Assembly (NCBI GenBank): GCA_016218045.1
Contig: JACRFB010000024.1
Location: 40,613-104,612, forward strand
Source of the DNA: Ignavibacteriota bacterium
GTDB taxonomy: Bacteria; Bacteroidota; Ignavibacteria; SZUA-365
Direction: 5' to 3'
Length of the DNA stretch: 64,000 nt
Position numbers and translations under genes: made by a program. Below are positions 1 to 64,000 of the stretch, in pieces. Below the pieces are notes generated by a model. That model saw only the letters and a list, made by a program, of their open reading frames with translations, was not told the DNA's origin and ran no database searches. Within the stretch, counting starts at the first letter, position 1. Each line of letters begins with the position of its first letter.

Positions 1-884
1 TTGGCCCAGGCGATGTATTCATACACGCGCGGGGGCAGCGTCTCGAGTTTGATGTCGGCATACTGCTCCTGCAGGCCCTTCACGTCCTCGAAATAGACGG
101 GCCACATCAGGTCGATGGTCCCCTTCTTGAGTTCAGTGAGGCGTGTTGTCGGCTCCTGAATGACGCGGAAAATCACGCGTTCAAGCAGACCCGGCCCGGG
201 CAGCGTACACTTCTGATTCGCGGAGACAACGATCTCCTGATGCCGCGTCCACTTCTCGAGTTTGAAGGGACCGGCGCCCACCGGCTTCGCGTTCGCGGGG
301 TGATTCGCGAAGGCCTTTCGATCGACGTCCTTGAAGATGTGTTTCGGGATCGGCGAGACGGTGAGATGGAACAACTGCTGCGGATACACCGACGCAAAAT
401 GGAAGATCATCGTCGTGTCGTTCACGATCTCGATGCTGCGGTCGACGTCGAAACGGCCGTTGGTGAAAATCATGTTGTCGACGTAATTGCCGAGCGGACT
501 GGCGACATCGGGATCGCCGATCATTTCGTACGTGAACTTGATGTCCTGCGGCGAGACCAGCACGCCGTTTTCCCAGCGGACATCATTACGGATGATGAGC
601 TTGATATCGCGCCCGTTGTCGAGGAACTCCCAGCGTTTTACAAGTGCCGGACCGTACTCGAGGCGGCCCAGACTCAGGTTGAACGTCAACTCGAACATCT
701 GGGGATAAATGAGCGAATTGATCTCGGACGAGATCATCGAACGCGTGACGACGGGATTAAAACTTTCGACGTCTCCGTTCAGCGCGACGACCGCGGTGTT
801 GCTGAGATCGGGTCCGGACGATTTTCCGCAGGCGGCGAACAAACACGGAAGGAGGATGAGTACCGCGCGTAACCGGGGAGACAT
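1..884 (-). CDS. ABC-type peptide/nickel solute-binding lipoprotein (SBP_bac_5), 3' end cut by window
   Basis: I translated this from the reverse strand; the gene runs off the left edge, leaving about 294 N-terminal residues. The start ATG at 882-884 has GGAGG six bases upstream. The N-terminus is a lipoprotein signal peptide with lipobox LFAAC (Cys19), so the mature protein should be membrane anchored. The rest has the family 5 solute-binding pattern: a repeated 'W-E-N-G-x-x-x-S-P-Q-D-I-K-F-T-Y' region near residues 103-117, then G-A-G-P-F-K-L near 208-214. Members bind oligopeptides, nickel or similar ligands for an ABC importer; the ligand cannot be told from sequence. It follows hprK in the same direction with a 132-bp gap, so it may have its own promoter. 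No permease gene is visible; it could lie beyond the window. Confidence 0.85.
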   Translation of the reverse strand, partial: MSPRLRAVLILLPCLFAACGKSSGPDLSNTAVVALNGDVESFNPVVTRSMISSEINSLIYPQMFELTFNLSLGRLEYGPALVKRWEFLDNGRDIKLIIRNDVRWENGVLVSPQDIKFTYEMIGDPDVASPLGNYVDNMIFTNGRFDVDRSIEIVNDTTMIFHFASVYPQQLFHLTVSPIPKHIFKDVDRKAFANHPANAKPVGAGPFKLEKWTRHQEIVVSANQKCTLPGPGLLERVIFRVIQEPTTRLTELKKGTIDLMWPVYFEDVKGLQEQYADIKLETLPPRVYEYIAWA

Positions 885-1016
885 GACGACCTCCGTGGCA
901 GGAGTGGTTGAGGTAATAGTATCGTGTGGGAATGTTGCCGTCGACCGGGATACGGGAAAATTCTTAAAAGAATCTGAAAAAGCAACAATGCGCTCCGAAA
1001 TTCCTCCGATGCCGTG

Positions 1017-2054
1017 TCACTCGAAATCGTGCTCGAGCCAGTCGATCATGGGATCCGACTGCTCCTCGGCCTCCGCTTTTTTCTCGAGAATGGTCTGCAG
1101 GCGCCGCGAGAACTCGAGGGCCGAGTCCTGGCCGTAATGTTTGAGCAGGTAATTCAGGGCGATCACTTCCGAGATGACGGTCACATTCTTGCCGGGGAAA
1201 ATGGGCAGCCGCACATGCGGCACCATGACGCCGAGTATGTCGACCTCTTCCGAATCGAGTCCGGTGCGCGTGTACTCGGCCGTGTCGCTCCAGTCCTCGA
1301 GCTGCACCACCACCTCGATGCGCTTCTGGAAGCGGATGGCGCGGATGCCGAAGATGCTGCGGATGTCGATGAGGCCGAGGCCGCGCACCTCCATGAAGTG
1401 TTTCACGAGCGACGAGCCCGCGCCCATGAGAATACCCTCGCCCTTTCGAATGGCCATGACAACATCGTCGGCCACGAGACGGTGGCCGCGTTCGACGAGG
1501 TCGAGCGCGATTTCGCTTTTCCCGATGCCCGAGCGTCCGACAAAAAGAACGCCGATGCCGTACACGTCGATAAACGCGCCGTGTATGACCGTCTTCGGCG
1601 CAAAATGGTCGTCGAGGAAATCGCCGACAAAATACACGGCCTTGGTAGTCTCGTGCCGTGTCGTGAACACGGGCACCTCGTGTGAGGTGGCGATGGCCAG
1701 AAGCGAATCTTCGAGCATGTTCCCCGCGGTGACGATGATGCAGGGTATCTTGAACTGGAAGAGACGTTCGAACGCGACAAGCTGTTCGTCGGGCGGCAGC
1801 GTGCGTAGATAGTGGATTTCGGTGTTGCCCATCACCTGCACGCGGTGATACGTAAAAAGTTCGACGTAGCCCGCCAGGGCGAGTCCGGGCCTGTGCAGAT
1901 TCTTGTCGGTGATCTCGCGCTCGCTGCGCTCGAGTCCGTTGGCCGAGACAAGGCCGAGACGTGTGCGGTTCTTCTCGAAGAGCTGCCGCACGGTGATCGG
2001 TTTTCGCGGAAGCTCCTTGAGATCCGCGAACGGATTTTCTGTGTTGTATTTCAT
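1017..2054 (-). CDS. hprK: HPr kinase/phosphorylase
   Basis: 345 residues, the normal length for HprK. An N-terminal HPr(Ser) kinase domain (about 1-135) is followed by the C-terminal catalytic domain with Walker A GRSGIGKS at about 173-180 and the family stretch HRLVADD at about 191-197. The enzyme phosphorylates a seryl residue of HPr in response to metabolite level and reverses it with phosphate. No PTS gene is in view, so the partner HPr is elsewhere or the role is non-transport, as proposed for Gram-negative bacteria with incomplete PTS. I chose the ATG at 2052-2054 because the open frame upstream runs into hpf and through a strong terminator hairpin; the start MKYNTE matches expectation. 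It lies directly downstream of hpf, a pairing common in the FCB group. Confidence 0.95.
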   Translation of the reverse strand: MKYNTENPFADLKELPRKPITVRQLFEKNRTRLGLVSANGLERSEREITDKNLHRPGLALAGYVELFTYHRVQVMGNTEIHYLRTLPPDEQLVAFERLFQFKIPCIIVTAGNMLEDSLLAIATSHEVPVFTTRHETTKAVYFVGDFLDDHFAPKTVIHGAFIDVYGIGVLFVGRSGIGKSEIALDLVERGHRLVADDVVMAIRKGEGILMGAGSSLVKHFMEVRGLGLIDIRSIFGIRAIRFQKRIEVVVQLEDWSDTAEYTRTGLDSEEVDILGVMVPHVRLPIFPGKNVTVISEVIALNYLLKHYGQDSALEFSRRLQTILEKKAEAEEQSDPMIDWLEHDFE

Positions 2055-2071
2055 GGCTGCCTGGGAAAAAG

Positions 2072-2099
2072 AAACGGGCGGACATACGCTGTCCGCCCG
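2072..2099 (-). terminator. intrinsic terminator or attenuator between hpf and hprK
   Basis: A perfect 10-bp inverted repeat, CGGGCGGACA / TGTCCGCCCG with a 5-base loop (2075-2099). Read on the minus strand the stem is followed by a T-rich run (TTTCTTTTT, about 2066-2074), the classic Rho-independent layout. It sits 33 bases past the hpf stop and 21 bases before the hprK start, so it should end the topA-xer-hpf transcript and limit read-through into hprK. Confidence 0.8.
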
Positions 2100-2131
2100 C
2101 AAGATACGATGTTCGCTGTTGTGGGAACAGG

Positions 2132-2428
2132 TCAGACGCGGCGGCGCTTTTCCTTGTGTTTCTGGAGCTGGCGTTCGAGTTTGATGACCGCGCTGTCGAT
2201 GGACTTGTAGAAGTCGTCGGACGTTTCGACCGCGACAAGCTGTGCTCCGTGCACGGCAAGGTTGATCTCCACGATCTTCACGGAATCCTTCTGCTTCTCG
2301 AAGCTGAGGATCACATTGCCGTTCACTATTCCGTCGTAATACTTTTTGAGAGTCGATACCTGGGCAAGGGCGTACTGCTTCAAACCTTCGTGCGCTTTGA
2401 AGTGGCGAGCGGTGAATTGGAGATTCAT
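2132..2428 (-). CDS. hpf: Ribosome hibernation promoting factor, short form
   Basis: 98 residues of the HPF/RaiA (YfiA) family: beta strand MNLQFTARHF, helix with L-K-Q-Y-A-x-x-Q-V-S-T-L-K-K-Y-Y-D, and central strands ending in a basic C-terminal tail K-E-K-R-R-R. The protein binds the 30S subunit in the channel used by mRNA and tRNA and silences ribosomes in stationary phase. The short length means it lacks the C-terminal dimerisation domain of long HPF. Its start codon overlaps the recombinase stop by four bases (ATGA), so the two are translationally coupled. A strong terminator follows the gene. Confidence 0.92.
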   Translation of the reverse strand: MNLQFTARHFKAHEGLKQYALAQVSTLKKYYDGIVNGNVILSFEKQKDSVKIVEINLAVHGAQLVAVETSDDFYKSIDSAVIKLERQLQKHKEKRRRV

Positions 2429-3366
2429 GATGACGCTCCTTCCTGGGAAACTGTGTGGATGGTTGCTCGCGGGTGCGACAATCTGTACACCCGCTTGAGG
2501 TGTTCGATGGAGACGTGTGTGTATATCTGCGTTGTCGACAGACTTTCGTGGCCGAGCAGTTGACGCACCGCTTCGAGATCCGCCCCGCGATCAACAAGAT
2601 GCGTGGCGAAACTGTGACGCAGGACGTGCGGACTGTTTTTCCGGCGCCTTCCGTCGGAAGCGAGGTACCGGGTGACGATGGCGTGGACCGAGCGCGCCGA
2701 GAGGCGCGAGCCCTTCATATTCACAAACACGGCATTCGTGTCGCGAAGTTTCCCGGCACTGCCGAAATGCCCCGCGGCAGCGGCGTACCAGACCTCCAGT
2801 GCGCGCAGAGCGGGCGCGCCGACCGGCACGATACGCTCCTTGCGGCGTTTCCCCAGAACACGCGCGGTGCCCGCCCGCGCCGAGATCGCGTCGCGGTTCA
2901 GCGCAACGAGTTCGCTCAGACGCATGCCGGTGCTGTAGAACAGTTCGAGCACAGCCGCGTCACGCGCGCCGCGCACCGTGCCGGTGTCGGGCATCGCGAG
3001 AATGCCGCGCAGCGACTGCTCCTCGACGTATTCGGGAAGACGCTTGTCGAGCTTCGGCGCGTGCAGGTCCGCCGCCGGATTCGTCGGCAGCAGTCCGCGC
3101 TTCAGCGCGAAGACGTAAAACGAACGGAGCGCAGCCAGCGCGCGGGCGACGCTGCGTTTCGAGAGTCCGCGTTCATGCAGCGTCCCGAGGAAGGCGCGGA
3201 CCGTCGCACGATCAACACCCTCGGGATCCACGGCAGCACTCTCCGCAATCTCGTCGAGCCACGCGGCAAAGCGTTCGAGCTCGTCGTGATATGCGCGGAT
3301 CGTGTGGGGGGACGCATTGCGCTCCACACGGAGCATGGTGATGAATTGGTCGAACAGTTTCCTCAT
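2425..3366 (-). CDS. xerC: Tyrosine recombinase XerC/XerD family
   Basis: 313 residues with an N-terminal SAM-like core-binding domain (about 1-100) and a C-terminal catalytic domain. All active-site residues are visible: Arg149 in G-M-R-L-S-E-L, Lys in GKRRKER (about 172-178), H247-x-L-R250-H-S-F, His273 in L-L-G-H, and nucleophile Tyr282 in T-T-Q-I-Y-T-H. Such enzymes resolve chromosome dimers at dif. Lying in a housekeeping run behind topA, and without other mobile genes, it is more likely a Xer protein than an integron or phage integrase. Whether it is XerC or XerD cannot be settled from one sequence. It starts 9 bases after the topA stop and overlaps hpf. Confidence 0.9.
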   Translation of the reverse strand: MRKLFDQFITMLRVERNASPHTIRAYHDELERFAAWLDEIAESAAVDPEGVDRATVRAFLGTLHERGLSKRSVARALAALRSFYVFALKRGLLPTNPAADLHAPKLDKRLPEYVEEQSLRGILAMPDTGTVRGARDAAVLELFYSTGMRLSELVALNRDAISARAGTARVLGKRRKERIVPVGAPALRALEVWYAAAAGHFGSAGKLRDTNAVFVNMKGSRLSARSVHAIVTRYLASDGRRRKNSPHVLRHSFATHLVDRGADLEAVRQLLGHESLSTTQIYTHVSIEHLKRVYRLSHPRATIHTVSQEGASS

Positions 3367-3375
3367 GAAACCGTC

Positions 3376-5640
3376 TTAGGCAGCCGCCTGTACAAGGTCG
3401 ATTGGATCAAGGGCAAGCGTGAACTCATCCTTGCAGTTCGGACACTTGAGAAATTCGCCTTTTTTCTGGGTGTACTTGTGTGAAAGATACTCATTTCCAC
3501 ATTGAGGGCAAGCTTTGGCGACAGGTTTGTCCCAGGTCACAAAATCGCAGTTGGGATACCGTGTGCAGCCGTAAAATGTGCGCTTGGTTTTCGACTGCCG
3601 CTCCGATATCTCGCCTTCCTTACACTTCGGGCAATGGATGCCGAGCGTGATGGGACGCGTGAAGGTGCAGTCGGGATAGTGGGAACAGCCGATGAACTTT
3701 CCGTAGCGGCTCTGTTTCAGAACGAGCGGATGCGCGCAGAGCGGGCAGTTCTCGTTGATCTTCATCCGCTCGGCATCCTCGGGCAACGGCTTCGCGTTTT
3801 TGCATTCGGGATAACCGCTGCAGGCGAGGAATTTTCCGTTGCGACCCCAGCGGATGATCATCGGCCTGCCGCATTTGTCGCAGGGCGTCTCGGTGGTTTC
3901 CGTGAGGCGCGCCTCGTCGGGCGACACACTGTTGAGCAGTTCCATGAACGGATGATAGAAATCGTCCATCACCTTCATGTATGTGGCTTCGCCGGTCGCG
4001 ATGGTGTCGAGTTCCTCCTCCATGCGCGCCGTGAATTCGACATTGAAGAGCGAGTTGAAATGCGTGCGCAGAAGCTTGTTCACGTCCATGCCCAGCGTGG
4101 TGGCGTAGAGGCGGCGCTCCTTCTGTTCCACATAGCCGCGCTCCTGCACCGTGCTCACGATGAGCGCGTAGGTGCTCGGACGTCCGATGCCCTTCGCCTC
4201 GAGTTCCTTGACAAGACTGCTTTCGGTGTAGCGCGGGGGCGGCTTGGTAAAATGCTGATGCATGTCGTCGGCGCCGCCGTTCTTGAGATCCACAGCGTCG
4301 CCCGCGGCCAGGCCATCGGGGATGACGGCTTCCTCTTCCTTGCTGTCGATATCCACCGACTCGGGTTCGAAGTCGTCATACACCTGCAGAAAACCGCGGA
4401 AGGTGTATATGGAGCCGACGCCGCGGAACACATAGGGACCGCCCTCGGTCAGCACGGTCGTCTGATAGATACGCGCGGCCTCCATCTGGCTCGCGACAAA
4501 ACGTTTCCAGACGAGTTCGTAGAGTGCGTATTGCTCGGCGGTGAGGAAGGGGCGCACGCGTTGCGGCGTGAACTCCATCGAGGTCGGGCGTATCGCCTCG
4601 TGCGCGTCCTGGGCCGAGGCCTTCACCTTGAACAGACGCGGTTCGGACGGCAGGAACTCCGGTCCGTACACCGAGGATATATGCTCGCGCGCGGCGCCGA
4701 GCGCCTCGTTGCTGAGGCGTGTCGAATCGGTACGCATGTAGGTGATGAGACCGACGGCGCCCTCCTCGCCCAGTTCCACACCCTCGTAGAGCTGCTGCGC
4801 GACCATCATGGTGCGCTTCGCCGAGAAGCGCAGGCGCGTCGAGGCCTCCTGCTGCAGCGAACTGGTGATGAACGGCGCCGCGGGCTGGCGCGAGACCTCG
4901 CGCTTCGAGACGTCGGTGATCGCGTAGCGCTGTGCGCGCACGTCCTCGAGCAGGCGCGCCGCCGTCGCCTCATCGGGGATATCCGGATCCGAACCTCCGA
5001 TTTTTACCAGCTTCGCGTGATAGGATCCGTCGCCCGGCTTCTGGAACTCGCCGGTCAGGGACCAGTACTCGCGGATCTGAAACGCGGCGATCTCCTCCTC
5101 GCGCTCGCAGATGAAACGCAGCGCCACACTCTGCACGCGGCCCGCGCTGAGTCCCTTGTAGATGGTCTTCCACAGGAAGGGGCTCACCTTGTAGCCCACG
5201 ATGCGATCCATCACGCGGCGCGCCTGCTGGGCCTGCACCATCTTCTGGTCGATGCGCCGCGGATGTTCCATAGCCGACTTGACGCCGCTTTTGGTGATCT
5301 CGTTGAAGAGCACGCGATACAGCGGCTTGCCCGCCGCCTTCTTCTCGATCTCGTCGGCGATATGCGCGGCGATGGCCTCGCCTTCGCGGTCGGGATCGGT
5401 CGCGATATAGACGGCACTCGCCTTCTGCGCCCGCGACTGCAGTTCCTTCACCACCTGGTTCTTGCCGCGGATGATCACGTAGCGCGGCACATAGCCGTTC
5501 TCGACATCGACGCCGAGGTCGTTCGCGGGCAGATTTTTAATGTGGCCTACCGTGGCCTCGACAACATAGTCCTTGCCCAGATACTTGTTGATGGTTTTCG
5601 CCTTCGAGGGCGATTCGACGATGATAAGTGATTTTGCCAT
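3376..5640 (-). CDS. topA: DNA topoisomerase I
   Basis: 754 residues, type IA topoisomerase. The Toprim domain opens the protein (IVESPSKAKT at 7-16; acidic TDPDREGE at 81-88). The catalytic tyrosine is Tyr301 in GLITYMRTDSTR. The C-terminal quarter (about 585-745) carries four Cys4 zinc ribbons of the form C-x2-C-G...C-x-x-Y-P-x-C, the last reduced to C-x2-C...C-x2-C. The enzyme relaxes negative supercoils behind RNA polymerase through a 5'-phosphotyrosine intermediate. It is followed at once by the xer gene and preceded by smg, an order also known from other bacteria where smg and topA are linked. Confidence 0.97.
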   Translation of the reverse strand: MAKSLIIVESPSKAKTINKYLGKDYVVEATVGHIKNLPANDLGVDVENGYVPRYVIIRGKNQVVKELQSRAQKASAVYIATDPDREGEAIAAHIADEIEKKAAGKPLYRVLFNEITKSGVKSAMEHPRRIDQKMVQAQQARRVMDRIVGYKVSPFLWKTIYKGLSAGRVQSVALRFICEREEEIAAFQIREYWSLTGEFQKPGDGSYHAKLVKIGGSDPDIPDEATAARLLEDVRAQRYAITDVSKREVSRQPAAPFITSSLQQEASTRLRFSAKRTMMVAQQLYEGVELGEEGAVGLITYMRTDSTRLSNEALGAAREHISSVYGPEFLPSEPRLFKVKASAQDAHEAIRPTSMEFTPQRVRPFLTAEQYALYELVWKRFVASQMEAARIYQTTVLTEGGPYVFRGVGSIYTFRGFLQVYDDFEPESVDIDSKEEEAVIPDGLAAGDAVDLKNGGADDMHQHFTKPPPRYTESSLVKELEAKGIGRPSTYALIVSTVQERGYVEQKERRLYATTLGMDVNKLLRTHFNSLFNVEFTARMEEELDTIATGEATYMKVMDDFYHPFMELLNSVSPDEARLTETTETPCDKCGRPMIIRWGRNGKFLACSGYPECKNAKPLPEDAERMKINENCPLCAHPLVLKQSRYGKFIGCSHYPDCTFTRPITLGIHCPKCKEGEISERQSKTKRTFYGCTRYPNCDFVTWDKPVAKACPQCGNEYLSHKYTQKKGEFLKCPNCKDEFTLALDPIDLVQAAA

Positions 5641-5711
5641 TCGTGTGTGTGTTGTGCGAAGGACGAGGTCCCCGGCCGACGGCCCGCATGATGCGGAAGC
5701 ATGTGTCGAGC

Positions 5712-5730
5712 GCGAATCACGGGGATTCGC
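5712..5730. other. small hairpin between smg and topA
   Basis: A perfect 7-bp inverted repeat GCGAATC / GATTCGC with a 5-base loop, 10 bases past the smg stop on the minus strand. There is no T run, so it may be only a weak or Rho-dependent end signal, or an mRNA processing element ahead of topA. Confidence 0.35.
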
Positions 5731-5739
5731 GGCGGAGCG

Positions 5740-6198
5740 TCAGTGAATCGTGTCCTGGCTATTGAGCATGAGCCGGCTCCCCATGCGGTTCGAATCGTCG
5801 TAGTCGAAGATGATGGACGCGACGATGGACTTCATCTCGGCGAGGCCGACGGCGGTGAATCCCGCCATCATGATTCGATCGATGGCGAGTTCCATCTCCA
5901 TGTCGTCGAGCAGCCCGAGTTCGCGGAGCTGGATCAGGTAGCCGTACCCATCCGGCGTGATGACGTTGCGTTCGGCCTCGTGCAGCACGCGGTGGGAATG
6001 AGGCGACGTGCGGGTTTCTTCGGCCAGCACGTTTTCCCCGAGAGTGATTTTATCGAACAGCCAGCTAAAGGCCGTGCTGATTTCGTTATCGGTGTATCCC
6101 CGGTCCGACAGGATACGGAGGTCGATTTCCCCGAGACGCTTGTCGTGCCGCATCTCGTGGATCAGGTAGACGATTATTTCGATGATTTTTTCCTGCAT
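5740..6198 (-). CDS. smg: Smg/DUF494 family protein
   Basis: 152 residues. The opening M-Q-E-K-I-I-E-I-I-V-Y-L-I-H-E and the L-x-x-x-G-Y-T-D-x-E-I-S-x-A-F-S-W-L segment are typical of the Smg (DUF494) family. Family members are small, acidic, soluble and of unknown biochemical role; in enterobacteria smg lies between dprA (smf) and topA. Here smg also lies directly upstream of topA, 99 bp away, which supports the call. No dprA is adjacent. Confidence 0.85.
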   Translation of the reverse strand: MQEKIIEIIVYLIHEMRHDKRLGEIDLRILSDRGYTDNEISTAFSWLFDKITLGENVLAEETRTSPHSHRVLHEAERNVITPDGYGYLIQLRELGLLDDMEMELAIDRIMMAGFTAVGLAEMKSIVASIIFDYDDSNRMGSRLMLNSQDTIH

Positions 6199-6328
6199 GG
6201 CGATCTGCGCGATCTGTGTCGCGCATAAAATGTATGGCCGCGGGCGAGGAATGTCAAGTCAGCGCGGCGTCCGCCCTCTCCCGGAGCGTGCAAATTCCGC
6301 GCAATCACGCGGGATTCGCCCGATCTTT

Positions 6329-6748
6329 TCAGCGGGCGAAAAGCTGCGCCACGTATTTTTCCTGTCGGCGAAGCATACGCGAGCGCGCTGGTTCGGCGAG
6401 ATCGTCGTAGCCGCAGGCGTGAAGCGTCCCGTGAATGACGAGCCGCGCAAGTTCCTCGCGGAGCGGCACACCGTAATCGCGCGCCTGCCCGCGGGCGGTG
6501 TCGCCGCTGATGTAGATCTCGGCCTCAGGGGCGGGTCCATCGCCGAGCGGGAAGGTGATCACGTCGGTTGGACCCGCATGCGACAGAAATGTTTCGTTCA
6601 GACGGGCCATGGCGGTGTCGTCGAGCAGCACGATGCTGATCGAGGCGTCCCGTTTTTTTTCCCCCCGCAGAACGAGCAGACAGGCGTCGCGAAAAATGGC
6701 GGCGCCGATGGAACCCAGTCGCGCCGCGAAGGTGACGGTGACGGTCAT
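6329..6748 (-). CDS. ybeY: Endoribonuclease YbeY (rRNA maturation)
   Basis: 139 residues of the UPF0054 family, a zinc-dependent single-strand RNase acting in 16S rRNA 3'-end maturation and ribosome quality control. The metal motif reads HGTLHACGYDD. The classical motif is H-G-x-L-H-x-x-G-Y-D-H, so the third histidine is Asp here; the first two are kept. Upstream, the FLSHAGPTDVITFP stretch matches the family's N-x-x-F-R-x-x-D-x-P-T-D-V-L-S-F-P pattern. It follows the hypothetical gene by 10 bp and precedes smg by 130 bp. Confidence 0.9.
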   Translation of the reverse strand: MTVTVTFAARLGSIGAAIFRDACLLVLRGEKKRDASISIVLLDDTAMARLNETFLSHAGPTDVITFPLGDGPAPEAEIYISGDTARGQARDYGVPLREELARLVIHGTLHACGYDDLAEPARSRMLRRQEKYVAQLFAR

Positions 6749-6758
6749 GCGTGCCGCC

Positions 6759-7223
6759 TCAGGCGGGATCGGTCGGAAGCGTCTCGTCGTCGTCGGGCAG
6801 CACCATTTCGGTGAGGGAGAGGGCGATGCCCGACATCATGACCTCGGGGCCGAGTGTGGTGAAGTCGCCCGAGAGCAGGGATCGGTCGACATTCGCGTAC
6901 AGGGAGCAGCCGCCCCCCTTCTCGACGATGAGGCCCGAGACCTTGCCGCCGAATTCCGCGACGAAGGTGACCTCGCCGAGCATTTCGCTCACCACAACAC
7001 CCGAGCAATGCTGGAGCTGCAGATTCGCGTTGGCCGTGTACACACACACGAGCGCGCCTTCGGTCTGGCCGATCGGGATGCGCGGATATATCTCGACGGT
7101 CACGCGGCGCGCTTCCTGCGCGGCGGGGACGTCGAAGCGTATCAGCGTGTTCTCGCGTCGCGGTTCGGCGCCCAGCACCAGGCCGATGCCGGCAATCTGT
7201 TCCTCGGAAAAAAGGTCGTTCAT
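6759..7223 (-). CDS. Conserved hypothetical protein upstream of ybeY
   Basis: 154 residues; I do not recognise the family. There is no signal peptide or membrane segment. It looks like an all-beta soluble protein with many alternating hydrophobic residues, a glycine-rich patch (I-V-E-K-G-G-G-C, around 100-107) and an acidic, proline-containing tail (P-D-D-D-E-T-L-P-T-D-P-A). It ends 10 bp before ybeY and is the first gene of the long minus-strand run. Coding use matches its neighbours and the frame is clean, so I take it as real. Its head-to-head partner is gltX, 176 bp away. Confidence 0.7.
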   Translation of the reverse strand: MNDLFSEEQIAGIGLVLGAEPRRENTLIRFDVPAAQEARRVTVEIYPRIPIGQTEGALVCVYTANANLQLQHCSGVVVSEMLGEVTFVAEFGGKVSGLIVEKGGGCSLYANVDRSLLSGDFTTLGPEVMMSGIALSLTEMVLPDDDETLPTDPA

Positions 7224-7352
7224 GGTCGCATGCGGTTTGTGTCAATCGCCAATATACTAACTTTCGGGCACGGTGTTTCACGGAACGCGCCGATGCCGCA
7301 AAATACGCCTCTCGGAGGGCCGATGCCACTGCGCCGGGCAGGCAAAAACGGA

Positions 7353-7377
7353 CCGGGCGCATTTTTTCCACGCCCGG
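7353..7377 (+). promoter_or_regulatory. hairpin in gltX leader
   Basis: A perfect 7-bp inverted repeat CCGGGCG / CGCCCGG with an 11-base loop containing a T6 run, ending 22 bases before the gltX ATG. It lies in the 176-bp divergent region. It could be an operator or leader structure; the position is seen, the role is inferred. No T-box features (specifier loop, antiterminator) were recognised. Confidence 0.35.
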
Positions 7378-7399
7378 CTTTGCCCGTATATTCGGGGTC

Positions 7400-8872
7400 A
7401 TGACACAGACACACACATCTCCTACCGCCAACGGCGGGGCCGCGGTACGCGTACGGTTCGCTCCGAGCCCCACGGGCTATCTGCACGTGGGCGGCCTGCG
7501 CACCGCCCTCTATAACTACCTCTTCGCGCGGCATCACGGCGGCGCCTTTGTGCTGCGGATCGAAGACACCGACCGCACGCGCTTCGTGGAAGGCGCGCAG
7601 GAAAATCTGATCGACACGCTGCGCTGGGCCGGACTCGACTTCGACGAGGGTCCGGGCATCGGGGGTCCGCACGGCCCGTACATCCAATCCGAACGACTCG
7701 AGATATACCGTACACACGTCGAACGCCTCCTCGCCGAGGGCCGGGCGTACCGCTGCTTCTGCACCGCCGAGGAACTGGAAACCCAGAGGCGCGAGCAGGC
7801 CGAAGCCAAGCGTCCGCCGATGTACGACCGTCGCTGCCGTATGCTGCGCCCTGAAGACGTCGAGGCGCGGCTCGCGGCCGGAGCGGCGCACACCGTGCGC
7901 ATGAAGGTGCCGCTGGCGGGCGAGGTGGTGTTTCAGGACATCATCCGCGGCGAGATCCGCGTCTCGTGCGCGGTGGTCGACGACCAGGTGCTGCTCAAAT
8001 CCGACGGCTTCCCCACCTATCATCTCGCCAACGTGGTGGACGATCACGCGATGGCGATCAGCCATGTGATACGCGGCGAGGAATGGCTGCCTTCGACGGC
8101 CAAACACGTGCTGCTCTACGAGGCCCTGGGTTGGGATCCCCCTCAGTTTGCGCATCTGCCGCTGCTGCTGAATCCCGACCGCACCAAGCTCAGCAAGCGC
8201 CAGGGCGACGTGGCGGTGGAGGACTACCGCGCCAAGGGGTACCTTGCGCCCGCACTCGTCAATTTTGTGGCGCTGCTCGGGTGGAACACATCCGACGACA
8301 CCGAGATTTTTTCGCTGGAAACACTCGCGTCCCTTTTCACCCTCGACCGCGTGGGCAAGGCGGGCGCCGTGTTCGATCCAGCCAAACTCGACTGGTTCAA
8401 CGGCCAGTACCTGCGGGCTATGGCGCCCGCCGACCTGGCAGCGCTCTGCGCGCCGCATCTCGCCGCGGCGGGCGCCGACATCAGCGACACGGCGCGTGTC
8501 GAGGCCATCGTCGCGGCGCTCGCCACACACCTCGTGCGGCCCGCCGATATAGCGGATGAAGCGGTCTTTTTCTTTGCGGAGCGTGTCGCGCCCGAGAGCG
8601 ACGAGGTGCGTGCCGCGCTCGCCGCGGACACGGCCGCGACCGTGCTCGACCTCTTCGCCGAGGCCTGCACCGGAGTGAATCCCTGGGAACGCGGCGCGAT
8701 CAAGGCCGCGATACAGGGTGTGCAGAAGGCCTCGGGAATTAAGGGCAAGGAACTGTTTCTGCCGCTGCGCGCGGCGCTGACCGGGCGCGCGCACGGACCC
8801 GAGCTTCCCGTGATCGCGGAACTCCTGGGCCGCGAGGTGTGCATCCGTCGCGCGCGTGATGCCCGCTCCTGA
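7400..8872 (+). CDS. gltX: Glutamyl-tRNA synthetase
   Basis: 490 residues, class I synthetase charging tRNA(Glu). The HIGH-type motif lies in FAPSPTGYLHVGG near residues 20-32, and the KMSKS-type motif is KLSKRQGD near 263-270. Between them R-I-E-D-T-D-R marks the glutamate site. The presence of gatC in the same window suggests the enzyme may be non-discriminating, with Gln-tRNA made by transamidation; that is inference. It overlaps the following glycosyltransferase gene by 14 bases. Confidence 0.96.
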   Translation: MTQTHTSPTANGGAAVRVRFAPSPTGYLHVGGLRTALYNYLFARHHGGAFVLRIEDTDRTRFVEGAQENLIDTLRWAGLDFDEGPGIGGPHGPYIQSERLEIYRTHVERLLAEGRAYRCFCTAEELETQRREQAEAKRPPMYDRRCRMLRPEDVEARLAAGAAHTVRMKVPLAGEVVFQDIIRGEIRVSCAVVDDQVLLKSDGFPTYHLANVVDDHAMAISHVIRGEEWLPSTAKHVLLYEALGWDPPQFAHLPLLLNPDRTKLSKRQGDVAVEDYRAKGYLAPALVNFVALLGWNTSDDTEIFSLETLASLFTLDRVGKAGAVFDPAKLDWFNGQYLRAMAPADLAALCAPHLAAAGADISDTARVEAIVAALATHLVRPADIADEAVFFFAERVAPESDEVRAALAADTAATVLDLFAEACTGVNPWERGAIKAAIQGVQKASGIKGKELFLPLRAALTGRAHGPELPVIAELLGREVCIRRARDARS

Positions 8873-9788
8873 GTCCACTCCGCGGCCGCAGCCGCGCATC
8901 TCGTACATCGTCGTGCATTTCGGTCCGGCGGAGTACACACACACGTGTCTGCGCCAGCTTCGGACACACGCATGCGGCCTGCCCGCCGAGATCGTGGTGG
9001 TGGACAACGGCGCCGAGACGCCGTTCCATTCGGACGATGCCGACATCATCGTGCGTTTCGAGAGCAACCGCGGATACGGGGCCGCCTGCAACGCGGGCGC
9101 GCGCGCCGCGTCGGGCGCGCTGCTGTTCATACTGAACAACGACATCGAACTCAGCGACAACATCGCGGCGCCACTGGCCGCGCTGTTCGACGAGGATGCG
9201 GCGCTCGGCATCGCCGCTCCGCGGCTCTCGTTCCCGGACGGGCGTTTTCAGTTATCATACGGAGAGGATCCCGGACTCGTGTCGGAATTCCGCGAGCGCC
9301 GGCGCCAGCGCGAAAGCCGGGCGGGAGGCGGGCCGCACTTCGAACGCCGCCGCGCTGAGGCCGATCATGCGCACGACGTGGACTGGGTGACCGGCGCGGC
9401 ATTCATGATATCACGCGCCTGTTTCAACGCGACGGGCGGTTTCGACGAAGAGTACTTTTTTTACTTCGAAGACGCGGACCTCTGCAGGCGCGCGCGGCTC
9501 GCCGGCTACCGTGTGCGCTACGAACCACGCGCGAGCATCGTGCACCTCGGCGGGGGCTCGCAGTCCGCGGGCGATCCGCGCATCAGGCGGTGGTATCGAT
9601 TGGGGCAGGTCCGGTATTATTCCCTGCACAACAGCCGCATTTCCTTTTGGCTCTTAAAGCTGTATTTTTTCGCCACACTCATTGTCGCTGTACCGCCCGG
9701 ATCCGACCAGCGCACGGCAAAGCGGGCCCTGTTCCAAGAACTCCGCGCTGTTCCGTATTCTCCCCTGTCGCGCCGCGCGCGACGATGA
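8859..9788 (+). CDS. GT2 family glycosyltransferase (rhamnosyltransferase-like)
   Basis: 309 residues from the ATG at 8859 (an in-frame GTG at 8856 is the alternative). GT-A fold signatures: I-V-V-V-D-N-G in the N-terminal Rossmann region, F-I-L-N-N-D-I-E-L as the DxD-like metal site, and the conserved acceptor-side motif GGFDEEYFFYFEDADLCRR, typical of WbbL-like rhamnosyl or similar sugar transferases. A C-terminal hydrophobic segment (L-L-K-L-Y-F-F-A-T-L-I-V-A-V) may touch the membrane. A role in surface polysaccharide assembly is likely. The reading frame overlaps the gltX end by 14 bases, so it is probably co-transcribed. Confidence 0.85.
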   Translation: MPAPESTPRPQPRISYIVVHFGPAEYTHTCLRQLRTHACGLPAEIVVVDNGAETPFHSDDADIIVRFESNRGYGAACNAGARAASGALLFILNNDIELSDNIAAPLAALFDEDAALGIAAPRLSFPDGRFQLSYGEDPGLVSEFRERRRQRESRAGGGPHFERRRAEADHAHDVDWVTGAAFMISRACFNATGGFDEEYFFYFEDADLCRRARLAGYRVRYEPRASIVHLGGGSQSAGDPRIRRWYRLGQVRYYSLHNSRISFWLLKLYFFATLIVAVPPGSDQRTAKRALFQELRAVPYSPLSRRARR

Positions 9789-9791
9789 ACC

Positions 9792-10481
9792 ATGCGATCG
9801 CCGAACTCCCTTATCCTTTTCGACACATCCCACAACGCCGCGGGAGCACGCGACGGACTTGCGCCACTCGGCGAGGACATCGCCGCGGAACTGCGCGCCG
9901 CCTACCTCGTTGATGCCGCGCGTCGCTTCAGTTCCTTGCCGCTCGCGAATCTGCGCATACTGCTGTCGGACGTCATGCTACACCCGCTGGCCGCAGCCGC
10001 CGCGCCCTCAGCCGAGATCGCCATGCAGAACGGCGACACTGCCGCCGAGCGCCTGATCGACGCCTTCGAGGACGCCTTCGACGCGGGACACAAACACGTG
10101 CTGCTGGTGTTCGCCGACGCCCTGCATGCCCCGCTGCGCGCGATAGAGACGGCCTTCCTGCTGCTCGACACCTTCGACGACGCGCTCGTGCTGGGGCCGA
10201 CAGAAAGCCAGGACGTGTACGCCATCGGGCTGCGGCATCCGAACGACACCCTGCTCGCAGGCATCGCGGGCGCCGCCGAGACTCCCCTGCTCGCGGGCCT
10301 CGGCGTGGTATCGCCGGACGAGTCCGCGGTGTATTCGCTGATGCCCTGGAAAACGCTCGGCACAAAGGATGAACTTGTCCGATTTATTGCCGAGGCCGAG
10401 AACGAGGATGCGGCAACCTACGCCGCCACCTTCACCTGCCTCGCGCGTCACGCCGAGAGCTTCGTCACATCCGTGTCATGA
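9792..10481 (+). CDS. DUF2064-like (GT-A fold) protein, divergent
   Basis: 229 residues, starting 3 bases after the glycosyltransferase stop and overlapping nadD by four bases (ATGA). The layout resembles the DUF2064 / TIGR04282 'transferase 1' family: a helix with A-E-R-L-I-D-A-F-E-D-A-F-D-A-G, then V-L-L-V-F-A-D-A-L-H-A-P where the family has I-G-x-D-C-P, and A-L-V-L-G-P-T-E-S-Q-D-V-Y-A-I-G-L where it has LGPxxDGGYYLIGL. The nucleotide-binding aspartates are partly replaced, so activity as a nucleotidyl or glycosyl transferase is uncertain. Family assignment is by pattern only. Confidence 0.6.
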   Translation: MRSPNSLILFDTSHNAAGARDGLAPLGEDIAAELRAAYLVDAARRFSSLPLANLRILLSDVMLHPLAAAAAPSAEIAMQNGDTAAERLIDAFEDAFDAGHKHVLLVFADALHAPLRAIETAFLLLDTFDDALVLGPTESQDVYAIGLRHPNDTLLAGIAGAAETPLLAGLGVVSPDESAVYSLMPWKTLGTKDELVRFIAEAENEDAATYAATFTCLARHAESFVTSVS

Positions 10482-11065
10482 ACGTCGGCGTACTGGGGGG
10501 CACATTTAATCCGCCGCACAACGGGCACCTGCTTCTGGCCGAAAGTGCGCGCGTGGAGCTGGGTCTCGACCTCGTGCTTTTTGTACCGGCCTGGCGTTCG
10601 CCCTTCAAGGACGGCGGCGGAACGCCCGATGCGGAGACCCGCTGCGAAATGGTGGCGCTTGCAGTGAGCGACAATCCGTTTTTCGCCTGCGACCATTTCG
10701 AGGCCCTGCGACCGACCGTGTCGTACACCGTCGACACGTTGCGCCATCTGCGCGCGACACGTCCGGACGACACGCTGCACCTGCTGCTCGGTGCCGACGC
10801 ATTCGCCGAGTTTCATCTCTGGCGGGATCCGGACGAGATCGTCCACCTCGCCACACTCGCCGTCGCGCGCCGCGGCGCCGCGGAGGCCCCGTTGCACACC
10901 TCTCCGTACGGGACACACGCGCGCAGCTTCAGGATGCCCGCGGTCGACTTCTCGTCCACCGACATCCGCGCGCGCGCACGCGAGGGCAAAAGCGTGCGCT
11001 ACCTTGTGCCGTGGACTGTGGCCACCTTCATCGAGGCAACCGGTCTGTATCGCGACCCCACGTAA
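10478..11065 (+). CDS. nadD: Nicotinate-nucleotide adenylyltransferase
   Basis: 195 residues. The nucleotidyltransferase motif GGTFNPPHNGHL sits at 7-18 and the C-terminal S-S-T-D-I-R-A-R at about 164-171 corresponds to the (I/S)SSTxIR signature. The enzyme makes NaAD from nicotinate mononucleotide and ATP in NAD synthesis. The start overlaps the previous stop by four bases. The gene converges with the reductase gene on the other strand, with only 6 bp between the two stops and no visible terminator. Confidence 0.95.
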   Translation: MNVGVLGGTFNPPHNGHLLLAESARVELGLDLVLFVPAWRSPFKDGGGTPDAETRCEMVALAVSDNPFFACDHFEALRPTVSYTVDTLRHLRATRPDDTLHLLLGADAFAEFHLWRDPDEIVHLATLAVARRGAAEAPLHTSPYGTHARSFRMPAVDFSSTDIRARAREGKSVRYLVPWTVATFIEATGLYRDPT

Positions 11066-11071
11066 CGCGGT

Positions 11072-12058
11072 TCAGCGCAGCCAGCCCTGCTCGCGGTACC
11101 AGGCGACGGTGCGCCGTATCGCCTCGTCGATGGTCGTGTTCTCGCGGAAGCCGAGGTCGCGTTCGGCCTTCGACACGTCGCAAATCCAGTATTGGCGCGT
11201 GATGTCGCGGGCCTTTTCGAGATTCAGCGTGGCTGCCCTGCCGCTGATGGCGGCCACGGCCTGTGCCACCGCCGCAAGCGCATAGACCACGGCGTGAGGA
11301 ATCCGGACCGTGAAGTATTTTTTTCCGAGCGCCCGACCGACGATCGATCCGACCTCGGGCCAGGAGTAGAAGGCCTTGCTGGCGATGAAGTAGGTCTGGT
11401 GCAGCGCGATATCGGCAGTCGCCGCACGGAAGAACCCGTCGACCAGATCCTCGACATAGATGAGATTCAGCCGTTTTTCCCCGAGGCCGATGATCGAATT
11501 CAGGCCACGCGCCACAGTCTGGAAATAGATGAAAATCTCGGTGTCGCGCGGACCAAACACGGCGGGCGGCCGGACGATGGTCCAGGGCAGAACGCCCGTG
11601 TATTCCTTCACCACTTTTTCAGCGGCGATTTTTGATTCGCCGTAGGTTGTGATCGGATTGGGAGGCGAATCCTCGGTTACGGGCGCGTCGAGCGAGGGCG
11701 CCGGGCCGCCCGCCGTCTGGCTGCTCACGTAGAGGAATCGCCGCAGGCCGGGCGCATGGAGACGCGCGGCCTCGAGGAGGCGGCGCGTGGCGCGTTCATT
11801 TGCCTCGAAGTACTCGTCGCGCGTGCGCGCCTTGACGAGGGCCGCGATATGGAAAATCAGATCGGCGTTCGCCACAAAGGCAGGCAGCGATGCCGCATCG
11901 CGTACATCGCCGTAGACAAAGTCGACGTTTTTCCCTTCGAGCCAGCGGAGATTGCTGCTCTTGCGCACGAGGGCGCGGACGGTATATCCCTCGGCGAGGA
12001 GCCGATCCACAACATGGCTTCCGATGAAACCGTTTGCTCCCGTGACACAGGCGATCAT
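11072..12058 (-). CDS. NAD(P)-dependent epimerase/dehydratase, candidate ceramide reductase (CerR-like)
   Basis: 328 residues of the extended SDR family: glycine motif TGANGFIGS at 6-14, D-V-R-D at 51-54, and catalytic Y139-G-E-S-K143. A hydrophobic stretch near 260-280 (A-V-V-Y-A-L-A-A-V-A-Q-A-V-A-A-I) suggests membrane association, common in sterol/lipid-type SDRs. The upstream frame allows a longer start near 12160, but that region holds an inverted repeat and upstream control DNA, and MIACVTGANG is the usual SDR start. It is divergent from the serine palmitoyltransferase-like gene. In Caulobacter, an SDR of this broad class (CerR) reduces 3-oxo-ceramide; synteny here suggests the same. 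On sequence alone it could be another sugar or lipid dehydrogenase. Confidence 0.75.
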   Translation of the reverse strand: MIACVTGANGFIGSHVVDRLLAEGYTVRALVRKSSNLRWLEGKNVDFVYGDVRDAASLPAFVANADLIFHIAALVKARTRDEYFEANERATRRLLEAARLHAPGLRRFLYVSSQTAGGPAPSLDAPVTEDSPPNPITTYGESKIAAEKVVKEYTGVLPWTIVRPPAVFGPRDTEIFIYFQTVARGLNSIIGLGEKRLNLIYVEDLVDGFFRAATADIALHQTYFIASKAFYSWPEVGSIVGRALGKKYFTVRIPHAVVYALAAVAQAVAAISGRAATLNLEKARDITRQYWICDVSKAERDLGFRENTTIDEAIRRTVAWYREQGWLR

Positions 12059-12090
12059 AAGGTCCGAATTTGCGGAATGAGGTGCAGGAA

Positions 12091-12119
12091 GGGCGTTCTC
12101 ATTGCATTTCAGAACGCCC
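12091..12119. promoter_or_regulatory. inverted repeat in divergent cerR-like / spt-like promoter region
   Basis: A perfect 9-bp inverted repeat GGGCGTTCT / AGAACGCCC separated by 11 bases, 33 bases upstream of the minus-strand reductase start and about 150 bases upstream of the plus-strand gene. The spacing fits either a dimeric repressor site or a leader hairpin. The repeat is seen; the role is inferred. Confidence 0.45.
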
Positions 12120-12267
12120 AAAAGTATATTCAAATTTTCCATGTGCTCAAAACCGCACATACCTGCGATTCACGGTCATCACATCCCCGGGGAATCTCCC
12201 GCACTCGCGCCGACGCGGTGGCGCGGGCCGTGTACGTGATCGGCCACCGTAGCTGAAAGGAGTCCCT

Positions 12268-13461
12268 GTGGATTTATTCGACAAATGCCGTTCGTTTACA
12301 CGCGCCGACGAAGTGAAGGCGGCCGGTGTATATCCGTATTTCCGTGCCATCGAGGAAAATGAAGGTCCCATCGTCTCGATAGAGGGCCGGAAGGTGATCA
12401 TGGCGGGGTCGAACAACTACCTCGGCCTGACGGCACATCCGAAAGTGAAGCAGGCGAGTCTCGACGCGATCAACCGATACGGCACCGGCTGCTCCGGATC
12501 TCGCTACCTGACCGGCACGCTCGACCTGCACAACATCATGGAGGAGCGCCTCGCGGCGTTCCTGGGCAAAGAATCCTGCCTGCTGTTCTCGACCGGCTAC
12601 CAGACCGCGCAGGGTGTCATTTTCACCCTCGTGCAGCGCGGAGAGTATGTGGTGTCGGACAAGGACAACCACGCCTGCATACAGGTCGGCAATCTGATGG
12701 CGAAGGGCGCGTACGCGACGATGCTGCGCTACAAACACAACGACATGGCCGACCTCGAGAACGTGCTCTCGACCATCCCCGAAGGCAAGGGCACACTCAT
12801 CGTGTCGGACGGCGTCTTCAGCACCACGGGCGAGATCGTGGATCTGCCCGCGCTGGTTGCAGCGGCGAAGAAACACAACGCGCGCATCCTTATCGACGAC
12901 GCCCATTCGGTGGGTGTGATCGGCGAAGGCGGACGCGGCACCGCGAGCCACTTCGGCCTCATCGACGACGTCGACATGACGATGGGCACGTTCAGCAAGA
13001 CCTTTGCGAGCCTGGGCGGTTTTGTTGTCGGCGACCGCTCGGTCATCAATTATCTGAAGCACCATTCGCTGGCACTGATATTCAGCGCGAGTCCCACACC
13101 CGCAAGCGTCGCGGCTGCGCTGGCGGCGCTCGACGTGCTCGAGGAGCAGCCCGATCTCGTGACCCGCGTCGTCGCCAACGCCGCGTACATGCGCGAGGGC
13201 TTCATCAAGCTGGGCTTCAATGTGATCCCCGGCCAGACGGGCGTGGTGCCCGTCGTGATCGGCGACGACGAGCGCACGTTCATCTTCTGGCGCAAGCTCT
13301 TCGACGCGGGCGTGTTCGTGAACGCCTTCATCAGCCCGGGCGTGCCGCAGGGCCTGCAGATGCTGCGCACGAGTTTTATGGCCTCGCACGAAAAACATCA
13401 TCTCGACCGCATCCTCGAAATCAGCGGCGACATCGGCCGCGAACTCGGCCTCATCGCTTAA
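12268..13461 (+). CDS. Alpha-oxoamine synthase, candidate serine palmitoyltransferase
   Basis: 397 residues of the PLP-dependent alpha-oxoamine synthase family (KBL, BioF, HemA, SPT). Visible catalytic residues: His135 in D-N-H-A-C, D210/H213 in I-D-D-A-H-S-V-G, and the PLP lysine Lys244 in [12 protein letters not shown]. The start is GTG at 12268, with AAAGGAG six bases upstream; no nearby ATG is in frame. The [18 protein letters not shown] segment is typical of the family. The next gene encodes a bCerS-like acyltransferase and the divergent gene an SDR, so condensation of serine with an acyl-CoA to 3-keto-sphinganine is the likeliest role. Glycine C-acetyltransferase (kbl) remains possible, but no threonine dehydrogenase (tdh) is adjacent. 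Confidence 0.8.
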
Positions 13462-13477
13462 CACAAGGGTCCGCCGC

Positions 13478-14599
13478 ATGGCAGTGACAGTCCGACCGCT
13501 CACGACCGAGGCCGAACGCCTAGTCTTCATCAAGCTCCAGTGGGCCTTTTACCGCGACGACCCGTATTGGGTGCCGCCCCTGATCTTCGACAGGAAAAAG
13601 CTTCTCGACACCAAAAAGAATCCGTTTTACAAACACGGACGCATACAGCTTTTTCTGGCCGAGCGCGACGGGGCTCCGGTGGGGCGCATCGCTGCGATCG
13701 TGAACGACCGGCACAACGAGATTCACAACGACGAGGTCGGCTTTTTCGGTTTCTTCGAGTGTATCGACGACCAGCAGGCGGCCGACGCGTTGTTCGCCGC
13801 GGCGGCGGAGTGGCTCCGCGCGCAGGGCAAGACGCGCATGCGCGGTCCGCTGAATCCCTCGATCAACGACGAGCTCGGTCTGCTGGTGGACGGCTACGAC
13901 GATCCGCCGCTGATACTGATGACCTACAATCCGCGCTATTACGCGCGTCTCATCGAGCAGGCGGGCTTCGTGAAGGAGAAGGACCTCTTCGCCTTTGCGA
14001 TCACGTCCGACGGCGTGGTGACCCCGAAGCTCGACCGCGTGCAGAAGGCCGTGCGCGAGCGCCAGGGTGTGACGATACGCAACCTCGATCTCAAAAACGT
14101 GGCGCGCGAGCTGCCGATCATCAAGAGTCTGTACAACCGCGCGTGGGAGAAGAACTGGGGCGCCGTATCGATGACCGACGAGGAATTCGACGCTCTCGCG
14201 GCGGATCTTGTGCAGGTGATGCGCAACTTCGAGGAATTCGCGTTTGTACTCGAGAAACAGGGCGAGCCGATCGGCTTCGCGCTCACACTGCCGAACATCA
14301 ACGAAGTGCTGATCCACAACAAGCGCGGCTGGCTGATACCCGGCGCGCTGCGTCTGCTCACCGGCACAAAGAAGATCACGAAGATGCGCATCCTCGTGTT
14401 GGGCGTGCTGCCGGAGCACCGTGAAAAGGGCTTCGACGCCGTGATGTACTACGAGATCGTGAACCGCGCCATGGCGCGCGGCATTCACTTCGGCGAGGCC
14501 TCGTGGGTGTTGGAGGACAACACCATGATGGTGCGCGCGGCGAAGCTGATGAACGCGGAAGCGTACAAGACCTACCGGATCTTCGAGAAAGCCGTCTGA
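13478..14599 (+). CDS. GNAT-fold acyltransferase, candidate bacterial ceramide synthase (bCerS-like)
   Basis: 373 residues, starting 16 bases after the SPT-like gene. N-terminal landmarks are F-Y-R-D-D-P-Y-W-V-P-P-L and K-N-P-F-Y-K-H; then R-I-A-A-I-V-N-D-R-H-N and VGFFGFFECIDD; then R-G-P-L-N-P-S-I-N-D-E and a C-terminal acetyltransferase-like domain. This pattern belongs to a GNAT-related family often filed as 'N-acetyltransferase' or wrongly as cyclohydrolase. In Caulobacter a protein of this family, bCerS, acylates 3-keto-sphinganine. Adjacency to an SPT-like gene is the main support here. Direct substrate evidence is lacking. Confidence 0.72.
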   Translation: MAVTVRPLTTEAERLVFIKLQWAFYRDDPYWVPPLIFDRKKLLDTKKNPFYKHGRIQLFLAERDGAPVGRIAAIVNDRHNEIHNDEVGFFGFFECIDDQQAADALFAAAAEWLRAQGKTRMRGPLNPSINDELGLLVDGYDDPPLILMTYNPRYYARLIEQAGFVKEKDLFAFAITSDGVVTPKLDRVQKAVRERQGVTIRNLDLKNVARELPIIKSLYNRAWEKNWGAVSMTDEEFDALAADLVQVMRNFEEFAFVLEKQGEPIGFALTLPNINEVLIHNKRGWLIPGALRLLTGTKKITKMRILVLGVLPEHREKGFDAVMYYEIVNRAMARGIHFGEASWVLEDNTMMVRAAKLMNAEAYKTYRIFEKAV

Positions 14600-14609
14600 C
14601 GGCCGCCGC

Positions 14610-14915
14610 ATGAGCGTCTCGCGGGAACAGTTCGACCACATCGCGCGTCTCGCGCGGCTGTCGTTCAGCGACGCCGAGGCCGAAGCACTGGGCGCGCAGC
14701 TCAACCGCATCATCGAATTTGTGGACGCGCTTGCGCGCGTGGACACCACGGATGTGGAGCCCTTCGACATTCCCACCGTCGACAGCGCATCGCTGCGGCC
14801 CGACGAGGCGCACGCTCCCCTGCCCGCGGATGCGGCGTTGCGCAACGCGCCGGCGTCCGCCGAGGGATATTTCACCGTGCCCAAGGCGCTGGGCACACAG
14901 GGCGGCGGCGAATGA
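14610..14915 (+). CDS. gatC: Asp-tRNA(Asn)/Glu-tRNA(Gln) amidotransferase subunit C
   Basis: 101 residues, the normal GatC length. Opening S-R-E-Q-F-D-H-I-A-R-L-A-R-L and the central I-I-E-F-V-D-A-L-x-x-V-D-T-T-D-V-E-P are family signatures; a tail with Y-F-T-V-P-K follows. GatC clamps GatA to GatB in the transamidosome. No gatA or gatB is in the window, so the subunits are unlinked. The stop overlaps the kdsB start (ATGA). Confidence 0.93.
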   Translation: MSVSREQFDHIARLARLSFSDAEAEALGAQLNRIIEFVDALARVDTTDVEPFDIPTVDSASLRPDEAHAPLPADAALRNAPASAEGYFTVPKALGTQGGGE

Positions 14916-15664
14916 GCACGAGCGAGGCGGTGCTGATCGTCATTCCCGCGCGCTACGCATCGTCGCGTTTTCCGGGCAAGCCGCTGGCCGACATCGCGGG
15001 CCGGCCCATGATCGCGCATGTGATCGACCGTTGTCGCGCAAGCTGCGGCGGCGAGGCGCGCGTGCTCGTGGCGACCGACAATAGCGACATCGCGGACGTT
15101 GCGCGCGACTGCGGCGCGGAGGCGCGGTTAACGCCCCCGGAACTGCCCTCGGGCACCGAGCGCGTTGCGTATGCCGCAAGAGACGAGGCCGAGGGCATCA
15201 TCGTGAACGTGCAGGGCGACGAGCCGCTGCTCGATCCGCGCGGCATCGACACCGTGGTCGGCATGCTGCGATCGGATCCCTCGTTCGACATCGCAACACT
15301 CGCCTCCCCCATCAGCGCGGAGGAGGCGGCGGATCCCAACATCGTCAAAGCCGTCGTGGCACTCGACGGGCACGCGCTGTACTTCTCCCGCGCGCGCATT
15401 CCGCACGCCCGCGACGAGGCGGCCCTGGCCGTGTATCTCGGACACATCGGCCTGTACGGCTTCAGGCGCGACGCACTGCTGCGATTCGCGTCGCTGCCGC
15501 CGAGCACGCTCGAGGACACGGAAAAACTCGAACAGCTCCGCGCGCTCGACCACGGCATGCGGATCGGGGTGGGACGCGCGGCGCGGCGCTCGCCCGCGGT
15601 GGACGTTCCATCCGACATCGCGCGCGTGCTCGAGGCCCTGCACGCGGACGCGTCGCAGGCCTGA
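14912..15664 (+). CDS. kdsB: 3-deoxy-manno-octulosonate cytidylyltransferase (CMP-Kdo synthetase)
   Basis: 250 residues. N-terminal nucleotide loop IPARYASSRFPGKPL, then V-N-V-Q-G-D-E-P-L-L and the sugar-binding H-I-G-L-Y-G-F-R motif are diagnostic. The enzyme activates Kdo with CTP for lipid A-core assembly, which tells us the cell makes Kdo-containing lipopolysaccharide. It is translationally coupled to gatC. Following an apparent ceramide pair, it puts two outer-membrane lipid functions in one run of genes. Confidence 0.95.
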   Translation: MSTSEAVLIVIPARYASSRFPGKPLADIAGRPMIAHVIDRCRASCGGEARVLVATDNSDIADVARDCGAEARLTPPELPSGTERVAYAARDEAEGIIVNVQGDEPLLDPRGIDTVVGMLRSDPSFDIATLASPISAEEAADPNIVKAVVALDGHALYFSRARIPHARDEAALAVYLGHIGLYGFRRDALLRFASLPPSTLEDTEKLEQLRALDHGMRIGVGRAARRSPAVDVPSDIARVLEALHADASQA

Positions 15665-15691
15665 CGGCCGATACATCACGAAAGGACACCC

Positions 15692-16999
15692 ATGAAAACC
15701 CGGCCGCATACACGCGTCGCGCTCATCACGCTCGGCTGCTCAAAAAATACCGTCGACTCCGAAATTCTGCTCCGCCAGCTCGAGGTCAACGGCCTCGAGC
15801 TCGCCGACGATCCCAACAACGCCGACGCCGTCATCATCAATACGTGCGGATTCATCGACGCGGCCAAGGAGGAATCGATTCACACCATCCTCACCGCCGC
15901 GGAGCGCAAGAAACAGGGCGCCCTCGAGCGGCTGTACGTGGCCGGCTGCCTGTCGGAGCGGTACAAGGACGATCTGTCGCGCGACATCCCGGAAGTGGAC
16001 GCGTTTTTCGGCGTCACCGATTTTCAGCGCATCATTGAGACGCTCGGCGGGCGCTACCGCCGCGAGCTGCTCGGCGAGCGGCATCTGACCACACCCGCGC
16101 ATTTTGCGTACCTCAAAATCTCGGAGGGCTGCGACAACCCGTGTTCGTTCTGCGCCATCCCGCTCATGCGCGGCGGACACGTGTCGAAACCCATCGAGGA
16201 AGTCGTGCACGAAGCGAAGCTGCTGGCGCTGCACGGCGTGCGCGAGCTGGTGGTGATCGCACAGGACACGACGTACTACGGCCTGGACCTCTACGGCGAA
16301 CGGCGTCTCGCCGCCCTGCTGCGCGAACTCGCGCACATCGACGGCATACGCTGGGTGCGCCTCATGTACGCCTTTCCGACGCGCTTCCCGCGCGATGTGC
16401 TCGACGTGCTGCGCGACGAGCCGTCGGTATGCGCCTACGTCGACATCCCCGTGCAGCACGCGGCCGACGATGTGCTCAAGTCGATGCGTCGCGGCATCAC
16501 GCGCCGCGCGACACGCGAGCTGATCGACGAGATGCGCGCCCGCGTGCCCGGCATCACCATCCGCAGCACGATGATCGTGGGATATCCGACCGAAACCGAG
16601 GAGTCGTTCGACGAGCTTCTGCGGTTTGTGGAGGAGACACGCTTCGACCGCCTCGGGGTTTTCACCTATTCGCAGGAGGACGACACCGCGGCCTTCGCGC
16701 TGGGCGATCCCGTGCCGCAGGAGGAAAAGGAACGGCGGCGCGCCGCGGTGATGGAATTGCAGGCCGGCATCTCTCTCGAGAAGAATCTCGCGAAGGTTGG
16801 AAGCGCATGCGAGATACTCATCGACCGTGTCGAGGGCGGCTATGCCGTGGGACGCACCGAGCACGACGCGCCGGAGGTGGACAACGAAGTGCTTGTTCCC
16901 TTGCAGGCATTTCCGGTCCCCCCGTTGATCGGGACCTTTGTTCCTGTTAGAATTGTCGAAGCGAACGAATTCGATCTCATCGCCACCATCGCCGGGTGA
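15692..16999 (+). CDS. rimO: Ribosomal protein S12 methylthiotransferase
   Basis: 435 residues. The UPF0004 domain opens with T-L-G-C-S-K-N-T-V-D-S-E and N-T-C-G-F-I-D, which separates RimO from MiaB. The radical SAM site is CDNPCSFC, and a TRAM domain closes the protein. It adds a methylthio group to the conserved aspartate of S12. AAAGGA lies six bases upstream of the ATG. The gene is followed after 4 bp by the GWxTD gene. Confidence 0.96.
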   Translation: MKTRPHTRVALITLGCSKNTVDSEILLRQLEVNGLELADDPNNADAVIINTCGFIDAAKEESIHTILTAAERKKQGALERLYVAGCLSERYKDDLSRDIPEVDAFFGVTDFQRIIETLGGRYRRELLGERHLTTPAHFAYLKISEGCDNPCSFCAIPLMRGGHVSKPIEEVVHEAKLLALHGVRELVVIAQDTTYYGLDLYGERRLAALLRELAHIDGIRWVRLMYAFPTRFPRDVLDVLRDEPSVCAYVDIPVQHAADDVLKSMRRGITRRATRELIDEMRARVPGITIRSTMIVGYPTETEESFDELLRFVEETRFDRLGVFTYSQEDDTAAFALGDPVPQEEKERRRAAVMELQAGISLEKNLAKVGSACEILIDRVEGGYAVGRTEHDAPEVDNEVLVPLQAFPVPPLIGTFVPVRIVEANEFDLIATIAG

Positions 17000-17003
17000 C
17001 CCC

Positions 17004-18308
17004 ATGCGCGTTTCCGTCCACCACGCGTTCCTTGTGCTCCTTCTCGCCGCGGCAGCGCCGCGCGCCCTCTCGCAGGTCGAAAGCCAGCAGCCCGCCCGCA
17101 TCGGCCGGCCGCAGGCCTTCTACTTCGACGCGTTGAACTTCGCGCAGTCCGACGCGTTCGGCCTCGCGAGCCGCGTGGACATCTACGTGCAGATCCCCTT
17201 CGACATCATCACCTTCATTCGAAAGTCCGACGGCTATACCGGCGCGTACACTCTCAGCGCAATCATCAACGACGAGGACGGCGCGCGCATCAAGGAGGAG
17301 AGCTGGACGCGCAAAGTGGAACGCACCTCGCTGGAGGGCACCACCGATCCACAGACATCGGACGTGACACAGAAGTCGATTCCCCTCGAGCCGGGATCGT
17401 ACATCATCGAGATCCTGTTCGAGGACAAGGAGTCGTCGACGGAATTCCGCAGCACAAAAAAGATCGACGTCCGTAAATTTGATCCGAACATCTTCGCCAT
17501 GAGCGACATGATGCTGGTGGGTTCGGTGGACGAATCGGGTTTGAAGCGCCGCATCGCGCCGCATCTGAATCCCAACATCGCCGCGCTCAGTGACGGCTTC
17601 ACGCTGTTCTACGAAGTGTACAATCCCTTCACCATCGCGTCCGTCGGCATCGAGTACAAAATCACCCGCCGTAAAACGACGGTCACTTCCGCGAGGATGC
17701 GGCAGGCCGTGCGGCAGGGCGTCAACACATTCCTCACACGTGTGGCCGGACCCGTGCTTGGTGTGGGGGCCTACGAACTCGAACTGATTGTGACACGCTC
17801 CGACGACAGCACCGTTGTGCTGGCCCGTTCGTCTCGCTCCTTTGTCGTCGAATGGCTCAGCGGCGGCACCCCGCTCACGATCACGGACCTCGACGAGGCG
17901 GTGGAACAACTGCGCTATTTTGCGAAGGGTGACGAGCTGGACAACATCAAGGACGCGCCCGACGACGCGGAGCGGCGCAAGCGCTTCGACGCGTTCTGGG
18001 AGCGGAACAATCCGACGCCCGGCTCGCCGACCAATCGCGCCATGATCGAATACTACACACGTGTCTCGTACGCCAACGAGCGCTTCGGCCATTACATCCC
18101 CGGCTGGAAAACCGACCGCGGCATGGTGTACATCATCTACGGTCCGCCCAGCGCCGTCGACCGGCATCCTCTCGATGTGGAAACGAAACCCTACGAGGTC
18201 TGGGAATACTACGACATCAACCGGCGCTTCGTCTTCATCGATGAGAGCGGCTTCGGTGATTACCGGCTGTTGTATCCGATCTGGGACGAGCGGAATCGAA
18301 TGCGGTAG
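17004..18308 (+). CDS. Secreted GWxTD domain protein
   Basis: 434 residues from the ATG at 17004; a longer frame overlapping rimO is not needed. The N-terminus is a signal peptide (F-L-V-L-L-L-A-A-A-A-P-R-A-L-S-Q). The C-terminal third carries the signature GWKTDRGMVYIIYGPPSAVD, preceded by W-E-R-N-N-P-T-P and Y-Y-T-R-V-x-Y-A-N-E-R-F, the hallmark of the GWxTD domain (TIGR04514 type) found in FCB-group and Acidobacteria proteins. The function of the family is unknown; it is extracytoplasmic. The gap to rimO is 4 bp, so co-transcription is likely. The gene ends at a repeat island. Confidence 0.88.
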   Translation: MRVSVHHAFLVLLLAAAAPRALSQVESQQPARIGRPQAFYFDALNFAQSDAFGLASRVDIYVQIPFDIITFIRKSDGYTGAYTLSAIINDEDGARIKEESWTRKVERTSLEGTTDPQTSDVTQKSIPLEPGSYIIEILFEDKESSTEFRSTKKIDVRKFDPNIFAMSDMMLVGSVDESGLKRRIAPHLNPNIAALSDGFTLFYEVYNPFTIASVGIEYKITRRKTTVTSARMRQAVRQGVNTFLTRVAGPVLGVGAYELELIVTRSDDSTVVLARSSRSFVVEWLSGGTPLTITDLDEAVEQLRYFAKGDELDNIKDAPDDAERRKRFDAFWERNNPTPGSPTNRAMIEYYTRVSYANERFGHYIPGWKTDRGMVYIIYGPPSAVDRHPLDVETKPYEVWEYYDINRRFVFIDESGFGDYRLLYPIWDERNRMR

Positions 18309-18418
18309 TCGAATGTATCGCCAGGGCTGGGAGTGGAGGTGGTAGCGGGTTAGAGAGTAGATGGGTAGAGGGTAGATTGATCAACTCTATCCGTGTGAGG
18401 AGACAGGAGACAGGATGC

Positions 18419-18481
18419 GGGAGACGAGAGACGGGAGACGGGAGACGAGAGACGGGAGACGAGAGACGGGAGACGAGAGGC
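18419..18481. repeat. 7-bp tandem array GGGAGAC/GAGAGAC, 9 units
   Basis: Nine consecutive 7-bp units, alternating irregularly between GGGAGAC and GAGAGAC (the last is GAGAGGC). It is purely purine plus C on this strand. Seven-base arrays of the same style occur at 56000 and 56162. Confidence 0.9.
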
Positions 18482-18509
18482 GACTGAACACCCATAAAAT
18501 CGGATTACC

Positions 18510-18526
18510 CCCTCTTTTTAAGAGGG
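18510..18526. repeat. hairpin CCCTCTT-TTT-AAGAGGG
   Basis: Perfect 7-bp stem with a T3 loop inside the repeat island. It could terminate transcription weakly but lacks a T tail outside the stem. Confidence 0.6.
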
Positions 18527-18587
18527 CGAAGGGGGAGTGGGCTGCAGGATGAGCATTGAATGCGACGTGATCCTCCCGTTGCCGATC

Positions 18588-18634
18588 CCCACGCCTCACG
18601 GCGTGGGTTGATGAATGCCGCCCGCTTCGCGGGC
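18588..18634. repeat. two adjacent REP-like hairpins
   Basis: CCCACGCC-TCAC-GGCGTGGG (18588-18607) followed by GCCCGC-TTC-GCGGGC (18620-18634). The second hairpin, with its flanks, is repeated at 18993-19010. These look like dispersed palindromic units similar to REP elements. Confidence 0.65.
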
Positions 18635-18656
18635 TCTGCGGACTCTTAAGGCGATG

Positions 18657-18808
18657 AGACGATCAGACGATCAGACGATTAGACGATCAGACGATCAGAC
18701 GATCAGACGATCAGACGATCAGACGATCAGACGATTGGACGATTAGACGATTAGACGATCAGACGATCAGACGATCAGACGATTAGACGATTGGACGATT
18801 AGACGATA
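18657..18808. repeat. 8-bp tandem array AGACGATC/AGACGATT, 19 units
   Basis: Nineteen uninterrupted 8-bp units: AGACGATC dominates, with AGACGATT and GGACGATT variants clustered in two places. The period is not a multiple of three and every frame is open for only short stretches, so it is not coding. It is a candidate for copy-number variation. Confidence 0.92.
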
Positions 18809-18880
18809 AAGCGACACAGCGGTCCGATTCTCTCCGCGATCCATGCGGCGTGTGCGTGAGTCGCGAATCACATCCGACAG

Positions 18881-18899
18881 GGGCGACCGGCGGTCGCCC
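18881..18899. repeat. hairpin GGGCGACC-GGC-GGTCGCCC
   Basis: Perfect 8-bp stem with a 3-base loop in the repeat island; a REP-like palindrome. Confidence 0.6.
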
Positions 18900-18992
18900 T
18901 ACACCACCACGGAACACGCACAAAACACAGCCCGGAACAGATCAGTCACCCTTTCCCGGAACGGGGAGTGGGACGGGGTGAGGGTGCGTATG

Positions 18993-19010
18993 CCGCCCGC
19001 TTCGCGGGCT
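18993..19010. repeat. second copy of the GCCCGC-TTC-GCGGGC hairpin
   Basis: The same stem-loop and flanking bases (TGCCGCCCGC...GGGCTCT) as at 18617-18638, about 375 bp away, in the same orientation. Confidence 0.6.
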
Positions 19011-19156
19011 CTCTGCGATTTGGGGCCGCGCCGATACACCGCGCGCCCCAGCCCGATATTCCTCCTGTCTCCTCTATCCTGTCTCCTCACACCGAATAGA
19101 ATAGACCACACTCCCCCAGCCCCCAACTCCCACATCTAGATCCTAACCCCTAACTC

Positions 19157-20935
19157 CTAGCTCCTCGTAACCAGCTCCTGATCCTTGTACTGCAGCATAT
19201 ACAGCCGCTTGTAGATTCCGTCGGCGGCGAGGAGTTCCTGATGTGTTCCCTTCTCGCGGAGCTGCCCCTTGTGCATCACGATGATCTTATCGGCGTTCTG
19301 AATAGTGGAGAGCCGGTGCGCGATAACGATGGATGTGCGGCCCGAAAGCAGCCGCGATATGGCCTCCTGAATCAACTGCTCCGATTCGGTGTCGACGCTC
19401 GAGGTGGCCTCGTCGAGAATGAGGATCGACGGATCGTAGGCCAGCGCGCGCGCAAAGGCCAGCAGTTGCTTCTGGCCGACCGACAGTGTCGCTCCACGCT
19501 CCTTCACCTCGGTGGCATAGCCGTCGGGCAGCCGCTCGATGAAGCGGTCGATGCCGACGAGCCGGGCCACCTCGCGGACGCGTTCGTCGCTGATGCGCTC
19601 GTCGCCCAGTGTGATGTTGCCGCGTATGTCGCCCGAGAAAAGGAACACGTCCTGCAGCACCACGCCTATCGCACGGCGCAATTGCCGCGACGACACCGAC
19701 CGTATGTCCACACCGCCGATGAGAATGCTTCCGTGCTGAATGTCGTAGAGGCGTCCGAGGAGATTGATGATGGTGGATTTTCCCGCGCCCGTCGCGCCCA
19801 CGATGGCCACGGTTTTGCCCGCCGGAATCGTGAAGGAGACGTCGCGCAGGACCCAGTCCTCGCCGTTGTACGCAAAACGCACATTGCGGAATTCTATGCC
19901 GGCGCGCGGATCAAATCCGGCGGCCTCCTCGGGCGGTTCGGGGATGACGGAATCGTCGTCGAGCAGCGTGAAGATGCGTTCGGACGAGGCCATCGCGGTC
20001 TGCATGATGTTGTATTTCTCCGACAGATCACGCACGGGCCGGAAGAACATTTCGGTGTACTGGATGAAGGAGATCAGCGTGCCGAGTGTCATCACGCCGC
20101 CGATCACTCCCCCGCCCGCGTACCAGACGATGAGCGCCACCGCGAGCGAACTGAGGAAATCCACCGCCGGGAAAAACACGGCGTAATAAAAAACCGACTT
20201 CACGTGTGAATGCGTGTGCGCGGCGTTGATCGCCTCGTGTTTCTTGTACGCGTCGTTCTCGCGCCCGAAGAGCTGCACCGTGGCCATGCCCGACACGTGC
20301 TCCTGCGTGAAGCTGTTGAGCCGCGCCACCTGGAAACGGATGTCGCGATACGAGTCGCGCACCTTGCGCCGGAAGAGCAGCGTGGCATACATCAGCAGAG
20401 GCAGCACGCTGAGTGTCACGAGCGAGAGGCCCCAGTCGATGGTGAACATAAACACCATGATCCAGATGATGATGAACACGTCGGCGAACACGGTCACGAG
20501 TCCCGACGAGAACATCTCGTTCAACACCTCGACGTCGCCGGTGACACGCGTGACGAGACGGCCGACCGGATTCTTGTCGAAAAAGGACAGGGACATCCGC
20601 TGAAGCTTGCGGTACACCTGCATGCGTATGTCGAGGATGGTCCGTTGCCCGATCCACTGCGTGAAGTAGGTCATGACATACTGCACGAGACCCTGGAAGA
20701 TCAGCGTCGCGAGCAGGAGCAGCGCGATGCGCAGCAGTCCCGCCGCGTCCTTGTTCGCGATATAGTCGTCGACGGCGATTTTTGTGAGCCAGGGGCGGAC
20801 GGGTCCGAGCGCGGAGATGAGGATGGTGAGCAGGATCGCGCCCGCGATGTGCCACCGATAGGGACGCACGTATATCAGCAGCCGCTTCATCAGCCGGCTG
20901 TCGTATGCTTTGCCGAGTATTTCGTCTTCTTGCAT
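19157..20935 (-). CDS. ABC exporter, fused permease-ATPase (MsbA/MdlB-like)
   Basis: 592 residues from ATG 20933-20935 (MQEDEILGKAYDSRL). I prefer this start over an upstream in-frame one because family members begin close to here. Six transmembrane helices fill about 25-310. The nucleotide-binding domain has Walker A GATGAGKST, a degenerate signature T-L-S-V-G-Q-K-Q (LSVGQ in place of LSGGQ), Walker B ILILDEATSSVD and H-loop IVIAHRLST. It is a homodimeric or heterodimeric type IV exporter for lipid, drug or peptide. The altered signature and lack of a partner gene nearby leave the substrate open. The gene is divergent from the AAA+ regulator. Confidence 0.92.
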   Translation of the reverse strand: MQEDEILGKAYDSRLMKRLLIYVRPYRWHIAGAILLTILISALGPVRPWLTKIAVDDYIANKDAAGLLRIALLLLATLIFQGLVQYVMTYFTQWIGQRTILDIRMQVYRKLQRMSLSFFDKNPVGRLVTRVTGDVEVLNEMFSSGLVTVFADVFIIIWIMVFMFTIDWGLSLVTLSVLPLLMYATLLFRRKVRDSYRDIRFQVARLNSFTQEHVSGMATVQLFGRENDAYKKHEAINAAHTHSHVKSVFYYAVFFPAVDFLSSLAVALIVWYAGGGVIGGVMTLGTLISFIQYTEMFFRPVRDLSEKYNIMQTAMASSERIFTLLDDDSVIPEPPEEAAGFDPRAGIEFRNVRFAYNGEDWVLRDVSFTIPAGKTVAIVGATGAGKSTIINLLGRLYDIQHGSILIGGVDIRSVSSRQLRRAIGVVLQDVFLFSGDIRGNITLGDERISDERVREVARLVGIDRFIERLPDGYATEVKERGATLSVGQKQLLAFARALAYDPSILILDEATSSVDTESEQLIQEAISRLLSGRTSIVIAHRLSTIQNADKIIVMHKGQLREKGTHQELLAADGIYKRLYMLQYKDQELVTRS

Positions 20936-21135
20936 GTCTGTATAATCGAATGAGGATAGTGCGTTCCAACATGGCACACGACGGGTTCATTTCCCAGCGA
21001 ATGGGGCGGAAAATGCGCCCGTTGTGAGATTGATGAAAGAAATCCGATGCCATAATTGACATTGATTTCACGATTGTTGATTTTTACTACGATTCGTGTC
21101 CCATATGTATTGTACTTTCACAAGCTGGTGCGTCC

Positions 21136-22104
21136 GTGCCGTTGACGACCCATACGTTTCTCGCGCGCAGTGCGACGATGCTCGGCGTTTTCGAACGATT
21201 GAGTACGATCGCACCATCCAGCAGCGCCGTGCTGCTGGTCGGTGAAACGGGTGTGGGCAAGGAGGTGGTGGCGGAGTACATACACCGGCACAGCAACAGA
21301 AATAACCGGCCGTTCGTCAAAGTCGGTCTCGCGACACTTCCGCCGGAGTTGCTCGAGAGTGAGATTTTCGGGCATGAAAAGGGCGCCTACACCAACGCCA
21401 TCGCCGACAAGAAGGGGCTGTTCGAATTGGCGAATCATGGCACAATGTTCCTCGACGACATCGACGATTTTCCGTTACATCTGCAGCCGAAACTCCTGCG
21501 TGTGTTGGAGACGGGCGAAGTGATGCGTGTCGGATCCGTCAGATCCGTTTCGATCGACATCCGTCTCATTTGTGCAACGAAGGTGGATCTGCAGAATCTG
21601 GTGCACCGGGGTTTCTTCCGATCCGATCTTTTTTATCGCATCAATGTTGTGCCGATATACATCCCTCCGCTCCGCGACCGCCGTGATGATGTGCCACTTC
21701 TGATCGAACACTTTCTGCAGCGGTACGCCTCCGACAGGGAGATCCACGTCCATCCCGACGCACTCGCGCGTCTCTGTGCTTACTCGTGGCCGGGCAACGT
21801 GCGCGAACTCCGCAACGTGGCGCAACGTCTGAGCCTCTTTGCTGGCGACACCGTGCAGATCGCGGACCTCCCCGACGAAATCCGGCAGGACAAACACGTA
21901 CCGCACGGATTCGAAGAGTGCGTGCGCTGCGCCATGGACGAGCACCGCGGACTTGACGATATACTCTCGTGTATTGAGTTCACACTTCTGAAGCGCGCCT
22001 TGCGAACGTCCCACGGAAACCGCTCGCAAGCCGCTCGTCGGCTCGGTCTCCGCCTCTCGACGTTCCGCGACCGCCTTCACCGCCACGGACTCGATACAGA
22101 GTAG
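21136..22104 (+). CDS. PspF-like sigma-54 activator (AAA+ plus Fis-type HTH) with unusual motifs
   Basis: 322 residues. There is no receiver or sensor domain; the AAA+ domain starts near residue 10. Walker A is GETGVGKE (36-43). The loop that normally reads GAFTGA is GAYTNA (83-88). Walker B is TMFLDDID (103-110), with Asp where the catalytic Glu normally sits. The arginine-finger region F-R-S-D-L-F-Y-R-I-N-V is kept. The C-terminal Fis-type helix-turn-helix is R-S-Q-A-A-R-R-L-G-L-R-L-S-T-F-R-D-R-L. The start is a GTG with no clear ribosome site, so the exact N-terminus is uncertain. It lies just upstream of, and in line with, a sigma-54 promoter for the Etf-Hdr-Mvh operon, its probable target. 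Confidence 0.9.
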   Translation: MPLTTHTFLARSATMLGVFERLSTIAPSSSAVLLVGETGVGKEVVAEYIHRHSNRNNRPFVKVGLATLPPELLESEIFGHEKGAYTNAIADKKGLFELANHGTMFLDDIDDFPLHLQPKLLRVLETGEVMRVGSVRSVSIDIRLICATKVDLQNLVHRGFFRSDLFYRINVVPIYIPPLRDRRDDVPLLIEHFLQRYASDREIHVHPDALARLCAYSWPGNVRELRNVAQRLSLFAGDTVQIADLPDEIRQDKHVPHGFEECVRCAMDEHRGLDDILSCIEFTLLKRALRTSHGNRSQAARRLGLRLSTFRDRLHRHGLDTE

Positions 22105-22230
22105 GCACAGACCCCGCCAGTCGATTCCGGGACATACGATTTTATTGACGGAGAACCGCAGGGGATAACGGATTTCCGCCACTTTTGTTCTCGACATCGC
22201 GTTTATTCGGGAGTTTTTTCACATTCCGTC

Positions 22231-22246
22231 AGGCATGGGAATTGCA
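22231..22246 (+). promoter_or_regulatory. sigma-54 (-24/-12) promoter of the etf-hdr-mvh operon
   Basis: AGGCATGGGAATTGCA matches the sigma-54 consensus TGGCACG-N4-TTGCA at 10 of 12 fixed positions, with the required GG and GC doublets exactly 10 bases apart. The inferred start of transcription is near 22257, giving a leader of about 35 bases before the ATG at 22292. The activator gene ends 126 bp upstream. A TGACGGA / TCCGTCA pair (22146-22152, 22225-22231) flanks the upstream region and might be part of the control site, but that is weak. Confidence 0.75.
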
Positions 22247-22291
22247 ACATATAACGGATATTATTTCCCTTTTTCCCCCATTCCCCGCCGC

Positions 22292-22552
22292 ATGAAAAAA
22301 CTCCCGCGACCCGGACGAGTGAGTCTCGTCGGAGAGATTGTAGAATTACGCGAGCGTGGCGACGCGCGTACTGCGCGGGTGCTCCTGACCGCAATCTGTT
22401 TCGACATCCCCATCTCCGATCGCACGACGCTGAAGCTTGGCGACAGCGTCTTACTCGAGGCGACAGTCGCGCTGCCGTCATTTTTATCCGTGTCTCCGCC
22501 CGGCGTTGCAACAACACCCGGCGACAGCAGCTCACCAGACGAAGGAGCGTAA
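22292..22552 (+). CDS. Small unknown protein, first gene of the etf-hdr-mvh operon
   Basis: 86 residues; I do not recognise the family. The ATG at 22292 is chosen because an earlier in-frame ATG (22235) lies inside the sigma-54 promoter. The sequence is a basic N-terminus (M-K-K-L-P-R-P-G-R), a beta-rich middle (V-S-L-V-G-E-I-V-E-L, then R-V-L-L-T-A-I-C-F-D-I-P-I) and a Pro/Ser-rich acidic tail. The core might be a small beta barrel. There are no metal-binding motifs beyond a single Cys. It ends 4 bases before etfB. Translation looks genuine by position, but no function can be given. Confidence 0.6.
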   Translation: MKKLPRPGRVSLVGEIVELRERGDARTARVLLTAICFDIPISDRTTLKLGDSVLLEATVALPSFLSVSPPGVATTPGDSSSPDEGA

Positions 22553-22556
22553 ACAG

Positions 22557-23330
22557 ATGGACATTCTCGTTTTTCTCAAGCAGGTGCCGGACCTCGTCGA
22601 AGAGCTCGAAATCGACGCCGGAGGTACCACACTCGACAGCACATGGCTGCGATATATCCCGAGCGAGTACGATGAACACGCGCTCGAACAGGCACTGCTG
22701 CTGAAGGAAAGGCACGGCGGTACCGTACACGTCGTCACCATCGACATCGGCGAAGCCGACGACATGTTGTACTCCGCGCTGGCGAAGGGCGCCGACAGCG
22801 CCGGGAAAATCACGGCGGATTTTTCCGACGGCGCCTCCTCCACGCGGCTCGCGACGGCGCTGCAAGACACGGTATGTACACATCCGTACGATGTGATTCT
22901 GACCGGCGTGCAGAGCATAGACGACGTGGAAGGTCCGACAGGCGCCTTCCTCGCCCGCGGACTCGGCATTCCCTACGTCGGCAGCGTCAACGGCGTGTCG
23001 GTCAACGGCGACGCGGGACGCGCACTCGTCCGAAAGGAATATCCCGGAGGGGCGTTCTCGGAGATCGAGGTACACCTGCCGGCGTTGATTGGCATACAGG
23101 CGGCGGAACAGCCCCCGCGCTATGTGCCCATATCGCGCATCCGCCAGACCAAGGCGCAGGCGCATATCTCGGAATATGCAGCGCCCGAGACCGCGCATCC
23201 TACATGGGGGCGCGTGCTCTCAATGCGTAAAGTGGAGTCAACCGGTTCGGCGGTGATGCTGGACGGAGATCCCGGGGCGGTGGCACAACAACTCGTCGAC
23301 ATACTCCAAGAACACAATGTCCTGAGGTGA
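22557..23330 (+). CDS. etfB: Electron transfer flavoprotein, beta subunit
   Basis: 257 residues. M-D-I-L-V-F-L-K-Q-V-P-D opens the protein and the nucleotide loop reads TGVQSIDDVEGPTG, the EtfB pattern. Together with EtfA it forms the FAD-carrying dimer. Whether the second site in EtfB binds AMP (ordinary ETF) or FAD (bifurcating ETF) cannot be decided by eye. AAGGAG is 9 bases upstream of the ATG. The next gene is etfA, 3 bp away. Confidence 0.93.
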   Translation: MDILVFLKQVPDLVEELEIDAGGTTLDSTWLRYIPSEYDEHALEQALLLKERHGGTVHVVTIDIGEADDMLYSALAKGADSAGKITADFSDGASSTRLATALQDTVCTHPYDVILTGVQSIDDVEGPTGAFLARGLGIPYVGSVNGVSVNGDAGRALVRKEYPGGAFSEIEVHLPALIGIQAAEQPPRYVPISRIRQTKAQAHISEYAAPETAHPTWGRVLSMRKVESTGSAVMLDGDPGAVAQQLVDILQEHNVLR

Positions 23331-23333
23331 TCA

Positions 23334-24314
23334 ATGAACACGAACATTCTCGTGTACGCGGAACGTCTGCGCAGCGGCATCCCCGGGATCGTCTACGAAC
23401 TGCTCGGGAAGGCGCGTGCTCTCGCAGAAGCACACGGATCCGACATCTCTGTTCTTCTGCCGGGACCCGCCACGGAGGAAGAAGTCGCCTCCTTCGGTGC
23501 GGCGCACCGGGTTCTCATCGTCGAACACGATGCCGCGACAAGTCCGACACCCGAGGGCATGCTGCAGTCGGTGCACGACGCCGCGGCCTTGACACAGCCA
23601 GGCCTGCTGCTTATGCCCGCCACCACGCTGGCGAGCGATGTGGCCGCATTGTTTGCCGCCGACACCGGTGCGCGGCTGGTGACCAACTGCATCGATTTCG
23701 ACATCACGCACGATGGAATCACGGCATGCAGCAGACAGTACGGTGGAAAGATCCTTGTGGATGTGCTTGTCGATTCGACACCGGCGGTCCTGTGCGTCCT
23801 CGCCGGAGCGTTCCAGGAGCAGGAGGGCTGCGTCACCGGCACACCATCACCCGTCAAACTGCCCTCACCCGTGCTACCGGACCAGCGCATGCGCGCGACA
23901 CGGTTCATTCCGCCCGCCCCGGGAGATGTGGATCTCGCGCAGATGCCCGTGCTGCTCTCGGTCGGCCGCGGTATTCAGAACAAGGAAAACATCGGCATCG
24001 TGGAGGAACTGGCATCGAAGCTCAACGGCGCCGTATGCGCATCACGTCCCGTCATCGACCAGGGCTGGCTGCCGCTTACGCGGCAGATAGGCCGCTCGGG
24101 CCTCATGGTCAAACCGCGTGTGTACATGGCATTCGGCATCAGCGGAGCACCGGAGCATGTTGAAGGAATGAAGGACGCCGGTCTGATCATCGCCATAAAC
24201 ACCGACAGGACGGCGCCGATATTCAACGTGGCGCATTACGGCGTGGCCGCCGACGCGCTCGATGTCGTGCCCGCGCTGCTGGAGGCGCTCGAGAACGTTG
24301 TACAACACACATGA
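23334..24314 (+). CDS. etfA: Electron transfer flavoprotein, alpha subunit
   Basis: 326 residues. The C-terminal FAD domain is clear: S-V-G-R-G-I-Q-N-K-E-N, then A-S-R-P-V-I-D-Q-G-W, Q-I-G-R-S-G, and the strong signature Y-M-A-F-G-I-S-G-A-P-E-H followed by A-I-N-T-D-R-T-A-P-I-F. EtfA holds the electron-transferring FAD. The stop overlaps the next start (ATGA), so EtfA and the FeS oxidoreductase are coupled, which fits their being redox partners. Confidence 0.94.
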   Translation: MNTNILVYAERLRSGIPGIVYELLGKARALAEAHGSDISVLLPGPATEEEVASFGAAHRVLIVEHDAATSPTPEGMLQSVHDAAALTQPGLLLMPATTLASDVAALFAADTGARLVTNCIDFDITHDGITACSRQYGGKILVDVLVDSTPAVLCVLAGAFQEQEGCVTGTPSPVKLPSPVLPDQRMRATRFIPPAPGDVDLAQMPVLLSVGRGIQNKENIGIVEELASKLNGAVCASRPVIDQGWLPLTRQIGRSGLMVKPRVYMAFGISGAPEHVEGMKDAGLIIAINTDRTAPIFNVAHYGVAADALDVVPALLEALENVVQHT

Positions 24315-26344
24315 TCGAGTCCGGCATGGAACCCACATTGCATTCCGTCGCCGGACTCTCCGGCACAATCTGGCTCGTGCTGCTCGTCGCCGTCTCGCTC
24401 CTGCTGTTCGCGCTTCGCGCAGCGTTCTGGGTGCGTATTCTGCGGCTCTCGAAATCCGACAACCGTTTCTCACATGTCGGCAGACGGCTCGCGCTGGTGG
24501 TCCGGGATGTGTTTCTTCAACCACGATTCCGCGATCACAGCTCGCCCGTGCATACCATTGTGTGGCCGGTTCACCTCGTGATTTTCTGGGGTTTTGTGGT
24601 GTACGCCGTCTCCTTCGCCTGGTCACTTCTGCGCGGCCTGCTGCCGGATTCCGGTTTGCCGTGGCCTGAGCAGATCGGTCCCATTGCGCTGCTGATCGAT
24701 GTGTTCGGCGCACTGGTGCTTGCCGCGTTGGTGATATCCGCGGTGCGTCGGTATGTGCTGCGACCGGAAGGAGTGAAGCGCACTGTCGACGCGGCCATCA
24801 TTCTGACACTCATCGCGCTGGTGATGATCACGGCTCTGGCCGGCGGATCGGCGGCGGTCGCATACGAGGGTCATGCGTCCGCGTGGCGCCCCGTCTCATC
24901 GGCACTGGCGGCCGTTGTGTTTGCGGACGGACGCTCCGCCGAAATCGTGGCAACCGTGTTCTGGTGGCTGCACACCGCCATCGTGCTCGGATTTTTTTCG
25001 TACCTGCCCTACTCGAAACATTTCCATCTGCTGGTGTCGCCGTTCAATGTGTACTTCTCGGATCTTTCGCCAAAAGGCAGTCTGCCCGGCGATGGAGACC
25101 TGTCGGCGAATGAGCGACTGGATCTGCGGGATTTCACCTGGCGCGAGTTGTTATCGTCGCTGTCGTGCGCCGAGTGCGGACGCTGCGACCGCGCCTGTCC
25201 CTCGCACAACAGCGGTGAAGGGCTCTCGCCGCAGGACGTTGTACATGCGTTCAAGGAACACATGCTGACGACAGGATCCGTTCTCGCGCGCTCCCGGAAC
25301 GGCGGCTCGCCTGCTGTACTATCGGACGAGATCCTCGCGCCCGAGCAGGTCTGGGCCTGCGCCACATGTTACAGTTGTATGGAACACTGCCCCGTGCGCA
25401 ACGAACACATCCCGCTGCTCATCCGCGCGCGCCGCCACGAAGTGTCGCGCGGCCGCGTGGATACACATCTGCAGGACACTCTTGTGGCGATGACACGGTA
25501 CGGCAACTCGTTCGGACAATCGGAACGCGCGCGTGCAAAATGGAGCGTGGGACTTCCCTTCAAGATTCCCGACGCGCGCAAACAGGCGGTGCAGACACTC
25601 TGGTTTGTCGGCGACACCGCCTCGTACGACGTCCGTGCACATGGGAGCACACGCGCAATGGCGCAAATCCTGCACGCGGCGGGCGTCGAATTCGGCATAC
25701 TGTACGAGGCCGAGCGCTGCGCAGGAAACGATGCGCGGCGTGTCGGCGAAGAGGGACTGTTCCAGATGCTCGCCGAGAAGAATCTCGCCGTACTTGCCAA
25801 GTGTACGTTCGACGAGATCATCACCACCGACCCGCACACATACAACACGCTGCGGAACGAGTACCCCGCGCTCGGCGGGTCGTTCCGCGTCCGTCATCAC
25901 AGCGAGGTTCTCGCCGAGATTCTGGCCACGGGTGTGTTGAACACAACGCCGCTCGGACTTCGCGCCACGTACCACGACGCCTGCTACCTCGGGCGTTATA
26001 ACGGAATATACGACGCGCCGCGTCGCACCCTCGAGGCGCTCGGTGTAAGACTTACCGAAATGCCACGCGCGGGCCGCGATGGGTACTGCTGCGGGGCGGG
26101 AGGCGGCCGCCTCTGGATGGAGGACAGGCCGGGCGCGCTCGAACGTCCGGCGGAGAGCCGCGTACGCGAAGCCGCGGCATTGCCGCAGGTGGATACACTC
26201 GTTGCCGCCTGCCCGAAGGATCTTGTCATGTTTCTGGACGCGGTGAAGACCGCAAATATCGAGGGCCGTCTCACGATCCGTGAACTCGCCGAACTCGTCT
26301 GGCAGTCCGTTTCCACATCCATTCACGAAGCCGAGGGAACCTGA
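24311..26344 (+). CDS. Membrane FeS oxidoreductase, ETF:menaquinone oxidoreductase type (EMO)
   Basis: 677 residues in three parts. The first ~235 residues are a NarI/DUF224-like membrane domain with about five or six helices and histidines that could hold haem b. Next come two [4Fe-4S] motifs (C-A-E-C-G-R-C-D-R-A-C-P near 285 and C-A-T-C-Y-S-C-M-E-H-C-P near 350). The C-terminal HdrD-like part has a degenerate first CCG domain (DPHT where CPHC is canonical) and an intact second one (CYLGRYN near 556, CCGAGGG near 593). Such proteins next to etfBA pass electrons between ETF and menaquinone. The start overlaps etfA by four bases. Confidence 0.88.
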   Translation: MIESGMEPTLHSVAGLSGTIWLVLLVAVSLLLFALRAAFWVRILRLSKSDNRFSHVGRRLALVVRDVFLQPRFRDHSSPVHTIVWPVHLVIFWGFVVYAVSFAWSLLRGLLPDSGLPWPEQIGPIALLIDVFGALVLAALVISAVRRYVLRPEGVKRTVDAAIILTLIALVMITALAGGSAAVAYEGHASAWRPVSSALAAVVFADGRSAEIVATVFWWLHTAIVLGFFSYLPYSKHFHLLVSPFNVYFSDLSPKGSLPGDGDLSANERLDLRDFTWRELLSSLSCAECGRCDRACPSHNSGEGLSPQDVVHAFKEHMLTTGSVLARSRNGGSPAVLSDEILAPEQVWACATCYSCMEHCPVRNEHIPLLIRARRHEVSRGRVDTHLQDTLVAMTRYGNSFGQSERARAKWSVGLPFKIPDARKQAVQTLWFVGDTASYDVRAHGSTRAMAQILHAAGVEFGILYEAERCAGNDARRVGEEGLFQMLAEKNLAVLAKCTFDEIITTDPHTYNTLRNEYPALGGSFRVRHHSEVLAEILATGVLNTTPLGLRATYHDACYLGRYNGIYDAPRRTLEALGVRLTEMPRAGRDGYCCGAGGGRLWMEDRPGALERPAESRVREAAALPQVDTLVAACPKDLVMFLDAVKTANIEGRLTIRELAELVWQSVSTSIHEAEGT

Positions 26345-26347
26345 CCC

Positions 26348-27556
26348 ATGCTTGCCACCGAACATGCCGTCGAACAGATCTGGGGAGTGACGCTGGATCG
26401 TTTGTACGATTCCGAGGAGGGACGCAGAATTCTTTCCTGCATCCAATGCGGCACCTGCGCGGGCACGTGCCCGCATGGTGAGTACATGGAGTATCCGGCG
26501 CGCCGCATCATCACGATGCTGAAAGCGGGGTTGATCGAAGACGTCTTCAATTCCGACAGTCTCGTCAAGTGCGTCAACTGTTACGCGTGCCAGACGAAGT
26601 GTCCGCGCAACATCCGTCTCACGGAGATCCTTCTGCCGCTGGTCAAGGAGCAGAGCATATTGCGGCTCGCGCAGATGCCCGCCGAATTACAGAAGGCGGT
26701 TGAAAACACGTACCGCTATGGCAATCCGATGGGCGAATCGGGAAGAAAGCGCGCGCAGTGGACGCGCACGAGTCCCGTGCCCGTACGGATATTCTCCGAA
26801 GATCCGCGACCGGCCGATGCGCTCTGGTTCGTCGAATCCGATCTGTCATTCCATCCCCGCGGCCAGGATATCGCGCGCGCGACGGCCCGCGTCTTTCACG
26901 CCATCGGCGCCGACGTGGCCATACTCGGAAACGAGGAACGCGCGGCGGGCGACTGCGGACGTCTCTCCTGGGAGCCGGGCCTGTCGGAGGCGCTCATCGA
27001 CTACACCATGTCCATCCTTCAGAAATACCGATTCAACCGGATCATCGTATCCGATCCCCATGCGCTGGACGCGTTCAAGTACCGCTACCCGATGTTCGGT
27101 TTTGATTACCCGGTGGAATCGGTCCTCGGCTTCGTCGCCGCGCGGCTCGACGTGCTCGCGCCGCAGCTTACCTCGCCCATACACAAGACGGCGACGTATC
27201 ACGACTCGTGCTGCCTCGGCCGCCACAACGCCCTGTTCGACGAACCGCGCGCACTGCTGAAGGCCATACCGGGACTCTCGCTCGTGGAGATGGCGCACAA
27301 CCGCGAGAACGCGGTGTGCTGCGGCGGCGGGGGCGGCGGCATGTGGCTTGACACCTACTACAAGGCGCGCAACATGGAACGCCTGTCGGACCGGCGCATT
27401 CGCGAGGCCATCGCAACAGGCGCCGACGTGCTTGCCATCGCGTGTCCATACGAGGTGTCGCGGTTCGAGGACGCCGTAAAGGTGGCCGGCATGGACCAGC
27501 GCATGGAGGTACGCGACATAATGGAATTGCTCGTCGAATCGCTCGGAGGACAATAA
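26348..27556 (+). CDS. HdrD-like (HdrC-HdrB fusion) FeS protein
   Basis: 402 residues. The N-terminal HdrC-like part has two [4Fe-4S] motifs (C-I-Q-C-G-T-C-A-G-T-C-P near 31 and C-V-N-C-Y-A-C-Q-T-K-C-P near 75). The HdrB-like part has a degenerate first CCG domain (DPHA in place of CPHC) and a complete second one (SCCLGRHN near 285, CCGGGGGG near 324), the usual ligand set for a non-cubane cluster. Methanogen HdrB and HdrC are separate and reduce CoM-S-S-CoB; in this bacterium the disulfide or other acceptor is unknown. It is followed 1 bp later by hdrA. Confidence 0.88.
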   Translation: MLATEHAVEQIWGVTLDRLYDSEEGRRILSCIQCGTCAGTCPHGEYMEYPARRIITMLKAGLIEDVFNSDSLVKCVNCYACQTKCPRNIRLTEILLPLVKEQSILRLAQMPAELQKAVENTYRYGNPMGESGRKRAQWTRTSPVPVRIFSEDPRPADALWFVESDLSFHPRGQDIARATARVFHAIGADVAILGNEERAAGDCGRLSWEPGLSEALIDYTMSILQKYRFNRIIVSDPHALDAFKYRYPMFGFDYPVESVLGFVAARLDVLAPQLTSPIHKTATYHDSCCLGRHNALFDEPRALLKAIPGLSLVEMAHNRENAVCCGGGGGGMWLDTYYKARNMERLSDRRIREAIATGADVLAIACPYEVSRFEDAVKVAGMDQRMEVRDIMELLVESLGGQ

Positions 27557-27557
27557 C

Positions 27558-29555
27558 ATGGACGGCAACGGAGAGATCCGCGTCGGCTTCTACATCTGTC
27601 ACTGCGGCAGCAACATCGCCGGACTCATCGACGTGGAGCGGGTTGCCGCGTACGCCGCGCGGCTGCCCGGCGTCGTACTTGCGCGCGACTACAAGTACAT
27701 GTGTTCGGATCCGGGACAGGCGCTGCTCGAGCAGGACATCCGCGAGCACGCGCTGAACCGCATTGTTGTCGCCTCGTGTTCCCCGCTGCTGCATGAACAG
27801 ACATTCCGCAACGCCACCGAGCGCGGCGGGTTGAATCCATTTTATATGCACATGGTGAACATCCGCGAACACGGGTCGTGGGTGCACAACGACGGCGAAC
27901 TTGCAACGGGAAAGGCGATGGACATGGTGCGCGCGGCCGTGCGGCGCGTCGCCTTCCACGAGCCGCTCGAACGGCGTTCCGTCAACGTGACACCCGCCGT
28001 GCTTGTAGTCGGCGGCGGCATCGCGGGCATACACGCGGCGCTCACCATCGCGCACGCAGGCAGGAAGGTGTACCTCGTTGAGCGCGATCCCAGCATCGGC
28101 GGACACATGGCGCAATTCGACAAGACGTTTCCGACGCTCGACTGCGCGGCGTGTATTCTGACCCCGAAGATGACCGCGGTGAAGTCGCACCCGAACATCA
28201 CGCTCTGGACATACTCCGAGGTGGAGCGCGTCGAGGGCTACGTGGGCAATTACCGCGTGACCGTAAAGCGGAAGCCGCGCTATGTGATCGAGGACCTCTG
28301 TGTCGGCTGCCTCGAGTGCATCGAGGCCTGTATCTACAAGAACGGTCGCTGGCCTGACGAGTTCAACATGGGACTCAGCAAACGCAAGCCCGTGTACATC
28401 CCCTTTCCGCAGGCGGTGCCGCCCGTGCCCGTCATCGACCCGGAGCACTGTGTACACATCAAGACGGGCACATGCAAGGATCTGTGTGTACAGATTTGCG
28501 CGGACCGCGAAGCGATCGATTTTTCGCAGCAGGCCGAACACATCGACATTGACGTGGGGGCCGTGATCCTGGCGACGGGCTTCCGCGCCTTCGATCCGAA
28601 GCGTATCCCGTACTACGGGTACGGCGTCCTGCCGAACGTGTACACGGCACTCGAGTTCGAACGCATCGTAAACTCGTCGGGCCCGACGGGCGGCGAGGTG
28701 GTGATGCGCAACGGCCGCGCGCCCGAGCGTGTCGCGATCGTGCACTGCGTCGGTTCGCGCGACGAGGATTACAACCGCTGGTGTTCGCGCGTCTGCTGCA
28801 TGTACTCGCTGAAACTCGCGCATCTGGTGAAGGAGAAGACCGGCGCGGAGGTGTACAGTTTCTACATCGACATGCGCGCGGCGGGCAAGGGCATGGAGGA
28901 ATTCTACAACCGTGTGTCGTCGGAGGGTGTACATCTCGTGCGCGGACGTGTCGCCGACATCACACCAGAAACGCTGCCCCCGCCTGAGGACGGCAGCGGT
29001 CGCGTGATAGTGCAGGCCGAGGACACACTGATCGGGCGGATACGAAAGATACCGGTGGACATGGTGATACTCTCCACCGGCCTCGAACCCCGGGAGGATG
29101 CGGAAGATGTGCGGCGCATGTTCACCATCTCCTGTTCCACCGGCGGCTTCTTCCTCGAGCGCCACCCGAAGCTCGCGCCCGTCAGCACCTTCACCGACGG
29201 CATCTACCTCGCCGGCGCCTGCCAGGGACCGAAGGACATTCCCGACACCGTCGCGCAGGCCGGAGGAGCCGCCGCGGAGGCGCTTGCGCTACTCGACGCG
29301 GGTTCGTTCGAGCTTGAACCCAACACGGCATATATCGACGATGATGCCTGTTCGGGCTGCCTGAGCTGCCTGCCGCTGTGCCCGTACACCGCGATCACAC
29401 GCGACGACGAGACGAAGAAGGCGCGTATCAACGAGGCGCTCTGCAAGGGTTGTGGCACATGTGTCGCGTCCTGTCCGTCCGCATCCATTCGTCAACACCT
29501 GTTCGAAGACGCCGAGATTCTCAGCGAGATCGACGGCCTGCTCTCCTACCACTGA
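27558..29555 (+). CDS. hdrA: HdrA-type flavin and FeS subunit (electron bifurcation)
   Basis: 665 residues, close to methanogen HdrA. The N-terminal region has Cys motifs (Y-I-C-H-C-G-S-N near 12-19, C-S-P near 74). FAD-binding glycine motif VVGGGIAG is at 150-157, followed by GGHMAQFDKTFPTLDCAAC. An inserted ferredoxin motif C-V-G-C-L-E-C-I-E-A-C lies near 252, and two [4Fe-4S] motifs near the C-terminus (C-S-G-C-L-S-C-L-P-L-C-P and C-K-G-C-G-T-C-V-A-S-C-P). HdrA carries the bifurcating flavin that splits electron pairs from MvhD between HdrBC and ferredoxin. GGAGGA lies 7 bases before the ATG. Confidence 0.93.
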   Translation: MDGNGEIRVGFYICHCGSNIAGLIDVERVAAYAARLPGVVLARDYKYMCSDPGQALLEQDIREHALNRIVVASCSPLLHEQTFRNATERGGLNPFYMHMVNIREHGSWVHNDGELATGKAMDMVRAAVRRVAFHEPLERRSVNVTPAVLVVGGGIAGIHAALTIAHAGRKVYLVERDPSIGGHMAQFDKTFPTLDCAACILTPKMTAVKSHPNITLWTYSEVERVEGYVGNYRVTVKRKPRYVIEDLCVGCLECIEACIYKNGRWPDEFNMGLSKRKPVYIPFPQAVPPVPVIDPEHCVHIKTGTCKDLCVQICADREAIDFSQQAEHIDIDVGAVILATGFRAFDPKRIPYYGYGVLPNVYTALEFERIVNSSGPTGGEVVMRNGRAPERVAIVHCVGSRDEDYNRWCSRVCCMYSLKLAHLVKEKTGAEVYSFYIDMRAAGKGMEEFYNRVSSEGVHLVRGRVADITPETLPPPEDGSGRVIVQAEDTLIGRIRKIPVDMVILSTGLEPREDAEDVRRMFTISCSTGGFFLERHPKLAPVSTFTDGIYLAGACQGPKDIPDTVAQAGGAAAEALALLDAGSFELEPNTAYIDDDACSGCLSCLPLCPYTAITRDDETKKARINEALCKGCGTCVASCPSASIRQHLFEDAEILSEIDGLLSYH

Positions 29556-29579
29556 CACCGTGCGCACAGCGAGGACAAC

Positions 29580-30101
29580 ATGAACGACACTGTCGAACAA
29601 ACGGACACGGCTCCCGCGTGGCGGCCGTGCATCGTGGCCTTTTTCTGCACGTGGTGCACATACACGGCGGCGGATCTTGCCGGTGTGGCGCGCATGAAAT
29701 ACGCACCGAACACACGCGTGATACGCGTCATGTGTTCCGGACGCATCGATCCGCAATTTATCCTGGCGGCGTTCGCGCGCGGCGCCGACGGCGTGCTGGT
29801 CGGCGGCTGTCATCCCGGCGATTGCCACTACGCCGAAGGCAACACGAAGATGCTGCGACGCGCCGAACTTGTACATCGCGTTCTCGACGGCATGGGTATT
29901 GCCCGTGAGCGTTTCCGGCTCGAGTGGATCTCCGCCTCGGAAGGCGACAAGGTGAAGAGTGTCATCAACGGCATGGTGGACACACTCACGGTGCTCGGAC
30001 CGCTGAACCTGCCCGGAACCTTTCAGTCGTGGGACAACGAGTTGGAGGAAGGAAACGAGGCGCGTGCACTGCAGTTGGAGGAGGAACCAAGCCATGTCTG
30101 A
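29580..30101 (+). CDS. mvhD: MvhD-type electron-transfer subunit linking hydrogenase to HdrA
   Basis: 173 residues with the [2Fe-2S]-type pattern of the MvhD/FrhD family: F-F-C-T-W-C-T-Y near the N-terminus, V-M-C-S-G-R-I-D in the middle and G-G-C-H-P-G-D-C-H-Y. It hands electrons from the hydrogenase small subunit to HdrA. It lies exactly between hdrA and the hydrogenase small subunit, as expected, and overlaps the latter by 8 bases. Confidence 0.92.
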   Translation: MNDTVEQTDTAPAWRPCIVAFFCTWCTYTAADLAGVARMKYAPNTRVIRVMCSGRIDPQFILAAFARGADGVLVGGCHPGDCHYAEGNTKMLRRAELVHRVLDGMGIARERFRLEWISASEGDKVKSVINGMVDTLTVLGPLNLPGTFQSWDNELEEGNEARALQLEEEPSHV

Positions 30102-31083
30102 CAAACCGAAGGTGGGGTTGTACTGGTGCGCATCCTGCGGCGGTTGTGAGGAATCGGTGGTGGATCTCGCCGAGGACATTCTGGCCGTGGTGGATGCGGT
30201 GGACATCGTATTCTGGCCCGTCGCAATGGACTTCAAAAAAAGCGACATCGAGGCGATGCCCGACGCGAGCATCTTTGCGACGCTGGTCAACGGCGCCGTG
30301 CGCACATCCGAACAGGAAGAGATGGCGCGGCTGCTGCGCCGCAAGAGCCAGGTTCTGATCGCCTACGGATCGTGCGCGCACAGCGGTGGCATTCCTGCGC
30401 TCGCGAATCTGTACGAGAAGGAACGGATCCTGCAGTACGTCTACCACGACGCAAGCACCGTCGACAATACGGAGGGTGTGCGCCCTCAAGCGAAACACAG
30501 CGAAAACGGATTTGCCGTCACCCTGCCCCGCTTCCGCGCCACGGTGCGGAGTCTGGGTCAGGTCGTGGATGTCGATTACACGATCCCCGGCTGTCCGCCG
30601 ACACCACGTCTCCTCAAGGAGGCGCTGTTCGCGTTGCTCGGCGGAGCGCGACCGCCCAAGGGTACGGTGCTCGCGCCCGACACCGCGCTCTGCGACGAGT
30701 GCCCCCGGCGCGACAGCAAGCCGGTGGATCTGCACTTCGACGCGTTCGGACGACCACACACGACACTCGTCCGCGACGACACGTGTTTCCTCGCGGCGGC
30801 GGTACCCTGCATGGGTCCTGCAACACGCGGCGGCTGCGAGGCGCTGTGTCCCTCCGGCAACATGCCCTGCACGGGGTGTTTCGGCCCCACGTCCCGGGTG
30901 CTGGATCAGGGCGCGAAGATGATGTCGTCGCTCGCCTCGAACATCGGCGCGGAGGAGCCGGAGGCGATTCGCTCCGTGCTCGACACCATTCCGGATCCAC
31001 TCGGCACCTTCTACCGGTACGGACTGGCGACGTCGCTGCTGCGGCGCGTTCACAATTCCCAGACAGACTCCCCACAATCTTGA
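30094..31083 (+). CDS. mvhG: [NiFe] hydrogenase small subunit, group 3c (MvhG-type)
   Basis: 329 residues from the ATG at 30094; a start 30 bases earlier would lie deeper in mvhD. No Tat signal, so it is cytosolic. Cysteines for the three clusters are seen in Y-W-C-A-S-C-G-G-C-E-E-S, Y-G-S-C-A-H-S-G-G, I-P-G-C-P-P-T-P and the C-terminal M-P-C-T-G-C-F-G-P ferredoxin-like set. The pattern is that of F420-non-reducing (Mvh) small subunits. Confidence 0.92.
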   Translation: MSDKPKVGLYWCASCGGCEESVVDLAEDILAVVDAVDIVFWPVAMDFKKSDIEAMPDASIFATLVNGAVRTSEQEEMARLLRRKSQVLIAYGSCAHSGGIPALANLYEKERILQYVYHDASTVDNTEGVRPQAKHSENGFAVTLPRFRATVRSLGQVVDVDYTIPGCPPTPRLLKEALFALLGGARPPKGTVLAPDTALCDECPRRDSKPVDLHFDAFGRPHTTLVRDDTCFLAAAVPCMGPATRGGCEALCPSGNMPCTGCFGPTSRVLDQGAKMMSSLASNIGAEEPEAIRSVLDTIPDPLGTFYRYGLATSLLRRVHNSQTDSPQS

Positions 31084-31090
31084 GGACGCC

Positions 31091-32611
31091 ATGAACGACG
31101 AGACGCGCGGCACAGTTCAGACACAGGACGTGCAGATCACACCACGCGAGGAGGGCGGTCGGCGTATCACCATCGATCCGATCACACGGCTCGAAGGGCA
31201 TGGCAAGATCGACATTTTCCTCGATGACAACGGGGATGTGGAACGCGCCTACTTTCAGGTTCCGGAATTGCGGGGCTTCGAGGTGTTCAGCGTGGGTCGG
31301 CCGGCGGAGGATATGCCGCAGATCACGAGCCGCATATGCGGCGTCTGCCCCACAGCGCATCACATGGCCGGTACAAAGGCGCTCGACGCCCTCTACGACG
31401 TCACACCCACCACAACGGCGAAGAAGCTGCGCGAGCTGCTCTACAACATATTTATGCTCGAGGATCACGCGCTGCATGTGTTCGTCCTCGGCGGGCCCGA
31501 CTTCATCGTGGGGCCCGACGCGCCCGCGGCGCAGCGCAACATACTCGGCGTGATCGGCGCGGTGGGACTCGAAGTGGGCACGCGTGTCATCGACATGCGG
31601 AAACGGCTGCGCGGCCTGTTACAACATCTCGGCGGCAAGGCGATACATCCCGTGTTCGGACTGCCGGGAGGTGTCGCGAAACGCCTGGATCCCTCCGAGC
31701 TGCCGCGTTTCCGCGAGGTGGCGCGCGACGGACTCGACTTCGCGCGTTTCACGCTGAAGGTGTTCAAAGACGTGGTGCTGAAGAACGACGACTACCTGAA
31801 ATTGATCACCTCGTATCCATACACACACAAGACCTACTACATGGGGCTCGTCGATTCCGAGAACCGGGTCAATTTCTACGACGGAAGTATCAGGGTTGTG
31901 GATCCCAACGGTGAAGTATACGCGCGATTTCCCGGCGCGCTGTACGCCGATTACATCGCCGAACACGTGGAGCCGTGGAGTTACGTGAAGTTCTGCTACC
32001 TCAAACCCGTGGGATGGAACGGATTCCGCGAAGGTGTCGACAGCGGCATCTACTCGGTGGCGCCGCTGGCGCGGCTCAACGCGGCCGAGGGCATGGCCAC
32101 GCCGGAGGCGCAGAAGGCCTTCGACGAATACTTCGCGACACTGAGCCATCCCGTGCATCACACACTCGCCAATCACTGGGCGCGCGTGGTTGAAATGGTG
32201 TATGCCGCGGAGCGTATCAACGAGCTTCTCGACGATCCCGACATCACCGGCACCGACATCCGCGCCGCATTGACGCGGCAGCCCTCGGTGGGCATCGGCG
32301 TCGTGGAGGCGCCGCGCGGCACGCTGATACATCACTACGAAAGCGATGAACGGGGCGTCATCACTCGCGCCAACCTCATCGTCGCGACGCAGAACAACGC
32401 GGCACGCATGGCCATGAGTGTGGAGAAGGCGGCCCGCGGACTCATTCACAACGGCGAAGTGTCGGACGGTCTGTTGAACAAAATCGAGATGGCATTTCGC
32501 GCCTATGATCCATGCCACGCCTGCGCCACACACAGTCTGCCGGGACAGATGCCGTTGATCGCGCGAATTCTGAAACGCGACGGATCGCTGCATCGAGAAC
32601 TGCGCCGGTGA
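31091..32611 (+). CDS. mvhA: [NiFe] hydrogenase large subunit, group 3c (MvhA-type)
   Basis: 506 residues. Nickel ligands are in R-I-C-G-V-C-P (L1, near 78-84) and D-P-C-H-A-C-A-T-H (L2, near the C-terminus). A 25-residue tail follows the L2 histidine, the sort of extension removed by a dedicated protease once nickel is inserted; that protease is the next gene. I-D-P-I-T-R-L-E-G-H is the N-terminal signature. Group 3c enzymes oxidise H2 in the cytoplasm and feed HdrABC. The Hyp maturation genes are not in the window. Confidence 0.94.
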   Translation: MNDETRGTVQTQDVQITPREEGGRRITIDPITRLEGHGKIDIFLDDNGDVERAYFQVPELRGFEVFSVGRPAEDMPQITSRICGVCPTAHHMAGTKALDALYDVTPTTTAKKLRELLYNIFMLEDHALHVFVLGGPDFIVGPDAPAAQRNILGVIGAVGLEVGTRVIDMRKRLRGLLQHLGGKAIHPVFGLPGGVAKRLDPSELPRFREVARDGLDFARFTLKVFKDVVLKNDDYLKLITSYPYTHKTYYMGLVDSENRVNFYDGSIRVVDPNGEVYARFPGALYADYIAEHVEPWSYVKFCYLKPVGWNGFREGVDSGIYSVAPLARLNAAEGMATPEAQKAFDEYFATLSHPVHHTLANHWARVVEMVYAAERINELLDDPDITGTDIRAALTRQPSVGIGVVEAPRGTLIHHYESDERGVITRANLIVATQNNAARMAMSVEKAARGLIHNGEVSDGLLNKIEMAFRAYDPCHACATHSLPGQMPLIARILKRDGSLHRELRR

Positions 32612-32612
32612 C

Positions 32613-33068
32613 ATGACAACACTCGTTCTCGGTCTCGGCAACGACATACTCGGCGACGACGGCGTGGGCATCGAGGCGGCCCGCGGATTGCGCGCGCTTG
32701 GCGGCACGGACATCGAGGTTATCGAATCGGCCGAGGCGGGCCTCGCGCTGCTTGAGATTCTCGAGGGCTACGACACGGCGCTGATTCTCGACGCGATGTG
32801 CACGGGCGTCCATACACCCGGCAGCATTGTGGAGTTCGGCCCGGAATCGTTCCGCACCGTCACGGCTCCATCGCCGCATTATGCCGGGCTCCCCGAGGTG
32901 CTTGCCATGGCGGATGTGCTCGAACTGTCCTTCCCGCGCACGATACGTATCCTCGCGATGGAGGTCGAGGATCCGTATTCCATTCACGAGGGCCTGTCGC
33001 CCGCTGTCAGGGCCGCATTGCCGGAGTTCATCACACGCGCGGCGGCGCTGCTGGCTTCGAACGGGTAA
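32613..33068 (+). CDS. Hydrogenase maturation endopeptidase (HycI/HyaD family)
   Basis: 151 residues. The N-terminal G-L-G-N-D-I-L-G-D-D-G-V-G carries the family GNxLxxDDGxG motif with the nickel-sensing acidic residues; I-L-D-A-M is the second conserved Asp region; P-S-P-H-Y-A-G-L gives the histidine. It should trim the C-terminal tail of the large subunit encoded one base upstream. It is the last gene of the operon, 51 bp before a strong bidirectional terminator. Confidence 0.92.
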   Translation: MTTLVLGLGNDILGDDGVGIEAARGLRALGGTDIEVIESAEAGLALLEILEGYDTALILDAMCTGVHTPGSIVEFGPESFRTVTAPSPHYAGLPEVLAMADVLELSFPRTIRILAMEVEDPYSIHEGLSPAVRAALPEFITRAAALLASNG

Positions 33069-33118
33069 TCGCGCGCAGCCCATCTCCCTCTACGGACAGA
33101 TGTGCGATGAGAAACGAA

Positions 33119-33144
33119 CAAGGGCGGTCGTGCGACCGCCCTTG
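33119..33144. terminator. bidirectional terminator hairpin between the hydrogenase operon and the giant gene
   Basis: A perfect 12-bp inverted repeat CAAGGGCGGTCG / CGACCGCCCTTG with a 2-base loop. It lies between two convergent genes, 51 bp past the protease stop and 22 bp past the stop of the giant minus-strand gene. No long T run is present on either side, but the stem is strong and the site ideal for ending both transcripts. Confidence 0.75.
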
Positions 33145-33166
33145 CCGTGTCAGTACGATGAAACGG

Positions 33167-36100
33167 TTACCGCGCGAGCACCATGGAGCCCACACGCATC
33201 TGCGCACCCGCCGTCACGGTGTATCGGTACACACCACTCGGGAGATTGCGCGCGGTAAACGTGAAGGAGTGTGTGCCCGCGGGCAGTGCGCCCGAGTGCA
33301 CCATCGCCACTTCCCTGCCGTTCGCGTCGAACACCGAGATGACAACGTGTTCGTCGGTAGGCAGCGCGAAGGTGATCGCCGTCTGCGGATTAAACGGATT
33401 CGGATAGTTGCCGAACAGTTCGAATCCCGCGATGGAGGTCGAGACACGCACTTCGTTGGAGTACGAGAAACTGCCGTCGCGATCGGTCATGCGCAGGCGG
33501 TACACGTATTCCTTCGCGGCCGGGAGGCGGTCGTCGGTGAATGTGTAATCGCTCGGCGTGTCGACAGAACCGCGGGCGTCCACGAAGCCGATCTCATCCC
33601 AGCCCGCAATGCCGCGGCGCTCGATGTAGTAACGGTACGAGTTGAGTTCGCTCGCCGTCCTCCAGTCGAGGCGCACCGCGTTCGCGAGCAGTCGCGCGCG
33701 GAACGAGACGAGTTCGACAGGAAGCGGATTGGTGTTGTCGCTTATCGTGAAATCGGAGAACGAGGCAAGACCCGCTTCGGTCACGGACTTTACCGTCGTG
33801 TTTACGGTCGATGTCGGATAATGCGTCCACACGCCGCCGTCGCGCTTGGCAAGACGCGCGTTGGCTTCCGTGCCCAACGTGCCCCAGATTGCCGGTGTGT
33901 AGAACAGCGTCATGTCGTACGTGAAGCCCGAACCACCCGTGGCAGTGAAGTTCCAGTACGCGTTGGCATACTGTCCCTGCAGCGGACTCGGAGGATTGAC
34001 GCCCGGATAATACTGGCCTGTGACTGCGCTCGGCAGCGTGCCGCCGGTGCCCCACAGGATTTCGGCGACCTTGCGTCCGCCGAACCAGTAATACGACATC
34101 TGACCCGCAGCGAGACTGCCGGTTTCGATCAGCGACGGCGGCGCGGCCGAAGCCGTGAATTCGTCGGCGCCGATGTCGGTCCCGACACCAAGCGTCGTCG
34201 AACGCACACTCGTGGCGGCGTAATCGTCCGCGATGTTGTTGGATGCGGATCCGGCGATGCCGTTACCGTTCATGTACCACGAGGCGGCGTTGGTGCCGTC
34301 CACGCTCAGATTCGCATTGTTCGGATCCGTGAAGATCGACGAGGGAAGCTGGCTTGTGGTGGCGTAGTACGTGAATGCGCCGCCGGCACTGTCTTTCCAG
34401 GCTGAAAGCGCCTTGCCGGAGTACGGATAGCCCCACGGACCCCAATCACCCACAGTACCGGAATCGGTTGTGACCAGCAGGTTGTAATCCACATTGGTCG
34501 GATTCCAGTTCGTCAGATAGGTCGCGCGTGTGTTGCCGATCGCGTAGTGTTTGCCCGTGCCTCCCGTGCGACCGTTGTAACAGAGGTTGTTGCGGAACGT
34601 GATCGTGCTCTGTGCGCGACGATTAAATGCGTAGGTGTTGGTGGTGTCGGTTCCGGGATTGTTGCCCGTCACGTAGAACGAGTTGTAGTACCACTCGCTC
34701 GTGGTGACCGAATCAACATCCTCGGCGGCCGAGAAGTTCACACGCGCGCCGATCGAATCGCCCACCGCCACCATGTTGTTGCTGTACACAACTGCGCCCG
34801 ACGACTGCGCGTAGATGCCGTAGAGGCGTGCCGTGCGATACTGCAGACCCGCGCCGGTGCTGCTGATGTCCCACACCTTGTTGCGACGAATCTGCGCACC
34901 GGGCGTGGTCGAGACGTAGATGCCGCCCACGACGGTGGCGCTGTCGTTGGCGGACGTGTTCGTCAGATTAAAGACGGTGTTCTGATACACATTCTGACCC
35001 GCCGCCGACGAGGTGACGAGGAAGCCGAGCAGCGAGAAGGTGTTCAGCACGGAATCGGCGGCGGTCGATCCGGTATGCACGATATTGTTCGAGGCCGAGT
35101 TGATGCCGCCCGCGAGGTACAACATGTACACGTTGCCCTTGCGTGTGCTGGTCAGATTGCCGACGGTGTTCGAAGTCACGGTGTTTGTACCGGCGGACGA
35201 TATCGTCATGCCTTGTATCGAACCCTGGAACGAATTGTTCGTGAGTTGCGACACGGTGTTGTTGCTGACCGTTGCGGGCTGCAGCGTGCTCTGGACGTAG
35301 AGGCCGTAGATGCCCGACGAGACGCCGTTGTTTGTGAAACCGGTCACGGTGTTGTTCGTGACCGACACCGTCCCGGTGACACCGACGAGTATTCCATACA
35401 TGGACGAGGCGCCGGTATTGCCGCTCACCGTGTTGTTCGAGATGGTCGCGTTCGCCAGCGTGCCGCTGTGATACATGCCGTACTGTGTGGACGTGTTGTA
35501 GAGGCCCGACACCGAGTTGTTCGAGAGTGTGTTGTTGCCGCCGCTGCTCGAAAAATAAATACCCGCAAGCGTGGTGGCGGCGCCGGTCAGACCGCTCAGG
35601 GTGTTTCCGCTGATTGTCGCACTGTTATTGCCGGCGTAGTAGAGGCCGTATAACGTGCTTCCCGCGGCGACGTGGTTCACGATGTTATCCGTGATCGTCG
35701 CCGTGCCGCCCGGTATGTAGATCGGGTACACGACGTTGTTGCTCTGGATGTATCCCACCGTGTCGTTGTCAACAGTCACCGTGCCGTTGCCGGAGTAGTA
35801 CACGCCGTACGTTGTGCTTGTGGAGGCAAACAACGTGTCGGATCCGGCGGTGTTCGAACCGATGCGGTTGTCGGTGATGTTCAGGTTGCCCGAGGTCGCA
35901 TAGATGTTGTACTGACCAGCGGCGCTTGTTGTCACGTTGCCGATGATGTTGTTGGAGATGGTGTTTGTCGCTCCGAGGGGTCCGGCGAAGTAGATGCCCT
36001 GGAAGGCCGGCGTGGTGGCGTAGGTGGTGGTCATCGCCGCGCCGCCGCGCACCGCGTCGCTGCCGCCGATGCTGTTGTAGCGGAAACTGTGTCCGTCGCC

Positions 36101-39100
36101 CTGGTCGCAGTAAATCGCGTTGAGCTGCGTTGAGCGTGTTTCGGTCTGATAGAACATGTTGCTGTCCACCACCCAGTTCGAACCGGTGCGGGAGGTGGTC
36201 AGATACACGCCGTAGTTGGTGAAGTTGCGGAATTCGTTCTTCGTCACACGGCAGTCGCTGTTCGAAGGCGCGCCCGCGGTCGAATTGCCCGAGTACAACA
36301 TCGTGGCAGGCCGTCCGGAGGTGTACCGCATCCCGGAAAAGAGATTATCCGTGATCACGTTGTTATCGTTGCCGTTCACGGTCGACACGGTCACGATCAT
36401 CACACCGCTCGCGGCGATGGTGTTCGCACCTTCGAAGATGCAGTTCCGGACGACGTTGTTCGATGCGTCGTTGACGAACGCGAAAGACGGATTACCCGTG
36501 ACATTGTTGACAATGCGGAGATACCGTCCGCTGCCCGAGTAACGTCCGTCTATGGTCACACGATCCGCACCGTCGAGACGGATGAGGGAGATGGCAGCCG
36601 CGCCATATATCGTCCGCTCCACAGTGCCGTCGGGAACGATCGTGATGGTGAAGTTGCTGTTGGGCGGATCCTCGGCCCACTGATTCAGGGCGAAGGTGCC
36701 GTCCTCGTTCAGACTGTCGATGATGGTCACGGTGATGTCGCCCGTCACAACCTTGCTGTTGATGTCGGCGAAGAGTCCGCCGGTCTTGGTCAGGGATGTG
36801 TACGTGCCCAGGGGGCCCACCGTCACGTTACCGCTGATGGTCGCCGTCACGATCTTGTAGGAATTGATCGTGCCGCTGAGCGGGAAGCCGGCGCTGCCGA
36901 CATCGACGCTTGAAGGAGCCGCGGCGAACACGCCCGAGAGCATGCCCACGTTCGGTGTCGCGGCATTGTCCTGCGCAACAACGAAATACTGAATCGTGTC
37001 GCCCGACACAACGCCGAGCGGCAGCAGCGAATAGTCAATCGTGAAGCTGAAGGGTGACGTGGTGTTGCTGGCCTCGACATACTTCCAACCCGCGCTGGCG
37101 CTGGTGTTGTCGGTGTACGAGTTCCAGTTCGTCGTGCCGCCCTTCTTGTAATACAGGCGCGGACGTGTGCCGCTCGTGGTGTTGACACCGCTTGCGTCGG
37201 TGATGGTGGCGAAGCTGCTCACCGTGCGTGATGTGGTCGACGCGGAGTTGGTCAGCGGAGTGTACGTGATCGCCGGAGCGACGAGATCGGCCGGCGCGCC
37301 GTCGAATTCATCAGCGCCCATGTCGGGAGCCGTGCCGCCGCCGTTGCTCGTGCCGCCGCCGCCCGGACGCGTCTGGCCGTCGTAGTCCGTTGTCAGACCC
37401 GCGATCGCAACCGCCGAGGACTCGAGAGCATTCGGTGTTGCACCGCTGCCGATGTGAAGGTCGGTCGCCGATGTGAAGCTCGGATCAACATTGAGGGACG
37501 CGGCGTCCTGCAGTGTCGCACCGCGCCAGGCGCTCATGGCCGTGTAATACGTGGTGCTCACCGCCCCGAGGCGCGCCTGCGTGTTCGATGCCACGTAGTA
37601 CCAGTCGTTGTTGTCCATCACGCCGCTGCCGAAGGAATACGAGGCGGGAAGGTAGATGGCTCCGTGGTACAACGTGCCGGTGTTCGACGTCACGTCGGTG
37701 TACACCACGTTGTTGCGGATGGTGGGATTCAGTATCGCGGTGCTGTACACCGAAATTCCGTAGCTGCTGACACTGTTTGCCGAGGCGCCGGTCGGATCGG
37801 CATCACCACTGAGGCGTATGCTGTTGTACACGATACGATCGCCGAAGCCGGCCGCAATGCCGATACCCAGTGCTTGATCCGAGCCCGTGCCGTTTGCCAG
37901 CACGTTGTAGATCATGTTGTTCGCAACGGTGTTCGAGCTTGCGATGCTGCCGTTCACGCCTGCAAGCAGGATGCCGACACCGGAGAAGGTCTTCTCTTCG
38001 GCGATGTCGTGAACCATGTTCCGCGACACGGTGGCGTTTTTCAGATACGTGCTTGTTGCGGTCCACGCGGCGTCACTCGAAAGACTGATGCCCACGAGAT
38101 CGGTGCCGGAGGGTGTGTCGCCGATGCGGTTGCCGATGAAACGCACCTCGTTGCCCGTTACAACAAGATCTTCCTCGTTCGAGGCCAGGATGCCGCACTT
38201 GCCGATCATGTCGACACCGTACGAGGCGGGACCCACGATGTTGTTGGTGATCTTGGTCCCGAAGTTGGGATTCGCCGCGCTGCCGCCGACGGTTGCGATA
38301 CCGTAGCGGACGCGCGTGATGGTGTTGTTCGTGATCACGTTGTAATCGTTGTCGTTGCCCACGGTGGTGGCACTGATGGAACTGCCGCCGTTATAGATGC
38401 CGAAGGTGACGCTGCTGTTGGTGACTGGTGATCCGCCGCCGATGATGGTGAGGTTCATCAGGGTGTCGCGTGTCGCGCCCTGCCCCGCGCCCACGGACGA
38501 AAGCCATACAACGGCGTCGGTGCCCGAGGAATCGGTGTTGCGCAGCGTGAGTGCGTTGCCGCCGCTGTTGAGTCCGTCGATGCGCACACGGTCGGCGCCG
38601 TTGAGTTTCACCAGCGCGCCACCTGCTATCGGGCCGCTGACGGTCCAACTGCCGCCCGAAGGCACCACCGTGATCGAGAAATTCGATGCCGGCGGGAATT
38701 CGTTCCACTGGTTCAGTGAGGCCGAGACAGTCTCGCTGATGTCGCTGATGATTTCAAAACGCACGTCGCCCGCGAGTCCGGCGAGGTTCGCCGCCGCGAA
38801 GGCGTCCGACAACTTGGGATAGGTGCCGCCGGTACCGACGGTGTACGTACCCGCGATCGGACCCGTGATGGTGCGTGTTCCGGCGGGATCGGTCACCGAC
38901 GGAATACGAAGGGTGTCGGCCACGTTCAACGAATCACACCGCGCGTCCACCTGGTTGCCGATGGTGGCGCCGTTCACGATGTCGTAGGTGAGCCAGAAAT
39001 AGTTCGTCCCCACAGCGAGATTCTTCGTAGTGTCTGTCATCGAGAAAGCGGAGCCCGGAACCGCGACAGTGCTGCCGAACTGCGTGGTGGTTGCAAACAC

Positions 39101-42100
39101 CGGCGACGTGCCCGTGTAATACAGCTTGGCGTTCGAGACATCCGCCGCCGATGTGCTGGTGTTGGTGAAGTAGAATCGTTTCGCCTTCATCGGGATCTTG
39201 TTTCCCGCGGTCACCACCTGCACGCCGATGATCTGATTCGGCGTCGTGTTCGGGAACACGGGCAGCGTGGAAAGCTGCGTCGTGGTGCTCGAGATGTAGT
39301 ACATGTTCACTTCGGGCACGCCGTCGAATTCGTCGGCGCCGATGTCGGGCGCGGTGCCGCCGCCGTTGGAGGTGCCGCCGCCGCCCGGACGCGTCTGGCC
39401 GTCGTAGTCGGTTGTCACTGCAGCGATGGCCGTCCCTCCGGACTCGAGCGATGTGCGCGACGTGCCGCTGGACACGTGAAGATCAGTGGCCGATGTAAAC
39501 ATCGGATTGACCTCGACGGAATTCGAGTCGCGTGTCGCCGCCGTGCGCCATGTTGCCATGGTGGTGTAATACGTGCCGGCGATGGAACCCGTGCGGCCCT
39601 GCGTGTTTGTCAGCGGGTAGTACCAGTTGTTGTAATCGAGTCCGCCCGTGCCCCAGGGATGCGCGGACGGAATATAGATGGGCGAGTGGTAGATCGTCGT
39701 TGTGTTGCAGGTCAGATCCACGGCCACGTTGTTGTTCTTGATCGTCAGGTTCGTGGCCGATGTGGTGTTCACGAAGATGCCGTGTGCGCTCATCGTGGTC
39801 GTACCCGTGCCGGTCGGATCGAGATCACCGACCATCGAGATGCTGTTGTACACGATATAATCGCCGTTGCCGGACCCGATGCCGATGCCGAGCGCGCGGT
39901 CAGGCGATGTGCCGTTCGCGAACACGTTCGAGATCATGTTGTTCGCGATGATGTTGCTTGTCAGATTCGTCCCATCCACACCGGCGACAACGATGCCCAC
40001 GGCCGAGAGGGAATTTTTCTGATCGATGATGTCGTGGATATTGTTGCGCAGAACCTTTGCGTCGCGCACGTACACCGTTGTGGGTGTCCAGGCCGCGTCG
40101 GTTGCGAGTGAGATACCGGCACGATCCGTACCGGACGGAACATCGCCGATCAGGCCGCCGACATAACGGATCTCATTGTCCGTTATGGTTGCCGCCGAAT
40201 CATTTGCAATCACGATGCCGCCCTTGCCGATCTGGTCCTCGCCCCAGGCCGCCGGACCGATGATATTGCCGGTGATCGTGGTATTGTTGTTCACGTTCGG
40301 GGCCGCGGCGCCGTAGGTGTACACACCGTAGCGCAGGCGTTTGAAGGTGTTGCCGCTGATCACGTTGTTGTCGTTGTCGGCGCCCGTGCTGCCCGTTGTC
40401 ACGGAGGTGCCGGCGAGAAGCACGCCGAAGGTATTGGTGCTGCCTACGTTCTGCCGCAGCGCGCCGATGATCGAACAGTTCTTCACCGTGTCGCTTGACG
40501 CGCCGAGAGAGTTGCCGTTGCTCGAGAACCACACGACCGCGGTGGTCTTTGTTGTGTCGTTCACCTGCAGCGTCAGACTGTTGCCGCCGCTGTTGATACC
40601 GTCGATACAGATACGGTCCGCATCAAAGAGCCGGATCAGCGCCGCGCCGTTGAACACGGCCGGAGTGGTGTTGTTGCTCGCGACGGTAACATTGCCCACG
40701 GGCACCACACGCACGCCGTACTGCGCCGTGGAGGGATCGACCGCCAGCGCGTTGAGTGTGGCCATGGTATCTTCCACCGTGTTGCCCACCACACGCACAA
40801 TAACATCACCGGTAATCACCGAGGAATTGATAAAATCGAACGCCGTCTTCAGTTTCGCGAGGCGACCGCCAACACCGACAGAAATCGTATCCTGCACGGA
40901 TCCGGCGATGAAGTATTTGTTCAGCGTACCGCCGATCGGGAAGGCCGGAGCGGTAAGCGCGACACTGGACGGGGTGGACGCAAAGCTCCCGCTGTTGATG
41001 CCGACGTTGGGTGTACCGGCATTATCCTGTGCTACCACGAAGTAATACACCGTATCACCGAGAGCAAGCGCCGTCGGCAGTTTCGAATAGTCGATAGTAA
41101 ACGAGTAGGGATTCGATGTCGACGCTGTTTCAACCCACTTCCATCCATTCGTGGCACTGGTGTTATCGTTCCATTCGTTGTACAGCGAACCCTTCTTGTA
41201 ATACACGCGTGGATTCGTTCCACTGGTCGTGTTGACACCGCTGGCATCGGAGATTGTCACATTCTGGAAACTGCGTGTTCCGGCAAGCGGACCGTTGCCA
41301 AGCGTCGTGTACGAAATGCTCGGACCAATAAGATCTAGAACGGTGAAGTCCCCTTCATCCGCACCAACATCCGGAGCGGAGCCGAGACCGGTGTAGGAAC
41401 CGGATCCAAAACGCGCGTCATTGTCGTAATCCACAAGGTACCCGGTCACCGACGTGCCGCCGCTTTCACACTGCGTCGGTGTGCTGGTGTCGAGATGCAG
41501 ATCATACGGAGTTGCGCCTGTGTTCAGGAAAGGCGGCAGTTCTCGGAACGACGAGGCATCACGCGTGCTCACGCGTGTCTTGTATGCCGCCATGGTCTGA
41601 TCGGAATTGGTTCCGTCGTAGAAGATCAGATAATTCGCGGCGGGTGTTGCACCTCCGTAGAAACAGTTGTTGTTCGAACCGGACGCGTACGAGGTAAGCG
41701 TCGTGCTGGTCCGGCGATACGCCACGGTGAATCCACCTGTCGGGCCCGCTGTGGAGTTGTTGGCAAAAATGTTGTTGCGCATCTCCACCGTCGGTGTGGT
41801 GTTGATGTACACCGCACTGCTGCCGAATGTTGTTGCGGACGAACTGACCGCGTCGAGATACACCGTGTTGTAGTACAGATTCGCGGCGGTTCCTCCGTAG
41901 ATCCAGATGCCACTGACGGCTGTCGCGCTTGTCGATGTTGTGGCCTGCAGATCGGAGATGAAGTTGTTGCTCACATTGGAGGCGCTGGTGCTGAGATAGA
42001 TGCCGTTGACCGTCGCGCTCGACCCTGTTGTCGTCAGATCATGGATCCTATTTCGAAAGACGTTGTGCACAGTGCCATAGCCGCTGGCGTAACCATACAC

Positions 42101-43693
42101 TGTGCCGCCGGACGTAAGCCCGTAAATCTGATTCACGGATGTGTTCTTCGTGCCAGTGGACGTTGTGATGCTCATTCCGTACAACGTGCCCGAACCATTG
42201 TGTGTCAGGTTGTACACGGTGTTATTGGTGTACGTTTCCGTCAGGGGAGCACCACCGTTGTAGTAGCCATACATGGTGCCCGTCTGTCCCGATGCACAGG
42301 TGAGGTCATGAATGGAGTTATCATAAAACTCGACGAGCGCGGTTGACGCCTGGATGCCGTACATCGCGCCGGTACCCGAGGCCCCGGTCTTGCTCTGCGA
42401 GTACACGTTGTTCGAGTAGATCCTGAGGGTGTCGGTGTTGGCCATAGCGGCGCTGTTGTGTATGCCATGCATGACGCCGGTACCCGGCAGCGTGTTGCTG
42501 TAGATGTTGTTCTGGTAGATGAACACCTTTTTCGCCGTGGCGGTCTGCTCGATACCTTTAAAGGCACCACTGGTTGCGGTCGGATATGTACATCCCGTCA
42601 CCGTATTCCCGTAGATACGGACAAGGTTCAATGCGGCCGTGCTGCCCGCACCGTTCGAAATACCGGTGAGTTGCGACGTTGTAGCGCTGCCGGTAAGCGT
42701 GATGGTGTTGTTGTAGATGTCGACACTTGCGCTTGCGGCGGTGCTGGTCAGTATACCGGTGGTTGTGGTGGTTGAACCCGCACCATTGGTAATACTGTTG
42801 TTCGCAACGTGCATGGAGTCCTGATAAATCGTATAGATGCCGTAACAGGCATTGAAGGACGCGAATCCGTAATTGCTCAGGGTGTTCCCACCGTCCTTTC
42901 CGATCTCAATAAAGTGGTCAAAGAGATGGTACGGTGTGGTGCCGTGTGCATACCCTCGCACGTAAATCGGCACCTGGCAATGTGAGATCGTGTTGTTGTA
43001 GATCTTGATCGCCTCGCTGCGACCCGTCACCGCGGTGACCGTGATTCCGCCCACTGCCGTGTCGCTCGTTAAGGACGACCACGCCGGAAGCATGTTTGAT
43101 ACATAGATGCCGATGGAGCGGTCACTCGTGCGCGAGAGGCGGACATTACAATTCCGAATTGTCACATACTGGCAGGCGTTTGTGACGCTGGCCTTCAGCA
43201 GCAGATATCCGAATTCGTATCGCGTGGCGAAGGTGGTAAAGGACACCGTATCATCGGCCAGATCGATACCGTCGATGGTGAGGTAATCCGTTCCGACAAT
43301 TCGGAAGATGGCGTCCTGCATATTGCCGAAAGGCCCGGGGATTTTCGAACCGCCCGTTGCGGGAACAATGATAGGATTGCTGCCCGACGCGCCCTTCTGG
43401 AACACGATGGGATTTGCGCTCGTGCCCGTTGCGGTGAGTGCGGGAAGGGTTTCCGTGAAGGTGATACCCGGCGCGACGTTGAAGGTGACACCTCCCGCTC
43501 CGACGCCGTTGGTGTTCAGGTCGTTGATCGCGGCGCTGAACGTCGTGTAGTTATTAACGCCGCTGCCTCCCGGATCGATGGTCTTCGTTCCGCTGAGCTG
43601 CGCGAACGAATCCGGTGCGAGGCAGAACAGAGCGAGGATCAATACGAACGCCGGCCGGAGCGCCGCACGCTGGAATCCATAGCGCAGAGTCAT
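33167..43693 (-). CDS. Giant secreted parallel beta-helix protein with T9SS tail (paralogue 1)
   Basis: 3508 residues. The ATG at 43691-43693 has AGGTGA upstream. Signal peptide: F-V-L-I-L-A-L-F-C-L-A-P-D-S-F-A-Q. Four long blocks of parallel beta-helix repeats (strings such as I-x-N-N-T-I-S and G-I-Y-x-S) are separated by junctions ending in PDIGADEF or DVGADEGDF. One stretch near the middle ends with T-N-Y-F-W-L-T-Y-D, the pattern of the BNR-associated N-terminal domain. The end has a fibronectin-like module (P-L-P-V-E-L-V-S-F), then the type A sorting domain with NYPNPFNPQT. It should cross the outer membrane by T9SS and sit on the surface or be released; adhesion or polysaccharide contact is a guess. 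No catalytic motif was recognised. Confidence 0.88.
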   Translation of the reverse strand: MTLRYGFQRAALRPAFVLILALFCLAPDSFAQLSGTKTIDPGGSGVNNYTTFSAAINDLNTNGVGAGGVTFNVAPGITFTETLPALTATGTSANPIVFQKGASGSNPIIVPATGGSKIPGPFGNMQDAIFRIVGTDYLTIDGIDLADDTVSFTTFATRYEFGYLLLKASVTNACQYVTIRNCNVRLSRTSDRSIGIYVSNMLPAWSSLTSDTAVGGITVTAVTGRSEAIKIYNNTISHCQVPIYVRGYAHGTTPYHLFDHFIEIGKDGGNTLSNYGFASFNACYGIYTIYQDSMHVANNSITNGAGSTTTTTGILTSTAASASVDIYNNTITLTGSATTSQLTGISNGAGSTAALNLVRIYGNTVTGCTYPTATSGAFKGIEQTATAKKVFIYQNNIYSNTLPGTGVMHGIHNSAAMANTDTLRIYSNNVYSQSKTGASGTGAMYGIQASTALVEFYDNSIHDLTCASGQTGTMYGYYNGGAPLTETYTNNTVYNLTHNGSGTLYGMSITTSTGTKNTSVNQIYGLTSGGTVYGYASGYGTVHNVFRNRIHDLTTTGSSATVNGIYLSTSASNVSNNFISDLQATTSTSATAVSGIWIYGGTAANLYYNTVYLDAVSSSATTFGSSAVYINTTPTVEMRNNIFANNSTAGPTGGFTVAYRRTSTTLTSYASGSNNNCFYGGATPAANYLIFYDGTNSDQTMAAYKTRVSTRDASSFRELPPFLNTGATPYDLHLDTSTPTQCESGGTSVTGYLVDYDNDARFGSGSYTGLGSAPDVGADEGDFTVLDLIGPSISYTTLGNGPLAGTRSFQNVTISDASGVNTTSGTNPRVYYKKGSLYNEWNDNTSATNGWKWVETASTSNPYSFTIDYSKLPTALALGDTVYYFVVAQDNAGTPNVGINSGSFASTPSSVALTAPAFPIGGTLNKYFIAGSVQDTISVGVGGRLAKLKTAFDFINSSVITGDVIVRVVGNTVEDTMATLNALAVDPSTAQYGVRVVPVGNVTVASNNTTPAVFNGAALIRLFDADRICIDGINSGGNSLTLQVNDTTKTTAVVWFSSNGNSLGASSDTVKNCSIIGALRQNVGSTNTFGVLLAGTSVTTGSTGADNDNNVISGNTFKRLRYGVYTYGAAAPNVNNNTTITGNIIGPAAWGEDQIGKGGIVIANDSAATITDNEIRYVGGLIGDVPSGTDRAGISLATDAAWTPTTVYVRDAKVLRNNIHDIIDQKNSLSAVGIVVAGVDGTNLTSNIIANNMISNVFANGTSPDRALGIGIGSGNGDYIVYNSISMVGDLDPTGTGTTTMSAHGIFVNTTSATNLTIKNNNVAVDLTCNTTTIYHSPIYIPSAHPWGTGGLDYNNWYYPLTNTQGRTGSIAGTYYTTMATWRTAATRDSNSVEVNPMFTSATDLHVSSGTSRTSLESGGTAIAAVTTDYDGQTRPGGGGTSNGGGTAPDIGADEFDGVPEVNMYYISSTTTQLSTLPVFPNTTPNQIIGVQVVTAGNKIPMKAKRFYFTNTSTSAADVSNAKLYYTGTSPVFATTTQFGSTVAVPGSAFSMTDTTKNLAVGTNYFWLTYDIVNGATIGNQVDARCDSLNVADTLRIPSVTDPAGTRTITGPIAGTYTVGTGGTYPKLSDAFAAANLAGLAGDVRFEIISDISETVSASLNQWNEFPPASNFSITVVPSGGSWTVSGPIAGGALVKLNGADRVRIDGLNSGGNALTLRNTDSSGTDAVVWLSSVGAGQGATRDTLMNLTIIGGGSPVTNSSVTFGIYNGGSSISATTVGNDNDYNVITNNTITRVRYGIATVGGSAANPNFGTKITNNIVGPASYGVDMIGKCGILASNEEDLVVTGNEVRFIGNRIGDTPSGTDLVGISLSSDAAWTATSTYLKNATVSRNMVHDIAEEKTFSGVGILLAGVNGSIASSNTVANNMIYNVLANGTGSDQALGIGIAAGFGDRIVYNSIRLSGDADPTGASANSVSSYGISVYSTAILNPTIRNNVVYTDVTSNTGTLYHGAIYLPASYSFGSGVMDNNDWYYVASNTQARLGAVSTTYYTAMSAWRGATLQDAASLNVDPSFTSATDLHIGSGATPNALESSAVAIAGLTTDYDGQTRPGGGGTSNGGGTAPDMGADEFDGAPADLVAPAITYTPLTNSASTTSRTVSSFATITDASGVNTTSGTRPRLYYKKGGTTNWNSYTDNTSASAGWKYVEASNTTSPFSFTIDYSLLPLGVVSGDTIQYFVVAQDNAATPNVGMLSGVFAAAPSSVDVGSAGFPLSGTINSYKIVTATISGNVTVGPLGTYTSLTKTGGLFADINSKVVTGDITVTIIDSLNEDGTFALNQWAEDPPNSNFTITIVPDGTVERTIYGAAAISLIRLDGADRVTIDGRYSGSGRYLRIVNNVTGNPSFAFVNDASNNVVRNCIFEGANTIAASGVMIVTVSTVNGNDNNVITDNLFSGMRYTSGRPATMLYSGNSTAGAPSNSDCRVTKNEFRNFTNYGVYLTTSRTGSNWVVDSNMFYQTETRSTQLNAIYCDQGDGHSFRYNSIGGSDAVRGGAAMTTTYATTPAFQGIYFAGPLGATNTISNNIIGNVTTSAAGQYNIYATSGNLNITDNRIGSNTAGSDTLFASTSTTYGVYYSGNGTVTVDNDTVGYIQSNNVVYPIYIPGGTATITDNIVNHVAAGSTLYGLYYAGNNSATISGNTLSGLTGAATTLAGIYFSSSGGNNTLSNNSVSGLYNTSTQYGMYHSGTLANATISNNTVSGNTGASSMYGILVGVTGTVSVTNNTVTGFTNNGVSSGIYGLYVQSTLQPATVSNNTVSQLTNNSFQGSIQGMTISSAGTNTVTSNTVGNLTSTRKGNVYMLYLAGGINSASNNIVHTGSTAADSVLNTFSLLGFLVTSSAAGQNVYQNTVFNLTNTSANDSATVVGGIYVSTTPGAQIRRNKVWDISSTGAGLQYRTARLYGIYAQSSGAVVYSNNMVAVGDSIGARVNFSAAEDVDSVTTSEWYYNSFYVTGNNPGTDTTNTYAFNRRAQSTITFRNNLCYNGRTGGTGKHYAIGNTRATYLTNWNPTNVDYNLLVTTDSGTVGDWGPWGYPYSGKALSAWKDSAGGAFTYYATTSQLPSSIFTDPNNANLSVDGTNAASWYMNGNGIAGSASNNIADDYAATSVRSTTLGVGTDIGADEFTASAAPPSLIETGSLAAGQMSYYWFGGRKVAEILWGTGGTLPSAVTGQYYPGVNPPSPLQGQYANAYWNFTATGGSGFTYDMTLFYTPAIWGTLGTEANARLAKRDGGVWTHYPTSTVNTTVKSVTEAGLASFSDFTISDNTNPLPVELVSFRARLLANAVRLDWRTASELNSYRYYIERRGIAGWDEIGFVDARGSVDTPSDYTFTDDRLPAAKEYVYRLRMTDRDGSFSYSNEVRVSTSIAGFELFGNYPNPFNPQTAITFALPTDEHVVISVFDANGREVAMVHSGALPAGTHSFTFTARNLPSGVYRYTVTAGAQMRVGSMVLAR

Positions 43694-43872
43694 GGGATCA
43701 CCTATGAATGAAGGATAAGAGAGTAGGCACAAGAGGGCCCGCCGGTATGTGTCGGACCACCGGTCGGGAGTATGCAGACGCGACCTGCAAACGAGGAATC
43801 ATTCCAGAAGGGGCAGGAATCTCGACAGAATATTAGGGGGACGCTCGAATCGAGCGAGGAATTGAATGTCTT

Positions 43873-43901
43873 ATAGTACGGAAGATCGGTTTCAAGGTCA
43901 A
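43873..43901 (-). promoter_or_regulatory. possible sigma-70-type promoter of giant gene 1
   Basis: Read on the minus strand: TTGACC, 17 bases, TACTAT, about 180 bases upstream of the start codon. It agrees with TTGACA-17-TATAAT at 9 of 12 positions. FCB-group housekeeping promoters often differ from this pattern, so the call is tentative. Confidence 0.35.
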
Positions 43902-43922
43902 GTGACTCCCCTGCCACCATGA

Positions 43923-43986
43923 CCCCCGGGTCGGATACCCCCCGGGCCGGATACCCCTCGGGCCGGACGTCCCCCTGACCGGACGT
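43923..43986. repeat. 16-bp tandem repeat, 4 units, just upstream of the giant gene 1 promoter
   Basis: Four consecutive 16-bp units, the first CCCCCGGGTCGGATAC and the last CCCCCTGACCGGACGT. Each contains CCGGA or CGGA near its end. The array ends 22 bases from the possible -35 box. Confidence 0.85.
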
Positions 43987-44057
43987 CGCCCGCAGCAACG
44001 ATTTCCTCGGAGAATTCCAGATTGGAGAGAATCGAGCGCGGTGGGCGGAGAGCGCGC

Positions 44058-44232
44058 GGACGGCCGGGACGGCCGTCCATGGATGTGCAAACGCCGCCAT
44101 AGCGCGCGGACGGCCGGGACGGCCGTCCGTGGAGGGAGGGGACGCGGCGTGTGCAGCGCGCGGACGGCCGGGACGGCCGTCCGTGGATGTGCGAATGCGC
44201 GAGCAATGCGCGGACGGCCGGGACGGCCGTCC
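44058..44232. repeat. left palindrome cluster: four GGACGGCC-N5-GGCCGTCC hairpins
   Basis: Four copies at 44058-44078, 44108-44128, 44162-44182 and 44212-44232, with spacings of 50, 54 and 50 bp. Each is GGACGGCC, loop GGGAC, GGCCGTCC, inside a wider GCGCGGACGG...CCGTCCGTGG frame. The linkers themselves recur (ATGTGCAAACGCCGCCATAG; ATGTGCGAATGCGCGAGCAA), so this is not a CRISPR array. Confidence 0.9.
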
Positions 44233-44257
44233 GTGGAGTTTGAAAGCCGCGCGGAGC

Positions 44258-44593
44258 GATGTGACCATCACGCGGAATGATGTGACCATCACGCGGAATG
44301 ATGTGACCGCCGCACGGAGCGATGTGACCATCACGCGGAATGATGTGACCATCACGCGGAGCGATGTGACCATCACGCGGAATGATGTGACCATCACGCG
44401 GAATGATGTGACCATCACGCGGAATGATGTGACCATCACGCGGAATGATGTGACCATCACGCGGAGCGATGTGACCATCACGCGGAGCGATGTGACCATC
44501 ACGCGGAGCGATGTGACCATCACGCGGAATGATGTGACCATCACGCGGAATGATGTGACCATCACGCGGAATTATCTGACCATGGACCGGGAA
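44258..44593. repeat. 21-bp tandem array, 15 units plus one degenerate
   Basis: Units of GATGTGACCATCACGCGG followed by AAT or AGC (44258-44572), with a degenerate 16th unit to 44593. The third unit has GCCGCACGG in place of ATCACGCGG. Each unit holds GTGA-CCA-TCAC, a small inverted repeat. Because 21 is a multiple of three, frames on both strands stay open (D-V-T-I-T-R-N repeats one way, M-V-T-S-F-R-V the other), but there is no ribosome site or sensible protein context, so I treat it as non-coding. Confidence 0.92.
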
Positions 44594-44641
44594 TATCGCA
44601 CCGCGGTGCACAACCATACTTGCAGAACGCGATAAGCGCGC

Positions 44642-44816
44642 GGACGGCCGGGACTGCCGTCCGTGGAGGGATGTGCGAATGCGCGAGCAACGCGCGGACG
44701 GCCGGGACGGCCGTCCATGGATGTGCAAACGCCGCCATAGCGCGCGGACGGCCGGGACGGCCGTCCGTGGATGTGCAAACGCCGCCACAGCGCACGGACG
44801 CCCGGGACGGCCGTCC
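44642..44816. repeat. right palindrome cluster: four GGACGGCC-N5-GGCCGTCC hairpins
   Basis: Copies at 44642-44662 (one base changed in the right arm), 44696-44716, 44746-44766 and 44796-44816 (one base changed in the left arm), spaced 54, 50 and 50 bp. The linkers are the same two types as in the left cluster. Together the two clusters flank the 21-bp array. Confidence 0.9.
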
Positions 44817-44862
44817 GTGGAGGGAGGGATGGAGGGAGGGCGTTTTCGAAATACGAAAAATG

Positions 44863-44915
44863 AAGACGCCGTGCCGCCCTTCCCCGCTCGCGGGTCCAGA
44901 CTGACACGGCGTCTT
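44863..44915 (-). terminator. large stem-loop downstream of giant gene 2
   Basis: An 11-bp perfect inverted repeat, AAGACGCCGTG (44863-44873) and CACGGCGTCTT (44905-44915), with a 31-base GC-rich loop. It follows the giant gene 2 stop by about 75 bases on the minus strand. A second small inverted repeat TTTTCG / CGAAAA lies just beyond (44843-44859). Termination is likely but not certain. Confidence 0.5.
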
Positions 44916-44975
44916 TACCTCTTTACCTCTTTACCTCTTTACGTCTTTACGTCTTTACCTCTTTACGTCTTTACG
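44912..44975. repeat. 8-bp tandem array TCTTTACC/TCTTTACG, 8 units
   Basis: Eight 8-bp units, followed by 7-bp relatives (TCTACCG, TCTCACG, TCTACCG) that reach into the TAG stop codon of giant gene 2 (44991-44993). The array overlaps the end of the terminator stem. Confidence 0.9.
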
Positions 44976-44990
44976 TCTACCGTCTCACGT

Positions 44991-47900
44991 CTACCGCGCG
45001 AGAATCATCGTGCCCGACTTCGTGCTCGCACCTGCCGTCACAGTGTAGATATACACACCACTGGGCAGTTCGCGCGCGAAGAAGGTGACCGAATGTGTGC
45101 CCGAGGGCAACACGCCGTTCTGCAGTGTTTCAACCAGACGGCCCGACGCGTCGTGGACGCGAACGGTCACGTGTTCTTCCGTCGGAAGAGCGAAGCTGAT
45201 CGTGGTGCCGGGATTAAACGGATTCGGATAATTCGCAAAGAGACGGAAGCCGTCGGGTGTGCCCAGTGCCACACGCACCTCGTTCGAATACTCGACCGTG
45301 CCGTCACGATCGATCATACGGAGACGGTACACGATGTCGCCCGATTTCGGCAGGCGGTCGTCGATGAAGCTGTACGAGGTCGGCGTGTCCACCGAACCGC
45401 GTGCGTTCACCGATCCGATTTCCTCCCAGCCGGCGTTCGTACGCCGCTCGACTGCGTAGCGGAAAGCGTTGAGTTCGCTCGTCGTACTCCAATCGAGCCG
45501 CACCGTGTTGCCGAGCAGACGTGCCGTGAAGGCGGCAAGTTCGACAGGCAACGGCGACGCGACATCGGCGATGGTGAATTCAGAGAACGTGATGAAGCCG
45601 CCGTGTTTCACGGTGTTGTTGGCGGTGTCGACGATCGATGTCGGGTAGGAGGCCCAGGGATTTGTACCGTCGCGTTTGCCCATCGTGATGTTCGATTCGT
45701 AGGGCACCGATCCAAGCATGTTCGGAGCATAGTACAATGTCAGATCGTACATGTATCCGCTGCCGCCCGTCTCCGTGATGCTCCAATACGCGGATCCGTA
45801 ATTGCCCTGCGTCACGCCCGACGGCGCAACACCCGTGTAGAACTTGAAGTCCAGCGAGGACGGAAGACCCGTGTAACCCGGGTACCAATAGATCTTTCCG
45901 ACCAGACGTCCATAGTCGTAGAACAGCGTCGAGTCATCCGCCACGATGCCACCGACCTGCACCGCGCTGGGAGGCGTGGTACTGGTCGTGAATTCGTCGG
46001 CGCCGATGTCGGTGGCCGTGCCCGCGGTGGTCGAACGGACACCCATGGCAGTGAAGTCGTCGGCGATGGACGATGCGAGCGAACCCGCAACACCCTTGCC
46101 ATTCACCGCCCAGCAGACAGCGTTTGTCGAATCGACCTTGAGATTGCCGGTAGACGGCGACACAAACAGACTCGTCGCCGCGACGGCGGACGTGGAGGTC
46201 GCGTAACTCGAAAGATCGCTGCCATTGTTCAACTTGAACAGATGGAAGCCGTAGGGCGTGGCCCCGACGATGCCGACCTTGCTTGTGTCGGGAACAACAT
46301 AGAGGTTGTAATCCGACACCCAGGTCGCGGCGCCAGTACCCGTCGAGATCGCGATATTGCCGGATCCGCCACTGCGCCCGTTGTAGAGCAGGTTGTTCAC
46401 GATCGTGACCGGCGTCGCTGCAGTCCGTGCAAAAGCGGAGGACGCTCCGACACTGCCCGCACTTGAACCACCGATGTACACGCTGTTGTGGAGGTATTTC
46501 ACCGGACCGGCTCCGTTGTCGTCGTAGATGCCGACGATGGTGGGATCAGTGCTCGACGCGGCGTTTGTGATCGACACGTAGTTGTTCGCGAAGGTCCAAT
46601 TGCCGAAGTACGACCGGATGCCGTTCAACAGCGCGCCGCTTGTTGCTCCGGAGCTGTTGACGAGGCCGTACACCTTGTTGTTGCTCAGGGTTCCTGTCGA
46701 TCCGCTGCCACCGATCACAATACCCTGAACCGCGGTCGCTGTGACTCCGGAGCCACCGCCCCCTGTGTTCGAAAGATTGTAGATCTGGTTGTCGCGAATC
46801 ACATGGCCCGTACCGGTCGATGTGTGAGAGAGACCGATCAGGGCAGATGTTGTGGTTGTGGTTGTGCTGGCAAAGTCATTCGAGATGTCATGAATCATAT
46901 TCCCGCGTATGTCGGACACGCCGGCGGTGCGATACATTCCCGCCATCGCCGCCGAGGCCGTGCCGGTGTACGTCAGGTTCGCCACAGTGTTATTGTACAC
47001 CCACAGTGAATCACTCGAGGTGAGATACATGAGGTACGTGGTACCGGCGCGTGTCGACATAATGCTGCTTGCGACCGTTCCATCACCGATGAGATTTCCA
47101 CTGCTCACACCGACTTGCGCCTTTCCGCTGGCAATATAGATCCAATACGAGGAGCCGGATGCACCGGTGAACGAGAAGTTCTGGTAGGTGTTACCCGAAA
47201 ACACGTTGGTAAGTGTGCTGCCGGTGTTCAGATATGTGCCGTAGAACGTGCCCGTGCCGCCGACGACATATGCGGCCCCTCCACAATTCGGCGCCGATCC
47301 GCCAAAGAAATTGTTGGTGATGGTGTAGCCGACCGGTGTTCCGACGGAGAGATAGATCAGATAATGTGTGGAGGCGATCACAACACTTCCATCGTTGAAG
47401 AAGCTGTTGCCGCTTATCGAGAGGTTGTTGCCGAGTCCGTTGGTCGACGCGTAGATACCGTAGTTGTAGAAATTCGAGAACTCGTTGTCGGTGATCTTCA
47501 GATTGTCGTGTGTGATATTCGCCGCGCCTGTGCCGTAGATGCACGAGCCGGGCAGACTGGCCGAATCGGATCGTGCGCGCAGCCAGCTCTGGGTGATCAC
47601 GTTGTCGTCGTGGCCTGTGGTGGTGCCCGCATTGAAGCGGATGATGCCACCTGTCGACGTGGTGTAATTGCCCTCCACGATCATATAGCGGAGAGTATCA
47701 TTCGAGGCATCATTGTCGAACTGCACCGTCGGCGCCGTGGTACCGATGTTGAGCAGGCGCAGGTAGCGTCCACTGCCGTTGTAGCGGCCGTCGAAGGTGA
47801 CACGGTCGGCGCCGTTGAACCGGATCATGCCGCTCGTGGTGATACCGCGAATCGTGCGCAGCGAGGCGCCGCTCGGTTCGATACGGATGGTGAATGGAGA

Positions 47901-50900
47901 GTTAGGAGGATTGGTGGCAACAGCGTTTAATCCGTAGGTGCCGTCCTCATATGTGCTGTCGGTTATCGAGACAAAAAGGTCACCGCTCAACACGCTGCCG
48001 TTGACGGCCTCAAACAGACCGCCCGCGCCCGTCAGGGACGGATAGGTTCCAGGGACGGTCACGGTACCGCTGAGCGTTCCCGCGATGGTGTACTTGTACA
48101 CGTTCGCCGTATCACCGATCGGGAATGCCGTGTTTGTAAGCGCCACACTGCTCGGAGCAGCCGCAAACGTTCCGCGGAAGATGCCGACATTCGGCGTGGT
48201 GGCAATATCCTGTGCGGTGACGAAGTACCAGACGGTATCGCCGTTGGCGATGCTGCCGCCGGGGAGTTTCGCGTAGTCGATGGTGAAATCGAACGGCGAT
48301 GTGCCGCCGTTGGCTTCGACCCATTTCCAGCCCTCGGTGGCGCTGGTGTTGTCGTTCCACTCGTTGTAGAGACGGCCCTTCTTGTAATAGACACGCGGAC
48401 GTGTGCCGCTTGTACCATTCACACCGCTGATATCGGTGATTGTAACGTTCTGGAAAGCGCGTGTCGCAGCGACGATGCCCGTGGGCAGTGCTGAATAGGC
48501 AATGCTGGGAGCAACAATATCGAGCATCGTGAAGTCGCCCTCATCCGCTCCGATGTCGGTGCCCGTCACACTGGCACCCGCGTAGCCGGTGGCGCCGTAC
48601 CGCGTGTTGCCGTCGTAATCGTTGTCGAGAGCGACCGTGGTGATACGCGCGCCCGAACCTTCACACTGTGTCGCCGTCGATGTGGAGAGGTGCAGGTTGT
48701 ATGGAGCGGTTGTCGTATTGATAAACGGCGGAAGTTCCGTCACCGCCGCCGCATCGCGCGGTGTGACGCGGGCCTTGTACTGCGTGAGCGTCTGATCCGT
48801 ATTTGTGCCATCATAGAACAGCAGACGCTGCGTCGAAGGCGTGCCCGCATACAGGCAGTTTGTGTTCGAGGAGTCGAGCATCGATGAGATCGTCGTCGAC
48901 GAACGCTGATACGCAACCACGCGGCCGGTGGTGCCGGGCGTGGAATTGTTCACGATGATGTTGCCGCGCAGATCGACCGTCGGCGTGGTGCTGGCATACA
49001 GGCCCGTTGCGCCAAATGAAGGCGACGTGCTCGAACCGTCGAGGTAAATCGAATTGTGGTACATCCGCTGCGTGGTCGGTCCGCTGATGTACACGCCGTA
49101 GATGGACGGGTTGCCACTGCCGGTTGGCGCGGTGATGTTCGACACGAGGTTGTTGACCAAATTCACCGTGGTGCCGGACGATACGTATACACCGTACGCC
49201 AGACCCGCGGACGCTGTCGCCGACACACCGCCGATGGTGTTGCGGCTGAGATTCACCGTCGTGCCGCTCGTGAGGTACATGCCGTACACGCTGCCGCCCG
49301 CGGCGGAAAGCGTATCGATGGTATTTCCGTAGATGTTCTTCGTGAGACTCGACGCCGAAACGTACATGCCGTACGTGGATCCCGTACCGAAACCGTTGTT
49401 GTTGCCCACGACATTGTTGTAGAGGTTCAGAGTTTCACCCGCACCCGGGATGTAGAAGAAGTAATTCGTCCCCGAGCCCGCCGTGGACTGTACACGGCTG
49501 TTCCCACGCACCGTGTTGTTATAGATATCGTGCTGCGAACCGACCGCGGTGTTTGATGCCGAGGAATAAATGCCGTACATCGCGCCGGTCGACGTCACCG
49601 CGCCGCTGCCGAGCGTGTTGTTGGCAACTGTGTTGCCGTACATGTTCAGGCGGTATTGGCTGCTCGAATTATACATGCCGTAGAACACCCCGGAGGTCGA
49701 TGTCGGGTAGGAACAGTTCTCGACACGGTTGTTGTACACGTTCGCGGTGTTCGAGGTTCCCGAACTGCCCATTGTGATGCCGATACCGTACAGGGTGCTC
49801 GAGGCGGCACTGTCGTTGATCGAGACGTAATTGTTGTATACGTCGAAATTGGCGTTCAGCGCGGTCGTGAGGTAGAGACCGTACGCCGAGCCAAGATGTC
49901 CGAACAGGCCGTTGACGGTGTTGTTCGCGACTTTCAGATTATCCTGATACGCGATGTACATGCCGTACCCCGTGTTCGTCCCACCACCGAAATTCGACAC
50001 GGTGTTGCCGCCGGCGACGCCGATCTCGGTGCCGTGATCGTAGTACACGGAATCCGACGCGCCGTACACGTAGAAGCCCATGTTTGTGTTGCTGATGGTC
50101 AGATTATAGAACCGGTTGTACGAAGACGAACCCGCCGTGTCGGTGATGGTCAGCAGGGTCGGATCGGCCGCGGTGTGATTATTCTGATAGACAGCCGCTG
50201 TGCCGCTGTTTGCCTTGTTCAATGTCAGAGTCGCGTTCCGGACGGTGACATACCGCGCACCGTCGGTGGTGGAACGCTTCAACGTCGAATACGCGTACTC
50301 GGCCTGCGTGGTCGCATTCAGATTCGACGAGCTTTCCTGCACGTCGATGCCGTCGAAGGTCACATAGTCGGTTCCTTCGATCTCGATCACGCCGTCCTCT
50401 CCGCCGACGCCTGTACCCGCCGTGATAAGCGGATTCGCGCCGGAACCGGATTTCTGGAAGGTGATTGTGTTGGTGGCGTTGGACGTGGTGGTGGAGAGCA
50501 GCATGTTGATGCCCGTCTCCGTATGACCCGCCGCGACGTTGAAGGTGACCGGACCCGCAACTCCGAGCGTTGTCAGATCGGCGAAGGCGTCGGCAATCGA
50601 CAGGTAGGTGGTGCAGGACGGAGTGCCGACATTGCTCACCGTATACGTGCCGCTCAGCGCCGACTTGATGTAGCGCGCGCCGCTCGGCGACGAGGGTGAC
50701 GACGCATACCCCGTGCCGCCCGCTATCGCGCTGTCGAGTGTCGCGTCGAGCACGTTGCAGGCACTTGCACCGCTGTTCACGTCGTACACAAGCCAGAAGT
50801 AGTTTGTGCCCGGAACCAGCGCCTGGGAACCACTCAGGGTGAAAGCACCGCTGGGATTCGCGATGCCGGCGCCGAACTGATTCGTGGAGTCAAACACCGA

Positions 50901-53900
50901 ACTGGTGCCGGTGTAGAACACCTGCGCGCTGTCGATGTCGGACGCGCTGGTTGTTCCCGTCGTGGTCAGACGCAGATCGGTCAGCGATATCGGTGACACC
51001 GCGCCAACCGCCGTAATCTCGATGCCGAGAATGCGCGCGTTGCGGGCGCCGGCCGGCACCGACGAGATCAGCGACTGCGTCGCAGCCACCGAGGATACTG
51101 TCATGCTGCTCGCGGTGAACTCGTACGCGCCGAGATCGGGCGTGCTGCTTCGCGAGGTTCCAAGGATGTCGTCGGTCACACAACTGCAACCCGCGCTGGA
51201 GAGATTTGTTCCCGCGTTGTCGAGAGCTGCCGTCTGTGGTTTGAAATTGCCGTTCGCCGCATTTTCGTAGGAGGGATCCACACTCACGCTGTTGATGTCG
51301 TAGCCGTTGATCAAACCCTGCCAGAGCACAAGCGTGTTGTACGAAACCGCATTCCGTGCGCCCACCGTGTTGGTACCACTCGCCGCATTCACAAACAGGT
51401 TGTTGTAGTTGCTGATCAGCGTGTCGGCCCCGGCGAGGTAGATACCGTACTTGGTACCCGTACCCGCGCGCCGCACCGTCACGTTATTGTTCAAAAACTC
51501 CACCGCGGGCGTGCTCGTGCTGCTCTGATAGTACCCGTACGTGGTGTTTGTTGTCACGGCGCCGAGATCCTCGAGGGAGACCGTGTTGTGATAAAATCGT
51601 GTCGCAGGCGCGGCCGACGCGTACAAACCGTACTGTGTGCCGCTGCCGTAGAAGTCGTACACAAGGTTGTTCTTCACGGTGATCTCCGTGCCGAGTCCGG
51701 CGGAGACGGAAGCGATGCCGATGCCGTAGGCCGCGGACGTGCTTGACGGATTCCCGTCGAAGGGCCTGCGCACGCGGTTCTTCTGGATTACGTCGGCCTT
51801 GGCGCCTGTCGAAAGGTACACACCGTAGAACGTGCTGACCGTGCTGCGCGATGTGCGCTGCACGATGTTGCCCGAAATATTCGTGCCGTTGGTGTACGTG
51901 CCGTAGATGCCGTTTGTGTAGAAGTCGTTGACCGTGTTATTCGAGACGTCGTTGTAGTCGAGGGTTGCATTCAAGGCGCCGTACATGCTGATGCCCCAGT
52001 ACGGTCCGCCCGCCGTTCCGCCGGTAATGCTGTTGTTGCTGATGGTGCAGGAGTCGCCGTTGTCGGCGCCGCTCGCGGCTGCCGTGAGTGACGAGGTGAA
52101 GGCGATGCCCGAGGAGTTCGACGACGTGGTGCTGGTGACGGCGGAGAGGTTCACCGTACAACTGTCGATGGTGATCTTGTTCGCGCGGTTCCTGATCGCA
52201 AAACCGATGCCGTAGGTGTTGCTCAAGCCCTGCACGGTGAGTTTCTTGACCTTGAAATAATCGATCCTGTTGATGTCGAAGATCACGAAATTCGATGCCG
52301 AAGGTGTCGTCGTCACCGATTCGCCGTTGCCGTTGATCACGAGGAGATCGTACGGATTCGATTTCCAGATCGAATCAACCCTCACCTGCTCGTTGTAGGG
52401 ACCGCTGCCCGTGGCCAGTGTGACGGTCGAGGGACCGCACATGCCGAAAAGACGCAGACGTTCGTTCAATTCCGCGAAGCTGGTGTGGTTCAAATCCGTC
52501 GCCGCGGCCGACTGGTTGATTGTGTACGCGTGTCCGTTCAACCCGGCACGGATCAGCACTGCGTTTGTGTACGAGTCGGTGGCGCTCGGTCCGCAGGTCA
52601 CCTTGAGGCGGTACCAGCGGGCTGCTGTATAGGCGGGAGTCGTGTACCACGTGGTCGTTGCATTTGCGCCGCCGACCGCGTTCGCCCATGGATCGGTTAC
52701 ACCATTGTCGTCCGATTCCTGCCACTGATACGAAATGCCTGGATCCATCGCGACACCGTCTGCATAGATGCCGGTTGTGTCGCTGCCGCAGGCAAGTATT
52801 GGAATGACAACCGCCGATCCCGCATACGGCGCTCCGCTGCAGATGTACTGTGTGAAGTCGCCCTCGTCGGCGCCGATATCCGGTGCCGTACCGAGGCCCG
52901 CGTACACGGGATTACCGAAGCGGTCGTTGCCGTCGTAATCGACGTGTTCGAAAGTCGTCGAATTTACGCCGCCGCTTTCGACGCGTGTTGCGACGACCGG
53001 ATCGATGTGCAGATCGTACGGTGGCGCTCCGACATTCACAAACGGCACATCCTCGGTGACGGTACTGTCTTCACGCGGCGGTGTCAGCGCCGCCATACGC
53101 GCCTTGTAGGCCTGTATCGTCTGATCCGAGTTGGTCGCATCGTAGTGAATGAGGCGTGTCGTGCCCGGAGTGCCGGCGTAATACAAGTTACCGTCGGATG
53201 AATCGGAGGGCTGCGCTGTCGAGGCGCTGCTACGTTGGAAGGCCACGACGCGACCCGTCGCACCCGGCGTGGACTTGTTCACCACGATGTTGTTGCGCAC
53301 CTGTGTCGATGGCGTTGTGCTGATGTACAAACCCGCCGCGCCGAAGGAGCCGCTGCTGCTGGATGCATTCAGGAAAACGGTGTTATGGAGAAGGCGTACG
53401 GTCGTGGGCGTGCTGCCGGTCCAAATGCCGTAGATCGCGGGATTCGAGCTGGAGGCGGGCGTCTGCAGATTGGAAATGAAGTTGTTGAAAATGTTCACTG
53501 TCGTACCGCTGGTTGCATACACACCATACACGGTCGCGGACGAACCGCCGGCCGAAATCCCGGCGAGAGAGTTGCCGTACAGCTTCACATTCGTGCCGTT
53601 ACTGTTGTAGAGCGTGTAGATGGTTCCACCCGACATGGTGAGTGAATCCACCGAGTTGCGGTAGAAGTTCTTGTTGACGGAACTGGCGGTGAGGTAATAG
53701 ACGTACGAGGTGCTGGTGGAGGAGAAGGTGTTCGCTCCGATCACGTTGTCGAAGATCTCGGCCGTCTCACCCGCGCCCGCGACATAGAATACATAATGGG
53801 TGCCCGTTCCGAGCGCGGACTGGATTCTCTGATTCCCGCGTATCGTATTTCCCGCAATGGTGTGGATGCTGCCCGCGGTTGAATTGGATGCGGAGGAATA

Positions 53901-55103
53901 GAGACCATAAAACGAGCCGGTTCCCGTCGTCGACGCAGAGCCAACGGTGTTGTTGACGACATTGTTGCCCGTGACGTTCAGCGTGAAGGCAGCGCCCGTG
54001 CTGGAAAGGGCGTAGAAGATGCCGCTCGTCCCGGGATAGGCACAGTTTGTAATGACATTGTCGGTGATGTTTACTGTATTGGATGTGCCACTGCCCCCCA
54101 TGGCCGTGCTGATGTCATACAAGGTAGACGTGGTTGTGCTTGAATCCTTCACCGTGACTGTATTCCCGGTGATGTCGAGAAACGAATTGACACCGGTCGA
54201 TGTGAAGATGCCGTAAAACGTCGTGTTCGATGCGAACATCGAATTGACGGTATTGTTTTCAATTCGCGCGGAGTCCTGGTAAATCAGGTAGATTCCGTAG
54301 CCTGTTGTCGCCTGACCTCCAAAATTCTGTATCGTGTTTCCTCCCAGAGTACCGATACGGAGATTGTAGTCGTACTGATCGTAATGTGTTGACGTGCCGG
54401 CGTGACCGTAGTAGTAGATGCCATTGTACACGTTCTGTATGGTATTGCTGTAAATCTGATGATCCGCATGGCGCCCATCGATACCGGGTATCGCCCATTT
54501 GGTAGTGGCGGTTGCCAGCGTCGTGTCGGAATTCAGTCCGACGATGCCGTAGCTCGCGGTGTTCGCCTTGTTCAAGGTGATGACACAATTTTTGATCGTG
54601 ATCCCGATACAGGCGTTGACATTGCTGTTGCGTCCGAACGCGTATCCATATTCGGCGCGTGCCGCGTTGTCGGTGTTTGTTGCCGCATCACTCAGATCGA
54701 TGCCGTCGAAGGTCACATAGTCGGTGCCGATAAGCGCGATGATTGCGTCACCCGTGGTTTTATATCCGCGGGCCGCGGTGATCTTCGGATTTGCACCCGA
54801 TCCGGATTTCTGGAATATGATCGGATTGGTACTCGATGCCGTGGAGTCCCGGAGATACCCTGCTCGGGGATTTGCCAATGTTTCCGTATGCCCCGCCGTG
54901 ACGTCGAAGGTCACGCCACCAAAGCCGACGCCGCTGCTGTTAATTGCAGCGATAGCCGATTGGATCGTCGGGTAAAGGCCGGATGGAATGGTGTAGGTGC
55001 CTGACAACTGCGCGGATGCGGTTGCGCTGAGCAGGACGAAGACGACGGCGGTTCCAAGAAGAGCAAGACTCCTCTGAACCGGGTTCCCTGTACCATGTGC
55101 CAT
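44991..55103 (-). CDS. Giant secreted parallel beta-helix protein with T9SS tail (paralogue 2)
   Basis: 3370 residues. I start at the ATG 55101-55103, with GTGGAG upstream; an in-frame GTG twelve bases earlier is possible. Signal peptide: L-A-L-L-G-T-A-V-V-F-V-L-L-S-A-T-A-S-A-Q, after which both paralogues read L-S-G-T. The body is the same mix of beta-helix blocks, G-A-D-E-G-D-F junctions, a T-N-Y-F-W-L-V-Y-D module, the phrase R-P-R-V-Y-Y-K-K-G-R-L-Y-N-E-W and a P-L-P-V-E-L module. The final sorting domain has NYPNPFNPGT. It clearly arose by duplication with paralogue 1 but the block order differs. Same T9SS surface export is expected; the ligand is unknown. Confidence 0.88.
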   Translation of the reverse strand: MAHGTGNPVQRSLALLGTAVVFVLLSATASAQLSGTYTIPSGLYPTIQSAIAAINSSGVGFGGVTFDVTAGHTETLANPRAGYLRDSTASSTNPIIFQKSGSGANPKITAARGYKTTGDAIIALIGTDYVTFDGIDLSDAATNTDNAARAEYGYAFGRNSNVNACIGITIKNCVITLNKANTASYGIVGLNSDTTLATATTKWAIPGIDGRHADHQIYSNTIQNVYNGIYYYGHAGTSTHYDQYDYNLRIGTLGGNTIQNFGGQATTGYGIYLIYQDSARIENNTVNSMFASNTTFYGIFTSTGVNSFLDITGNTVTVKDSSTTTSTLYDISTAMGGSGTSNTVNITDNVITNCAYPGTSGIFYALSSTGAAFTLNVTGNNVVNNTVGSASTTGTGSFYGLYSSASNSTAGSIHTIAGNTIRGNQRIQSALGTGTHYVFYVAGAGETAEIFDNVIGANTFSSTSTSYVYYLTASSVNKNFYRNSVDSLTMSGGTIYTLYNSNGTNVKLYGNSLAGISAGGSSATVYGVYATSGTTVNIFNNFISNLQTPASSSNPAIYGIWTGSTPTTVRLLHNTVFLNASSSSGSFGAAGLYISTTPSTQVRNNIVVNKSTPGATGRVVAFQRSSASTAQPSDSSDGNLYYAGTPGTTRLIHYDATNSDQTIQAYKARMAALTPPREDSTVTEDVPFVNVGAPPYDLHIDPVVATRVESGGVNSTTFEHVDYDGNDRFGNPVYAGLGTAPDIGADEGDFTQYICSGAPYAGSAVVIPILACGSDTTGIYADGVAMDPGISYQWQESDDNGVTDPWANAVGGANATTTWYTTPAYTAARWYRLKVTCGPSATDSYTNAVLIRAGLNGHAYTINQSAAATDLNHTSFAELNERLRLFGMCGPSTVTLATGSGPYNEQVRVDSIWKSNPYDLLVINGNGESVTTTPSASNFVIFDINRIDYFKVKKLTVQGLSNTYGIGFAIRNRANKITIDSCTVNLSAVTSTTSSNSSGIAFTSSLTAAASGADNGDSCTISNNSITGGTAGGPYWGISMYGALNATLDYNDVSNNTVNDFYTNGIYGTYTNGTNISGNIVQRTSRSTVSTFYGVYLSTGAKADVIQKNRVRRPFDGNPSSTSAAYGIGIASVSAGLGTEITVKNNLVYDFYGSGTQYGLYASAAPATRFYHNTVSLEDLGAVTTNTTYGYYQSSTSTPAVEFLNNNVTVRRAGTGTKYGIYLAGADTLISNYNNLFVNAASGTNTVGARNAVSYNTLVLWQGLINGYDINSVSVDPSYENAANGNFKPQTAALDNAGTNLSSAGCSCVTDDILGTSRSSTPDLGAYEFTASSMTVSSVAATQSLISSVPAGARNARILGIEITAVGAVSPISLTDLRLTTTGTTSASDIDSAQVFYTGTSSVFDSTNQFGAGIANPSGAFTLSGSQALVPGTNYFWLVYDVNSGASACNVLDATLDSAIAGGTGYASSPSSPSGARYIKSALSGTYTVSNVGTPSCTTYLSIADAFADLTTLGVAGPVTFNVAAGHTETGINMLLSTTTSNATNTITFQKSGSGANPLITAGTGVGGEDGVIEIEGTDYVTFDGIDVQESSSNLNATTQAEYAYSTLKRSTTDGARYVTVRNATLTLNKANSGTAAVYQNNHTAADPTLLTITDTAGSSSYNRFYNLTISNTNMGFYVYGASDSVYYDHGTEIGVAGGNTVSNFGGGTNTGYGMYIAYQDNLKVANNTVNGLFGHLGSAYGLYLTTALNANFDVYNNYVSINDSAASSTLYGIGITMGSSGTSNTANVYNNRVENCSYPTSTSGVFYGMYNSSSQYRLNMYGNTVANNTLGSGAVTSTGAMYGIYSSASNTAVGSQHDIYNNTVRGNSRVQSTAGSGTNYFFYIPGAGETLNLYNNVVGNNNGFGTGSTYGMYVSASSLTKNIYGNTIDTLSAAGGSVYGMYLTSGTTVNLSRNTIGGVSATASAGLAYGVYVSSGTTVNLVNNLVSNITAPTGSGNPSIYGVYISGPTTQRMYHNSIYLDGSSTSPSFGATGLYASTTPTVDLRGNIIVNNSTPGTTGRVVAYQRSSTTISSMLDSSNTNCLYAGTPSTQRLLFYDGTNTDQTLTQYKARVTPRDAAAVTELPPFINTTTAPYNLHLSTSTATQCEGSGARITTVALDNDYDGNTRYGATGYAGASVTGTDIGADEGDFTMLDIVAPSIAYSALPTGIVAATRAFQNVTITDISGVNGTSGTRPRVYYKKGRLYNEWNDNTSATEGWKWVEANGGTSPFDFTIDYAKLPGGSIANGDTVWYFVTAQDIATTPNVGIFRGTFAAAPSSVALTNTAFPIGDTANVYKYTIAGTLSGTVTVPGTYPSLTGAGGLFEAVNGSVLSGDLFVSITDSTYEDGTYGLNAVATNPPNSPFTIRIEPSGASLRTIRGITTSGMIRFNGADRVTFDGRYNGSGRYLRLLNIGTTAPTVQFDNDASNDTLRYMIVEGNYTTSTGGIIRFNAGTTTGHDDNVITQSWLRARSDSASLPGSCIYGTGAANITHDNLKITDNEFSNFYNYGIYASTNGLGNNLSISGNSFFNDGSVVIASTHYLIYLSVGTPVGYTITNNFFGGSAPNCGGAAYVVGGTGTFYGTYLNTGSTLTNVFSGNTYQNFSFTGASGSSYWIYIASGKAQVGVSSGNLIGDGTVASSIMSTRAGTTYLMYLTSSDSLWVYNNTVANLTYTGTASAAMAGMYRTAGVSDIRGNMIHDISNDFASTTTTTTSALIGLSHTSTGTGHVIRDNQIYNLSNTGGGGSGVTATAVQGIVIGGSGSTGTLSNNKVYGLVNSSGATSGALLNGIRSYFGNWTFANNYVSITNAASSTDPTIVGIYDDNGAGPVKYLHNSVYIGGSSAGSVGASSAFARTAATPVTIVNNLLYNGRSGGSGNIAISTGTGAATWVSDYNLYVVPDTSKVGIVGATPYGFHLFKLNNGSDLSSYATSTSAVAATSLFVSPSTGNLKVDSTNAVCWAVNGKGVAGSLASSIADDFTAMGVRSTTAGTATDIGADEFTTSTTPPSAVQVGGIVADDSTLFYDYGRLVGKIYWYPGYTGLPSSLDFKFYTGVAPSGVTQGNYGSAYWSITETGGSGYMYDLTLYYAPNMLGSVPYESNITMGKRDGTNPWASYPTSIVDTANNTVKHGGFITFSEFTIADVASPLPVELAAFTARLLGNTVRLDWSTTSELNAFRYAVERRTNAGWEEIGSVNARGSVDTPTSYSFIDDRLPKSGDIVYRLRMIDRDGTVEYSNEVRVALGTPDGFRLFANYPNPFNPGTTISFALPTEEHVTVRVHDASGRLVETLQNGVLPSGTHSVTFFARELPSGVYIYTVTAGASTKSGTMILAR

Positions 55104-55244
55104 GGAGAACTCCACTGATAGTGTAAGATTGTGTCACAAAATAAGGCGGAGAAAGATGTTCAACGTCGGGCGGACGACCGGAGGCAGGCGGTAGAACAGT
55201 CCGTGTGTTGGTGAGTGGGCCACCAACTGGTGGAAGCGGAATGT

Positions 55245-55250
55245 ATTATA
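55245..55250 (-). promoter_or_regulatory. possible -10 box of giant gene 2
   Basis: A perfect TATAAT on the minus strand about 145 bases upstream of the start; no good -35 element is seen at 17 bases. An 8-bp pair TGTGTCAC (55130-55137) / GTGACACA (55268-55275) flanks it. Nothing else is evident in the 246-bp space 55104-55349. Confidence 0.25.
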
Positions 55251-55349
55251 GAGGTGTCTCTCAAAGAGTGACACACGTAAAAGTAGACCCCGGCCCCGAG
55301 AAAAACAAACGGGTTCGGCAGATAATACTCGATTTAGATTGTTAATATT

Positions 55350-55982
55350 TCACGCGATAGAGTCGCACAGTCTGGAGGCACGCAAGCGCAATTCCCCATA
55401 TTCACCGCGCCTGACCGCTTGTGGCGAAACGAGAGCTGATCCGAGTCCCAATGCTGTTGAACCGGCCTCGATCCATGACCGTGCATTGTCGAGGGTCACC
55501 CCCCCGGTCGGTATAAGTTTCAGTGCGGGCATCGGAGCCAGGACGGCCTTGATGAAGGCGGGTCCGAGTCCATCCGAGGGGAAGACCTTCACAAAGTCCG
55601 CTCCCGCCTCTGTCGCCCGAAGGATCTCGGTCGGCGTGTACGCGCCCGGTATCGCCACGAGTCCCGTCTTCGCGGCGACATCCATCATGCCGGAGGAGAA
55701 GACGGGACTGACGAGGAACTCCGCTCCCGCGTCGGCGGCCTGCGCGGCCTGTGCGGCGTTGAGGATGGAACCCGCGCCGAGAAGTATTTCGTTTCCATAC
55801 TCGGCCCGGAGCACCGCGATCATGTCCATCGCACCCGGCGTGGTCAAGGTAATCTCGACGATCGATATCCCTCCGCCCAGCAAGGCCTCTACCACACGCG
55901 GTATCGGTCCAGCATCATCCAGCCGGACGACTGCAATGAGGCGGGATGTTTCGATGCGGTGTATTGCGGCGGTATGTGGCAT
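55350..55982 (-). CDS. eda: KDPG/KHG aldolase
   Basis: 210 residues, class I aldolase. Motifs: I-V-E-I-T-L-T-T-P with the proton-transfer Glu, G-A-G-S-I-L-N, V-S-P-V-F-S-S-G-M, and the Schiff-base lysine in D-F-V-K-V-F-P-S; P-T-G-G-V follows. It splits 2-keto-3-deoxy-6-phosphogluconate to pyruvate and glyceraldehyde 3-phosphate. The kinase that makes its substrate is the upstream gene kdgK. A polypyrimidine 7-bp array lies just before the start on the transcript and no Shine-Dalgarno sequence is visible. Confidence 0.94.
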   Translation of the reverse strand: MPHTAAIHRIETSRLIAVVRLDDAGPIPRVVEALLGGGISIVEITLTTPGAMDMIAVLRAEYGNEILLGAGSILNAAQAAQAADAGAEFLVSPVFSSGMMDVAAKTGLVAIPGAYTPTEILRATEAGADFVKVFPSDGLGPAFIKAVLAPMPALKLIPTGGVTLDNARSWIEAGSTALGLGSALVSPQAVRRGEYGELRLRASRLCDSIA

Positions 55983-55999
55983 TGTGGTATAGGAGATGG

Positions 56000-56069
56000 G
56001 GGAAGAGAGAAGAGGGAAGAGGGAAGAGGGAAGAGAGAAGAGAGAAGAGAGAAGAGAGAAGAGGGAAGA
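56000..56069. repeat. 7-bp tandem array GGGAAGA/GAGAAGA, 10 units, in the eda leader
   Basis: Ten 7-bp units ending 18 bases from the eda start codon (on the minus-strand transcript they read TCTTCCC/TCTTCTC). GGGAAGA and GAGAAGA variants are grouped. About 90 bp away the reverse complement CTTCCCTCTTCCC occurs, so the two could pair. Confidence 0.9.
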
Positions 56070-56161
56070 GGTAAACGGTACACGGGGAACGCTGAGTACT
56101 CAACAGGGAACGATACGCAGAAAAGAGGAACAATGCGTAATCGGTCATACGTATTTTTCTC

Positions 56162-56224
56162 CTTCCCTCTTCCCTCTTCCCCCGTTACCCGTTACCCGTT
56201 GACCGTTAACCGTTAACCGTTCCC
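56162..56224. repeat. 7-bp tandem array CTTCCCY then CGTTNNC, 9 units
   Basis: Three CTTCCCT/C units turn directly into six CGTTACC/CGTTGAC/CGTTAAC/CGTTCCC units with the same 7-base period. The array stops seven bases before the kdgK stop codon. Confidence 0.88.
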
Positions 56225-56230
56225 CGTTCG

Positions 56231-57259
56231 TCAGCGGCGGACACGGCCGGAGAGATCGCCGGAGGCGACGGCATCGATTTCGGCGGCGGAGGCGACGAGG
56301 AAATCTCCGGGTATGCTGTGTTTGAGTGCGGACGCGGCCACGGCAAAGTCGAGCGTGTGTTGCGGATCCCACGCGCTGACGCTTCCGTGTATGAGTCCGG
56401 CTGCGAAGGCGTCGCCCGCGCCCACACGATCCACAACCTCGATGTCGTAGGTGCGTGTGGTGAACAGACGGCCGTCGGTGTAGAGCAGAGCCGACCATCC
56501 GTTGCTGCCCGCGGAGCGGCTCTGCCGCAGCGTGATCGCAACGGAGGGAATGCCGAAGCGTTCGGCGATGCCCTGCGCGAGATCCGCGTAGGCCTGTGCG
56601 TCGATGACGCCCGATTCCGCATCCCCGCGCGCGGGCGGCATGCCGAGCACATCGGCGGGATCTGTTTCATTTGCGATGAGCAGATCGGTGGAACGGACAA
56701 GGTCCGTCAGGAGGGCGCCGGCCTCCTCGCGTGTCCAGAGATTTTTTCTGTAGTTCAGATCGAAACTCACGCGCACTCCCCTGCTCCGCGCCTCGGTCAT
56801 TGCCGCACGCGTGGCTTCGGTACACGCGGATGAAAGCGCGGGCGTGATGCCTGTCACATGCAAGTGCGCTGCGCCGTCGAGCAACGCGGGCCAGTCGTAG
56901 GCGGCCGCGTCGGAGGTGGCGAAGGAGGATCCCGCGCGGTCGTACACCACGCGTGACGGCCGCATCGACGCGCCGTGCTCCAGATAGTACACACCGATGC
57001 GCGAACCGCCGCGCATAACGGCGGACGTGTCGACGCCGCAGCCGCGCAACGTCTGCAGCGCCGCATCACCGAGGGGATTGTGCGGGAGCGAGGATACAAA
57101 CACGGCGTGATGGTCCAGGCCCGCGAGCGCCACGGCCACGTTGGCCTCGGCGCCCCCGAAGCGCAATTCCAATGCCTTCGCCTGCACAAGCCGTTCGTGT
57201 CCCGCCGGCGAGAGGCGCAGCATGATTTCGCCGAAACAGAGTATCCGGGATTTTTTCAT
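56231..57259 (-). CDS. kdgK: 2-dehydro-3-deoxygluconokinase (PfkB family)
   Basis: 342 residues. PfkB signature 1 is seen in R-F-G-G-A-E-A-N-V-A-V-A-L-A and signature 2 in V-D-R-V-G-A-G-D-A-F-A-A-G, with the catalytic Asp in the latter. F-G-E-I-M-L-R-L-S-P at the start is typical of KdgK. It phosphorylates 2-keto-3-deoxygluconate, formed from uronates or by a non-phosphorylative Entner-Doudoroff route. It is followed by eda, which completes the step to pyruvate. Secreted polysaccharide-active genes downstream fit carbohydrate use, though no uronate enzyme is in view. Confidence 0.92.
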   Translation of the reverse strand: MKKSRILCFGEIMLRLSPAGHERLVQAKALELRFGGAEANVAVALAGLDHHAVFVSSLPHNPLGDAALQTLRGCGVDTSAVMRGGSRIGVYYLEHGASMRPSRVVYDRAGSSFATSDAAAYDWPALLDGAAHLHVTGITPALSSACTEATRAAMTEARSRGVRVSFDLNYRKNLWTREEAGALLTDLVRSTDLLIANETDPADVLGMPPARGDAESGVIDAQAYADLAQGIAERFGIPSVAITLRQSRSAGSNGWSALLYTDGRLFTTRTYDIEVVDRVGAGDAFAAGLIHGSVSAWDPQHTLDFAVAASALKHSIPGDFLVASAAEIDAVASGDLSGRVRR

Positions 57260-57323
57260 GTGATGAAAATATCGAAAATCCTGCGTCGATTCTATACGTG
57301 GTTTTTGGCTCCGTTATTATTCC

Positions 57324-57764
57324 TCCTCACATGTGTGTGAGGAGACAGGAGGAAGGAGACAGGAGACACGCATTGAACCGATTCGCTCCTGCCTCCTGTA
57401 TCCTGTTTCCTCACACGGACGGAGTAGATCGATCTACTATCTACCCATCTACCAACTACCAACTACCAACTACCGTTGCCGACCCCATCTTGTGACAAAA
57501 CCTGCCGGGTCTATTGTGAGACTTCTTCTTTCTTTTGTCTTGACACAAAAGAAAGAAGCAAAGAAAAAGTCAAGGCTGTCGGAAAATTCCGGCCAAAATC
57601 TCGCATCGGCTCGCGCGGATGCAAACTCGCCCCGCGTCCTGACGGACGCGGGTCTCGAACAGGCATCCGCTTGTGCTCGCCTCACGCGGATTTTGTCTCG
57701 TAATTTTCCTAAGGCCGTTTTTTGTTTCGCTTCAATGCGTGTAATTCGGCTCCTTGCTCCTTTA
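57324..57764. repeat. 435-bp intergenic repeat, copy 1
   Basis: First of two near-identical blocks in the 1162-bp gene-free space 57260-58421. In order: a palindrome with GTGTGAGGAGACAGG ends (57334-57416), a GTAGATCGATCTAC palindrome, a CTACCAA-type 7-bp repeat, a 14-bp perfect hairpin CTTCTTTCTTTTGT / ACAAAAGAAAGAAG (57525-57558), and a 9-bp hairpin CCCGCGTCC-TGAC-GGACGCGGG (57631-57652). Frames through it are open only because of composition; no start or ribosome site supports a gene. Confidence 0.85.
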
Positions 57765-58195
57765 TCCTCACATGTGTGTGAGGAGACAGAGGAAGGAGAC
57801 AGGAGACGCGCATTGAACCGATTCGCTCCTGCCTCCTGCATCCTGACTCCTCACACGGACGAGTAGATCGATCTACTATCTACCCATCTACCAACTACCA
57901 ACTACCTTTGCCAACCCCATCTTGTGACAAAACCTGCCGGGTCTATTGTGAGACTTCTTCTTTCTTTTGTCTTGACACAAAAGAAAGAAGCAAAGAAAAA
58001 GTCAAGGCTGTCGGAAAATTCCGGCCAAAATCTCGCGTCGGCTCGCGCGGATGCAAACTCGCCCCGCGTCCTGACGGACGCGGGTCTCGAACAGGCATCC
58101 GCTTGTGCTCGCCTCCCGCGGATTTTGTCTCATAATTTTCCTAAGGCCGGTTTTTATGTCGCTTCTACGCGTGTACTTCGGCTCCTTGCTCCGTC
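57765..58195. repeat. 435-bp intergenic repeat, copy 2
   Basis: Repeats copy 1 with few changes, offset 441 bp at the left palindrome (57775-57856) and 432 bp at the hairpins (57957-57990 and 58063-58084), so one small indel lies between. The near-identity indicates a recent tandem duplication. Confidence 0.85.
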
Positions 58196-58340
58196 ATCCG
58201 CAGATTTGTGTGAGGAGACAGGAGGAAGGAGACAGGAGGCACAGCCTGACACGATTCGCTCCTGCCTCCTGTATCCTGTCTCCTCACACGGACGAGTAGA
58301 TCGATCTACTCTCTACCCATCTACCAACTACTCATCTACT
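58196..58340. repeat. 435-bp intergenic repeat, partial copy 3
   Basis: The left part only: the GTGTGAGGAG palindrome (58208-58289), the GTAGATCGATCTAC palindrome and the CTACCAACTAC stretch. It then breaks off and runs into the leader of the GH13 gene. Confidence 0.8.
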
Positions 58341-58421
58341 TGTTCCGGCAGACAGTTCTCGCGTGGGATGTGCAAGAGACACCGGCACTGCGTACTTTTC
58401 CAATCTGAAAGGAGATACCTC

Positions 58422-61406
58422 GTGATACGACATATCGGAGTGATAATTCTGTTGTTTGCAGCGGCGGCGGTTGCCACCGCGCAGAACGACAGCGTGGATG
58501 TGACCTTCCGCTACACATCCGCAGGTAATCCATCGCTGGTGCATCTGCCGGGCGAGTTCAACAATTGGGCGAACAATTCCGGCGGCAGCATCACACCAAA
58601 CGCGCGTTGGACCATGGTGAAGAACGCCGCCGGGGTGTGGGAAAAAACCGTGCGGCTGAAAACGGGCGGCGGCACGGGTCCGGGCGGATCGTACCAGTAC
58701 AAATTCAACGAGAACGGCACGTCCGACGGCTGGCTGGCGGATCCGTTGAATCCGCGCACCTTCGGATCCTACGGCAACAGCATCATCGCCATCGGCGCAC
58801 CGACCATCTTTCCCCTGCTCCCGAAACCGGGCGGCATCGTGTCCGTCGACACGCCGCGCATCACCGCGGGCATCTTTCCCGCCATCGGCAGCAGCATCGA
58901 CACCGCGGCCACCACACTGACGGTCGACGGTGTGATCGTCGCACATGGTGGTGTGTACGACGCGGCGAGCGGACGCTTCACAGTGCTCCTCCCGCAGCAA
59001 AACGACGGCGAACATACAGTGCTGCTGCGCGCGGCGGATTCACGCGGACGCTTCACCAGCGACTCGACACGATTCACGGTGAAAGCCGCGCCGCTGCAGT
59101 GGCTCACACGCAGCAATCCGCGTGTGTACGACAGCAGCCGTATCGTGGAGGGACGTGTGACCGATGCGCGCATCACGGCCGTCTCCGTCGTGAAAAACGG
59201 ATCCGACACCGCAACCGCCACGGTTCAGGGCGACACATTCCGCGCCACCATCGATCTTGTGGAAGGCGACAACGTGCTGCGTGCCGTGGGACTGCGCGAC
59301 GGGCTTCCCATCCAGACCGAGTCCATCATCCTGACACGGATCATCGATCACACACCACGTCCCGTGATGACGGCCTCGCCCGGCGGCGCAAGCTTTTTCC
59401 TGAGCGCGGTGCAGAGCACCGATCCCGACGGCGATCCGCTCACCTTCCGCTGGGTGTCGGAGGACTCGCTCAATCCCGAACCGCTCGGCCTCGACCGCGA
59501 GGGCGCGATGGTCGGTGTGTTATATCCTCGCACCGATGGCGAATACTACATCCGGCTCGAGGCGCGTGATCCGGCGGGCAATCTCGGCATCGTGCGGCAC
59601 TACTACACCATGTACAACGGCGAGGGTCTCAGCGGAACAAACGACAATCCGCGCTGGGTGCGCGACGCCGTGGTGTACGAGATATTCGTGCCGGCCTTGT
59701 CGCCCGCTGGCACGCTGCGCGGTGTGCTCGACCGCCTCCCCGACATGGCTGATCTTGGTGTGAACATGCTGTGGCTGATGCCCATCATGGACAACCGCGG
59801 CACCGTGAACGAATTCAACGGCGGCTACGACATCGTCGACCTGAAAAACGTGGACGAATCACTCGGCACGCTGGCCGATTTCCGTGCGCTCGTCGATGCC
59901 TGCCACGCGCGCGGGATGCGTGTGATACTCGACATCACGCCCAACCACGTGTCGTCGGAACATCCCTGGGTGCAGGACATCCGCGCCTGGAAGGATCACA
60001 GCATCTACCGCGAATACGTGGAGAACCGCGTGCTTGGAAACGCGCGCGATCTGGGCCAGTCGGTCGTAAGCGACGCGGGCTATCCGCTGTACGCGCGTTA
60101 CAGCAACTGGGCGCTCCCGAACCTGAATCTCTCGAACCGCGCGACACGCGAGGCCATGCTCGACGTGTACCGCTTCTGGACGCGCGAGATGCGCGCCGAC
60201 GGTTTCCGCATGGACGTGTACTGGGGCCCGCAGAACCGCTACGGCGAGGCCGTGTGGTGGCGTCCCTTCCGCGAGGAGATCAAGAGAATCAAACCCGATA
60301 TTCTGATTCTCGGCGAAACGGACGGCACGGGTCCGGGCTCGGAAAAGAATTACGCCGACGGCGGCGGCGCGATGGACGCGGGCTACGACTGGAACTGGTA
60401 CGGCCAGATAAAGGCGACACTCTCGAGCGGCGACGTGAACAACCTCATGAACCGCACGCGCAATTTCTCGCCCACCACGCGCTACAATCATTACACGGGT
60501 GAACATTCCTCGTATCTGCGTTTCCTCGAGAATCACGACGAGGACCGCATCGCGCAGATCTTCGCCTCGAACACCGAGCGCACAAAACCGGGCGTGGTCG
60601 TGTCGCTGACGGCGCCGGGCATGCCGATGATCTACGCGGGCCAGGAGATCGGCTGGCGCGGACGGCGCGACAAGATCACCTTCCCCGCTCCCGGCGCTTC
60701 CGCCCTGCGCGCGTATTACAAGAAGCTGATCGGCCTGCGGGCGACGCTGCCCGCGCTGCGCGATCCCGACATCACCGCGCTCGTGACGGCGGCCTCGGCC
60801 ACGATGGCCTATGTGCGGCCGTGCATCAACGAAAACGTGATCGTGGCGGCGAGCTTCTCGTCGTCGGCGAACACCGTACGGCTGAACGTGGCCGAAAGCG
60901 CGCTGGCGCTGTCGCGACCGCTCGACGCCGCCGCGCGGTATTACCTGAACGACATGTTGAACGACACGACCTTTGTTGTCACGAAGGCGACACTCGGCGC
61001 CATCGAATTCGGTCTGTCGCCGTGGCAGTCGCGTGTGCTGCTGCTTTCCGACACGGCGCTCTTCCCCTTCACCACATCGACCGGATCCGTGCCCGCGCTG
61101 CCCGGCACGCTCGAGCTGGGCGGCGTGTATCCCCATCCGCTGCGTCTCGCCGGTGACGGCGCGTCGCTCACGTACACCGTCCCCGCGGCGTACGCGGGCC
61201 ACCGCGTGACACTCACCGTACACGACGCGCTGGGGCGTGTGCTCGCGCGTCTCGCCGAGGGCGAAGCCGGCGCGGGCACACATGCGGCAACCATTCCCGC
61301 GGGCGCCTTCCCCGCCGCGGGCCTGGCGGCCCTGCGGCTCACGGTGACAGATAATCGGACAGGTGCATCCGAAATACGCACACTGCCCGTCCTGGTGCTG
61401 CCATGA
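58422..61406 (+). CDS. Secreted GH13 alpha-amylase family enzyme with T9SS-type tail
   Basis: 994 residues from the GTG at 58422, with AAAGGAG 7 bases upstream; the open frame reaches further back but only through the intergenic repeats. Signal peptide H-I-G-V-I-I-L-L-F-A-A-A-A-V-A-T-A-Q. A CBM48/E-set-like domain (about 22-120) has L-P-G-E-F-N-N-W. Ig-like modules follow, then the GH13 barrel: D-I-T-P-N-H, nucleophile Asp598 in G-F-R-M-D, acid Glu632 in L-G-E-T-D, and Asp706 in N-H-D-E-D-R. The C-terminal ~85 residues (G-V-Y-P-H-P) resemble a type A sorting domain. It should cleave alpha-glucans outside the cell. The stop overlaps the esterase start (ATGA). Confidence 0.88.
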   Translation: MIRHIGVIILLFAAAAVATAQNDSVDVTFRYTSAGNPSLVHLPGEFNNWANNSGGSITPNARWTMVKNAAGVWEKTVRLKTGGGTGPGGSYQYKFNENGTSDGWLADPLNPRTFGSYGNSIIAIGAPTIFPLLPKPGGIVSVDTPRITAGIFPAIGSSIDTAATTLTVDGVIVAHGGVYDAASGRFTVLLPQQNDGEHTVLLRAADSRGRFTSDSTRFTVKAAPLQWLTRSNPRVYDSSRIVEGRVTDARITAVSVVKNGSDTATATVQGDTFRATIDLVEGDNVLRAVGLRDGLPIQTESIILTRIIDHTPRPVMTASPGGASFFLSAVQSTDPDGDPLTFRWVSEDSLNPEPLGLDREGAMVGVLYPRTDGEYYIRLEARDPAGNLGIVRHYYTMYNGEGLSGTNDNPRWVRDAVVYEIFVPALSPAGTLRGVLDRLPDMADLGVNMLWLMPIMDNRGTVNEFNGGYDIVDLKNVDESLGTLADFRALVDACHARGMRVILDITPNHVSSEHPWVQDIRAWKDHSIYREYVENRVLGNARDLGQSVVSDAGYPLYARYSNWALPNLNLSNRATREAMLDVYRFWTREMRADGFRMDVYWGPQNRYGEAVWWRPFREEIKRIKPDILILGETDGTGPGSEKNYADGGGAMDAGYDWNWYGQIKATLSSGDVNNLMNRTRNFSPTTRYNHYTGEHSSYLRFLENHDEDRIAQIFASNTERTKPGVVVSLTAPGMPMIYAGQEIGWRGRRDKITFPAPGASALRAYYKKLIGLRATLPALRDPDITALVTAASATMAYVRPCINENVIVAASFSSSANTVRLNVAESALALSRPLDAAARYYLNDMLNDTTFVVTKATLGAIEFGLSPWQSRVLLLSDTALFPFTTSTGSVPALPGTLELGGVYPHPLRLAGDGASLTYTVPAAYAGHRVTLTVHDALGRVLARLAEGEAGAGTHAATIPAGAFPAAGLAALRLTVTDNRTGASEIRTLPVLVLP

Positions 61407-62845
61407 GAGGTAGGCGCGGCCTGCTCGCCGCCATACTCTGCCTCACGTCGGCCGCATCCGTACCCGCCGCCGCACAATCCTTCTCCGCCTTTGTGGCGCG
61501 TGTGCACGCGAGTCCCGCGCCGCAGCGTCCCGCGATGGTCGACAGTTTTCTGGCGGCTCAGCAGCGGGTGCCGCTGATCGAGAGCGACACCGTGGCCGTC
61601 TTTCTCCACCGCGGCCGCGCGACACGTGTCACCGTGCCAAGTGATGCAAACGGCTGGAATCCCGACACCGACGTGATGCAGCAGCTCGCGTCGACGGATC
61701 TCTGGTACTGCATCCGCGCGTACGCGGCCGATGCGCGCATCGACTACAAGTTCACCGTCGACGGCGCGTGGATCACCGATCCGCGCAACTCCGCAACCTG
61801 CAGCGGCGGCTTCGGTCCCAACTCCGAACTGCGTATGCCGCGGTACGTGGACCGTCCCGAGCTGCACACGGATCCCGCCGTGCCACGCGGCGCGCTGTGG
61901 GACACAACCATGTCGTTCGACGGCAGGGCCCGCACCGTGCGCGTATACACACCCGCGGCATACGATACAGCGCGCGGCGCGTGTCCCGTCATACTCCTGC
62001 ACGACGGACTCGAGTACATATCACTCGGCGCGGCCTGCACGGTGCTCGACAATCTCATCGCCGCGCGTCGCATACCGCCCACGATCGCGGTGTTTGTGCC
62101 TCCCGTACTGCGCAAGTCGGAATACGCCGGCGCGCGGATGGACGCCTACGCGCGCTTCATCAGCCGCGAGGTGCTGGGCGCGGTGGATGCGCGCTTCCGC
62201 ACGAGGCGCGACCTGCCCGCACGCGCGGTCGCGGGTGCGTCCGACGGAGGCAACATCGCCCTGTACACGGCCATGTCGTATCCCGACGTGTTCGGCTGTG
62301 TCGCGCCACAGTCCAGCAACATCGTGCCCGTCATCGATTCGACCTTCCGTCACGGTCCCGCGCTGCCGCTGCGTGTGTACATGAGTGTGGGCACGTACGA
62401 CATCCCCATACTGCTGACACTTGCGCGCGGATTTGCGCCGGTGTTGTGGGACAAGGGTTATGAGCACGTGTACAAGGAAGTGCCGGAGGGTCACAGTTGG
62501 TGCAACTGGCGCGCGCGTTTTTCCGAGACGCTGCTTTTCTTTTTCGGCGAGATGGTCACATCCGATCCAGCGCTGCCGGAGCAGGGAGGACTGCTGCTGC
62601 CACCGGCGTATCCGCAGCCCGCGACAGGAGCAACAACCATCCCCTTCCGGCTCGAACGTCCCGCACATGCGCGCCTCAGCATCAGCGACGCGCTTGGGCG
62701 CGAGGTGGCCCTGCTCGCGGATGCGAGTTACCCCGCGGGCACACACACCGCGCGGTGGGACGCGTCCGCGGCCAGCGCTGGCGCCTACATCTGCGTGCTG
62801 CGCAGCGGCCCTGTACACATAGCACGGAATATCCTCGTCTGGTGA
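61403..62845 (+). CDS. Secreted esterase (Esterase D/enterochelin esterase-like) with T9SS-type tail
   Basis: 480 residues. Signal peptide G-L-L-A-A-I-L-C-L-T-S-A-A-S-V-P-A-A-A-Q. An N-terminal glycogen-binding-like domain (V-P-S-D-A-N-G-W-N-P) precedes an alpha/beta hydrolase of the putative esterase family: nucleophile Ser280 in A-G-A-S-D-G-G and histidine in E-G-H-S-W. The last 80 residues (A-Y-P-Q-P-A-T-G-A-T-T-I) look like a T9SS type A sorting domain. Members act on acylated sugars, feruloyl esters or siderophores. Coupling to the GH13 gene suggests removal of acyl groups from a glucan, which is inference. Confidence 0.85.
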   Translation: MRGRRGLLAAILCLTSAASVPAAAQSFSAFVARVHASPAPQRPAMVDSFLAAQQRVPLIESDTVAVFLHRGRATRVTVPSDANGWNPDTDVMQQLASTDLWYCIRAYAADARIDYKFTVDGAWITDPRNSATCSGGFGPNSELRMPRYVDRPELHTDPAVPRGALWDTTMSFDGRARTVRVYTPAAYDTARGACPVILLHDGLEYISLGAACTVLDNLIAARRIPPTIAVFVPPVLRKSEYAGARMDAYARFISREVLGAVDARFRTRRDLPARAVAGASDGGNIALYTAMSYPDVFGCVAPQSSNIVPVIDSTFRHGPALPLRVYMSVGTYDIPILLTLARGFAPVLWDKGYEHVYKEVPEGHSWCNWRARFSETLLFFFGEMVTSDPALPEQGGLLLPPAYPQPATGATTIPFRLERPAHARLSISDALGREVALLADASYPAGTHTARWDASAASAGAYICVLRSGPVHIARNILVW

Positions 62846-62970
62846 CAATTTTCCCGTTCACTGTTTCGTCGCACTTTCCGCCAGCGGCGGACTCAGTGAG
62901 ACACGAGGTTGCCGTTCCGCGGTTCCCTTTCCCCGTTCACCGTTCCCCATCACTCATTACCATCACGCAC

Positions 62971-63432
62971 ATGCCCGCCATCGACAATTTCCTTGCAGCC
63001 AAACGCATCGCCTTCATCGGCGTATCACGCAATCCGAAAGAGTTCAGCCGCATGCTGTTCCGCGAGTTCCGCACACGGGGATACGACGTTGTTCCCGTCC
63101 ATCCCGACGCACGCGAGATCGAGGACCTCGTCTGTTACCCGAGCATTGACGCCGTGACTCCGCCGCCCGAGGCGGCCATGTTGTTGCTGCCGAAACCGAA
63201 GCTCGCGGACGCGGTGCGCGCCTGCGGCGCAGCGGGTGTACGGCTCGTGTGGGCCTACGGTGTGACCGGCGAAAAGGAGATCCCCGCCGACGCGCACGCG
63301 GCCGCCGCCGAACACGGACTCGACTTCATCGCGGGCCACTGCCCATTTATGCTGTTACCCGACACCGGCGCCATACACCGCTTCCACGGCTGGATCTGGA
63401 GTCTCCTCGGCAAAATGCCAGAGAGGGTGTAG
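62971..63432 (+). CDS. CoA-binding domain protein (YccU-like)
   Basis: 153 residues of the CoA_binding_2 family: R-I-A-F-I-G-V-S-R-N-P-K-E-F near the start, Y-D-V-V-P-V-H-P, and a C-terminal A-G-H-C-P-F-M. The Rossmann fold binds CoA; the physiological role is unknown. The ATG at 62971 was chosen as the first in a proper family start (MPAIDNFLAAKR); the 125-bp upstream space carries CCGTTCC-type short repeats and no clear ribosome site. Confidence 0.88.
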   Translation: MPAIDNFLAAKRIAFIGVSRNPKEFSRMLFREFRTRGYDVVPVHPDAREIEDLVCYPSIDAVTPPPEAAMLLLPKPKLADAVRACGAAGVRLVWAYGVTGEKEIPADAHAAAAEHGLDFIAGHCPFMLLPDTGAIHRFHGWIWSLLGKMPERV

Positions 63433-63441
63433 GGGGGGTGG

Positions 63442-63930
63442 TTTACAGGAGGAACGGAGGGAACGGAGGTTTTTTTTAACGCGCGACTAGGAGTGGCTGT
63501 TGGGCGTAGTGCCGTTCCCGCGGGTGGAGGGGCTGGTTTACAGGAGGAACGGAGGGAACGGAGGTTTTTTTTACGCGCGGCCTCGGGGTGGCTGTTGGGC
63601 GTAGTGCCGTTCACGCGGGTGGAGGGGTTGGTTTACAGGAGGAACGGAGGTTTTTTTATCGCGCGGCCTCGGGGTGGTTGTTGGGCGTAGTGCCGTTCAC
63701 GCGGGTGGAGGGGTTGGCTTACAGGAGGAACGGAGGGAACGGAGTGTTTTTTTATCGCGCGGCATCGGGGTGGCTGTTGGGCGTAGTGCCATTCCCGCGG
63801 GTGGTAGGGCTGGCTTACAGGAGGAACGGAGGGAGCGGAGGTTTTATTACGCGCGGCTTGGGGTGGCTGTTGGGCGTAGTGCCGTTCCCGCGGGGGTGGA
63901 CGGATGGGAAGGTTGAACACGATTCAACGG
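63442..63930. repeat. 95-bp tandem repeat, 5 units, with T7-8 runs
   Basis: Units start (TTACAGGAGGAACGG) at 63442, 63538, 63633, 63719 and 63815; the third unit is 9-10 bp shorter because one GGAACGGAG step is missing. Each unit is TTACAGGAGGAACGG, a T run (interrupted in the last unit), GCGCG, GGCTGTTGGGCGTAGTGCC, then CCCGCGGGTGG or CACGCGGGTGG. Open frames across it are composition artefacts. The remaining space to 64000 shows nothing I can identify. Confidence 0.92.
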
Positions 63931-64000
63931 GTCGATGGAATTCGGGAACAAATGTTTTTCTCACTGCGTATAAAGTCCGGATTGTTTAGGGAGGACGAGA

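What the first reader, a model, noticed from the sequence alone, without database searches (positions are those of the whole stretch)
22292..33068. An ETF-quinone module and an Hdr-Mvh bifurcation module joined in one operon
Genes are packed with overlaps or gaps of no more than 24 bp: unknown, etfB, etfA, ETF:menaquinone-type FeS oxidoreductase, HdrD-like, HdrA, MvhD, MvhG, MvhA, protease. HdrA-MvhADG is known from methanogens to split electrons from H2 between ferredoxin and a disulfide. Etf plus the membrane FeS protein normally links dehydrogenases to menaquinone. Having all in one unit suggests H2 oxidation, HdrA bifurcation and the quinone pool are coupled, with the HdrD-like protein or ETF as one acceptor. 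The organism should not make CoM/CoB, so the acceptor is unknown.
Basis: partly seen in the sequence, partly recalled or inferred. Interest (0 to 1): 0.8.

Follow-up and report, generated by a model that had tools for sequence, protein, structure and literature searches.

The report
Hydrogenase wired to quinone and ferredoxin
Bacteria related to Ignavibacteria carry one conserved gene set for a methanogen-type hydrogenase, its likely electron-splitting partner and a likely membrane quinone reductase, and together these are predicted to use the respiratory quinone, in place of the methanogens' disulfide, to drive hydrogen's electrons uphill onto ferredoxin.

Summary
In detail: etfB-etfA-etfD-HdrD-like-hdrA-mvhD-mvhG-mvhA-protease lie head to tail with gaps of -8 to +24 bp; only the leading 'unknown' ORF is doubtful. 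It is no local accident: in 14 of 14 Bacteroidota/Ignavibacteria loci hdrD-hdrA-mvhD-mvhG-mvhA follow each other, and in 12 of 14 etfB-etfA-etfD lie directly upstream (the other two are cut by contig ends). In three relatives a near-consensus sigma-54 site lies upstream of etfB; the window's is weaker. HdrA keeps the bifurcation-site lysine, MvhA the group 3c motifs, EtfD both heme histidines and both menaquinone-contact phenylalanines. The HdrD-like protein has lost the disulfide-reducing site, has the EtfD fold, and is sister to the protein found beside etfAB in type II sulfur-oxidising Hdr clusters. Best reading (inferred): H2 -> HdrA bifurcation -> ferredoxin, and HdrD-like -> ETF -> EtfD -> menaquinone. 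The parts are known; ten capped searches of open papers listed no report of the combination, but key subscription papers could not be read. No activity is shown, and in one Acidobacteria genome the two halves lie apart.

The parts
21136..22104 (+). sigma-54-dependent activator (AAA+ and Fis-type HTH, no sensor domain found), likely regulator
   Evidence: Pfam PF00158 1.2e-62, PF02954 4.7e-09; conserved directly upstream of etfB in L110 and L112 at 59-60%; GAYTNA loop, a GAFTGA-like motif (motif role recalled)
22231..22246 (+). possible sigma-54 promoter AGGCAT-N5-TTGCA, 9 of 11 consensus letters
   Evidence: 122 of 2000 base shuffles of the gap reach 9 of 11, so weak alone; 10 of 11 upstream of etfB in 3 of 3 relatives examined (L110, L111, L112), reached by 2-4 of 2000 shuffles
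22292..22552 (+). doubtful small ORF (86 aa)
   Evidence: no Pfam or NCBIfam match; relatives have a shorter gap here
22557..23330 (+). EtfB
   Evidence: PF01012; best solved relative is 1o94 ETF beta
23334..24314 (+). EtfA
   Evidence: PF00766, PF01012; solved relatives 6fah, 5ol2, 1o94; group-2 bifurcating motifs RXGV and GXXSPTXV absent
24311..26344 (+). EtfD-type membrane ETF:menaquinone oxidoreductase (by homology)
   Evidence: best solved relative 9ojn, M. smegmatis EtfD, 3.6e-81; heme His88/His239, menaquinone-contact Phe95/Phe228 and 8 cubane Cys conserved; D1 ligands 1 of 4 kept
26348..27556 (+). HdrD-like protein: HdrC/HdrB fusion without the disulfide-reducing site; predicted HdrA-to-ETF connector
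27558..29555 (+). HdrA, FAD protein, predicted electron-bifurcating subunit
   Evidence: NCBIfam HdrA2 3e-248, below its cut-off, which covers an HdrA-MvhD fusion; PDB 8rvu/5odc; Lys419 = 5ODC Lys409, Cys199 = Cys197
29580..30101 (+). MvhD
   Evidence: PF02662 2.4e-51; 5odc_D 8e-48
30094..31083 (+). MvhG, hydrogenase small subunit
   Evidence: VhuG model 1.9e-62, below its curated cut-off; 9sw2_E, 5odc_E
31091..32611 (+). MvhA, group 3c [NiFe]-hydrogenase large subunit with C-terminal extension
   Evidence: L1 ICGVCPTAH, L2 AYDPCHACATH, then a 25-residue tail; 5odc_F 1.6e-103; VhuA model 4e-118, below its curated cut-off
32613..33068 (+). hydrogenase maturation protease
   Evidence: TIGR00072 4.2e-28, above cut-off

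Best explanation
The operon encodes an HdrA-MvhADG hydrogenase set, an HdrC/HdrB-fusion protein that has lost the heterodisulfide site, an ETF and an EtfD-type protein, and these likely act together as an H2-oxidising, electron-bifurcating system that would send one electron branch to ferredoxin and the other through HdrD-like, ETF and EtfD to menaquinone. Steps: (1) MvhAG oxidises H2 and MvhD passes electrons to HdrA (inferred from homology to the solved HdrABC-MvhADG complex). (2) The HdrA flavin bifurcates; the low-potential branch goes to ferredoxin (inferred; flavin-site lysine and most cysteines shown conserved). (3) The high-potential branch goes through the two cubane clusters of the HdrD-like protein to its remaining non-cubane-type site, which would be an ETF-docking site and not a disulfide site (inferred from the lost ligands and the homology to EtfD). 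(4) ETF carries electrons from that site to the homologous site of EtfD (inferred). (5) EtfD passes them through two cubane clusters and heme b to menaquinone (inferred; heme and quinone residues shown). So ETF would sit between two homologous docking proteins, one reducing it and one oxidising it. The likely benefit is reduced ferredoxin for the Fd-dependent oxidoreductases that these bacteria encode beside heme-copper oxidases, paid for by the quinone pool.
For: Gene order: hdrD-hdrA-mvhD-mvhG-mvhA in 14 of 14 Bacteroidota/Ignavibacteria loci (window included), with etfB-etfA-etfD directly upstream in 12 of 14. HdrA: Lys419 and Cys199 equal 5ODC Lys409 and Cys197; 18 of 22 5ODC Cys in the mapped part (residues 3-501) kept, and all 8 of the C-terminal ferredoxin domain in the printed alignment; of the four lost, three are also absent from 8RVU HdrA. 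MvhA L1 motif in the window and 9 of 9 relatives examined, L2 in 8 of 9, the ninth (L036) being cut before it. EtfD: His88/His239 and Phe95/Phe228 equal the heme and menaquinone residues of 9ojn (residues from PMC13083937). HdrD-like: 8 cubane Cys plus Cys288, 324, 325, 366 and His238 kept, last Cys replaced by Glu369, all invariant in 31 of 31 rows aligned; strict HdrB motif absent, while it occurs twice in each of two true HdrBs used as controls. Fold equals the EtfD soluble part. The HdrD+EtfBA set recurs with a different donor in sHdr-type sulfur clusters: HdrD-EtfBA in 4 of 4, EtfD in 3 of 4; a paper defines type II sHdr by the fused shdrB3 with etfAB (PMC11582611). PMC13083937 argues that FadF and DgcB, which lack D1, take electrons from ETF at D2; both window proteins lack a complete D1 and keep most of D2. 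Sigma-54 sites upstream of etfB, RpoN in 8 of 8 genomes. POR-type oxidoreductases and heme-copper oxidases in 10 of 10 operon genomes each.
Against: No experiment. No complex was modelled, so HdrD-ETF contact is untested. ETF could be fed by another donor. In eight loci outside the window's family the etfD-hdrD gap is 26-251 bp and could hold a promoter. etfB, etfA and etfD diverge faster (35-49% against the Ignavibacteria and Acidobacteria H2-type loci) than hdr and mvh genes (59-78%), so co-evolution is loose. In Acidobacteria G403 a true HdrB with both sites is added to the same operon, so another acceptor may exist there, and G404 has the two halves on different contigs. The window's sigma-54 site is weak. 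The last D2 Cys is missing from both proteins, so the nature of that cluster is unknown. Except for the protease, the curated NCBIfam cut-offs are not reached. The ATP-citrate lyase citrate-binding family was above its cut-off in 0 of 10 genomes, so the use of the ferredoxin is not obvious.
Confidence: 0.6

Rival explanations
1. Same complex, opposite main direction: during oxygen or acceptor limitation, reduced ferredoxin and menaquinol (or ETF) electrons are confurcated to make H2, as a safety valve.
For: Hdr-Mvh is reversible in principle (discussed in PMC9012536, passages); all 10 operon genomes tested encode POR-type oxidoreductases that can make reduced ferredoxin. My arithmetic from potentials in abstracts (H2 -414, MQ -74, Fd -450 or -500 mV) puts the balance point near 0.7-5 Pa H2, a plausible environmental value.
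Against: All 10 genomes have heme-copper oxidases, which would keep the quinone pool oxidised and favour bifurcation. Nothing in the sequence sets the direction.
Confidence: 0.2
2. No bifurcation: HdrA works only as a wire and the unit is a plain H2:menaquinone oxidoreductase.
For: The short HdrA (353 aa) of the sHdr-type loci, in the same HdrD/Etf setting, aligns only with about residues 263-578 of the window HdrA, so HdrD-Etf does not by itself require a full bifurcating HdrA.
Against: Window HdrA is full length and keeps the inserted and C-terminal ferredoxin cysteines and the flavin-site lysine. A simple uptake hydrogenase would not need HdrA or MvhD (inference).
Confidence: 0.1
3. ETF is an input, not an output: an acyl-CoA dehydrogenase or similar enzyme reduces ETF, and the Hdr part uses those electrons, or both feed menaquinone independently from one operon.
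For: EtfD family members serve beta-oxidation (PMC13083937).
Against: No dehydrogenase gene was seen, reading by eye, inside the operon in the loci annotated. The genome holds a second EtfD with all D1 and D2 ligands elsewhere (C16, L058). The HdrD-like protein accompanies etfBA also in sulfur clusters.
Confidence: 0.08
4. An unknown disulfide or other small substrate is reduced at the HdrD-like protein, as in methanogens.
For: Fold shared with HdrB and EtfD; Acidobacteria G403 adds a true HdrB with both motifs.
Against: In the window and all 14 HdrD-like homologues compared the first CCG site lacks its full ligand set and the last Cys of the second is replaced. No separate hdrB was seen by eye inside the operons; the genomes were not searched for hdrB.
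Confidence: 0.05

Closest known systems
HdrABC-MvhADG, H2:heterodisulfide/ferredoxin bifurcating complex of methanogens (PDB 5ODC, 8RVU, 9SW2)
   Same: HdrA, MvhD, MvhG and MvhA homologous over nearly full length with motif, flavin-site and most cluster residues kept.
   Different: HdrC and HdrB replaced by one fused protein without the two catalytic non-cubane sites; etfB-etfA-etfD added in the same operon.
Type II sHdr sulfane-sulfur oxidation clusters (shdrC1B1AHB3 + etfAB; definition in PMC11582611, passages seen)
   Same: Fused HdrC2B2-type protein next to etfB, etfA and mostly an EtfD; sister clade in the tree.
   Different: No shdrC1, shdrB1 or lipoate-binding protein in the window unit; donor is a [NiFe]-hydrogenase; HdrA is the full-length type.
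EtfD, ETF:menaquinone oxidoreductase (M. smegmatis EtfD 9OJN, FadF, DgcB; the name 'EMO' is recalled and appears in no passage I read)
   Same: Membrane-domain heme and quinone residues, two cubane sites, most of the D2 site.
   Different: D1 incomplete (reported also for FadF/DgcB) and last D2 Cys replaced by Asp; tied to Hdr-Mvh genes.
EtfABCX / FixABCX, NADH:menaquinone/ferredoxin bifurcating complexes (PMC10734219, abstract start and passages seen)
   Same: Menaquinone as the high-potential acceptor that drives ferredoxin reduction.
   Different: Bifurcation there is at the EtfAB flavin with NADH as donor; here the group-2 ETF motifs are absent and bifurcation would be at HdrA with H2.

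Membership tests
HdrA-MvhADG (group 3c [NiFe]-hydrogenase with HdrA) | MvhA L1 ICGxCxxxH and L2 AYDPCxxCATH motifs (definition in PMC6085437) | tested here: met
   ICGVCPTAH at 82, AYDPCHACATH at 471
HdrA-MvhADG (group 3c [NiFe]-hydrogenase with HdrA) | Full-length HdrA with FAD domain, cluster cysteines and the lysine at the bifurcating flavin | tested here: met
   alignment to 5ODC over query 6-662; Lys419, Cys199; 18 of 22 Cys in the part mapped, 8 of 8 in the C-terminal part
HdrABC-MvhADG heterodisulfide reductase | HdrB with two CX31-39CCX33-38CX2C sites | tested here: not met
   0 motifs in the HdrD-like protein; 2 in each of two control HdrBs
HdrABC-MvhADG heterodisulfide reductase | H2-dependent ferredoxin and disulfide reduction | not testable with these tools
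   needs biochemistry
EtfD (ETF:menaquinone oxidoreductase) | Membrane domain with two heme b His and menaquinone contacts, two cubane sites | tested here: met
   His88, His239, Phe95, Phe228, 8 Cys
EtfD (ETF:menaquinone oxidoreductase) | Linear [3Fe-4S] D1 site of M. smegmatis EtfD | tested here: not met
   1 of 4 ligands kept (Cys470); the genome's second EtfD keeps all 4. FadF and DgcB also lack D1 (PMC13083937), so D1 does not define the wider family
Type II sHdr | Fused HdrC2B2 (shdrB3) gene with etfAB in one cluster | tested here: met
Type II sHdr | shdrC1, shdrB1 and lipoate-binding protein genes in the cluster | tested here: not met
   none among the genes of the window unit 21136-33068; present in L053, L054, L101, L102 (families of L101). 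By eye one H2-type locus, L043, has a GcvH-like ORF 2.6 kb from etfB on the other strand
Group-2 bifurcating ETF (FixAB/EtfABCX) | EtfA RXGV and GXXSPTXV, EtfB RPXFGG (PMC10734219) | tested here: not met
   none of the three in the window; RKEYPGG in EtfB

The most novel reading that the evidence does not exclude
A respiratory-quinone-driven electron bifurcator: H2:menaquinone,ferredoxin oxidoreductase, in which HdrA's high-potential branch leaves through a repurposed HdrB that reduces ETF, and ETF is re-oxidised by a homologous membrane protein. HdrD-like + ETF + EtfD would then be a portable 'quinone plug' that evolution has fitted to at least two HdrA systems, one fed by H2 and one by sulfane sulfur, letting bacteria with oxygen-respiring oxidases run an enzyme thought to belong to strict anaerobes.
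Probability: 0.5. Interest if true: 0.8.

Novelty: new variant of a known kind. Interest (0 to 1): 0.64.

Why it matters
In the passages seen, HdrA-Mvh bifurcation is described for obligate anaerobes, mostly archaea, with a disulfide acceptor (PMC6085437). A Caldithrix genome paper noted Hdr-3c clusters in some bacteria and appears to leave their function open (PMC5317091; the passage shown is cut off there), and one Ignavibacteriae genome paper assumed a heterodisulfide acceptor (PMC7509429, passages). If the reading is right, the acceptor in these bacteria is the menaquinone pool, the system works in organisms with heme-copper oxidases, and trace H2 could supply low-potential ferredoxin to respiring cells. 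It would also give the fused HdrC2B2 protein of type II sulfur oxidisers a concrete role: ETF reductase. The question 'what replaces CoM-S-S-CoB in bacterial Hdr-Mvh' becomes directly testable.

Tried and rejected
Rejected: HdrD-like as a heterodisulfide reductase (ligands lost). Rejected: window ETF as a group-2 bifurcating ETF (motifs absent); the Bcd/CarDE type of bifurcating ETF was not tested separately, and EtfA's best solved match is 6fah CarE, so a second flavin in ETF is not excluded. Considered and not supported: reductive TCA by ATP-citrate lyase as ferredoxin user (0 of 10 genomes above the family cut-off, two weak hits below it). Considered: the etf half acquired separately from the hdr half, because of its lower identity; but etfB/A/D are also only 43-53% between the window and L110-L112, which have 71-72% hdrD and the same order (etfD of G711, 65%, is the closest), so faster change is the simpler reading; not tested further.

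Led nowhere: one paper search returned mostly human disease papers; two key papers, recalled or seen only as references (Appel 2021 BBA review on HdrA(BC) modules; Agne 2021 PNAS), are not held, so a prior description of this combination cannot be excluded. HypB was looked for only in four own-genome stretches (none found), not genome-wide. G402's Mvh was not resolved. In one search the simple gene picker mislabelled or missed some genes (hdrD of L110, mvhG of L109-L111); the clean table is. L110 was left out of the tree for that reason, and of the operon or cluster EtfDs only seven, plus the genome's second EtfD, were put in that tree.

Literature basis: ten searches, some with capped lists (20 of 22, 20 of 31 and 20 of 60 shown); no listed title or abstract start describes Hdr-Mvh joined to Etf/EtfD, but most listed papers were not opened. 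Passages only were seen of PMC9012536, PMC5317091, PMC7509429, PMC11582611, PMC12423496, PMC5736913, PMC10734219, PMC6085437 and PMC13416013; of PMC13083937 passages and the Discussion.
Full report
What is there. The window carries, on the + strand, etfB, etfA, an EtfD-type FeS membrane protein, an HdrC/HdrB fusion, hdrA, mvhD, mvhG, mvhA and a hydrogenase protease between 22557 and 33068, with gaps of -8 to +24 bp. A sigma-54 activator gene lies upstream at 21136-22104. The 86-aa ORF at 22292 has no family match. The space it occupies is 161 bp in one relative, too short for it, and 320 bp in another, against 452 bp here, so I treat it as doubtful. Apart from the protease, the subunits match their best NCBIfam models below the curated cut-offs.

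Is it more than one genome's accident? Yes. With the HdrD-like protein as bait I found relatives at 63-74% in 12 named contigs (the scan looks for exact peptide patterns only). Of 395 genomes sampled across the phylum, 3 including the window's own have it at below 1e-180 (138 of 395 match at 1e-40, judging by frame length mostly through an EtfD). Of 16 genomes of the order, 6 have it, again including the own one. In 14 of 14 hdrD is followed by hdrA, mvhD, mvhG and mvhA; L036 is cut inside mvhA, and L041 has two extra ORFs between mvhG and mvhA. In 12 of 14 etfB-etfA-etfD lie directly upstream; etfB is cut by the contig start in L040 and split by a frame break in L034. In L109 the contig ends inside etfD, and in L032 it ends inside hdrD, with etfB-etfA-etfD on another contig of the same genome (L089). 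In seven loci hypA and hypB follow downstream, and hypF in the six of them whose stretch reaches it (L033, L034, L035, L040, L042, L043; not L041); hypC and hypD follow too in L043 (all read by eye).

One transcription unit? In the window and its family the genes nearly touch: the etfD-hdrD gap is 3 bp in the window, L111 and L112. Between the activator gene and etfB, L110 and L112 have TGGCAC-N5-TTGCT sites matching 10 of 11 letters; L111, whose contig begins in that region, has a 10 of 11 site too. Base shuffles of the gap reach this in 2 to 4 of 2000. The window's site at 22231 matches 9 of 11 (122 of 2000 shuffles), and a related one-mismatch pattern has 5 hits in the window on both strands against 1.9 expected. 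RpoN is present in 8 of 8 genomes tested. Against this, the etfD-hdrD gap is 26-251 bp in eight more distant loci. Promoters there were not looked for. No expression data exist.

HdrA and the hydrogenase. HdrA aligns over nearly its full length with the solved methanogen complexes (2e-215 to 8RVU, 2.2e-209 to 5ODC). Of 22 Cys of 5ODC HdrA in the part mapped (residues 3-501), 18 are Cys in the window; three of the four others are not Cys in 8RVU either, and the eight of the C-terminal ferredoxin domain are all kept (alignments). Lys409, which a paper places 3.4 A from the bifurcating flavin (PMC10734219, passage), is Lys419. MvhA has the group 3c L1 and L2 motifs as defined in PMC6085437 and a 25-residue tail that the adjacent protease would clip. 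MvhG and MvhD match the solved subunits over most of their length. The genome has hypA, hypF, hypC and hypD on C42 and hypE on C13 (hypA and hypF by eye, hypC by its N-terminal motif).

EtfD. The operon EtfD keeps His88 and His239 (heme b), Phe95 and Phe228 (menaquinone contacts) and the cubane Cys (residue roles from PMC13083937). It keeps only one D1 ligand; FadF and DgcB lack D1 too, and for them that paper infers that ETF hands electrons to D2. The genome has a second EtfD (C16, L058) with all D1 and D2 ligands, so the operon copy is likely a dedicated one.

The same set elsewhere. In four loci (G005, G087, G499, G435) an HdrD-like homologue (41-48% identical to the window's) sits with etfB-etfA, and in three of four with etfD, downstream of hdrC, hdrB, a short hdrA and a GcvH-like (lipoate-binding) gene (families checked for L101). 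That is the arrangement a paper defines as type II sHdr, sulfane-sulfur oxidation, with the fused gene shdrB3 plus etfAB (PMC11582611, passages). A tree of 28 rows puts the 16 H2-linked HdrD-like proteins in one clade (100/100), the four sulfur-linked ones in a sister clade (99/98), and the eight EtfD proteins apart (100/100) (a long EtfD branch is flagged there and the root is a midpoint). In Acidobacteria three loci have hdrD-etfB-etfA-etfD, followed by hdrA in the two that reach that far. In G403 the operon continues with hdrC, a true hdrB, a second hdrA, mvhD, mvhG, mvhA and protease; in G404 such a set lies on another contig. Only 3 of 297 genomes sampled in that phylum have the protein at 1e-100: G403 itself and two of the sulfur type.

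Mechanism. I infer H2 -> MvhAG -> MvhD -> HdrA flavin. One branch goes to ferredoxin. The other goes to HdrD-like clusters -> its D2-type site -> ETF -> EtfD D2 -> cubanes -> heme b -> menaquinone. With H2 at -414 mV, menaquinone at -74 mV and ferredoxin at -450 or -500 mV (abstracts and passages) my arithmetic gives a break-even near 0.7-5 Pa H2, lower if the quinone pool is oxidised. All 10 operon genomes tested have heme-copper oxidases and POR-type oxidoreductases. In 8 of 10 Mvh is the only [NiFe]-hydrogenase large subunit seen, counting two fragments on two contigs in G399 as one. The window genome also has a Hox-like NAD-linked hydrogenase (by eye and mvhA similarity), and G395 has further matches. 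ATP-citrate lyase was not found, so ferredoxin may serve POR-type carboxylation or other uses; this is open.

Novelty. Each part is known. No listed title or abstract start in ten searches of open papers, some lists capped, describes a group 3c HdrA bifurcator joined to the ETF/EtfD quinone exit, but the main review on HdrA(BC) modules could not be read. I file it as a new variant of a known kind.

Noticed in passing
26348-27556 and 24311-26344: The last Cys of the CCG site is Glu in all 31 HdrD-like rows aligned (CPYE) and Asp (CPKD) in all 13 cluster EtfDs whose site is covered: a possible carboxylate ligand to an unusual FeS cluster.
   Followed up: partly
G000:C59:50000-64000 (L090): Second [NiFe]-hydrogenase in the genome, in a nuoE-nuoF-hoxU-like gene row (NAD-linked type by eye).
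   Followed up: partly
G000:C16:56882-58879 (L058): A second EtfD with all linear [3Fe-4S] D1 ligands, separate from the operon EtfD.
   Followed up: yes
L053, L054, L101, L102: Type II sHdr-like sulfur clusters in two genomes of the window's phylum and two of the Acidobacteria phylum sample, with lipoate-type genes by eye; L101 lacks an adjacent etfD and has an aminotransferase-like ORF (by eye) between hdrD and etfB.
   Followed up: partly
L099 (G403) 4582-11409: Acidobacterial operon with two hdrA genes and a true HdrC-HdrB between the Etf half and Mvh: possibly two acceptor arms on one HdrA heterodimer.
   Followed up: partly
33167-43732 and 44991-55115, - strand: Two giant secreted-type proteins (3521 and 3374 aa) with BNR_assoc_N, FlgD_ig and Por_Secre_tail matches (the tail match of the first and the FlgD_ig match of the second are just under their cut-offs).
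   Followed up: partly
L033:4111-4917 and L033:15494-15940: A weakly CMP-kinase-like gene directly upstream of etfB recurs by eye in seven Ignavibacteria-type loci, and a CBS-domain gene lies downstream of mvhA in three (L033, L034, L041); their role is unknown.
   Followed up: partly
L035:13552-14262 and L042:15618-16328: Membrane protein gene beside the protease gene, by eye a nickel-transporter (UreH-like) type; no NCBIfam match for the L042 copy.
   Followed up: no
L041:13900-14828: Two extra ORFs (by eye a membrane transporter component and a cupin) inserted between mvhG and mvhA.
   Followed up: no
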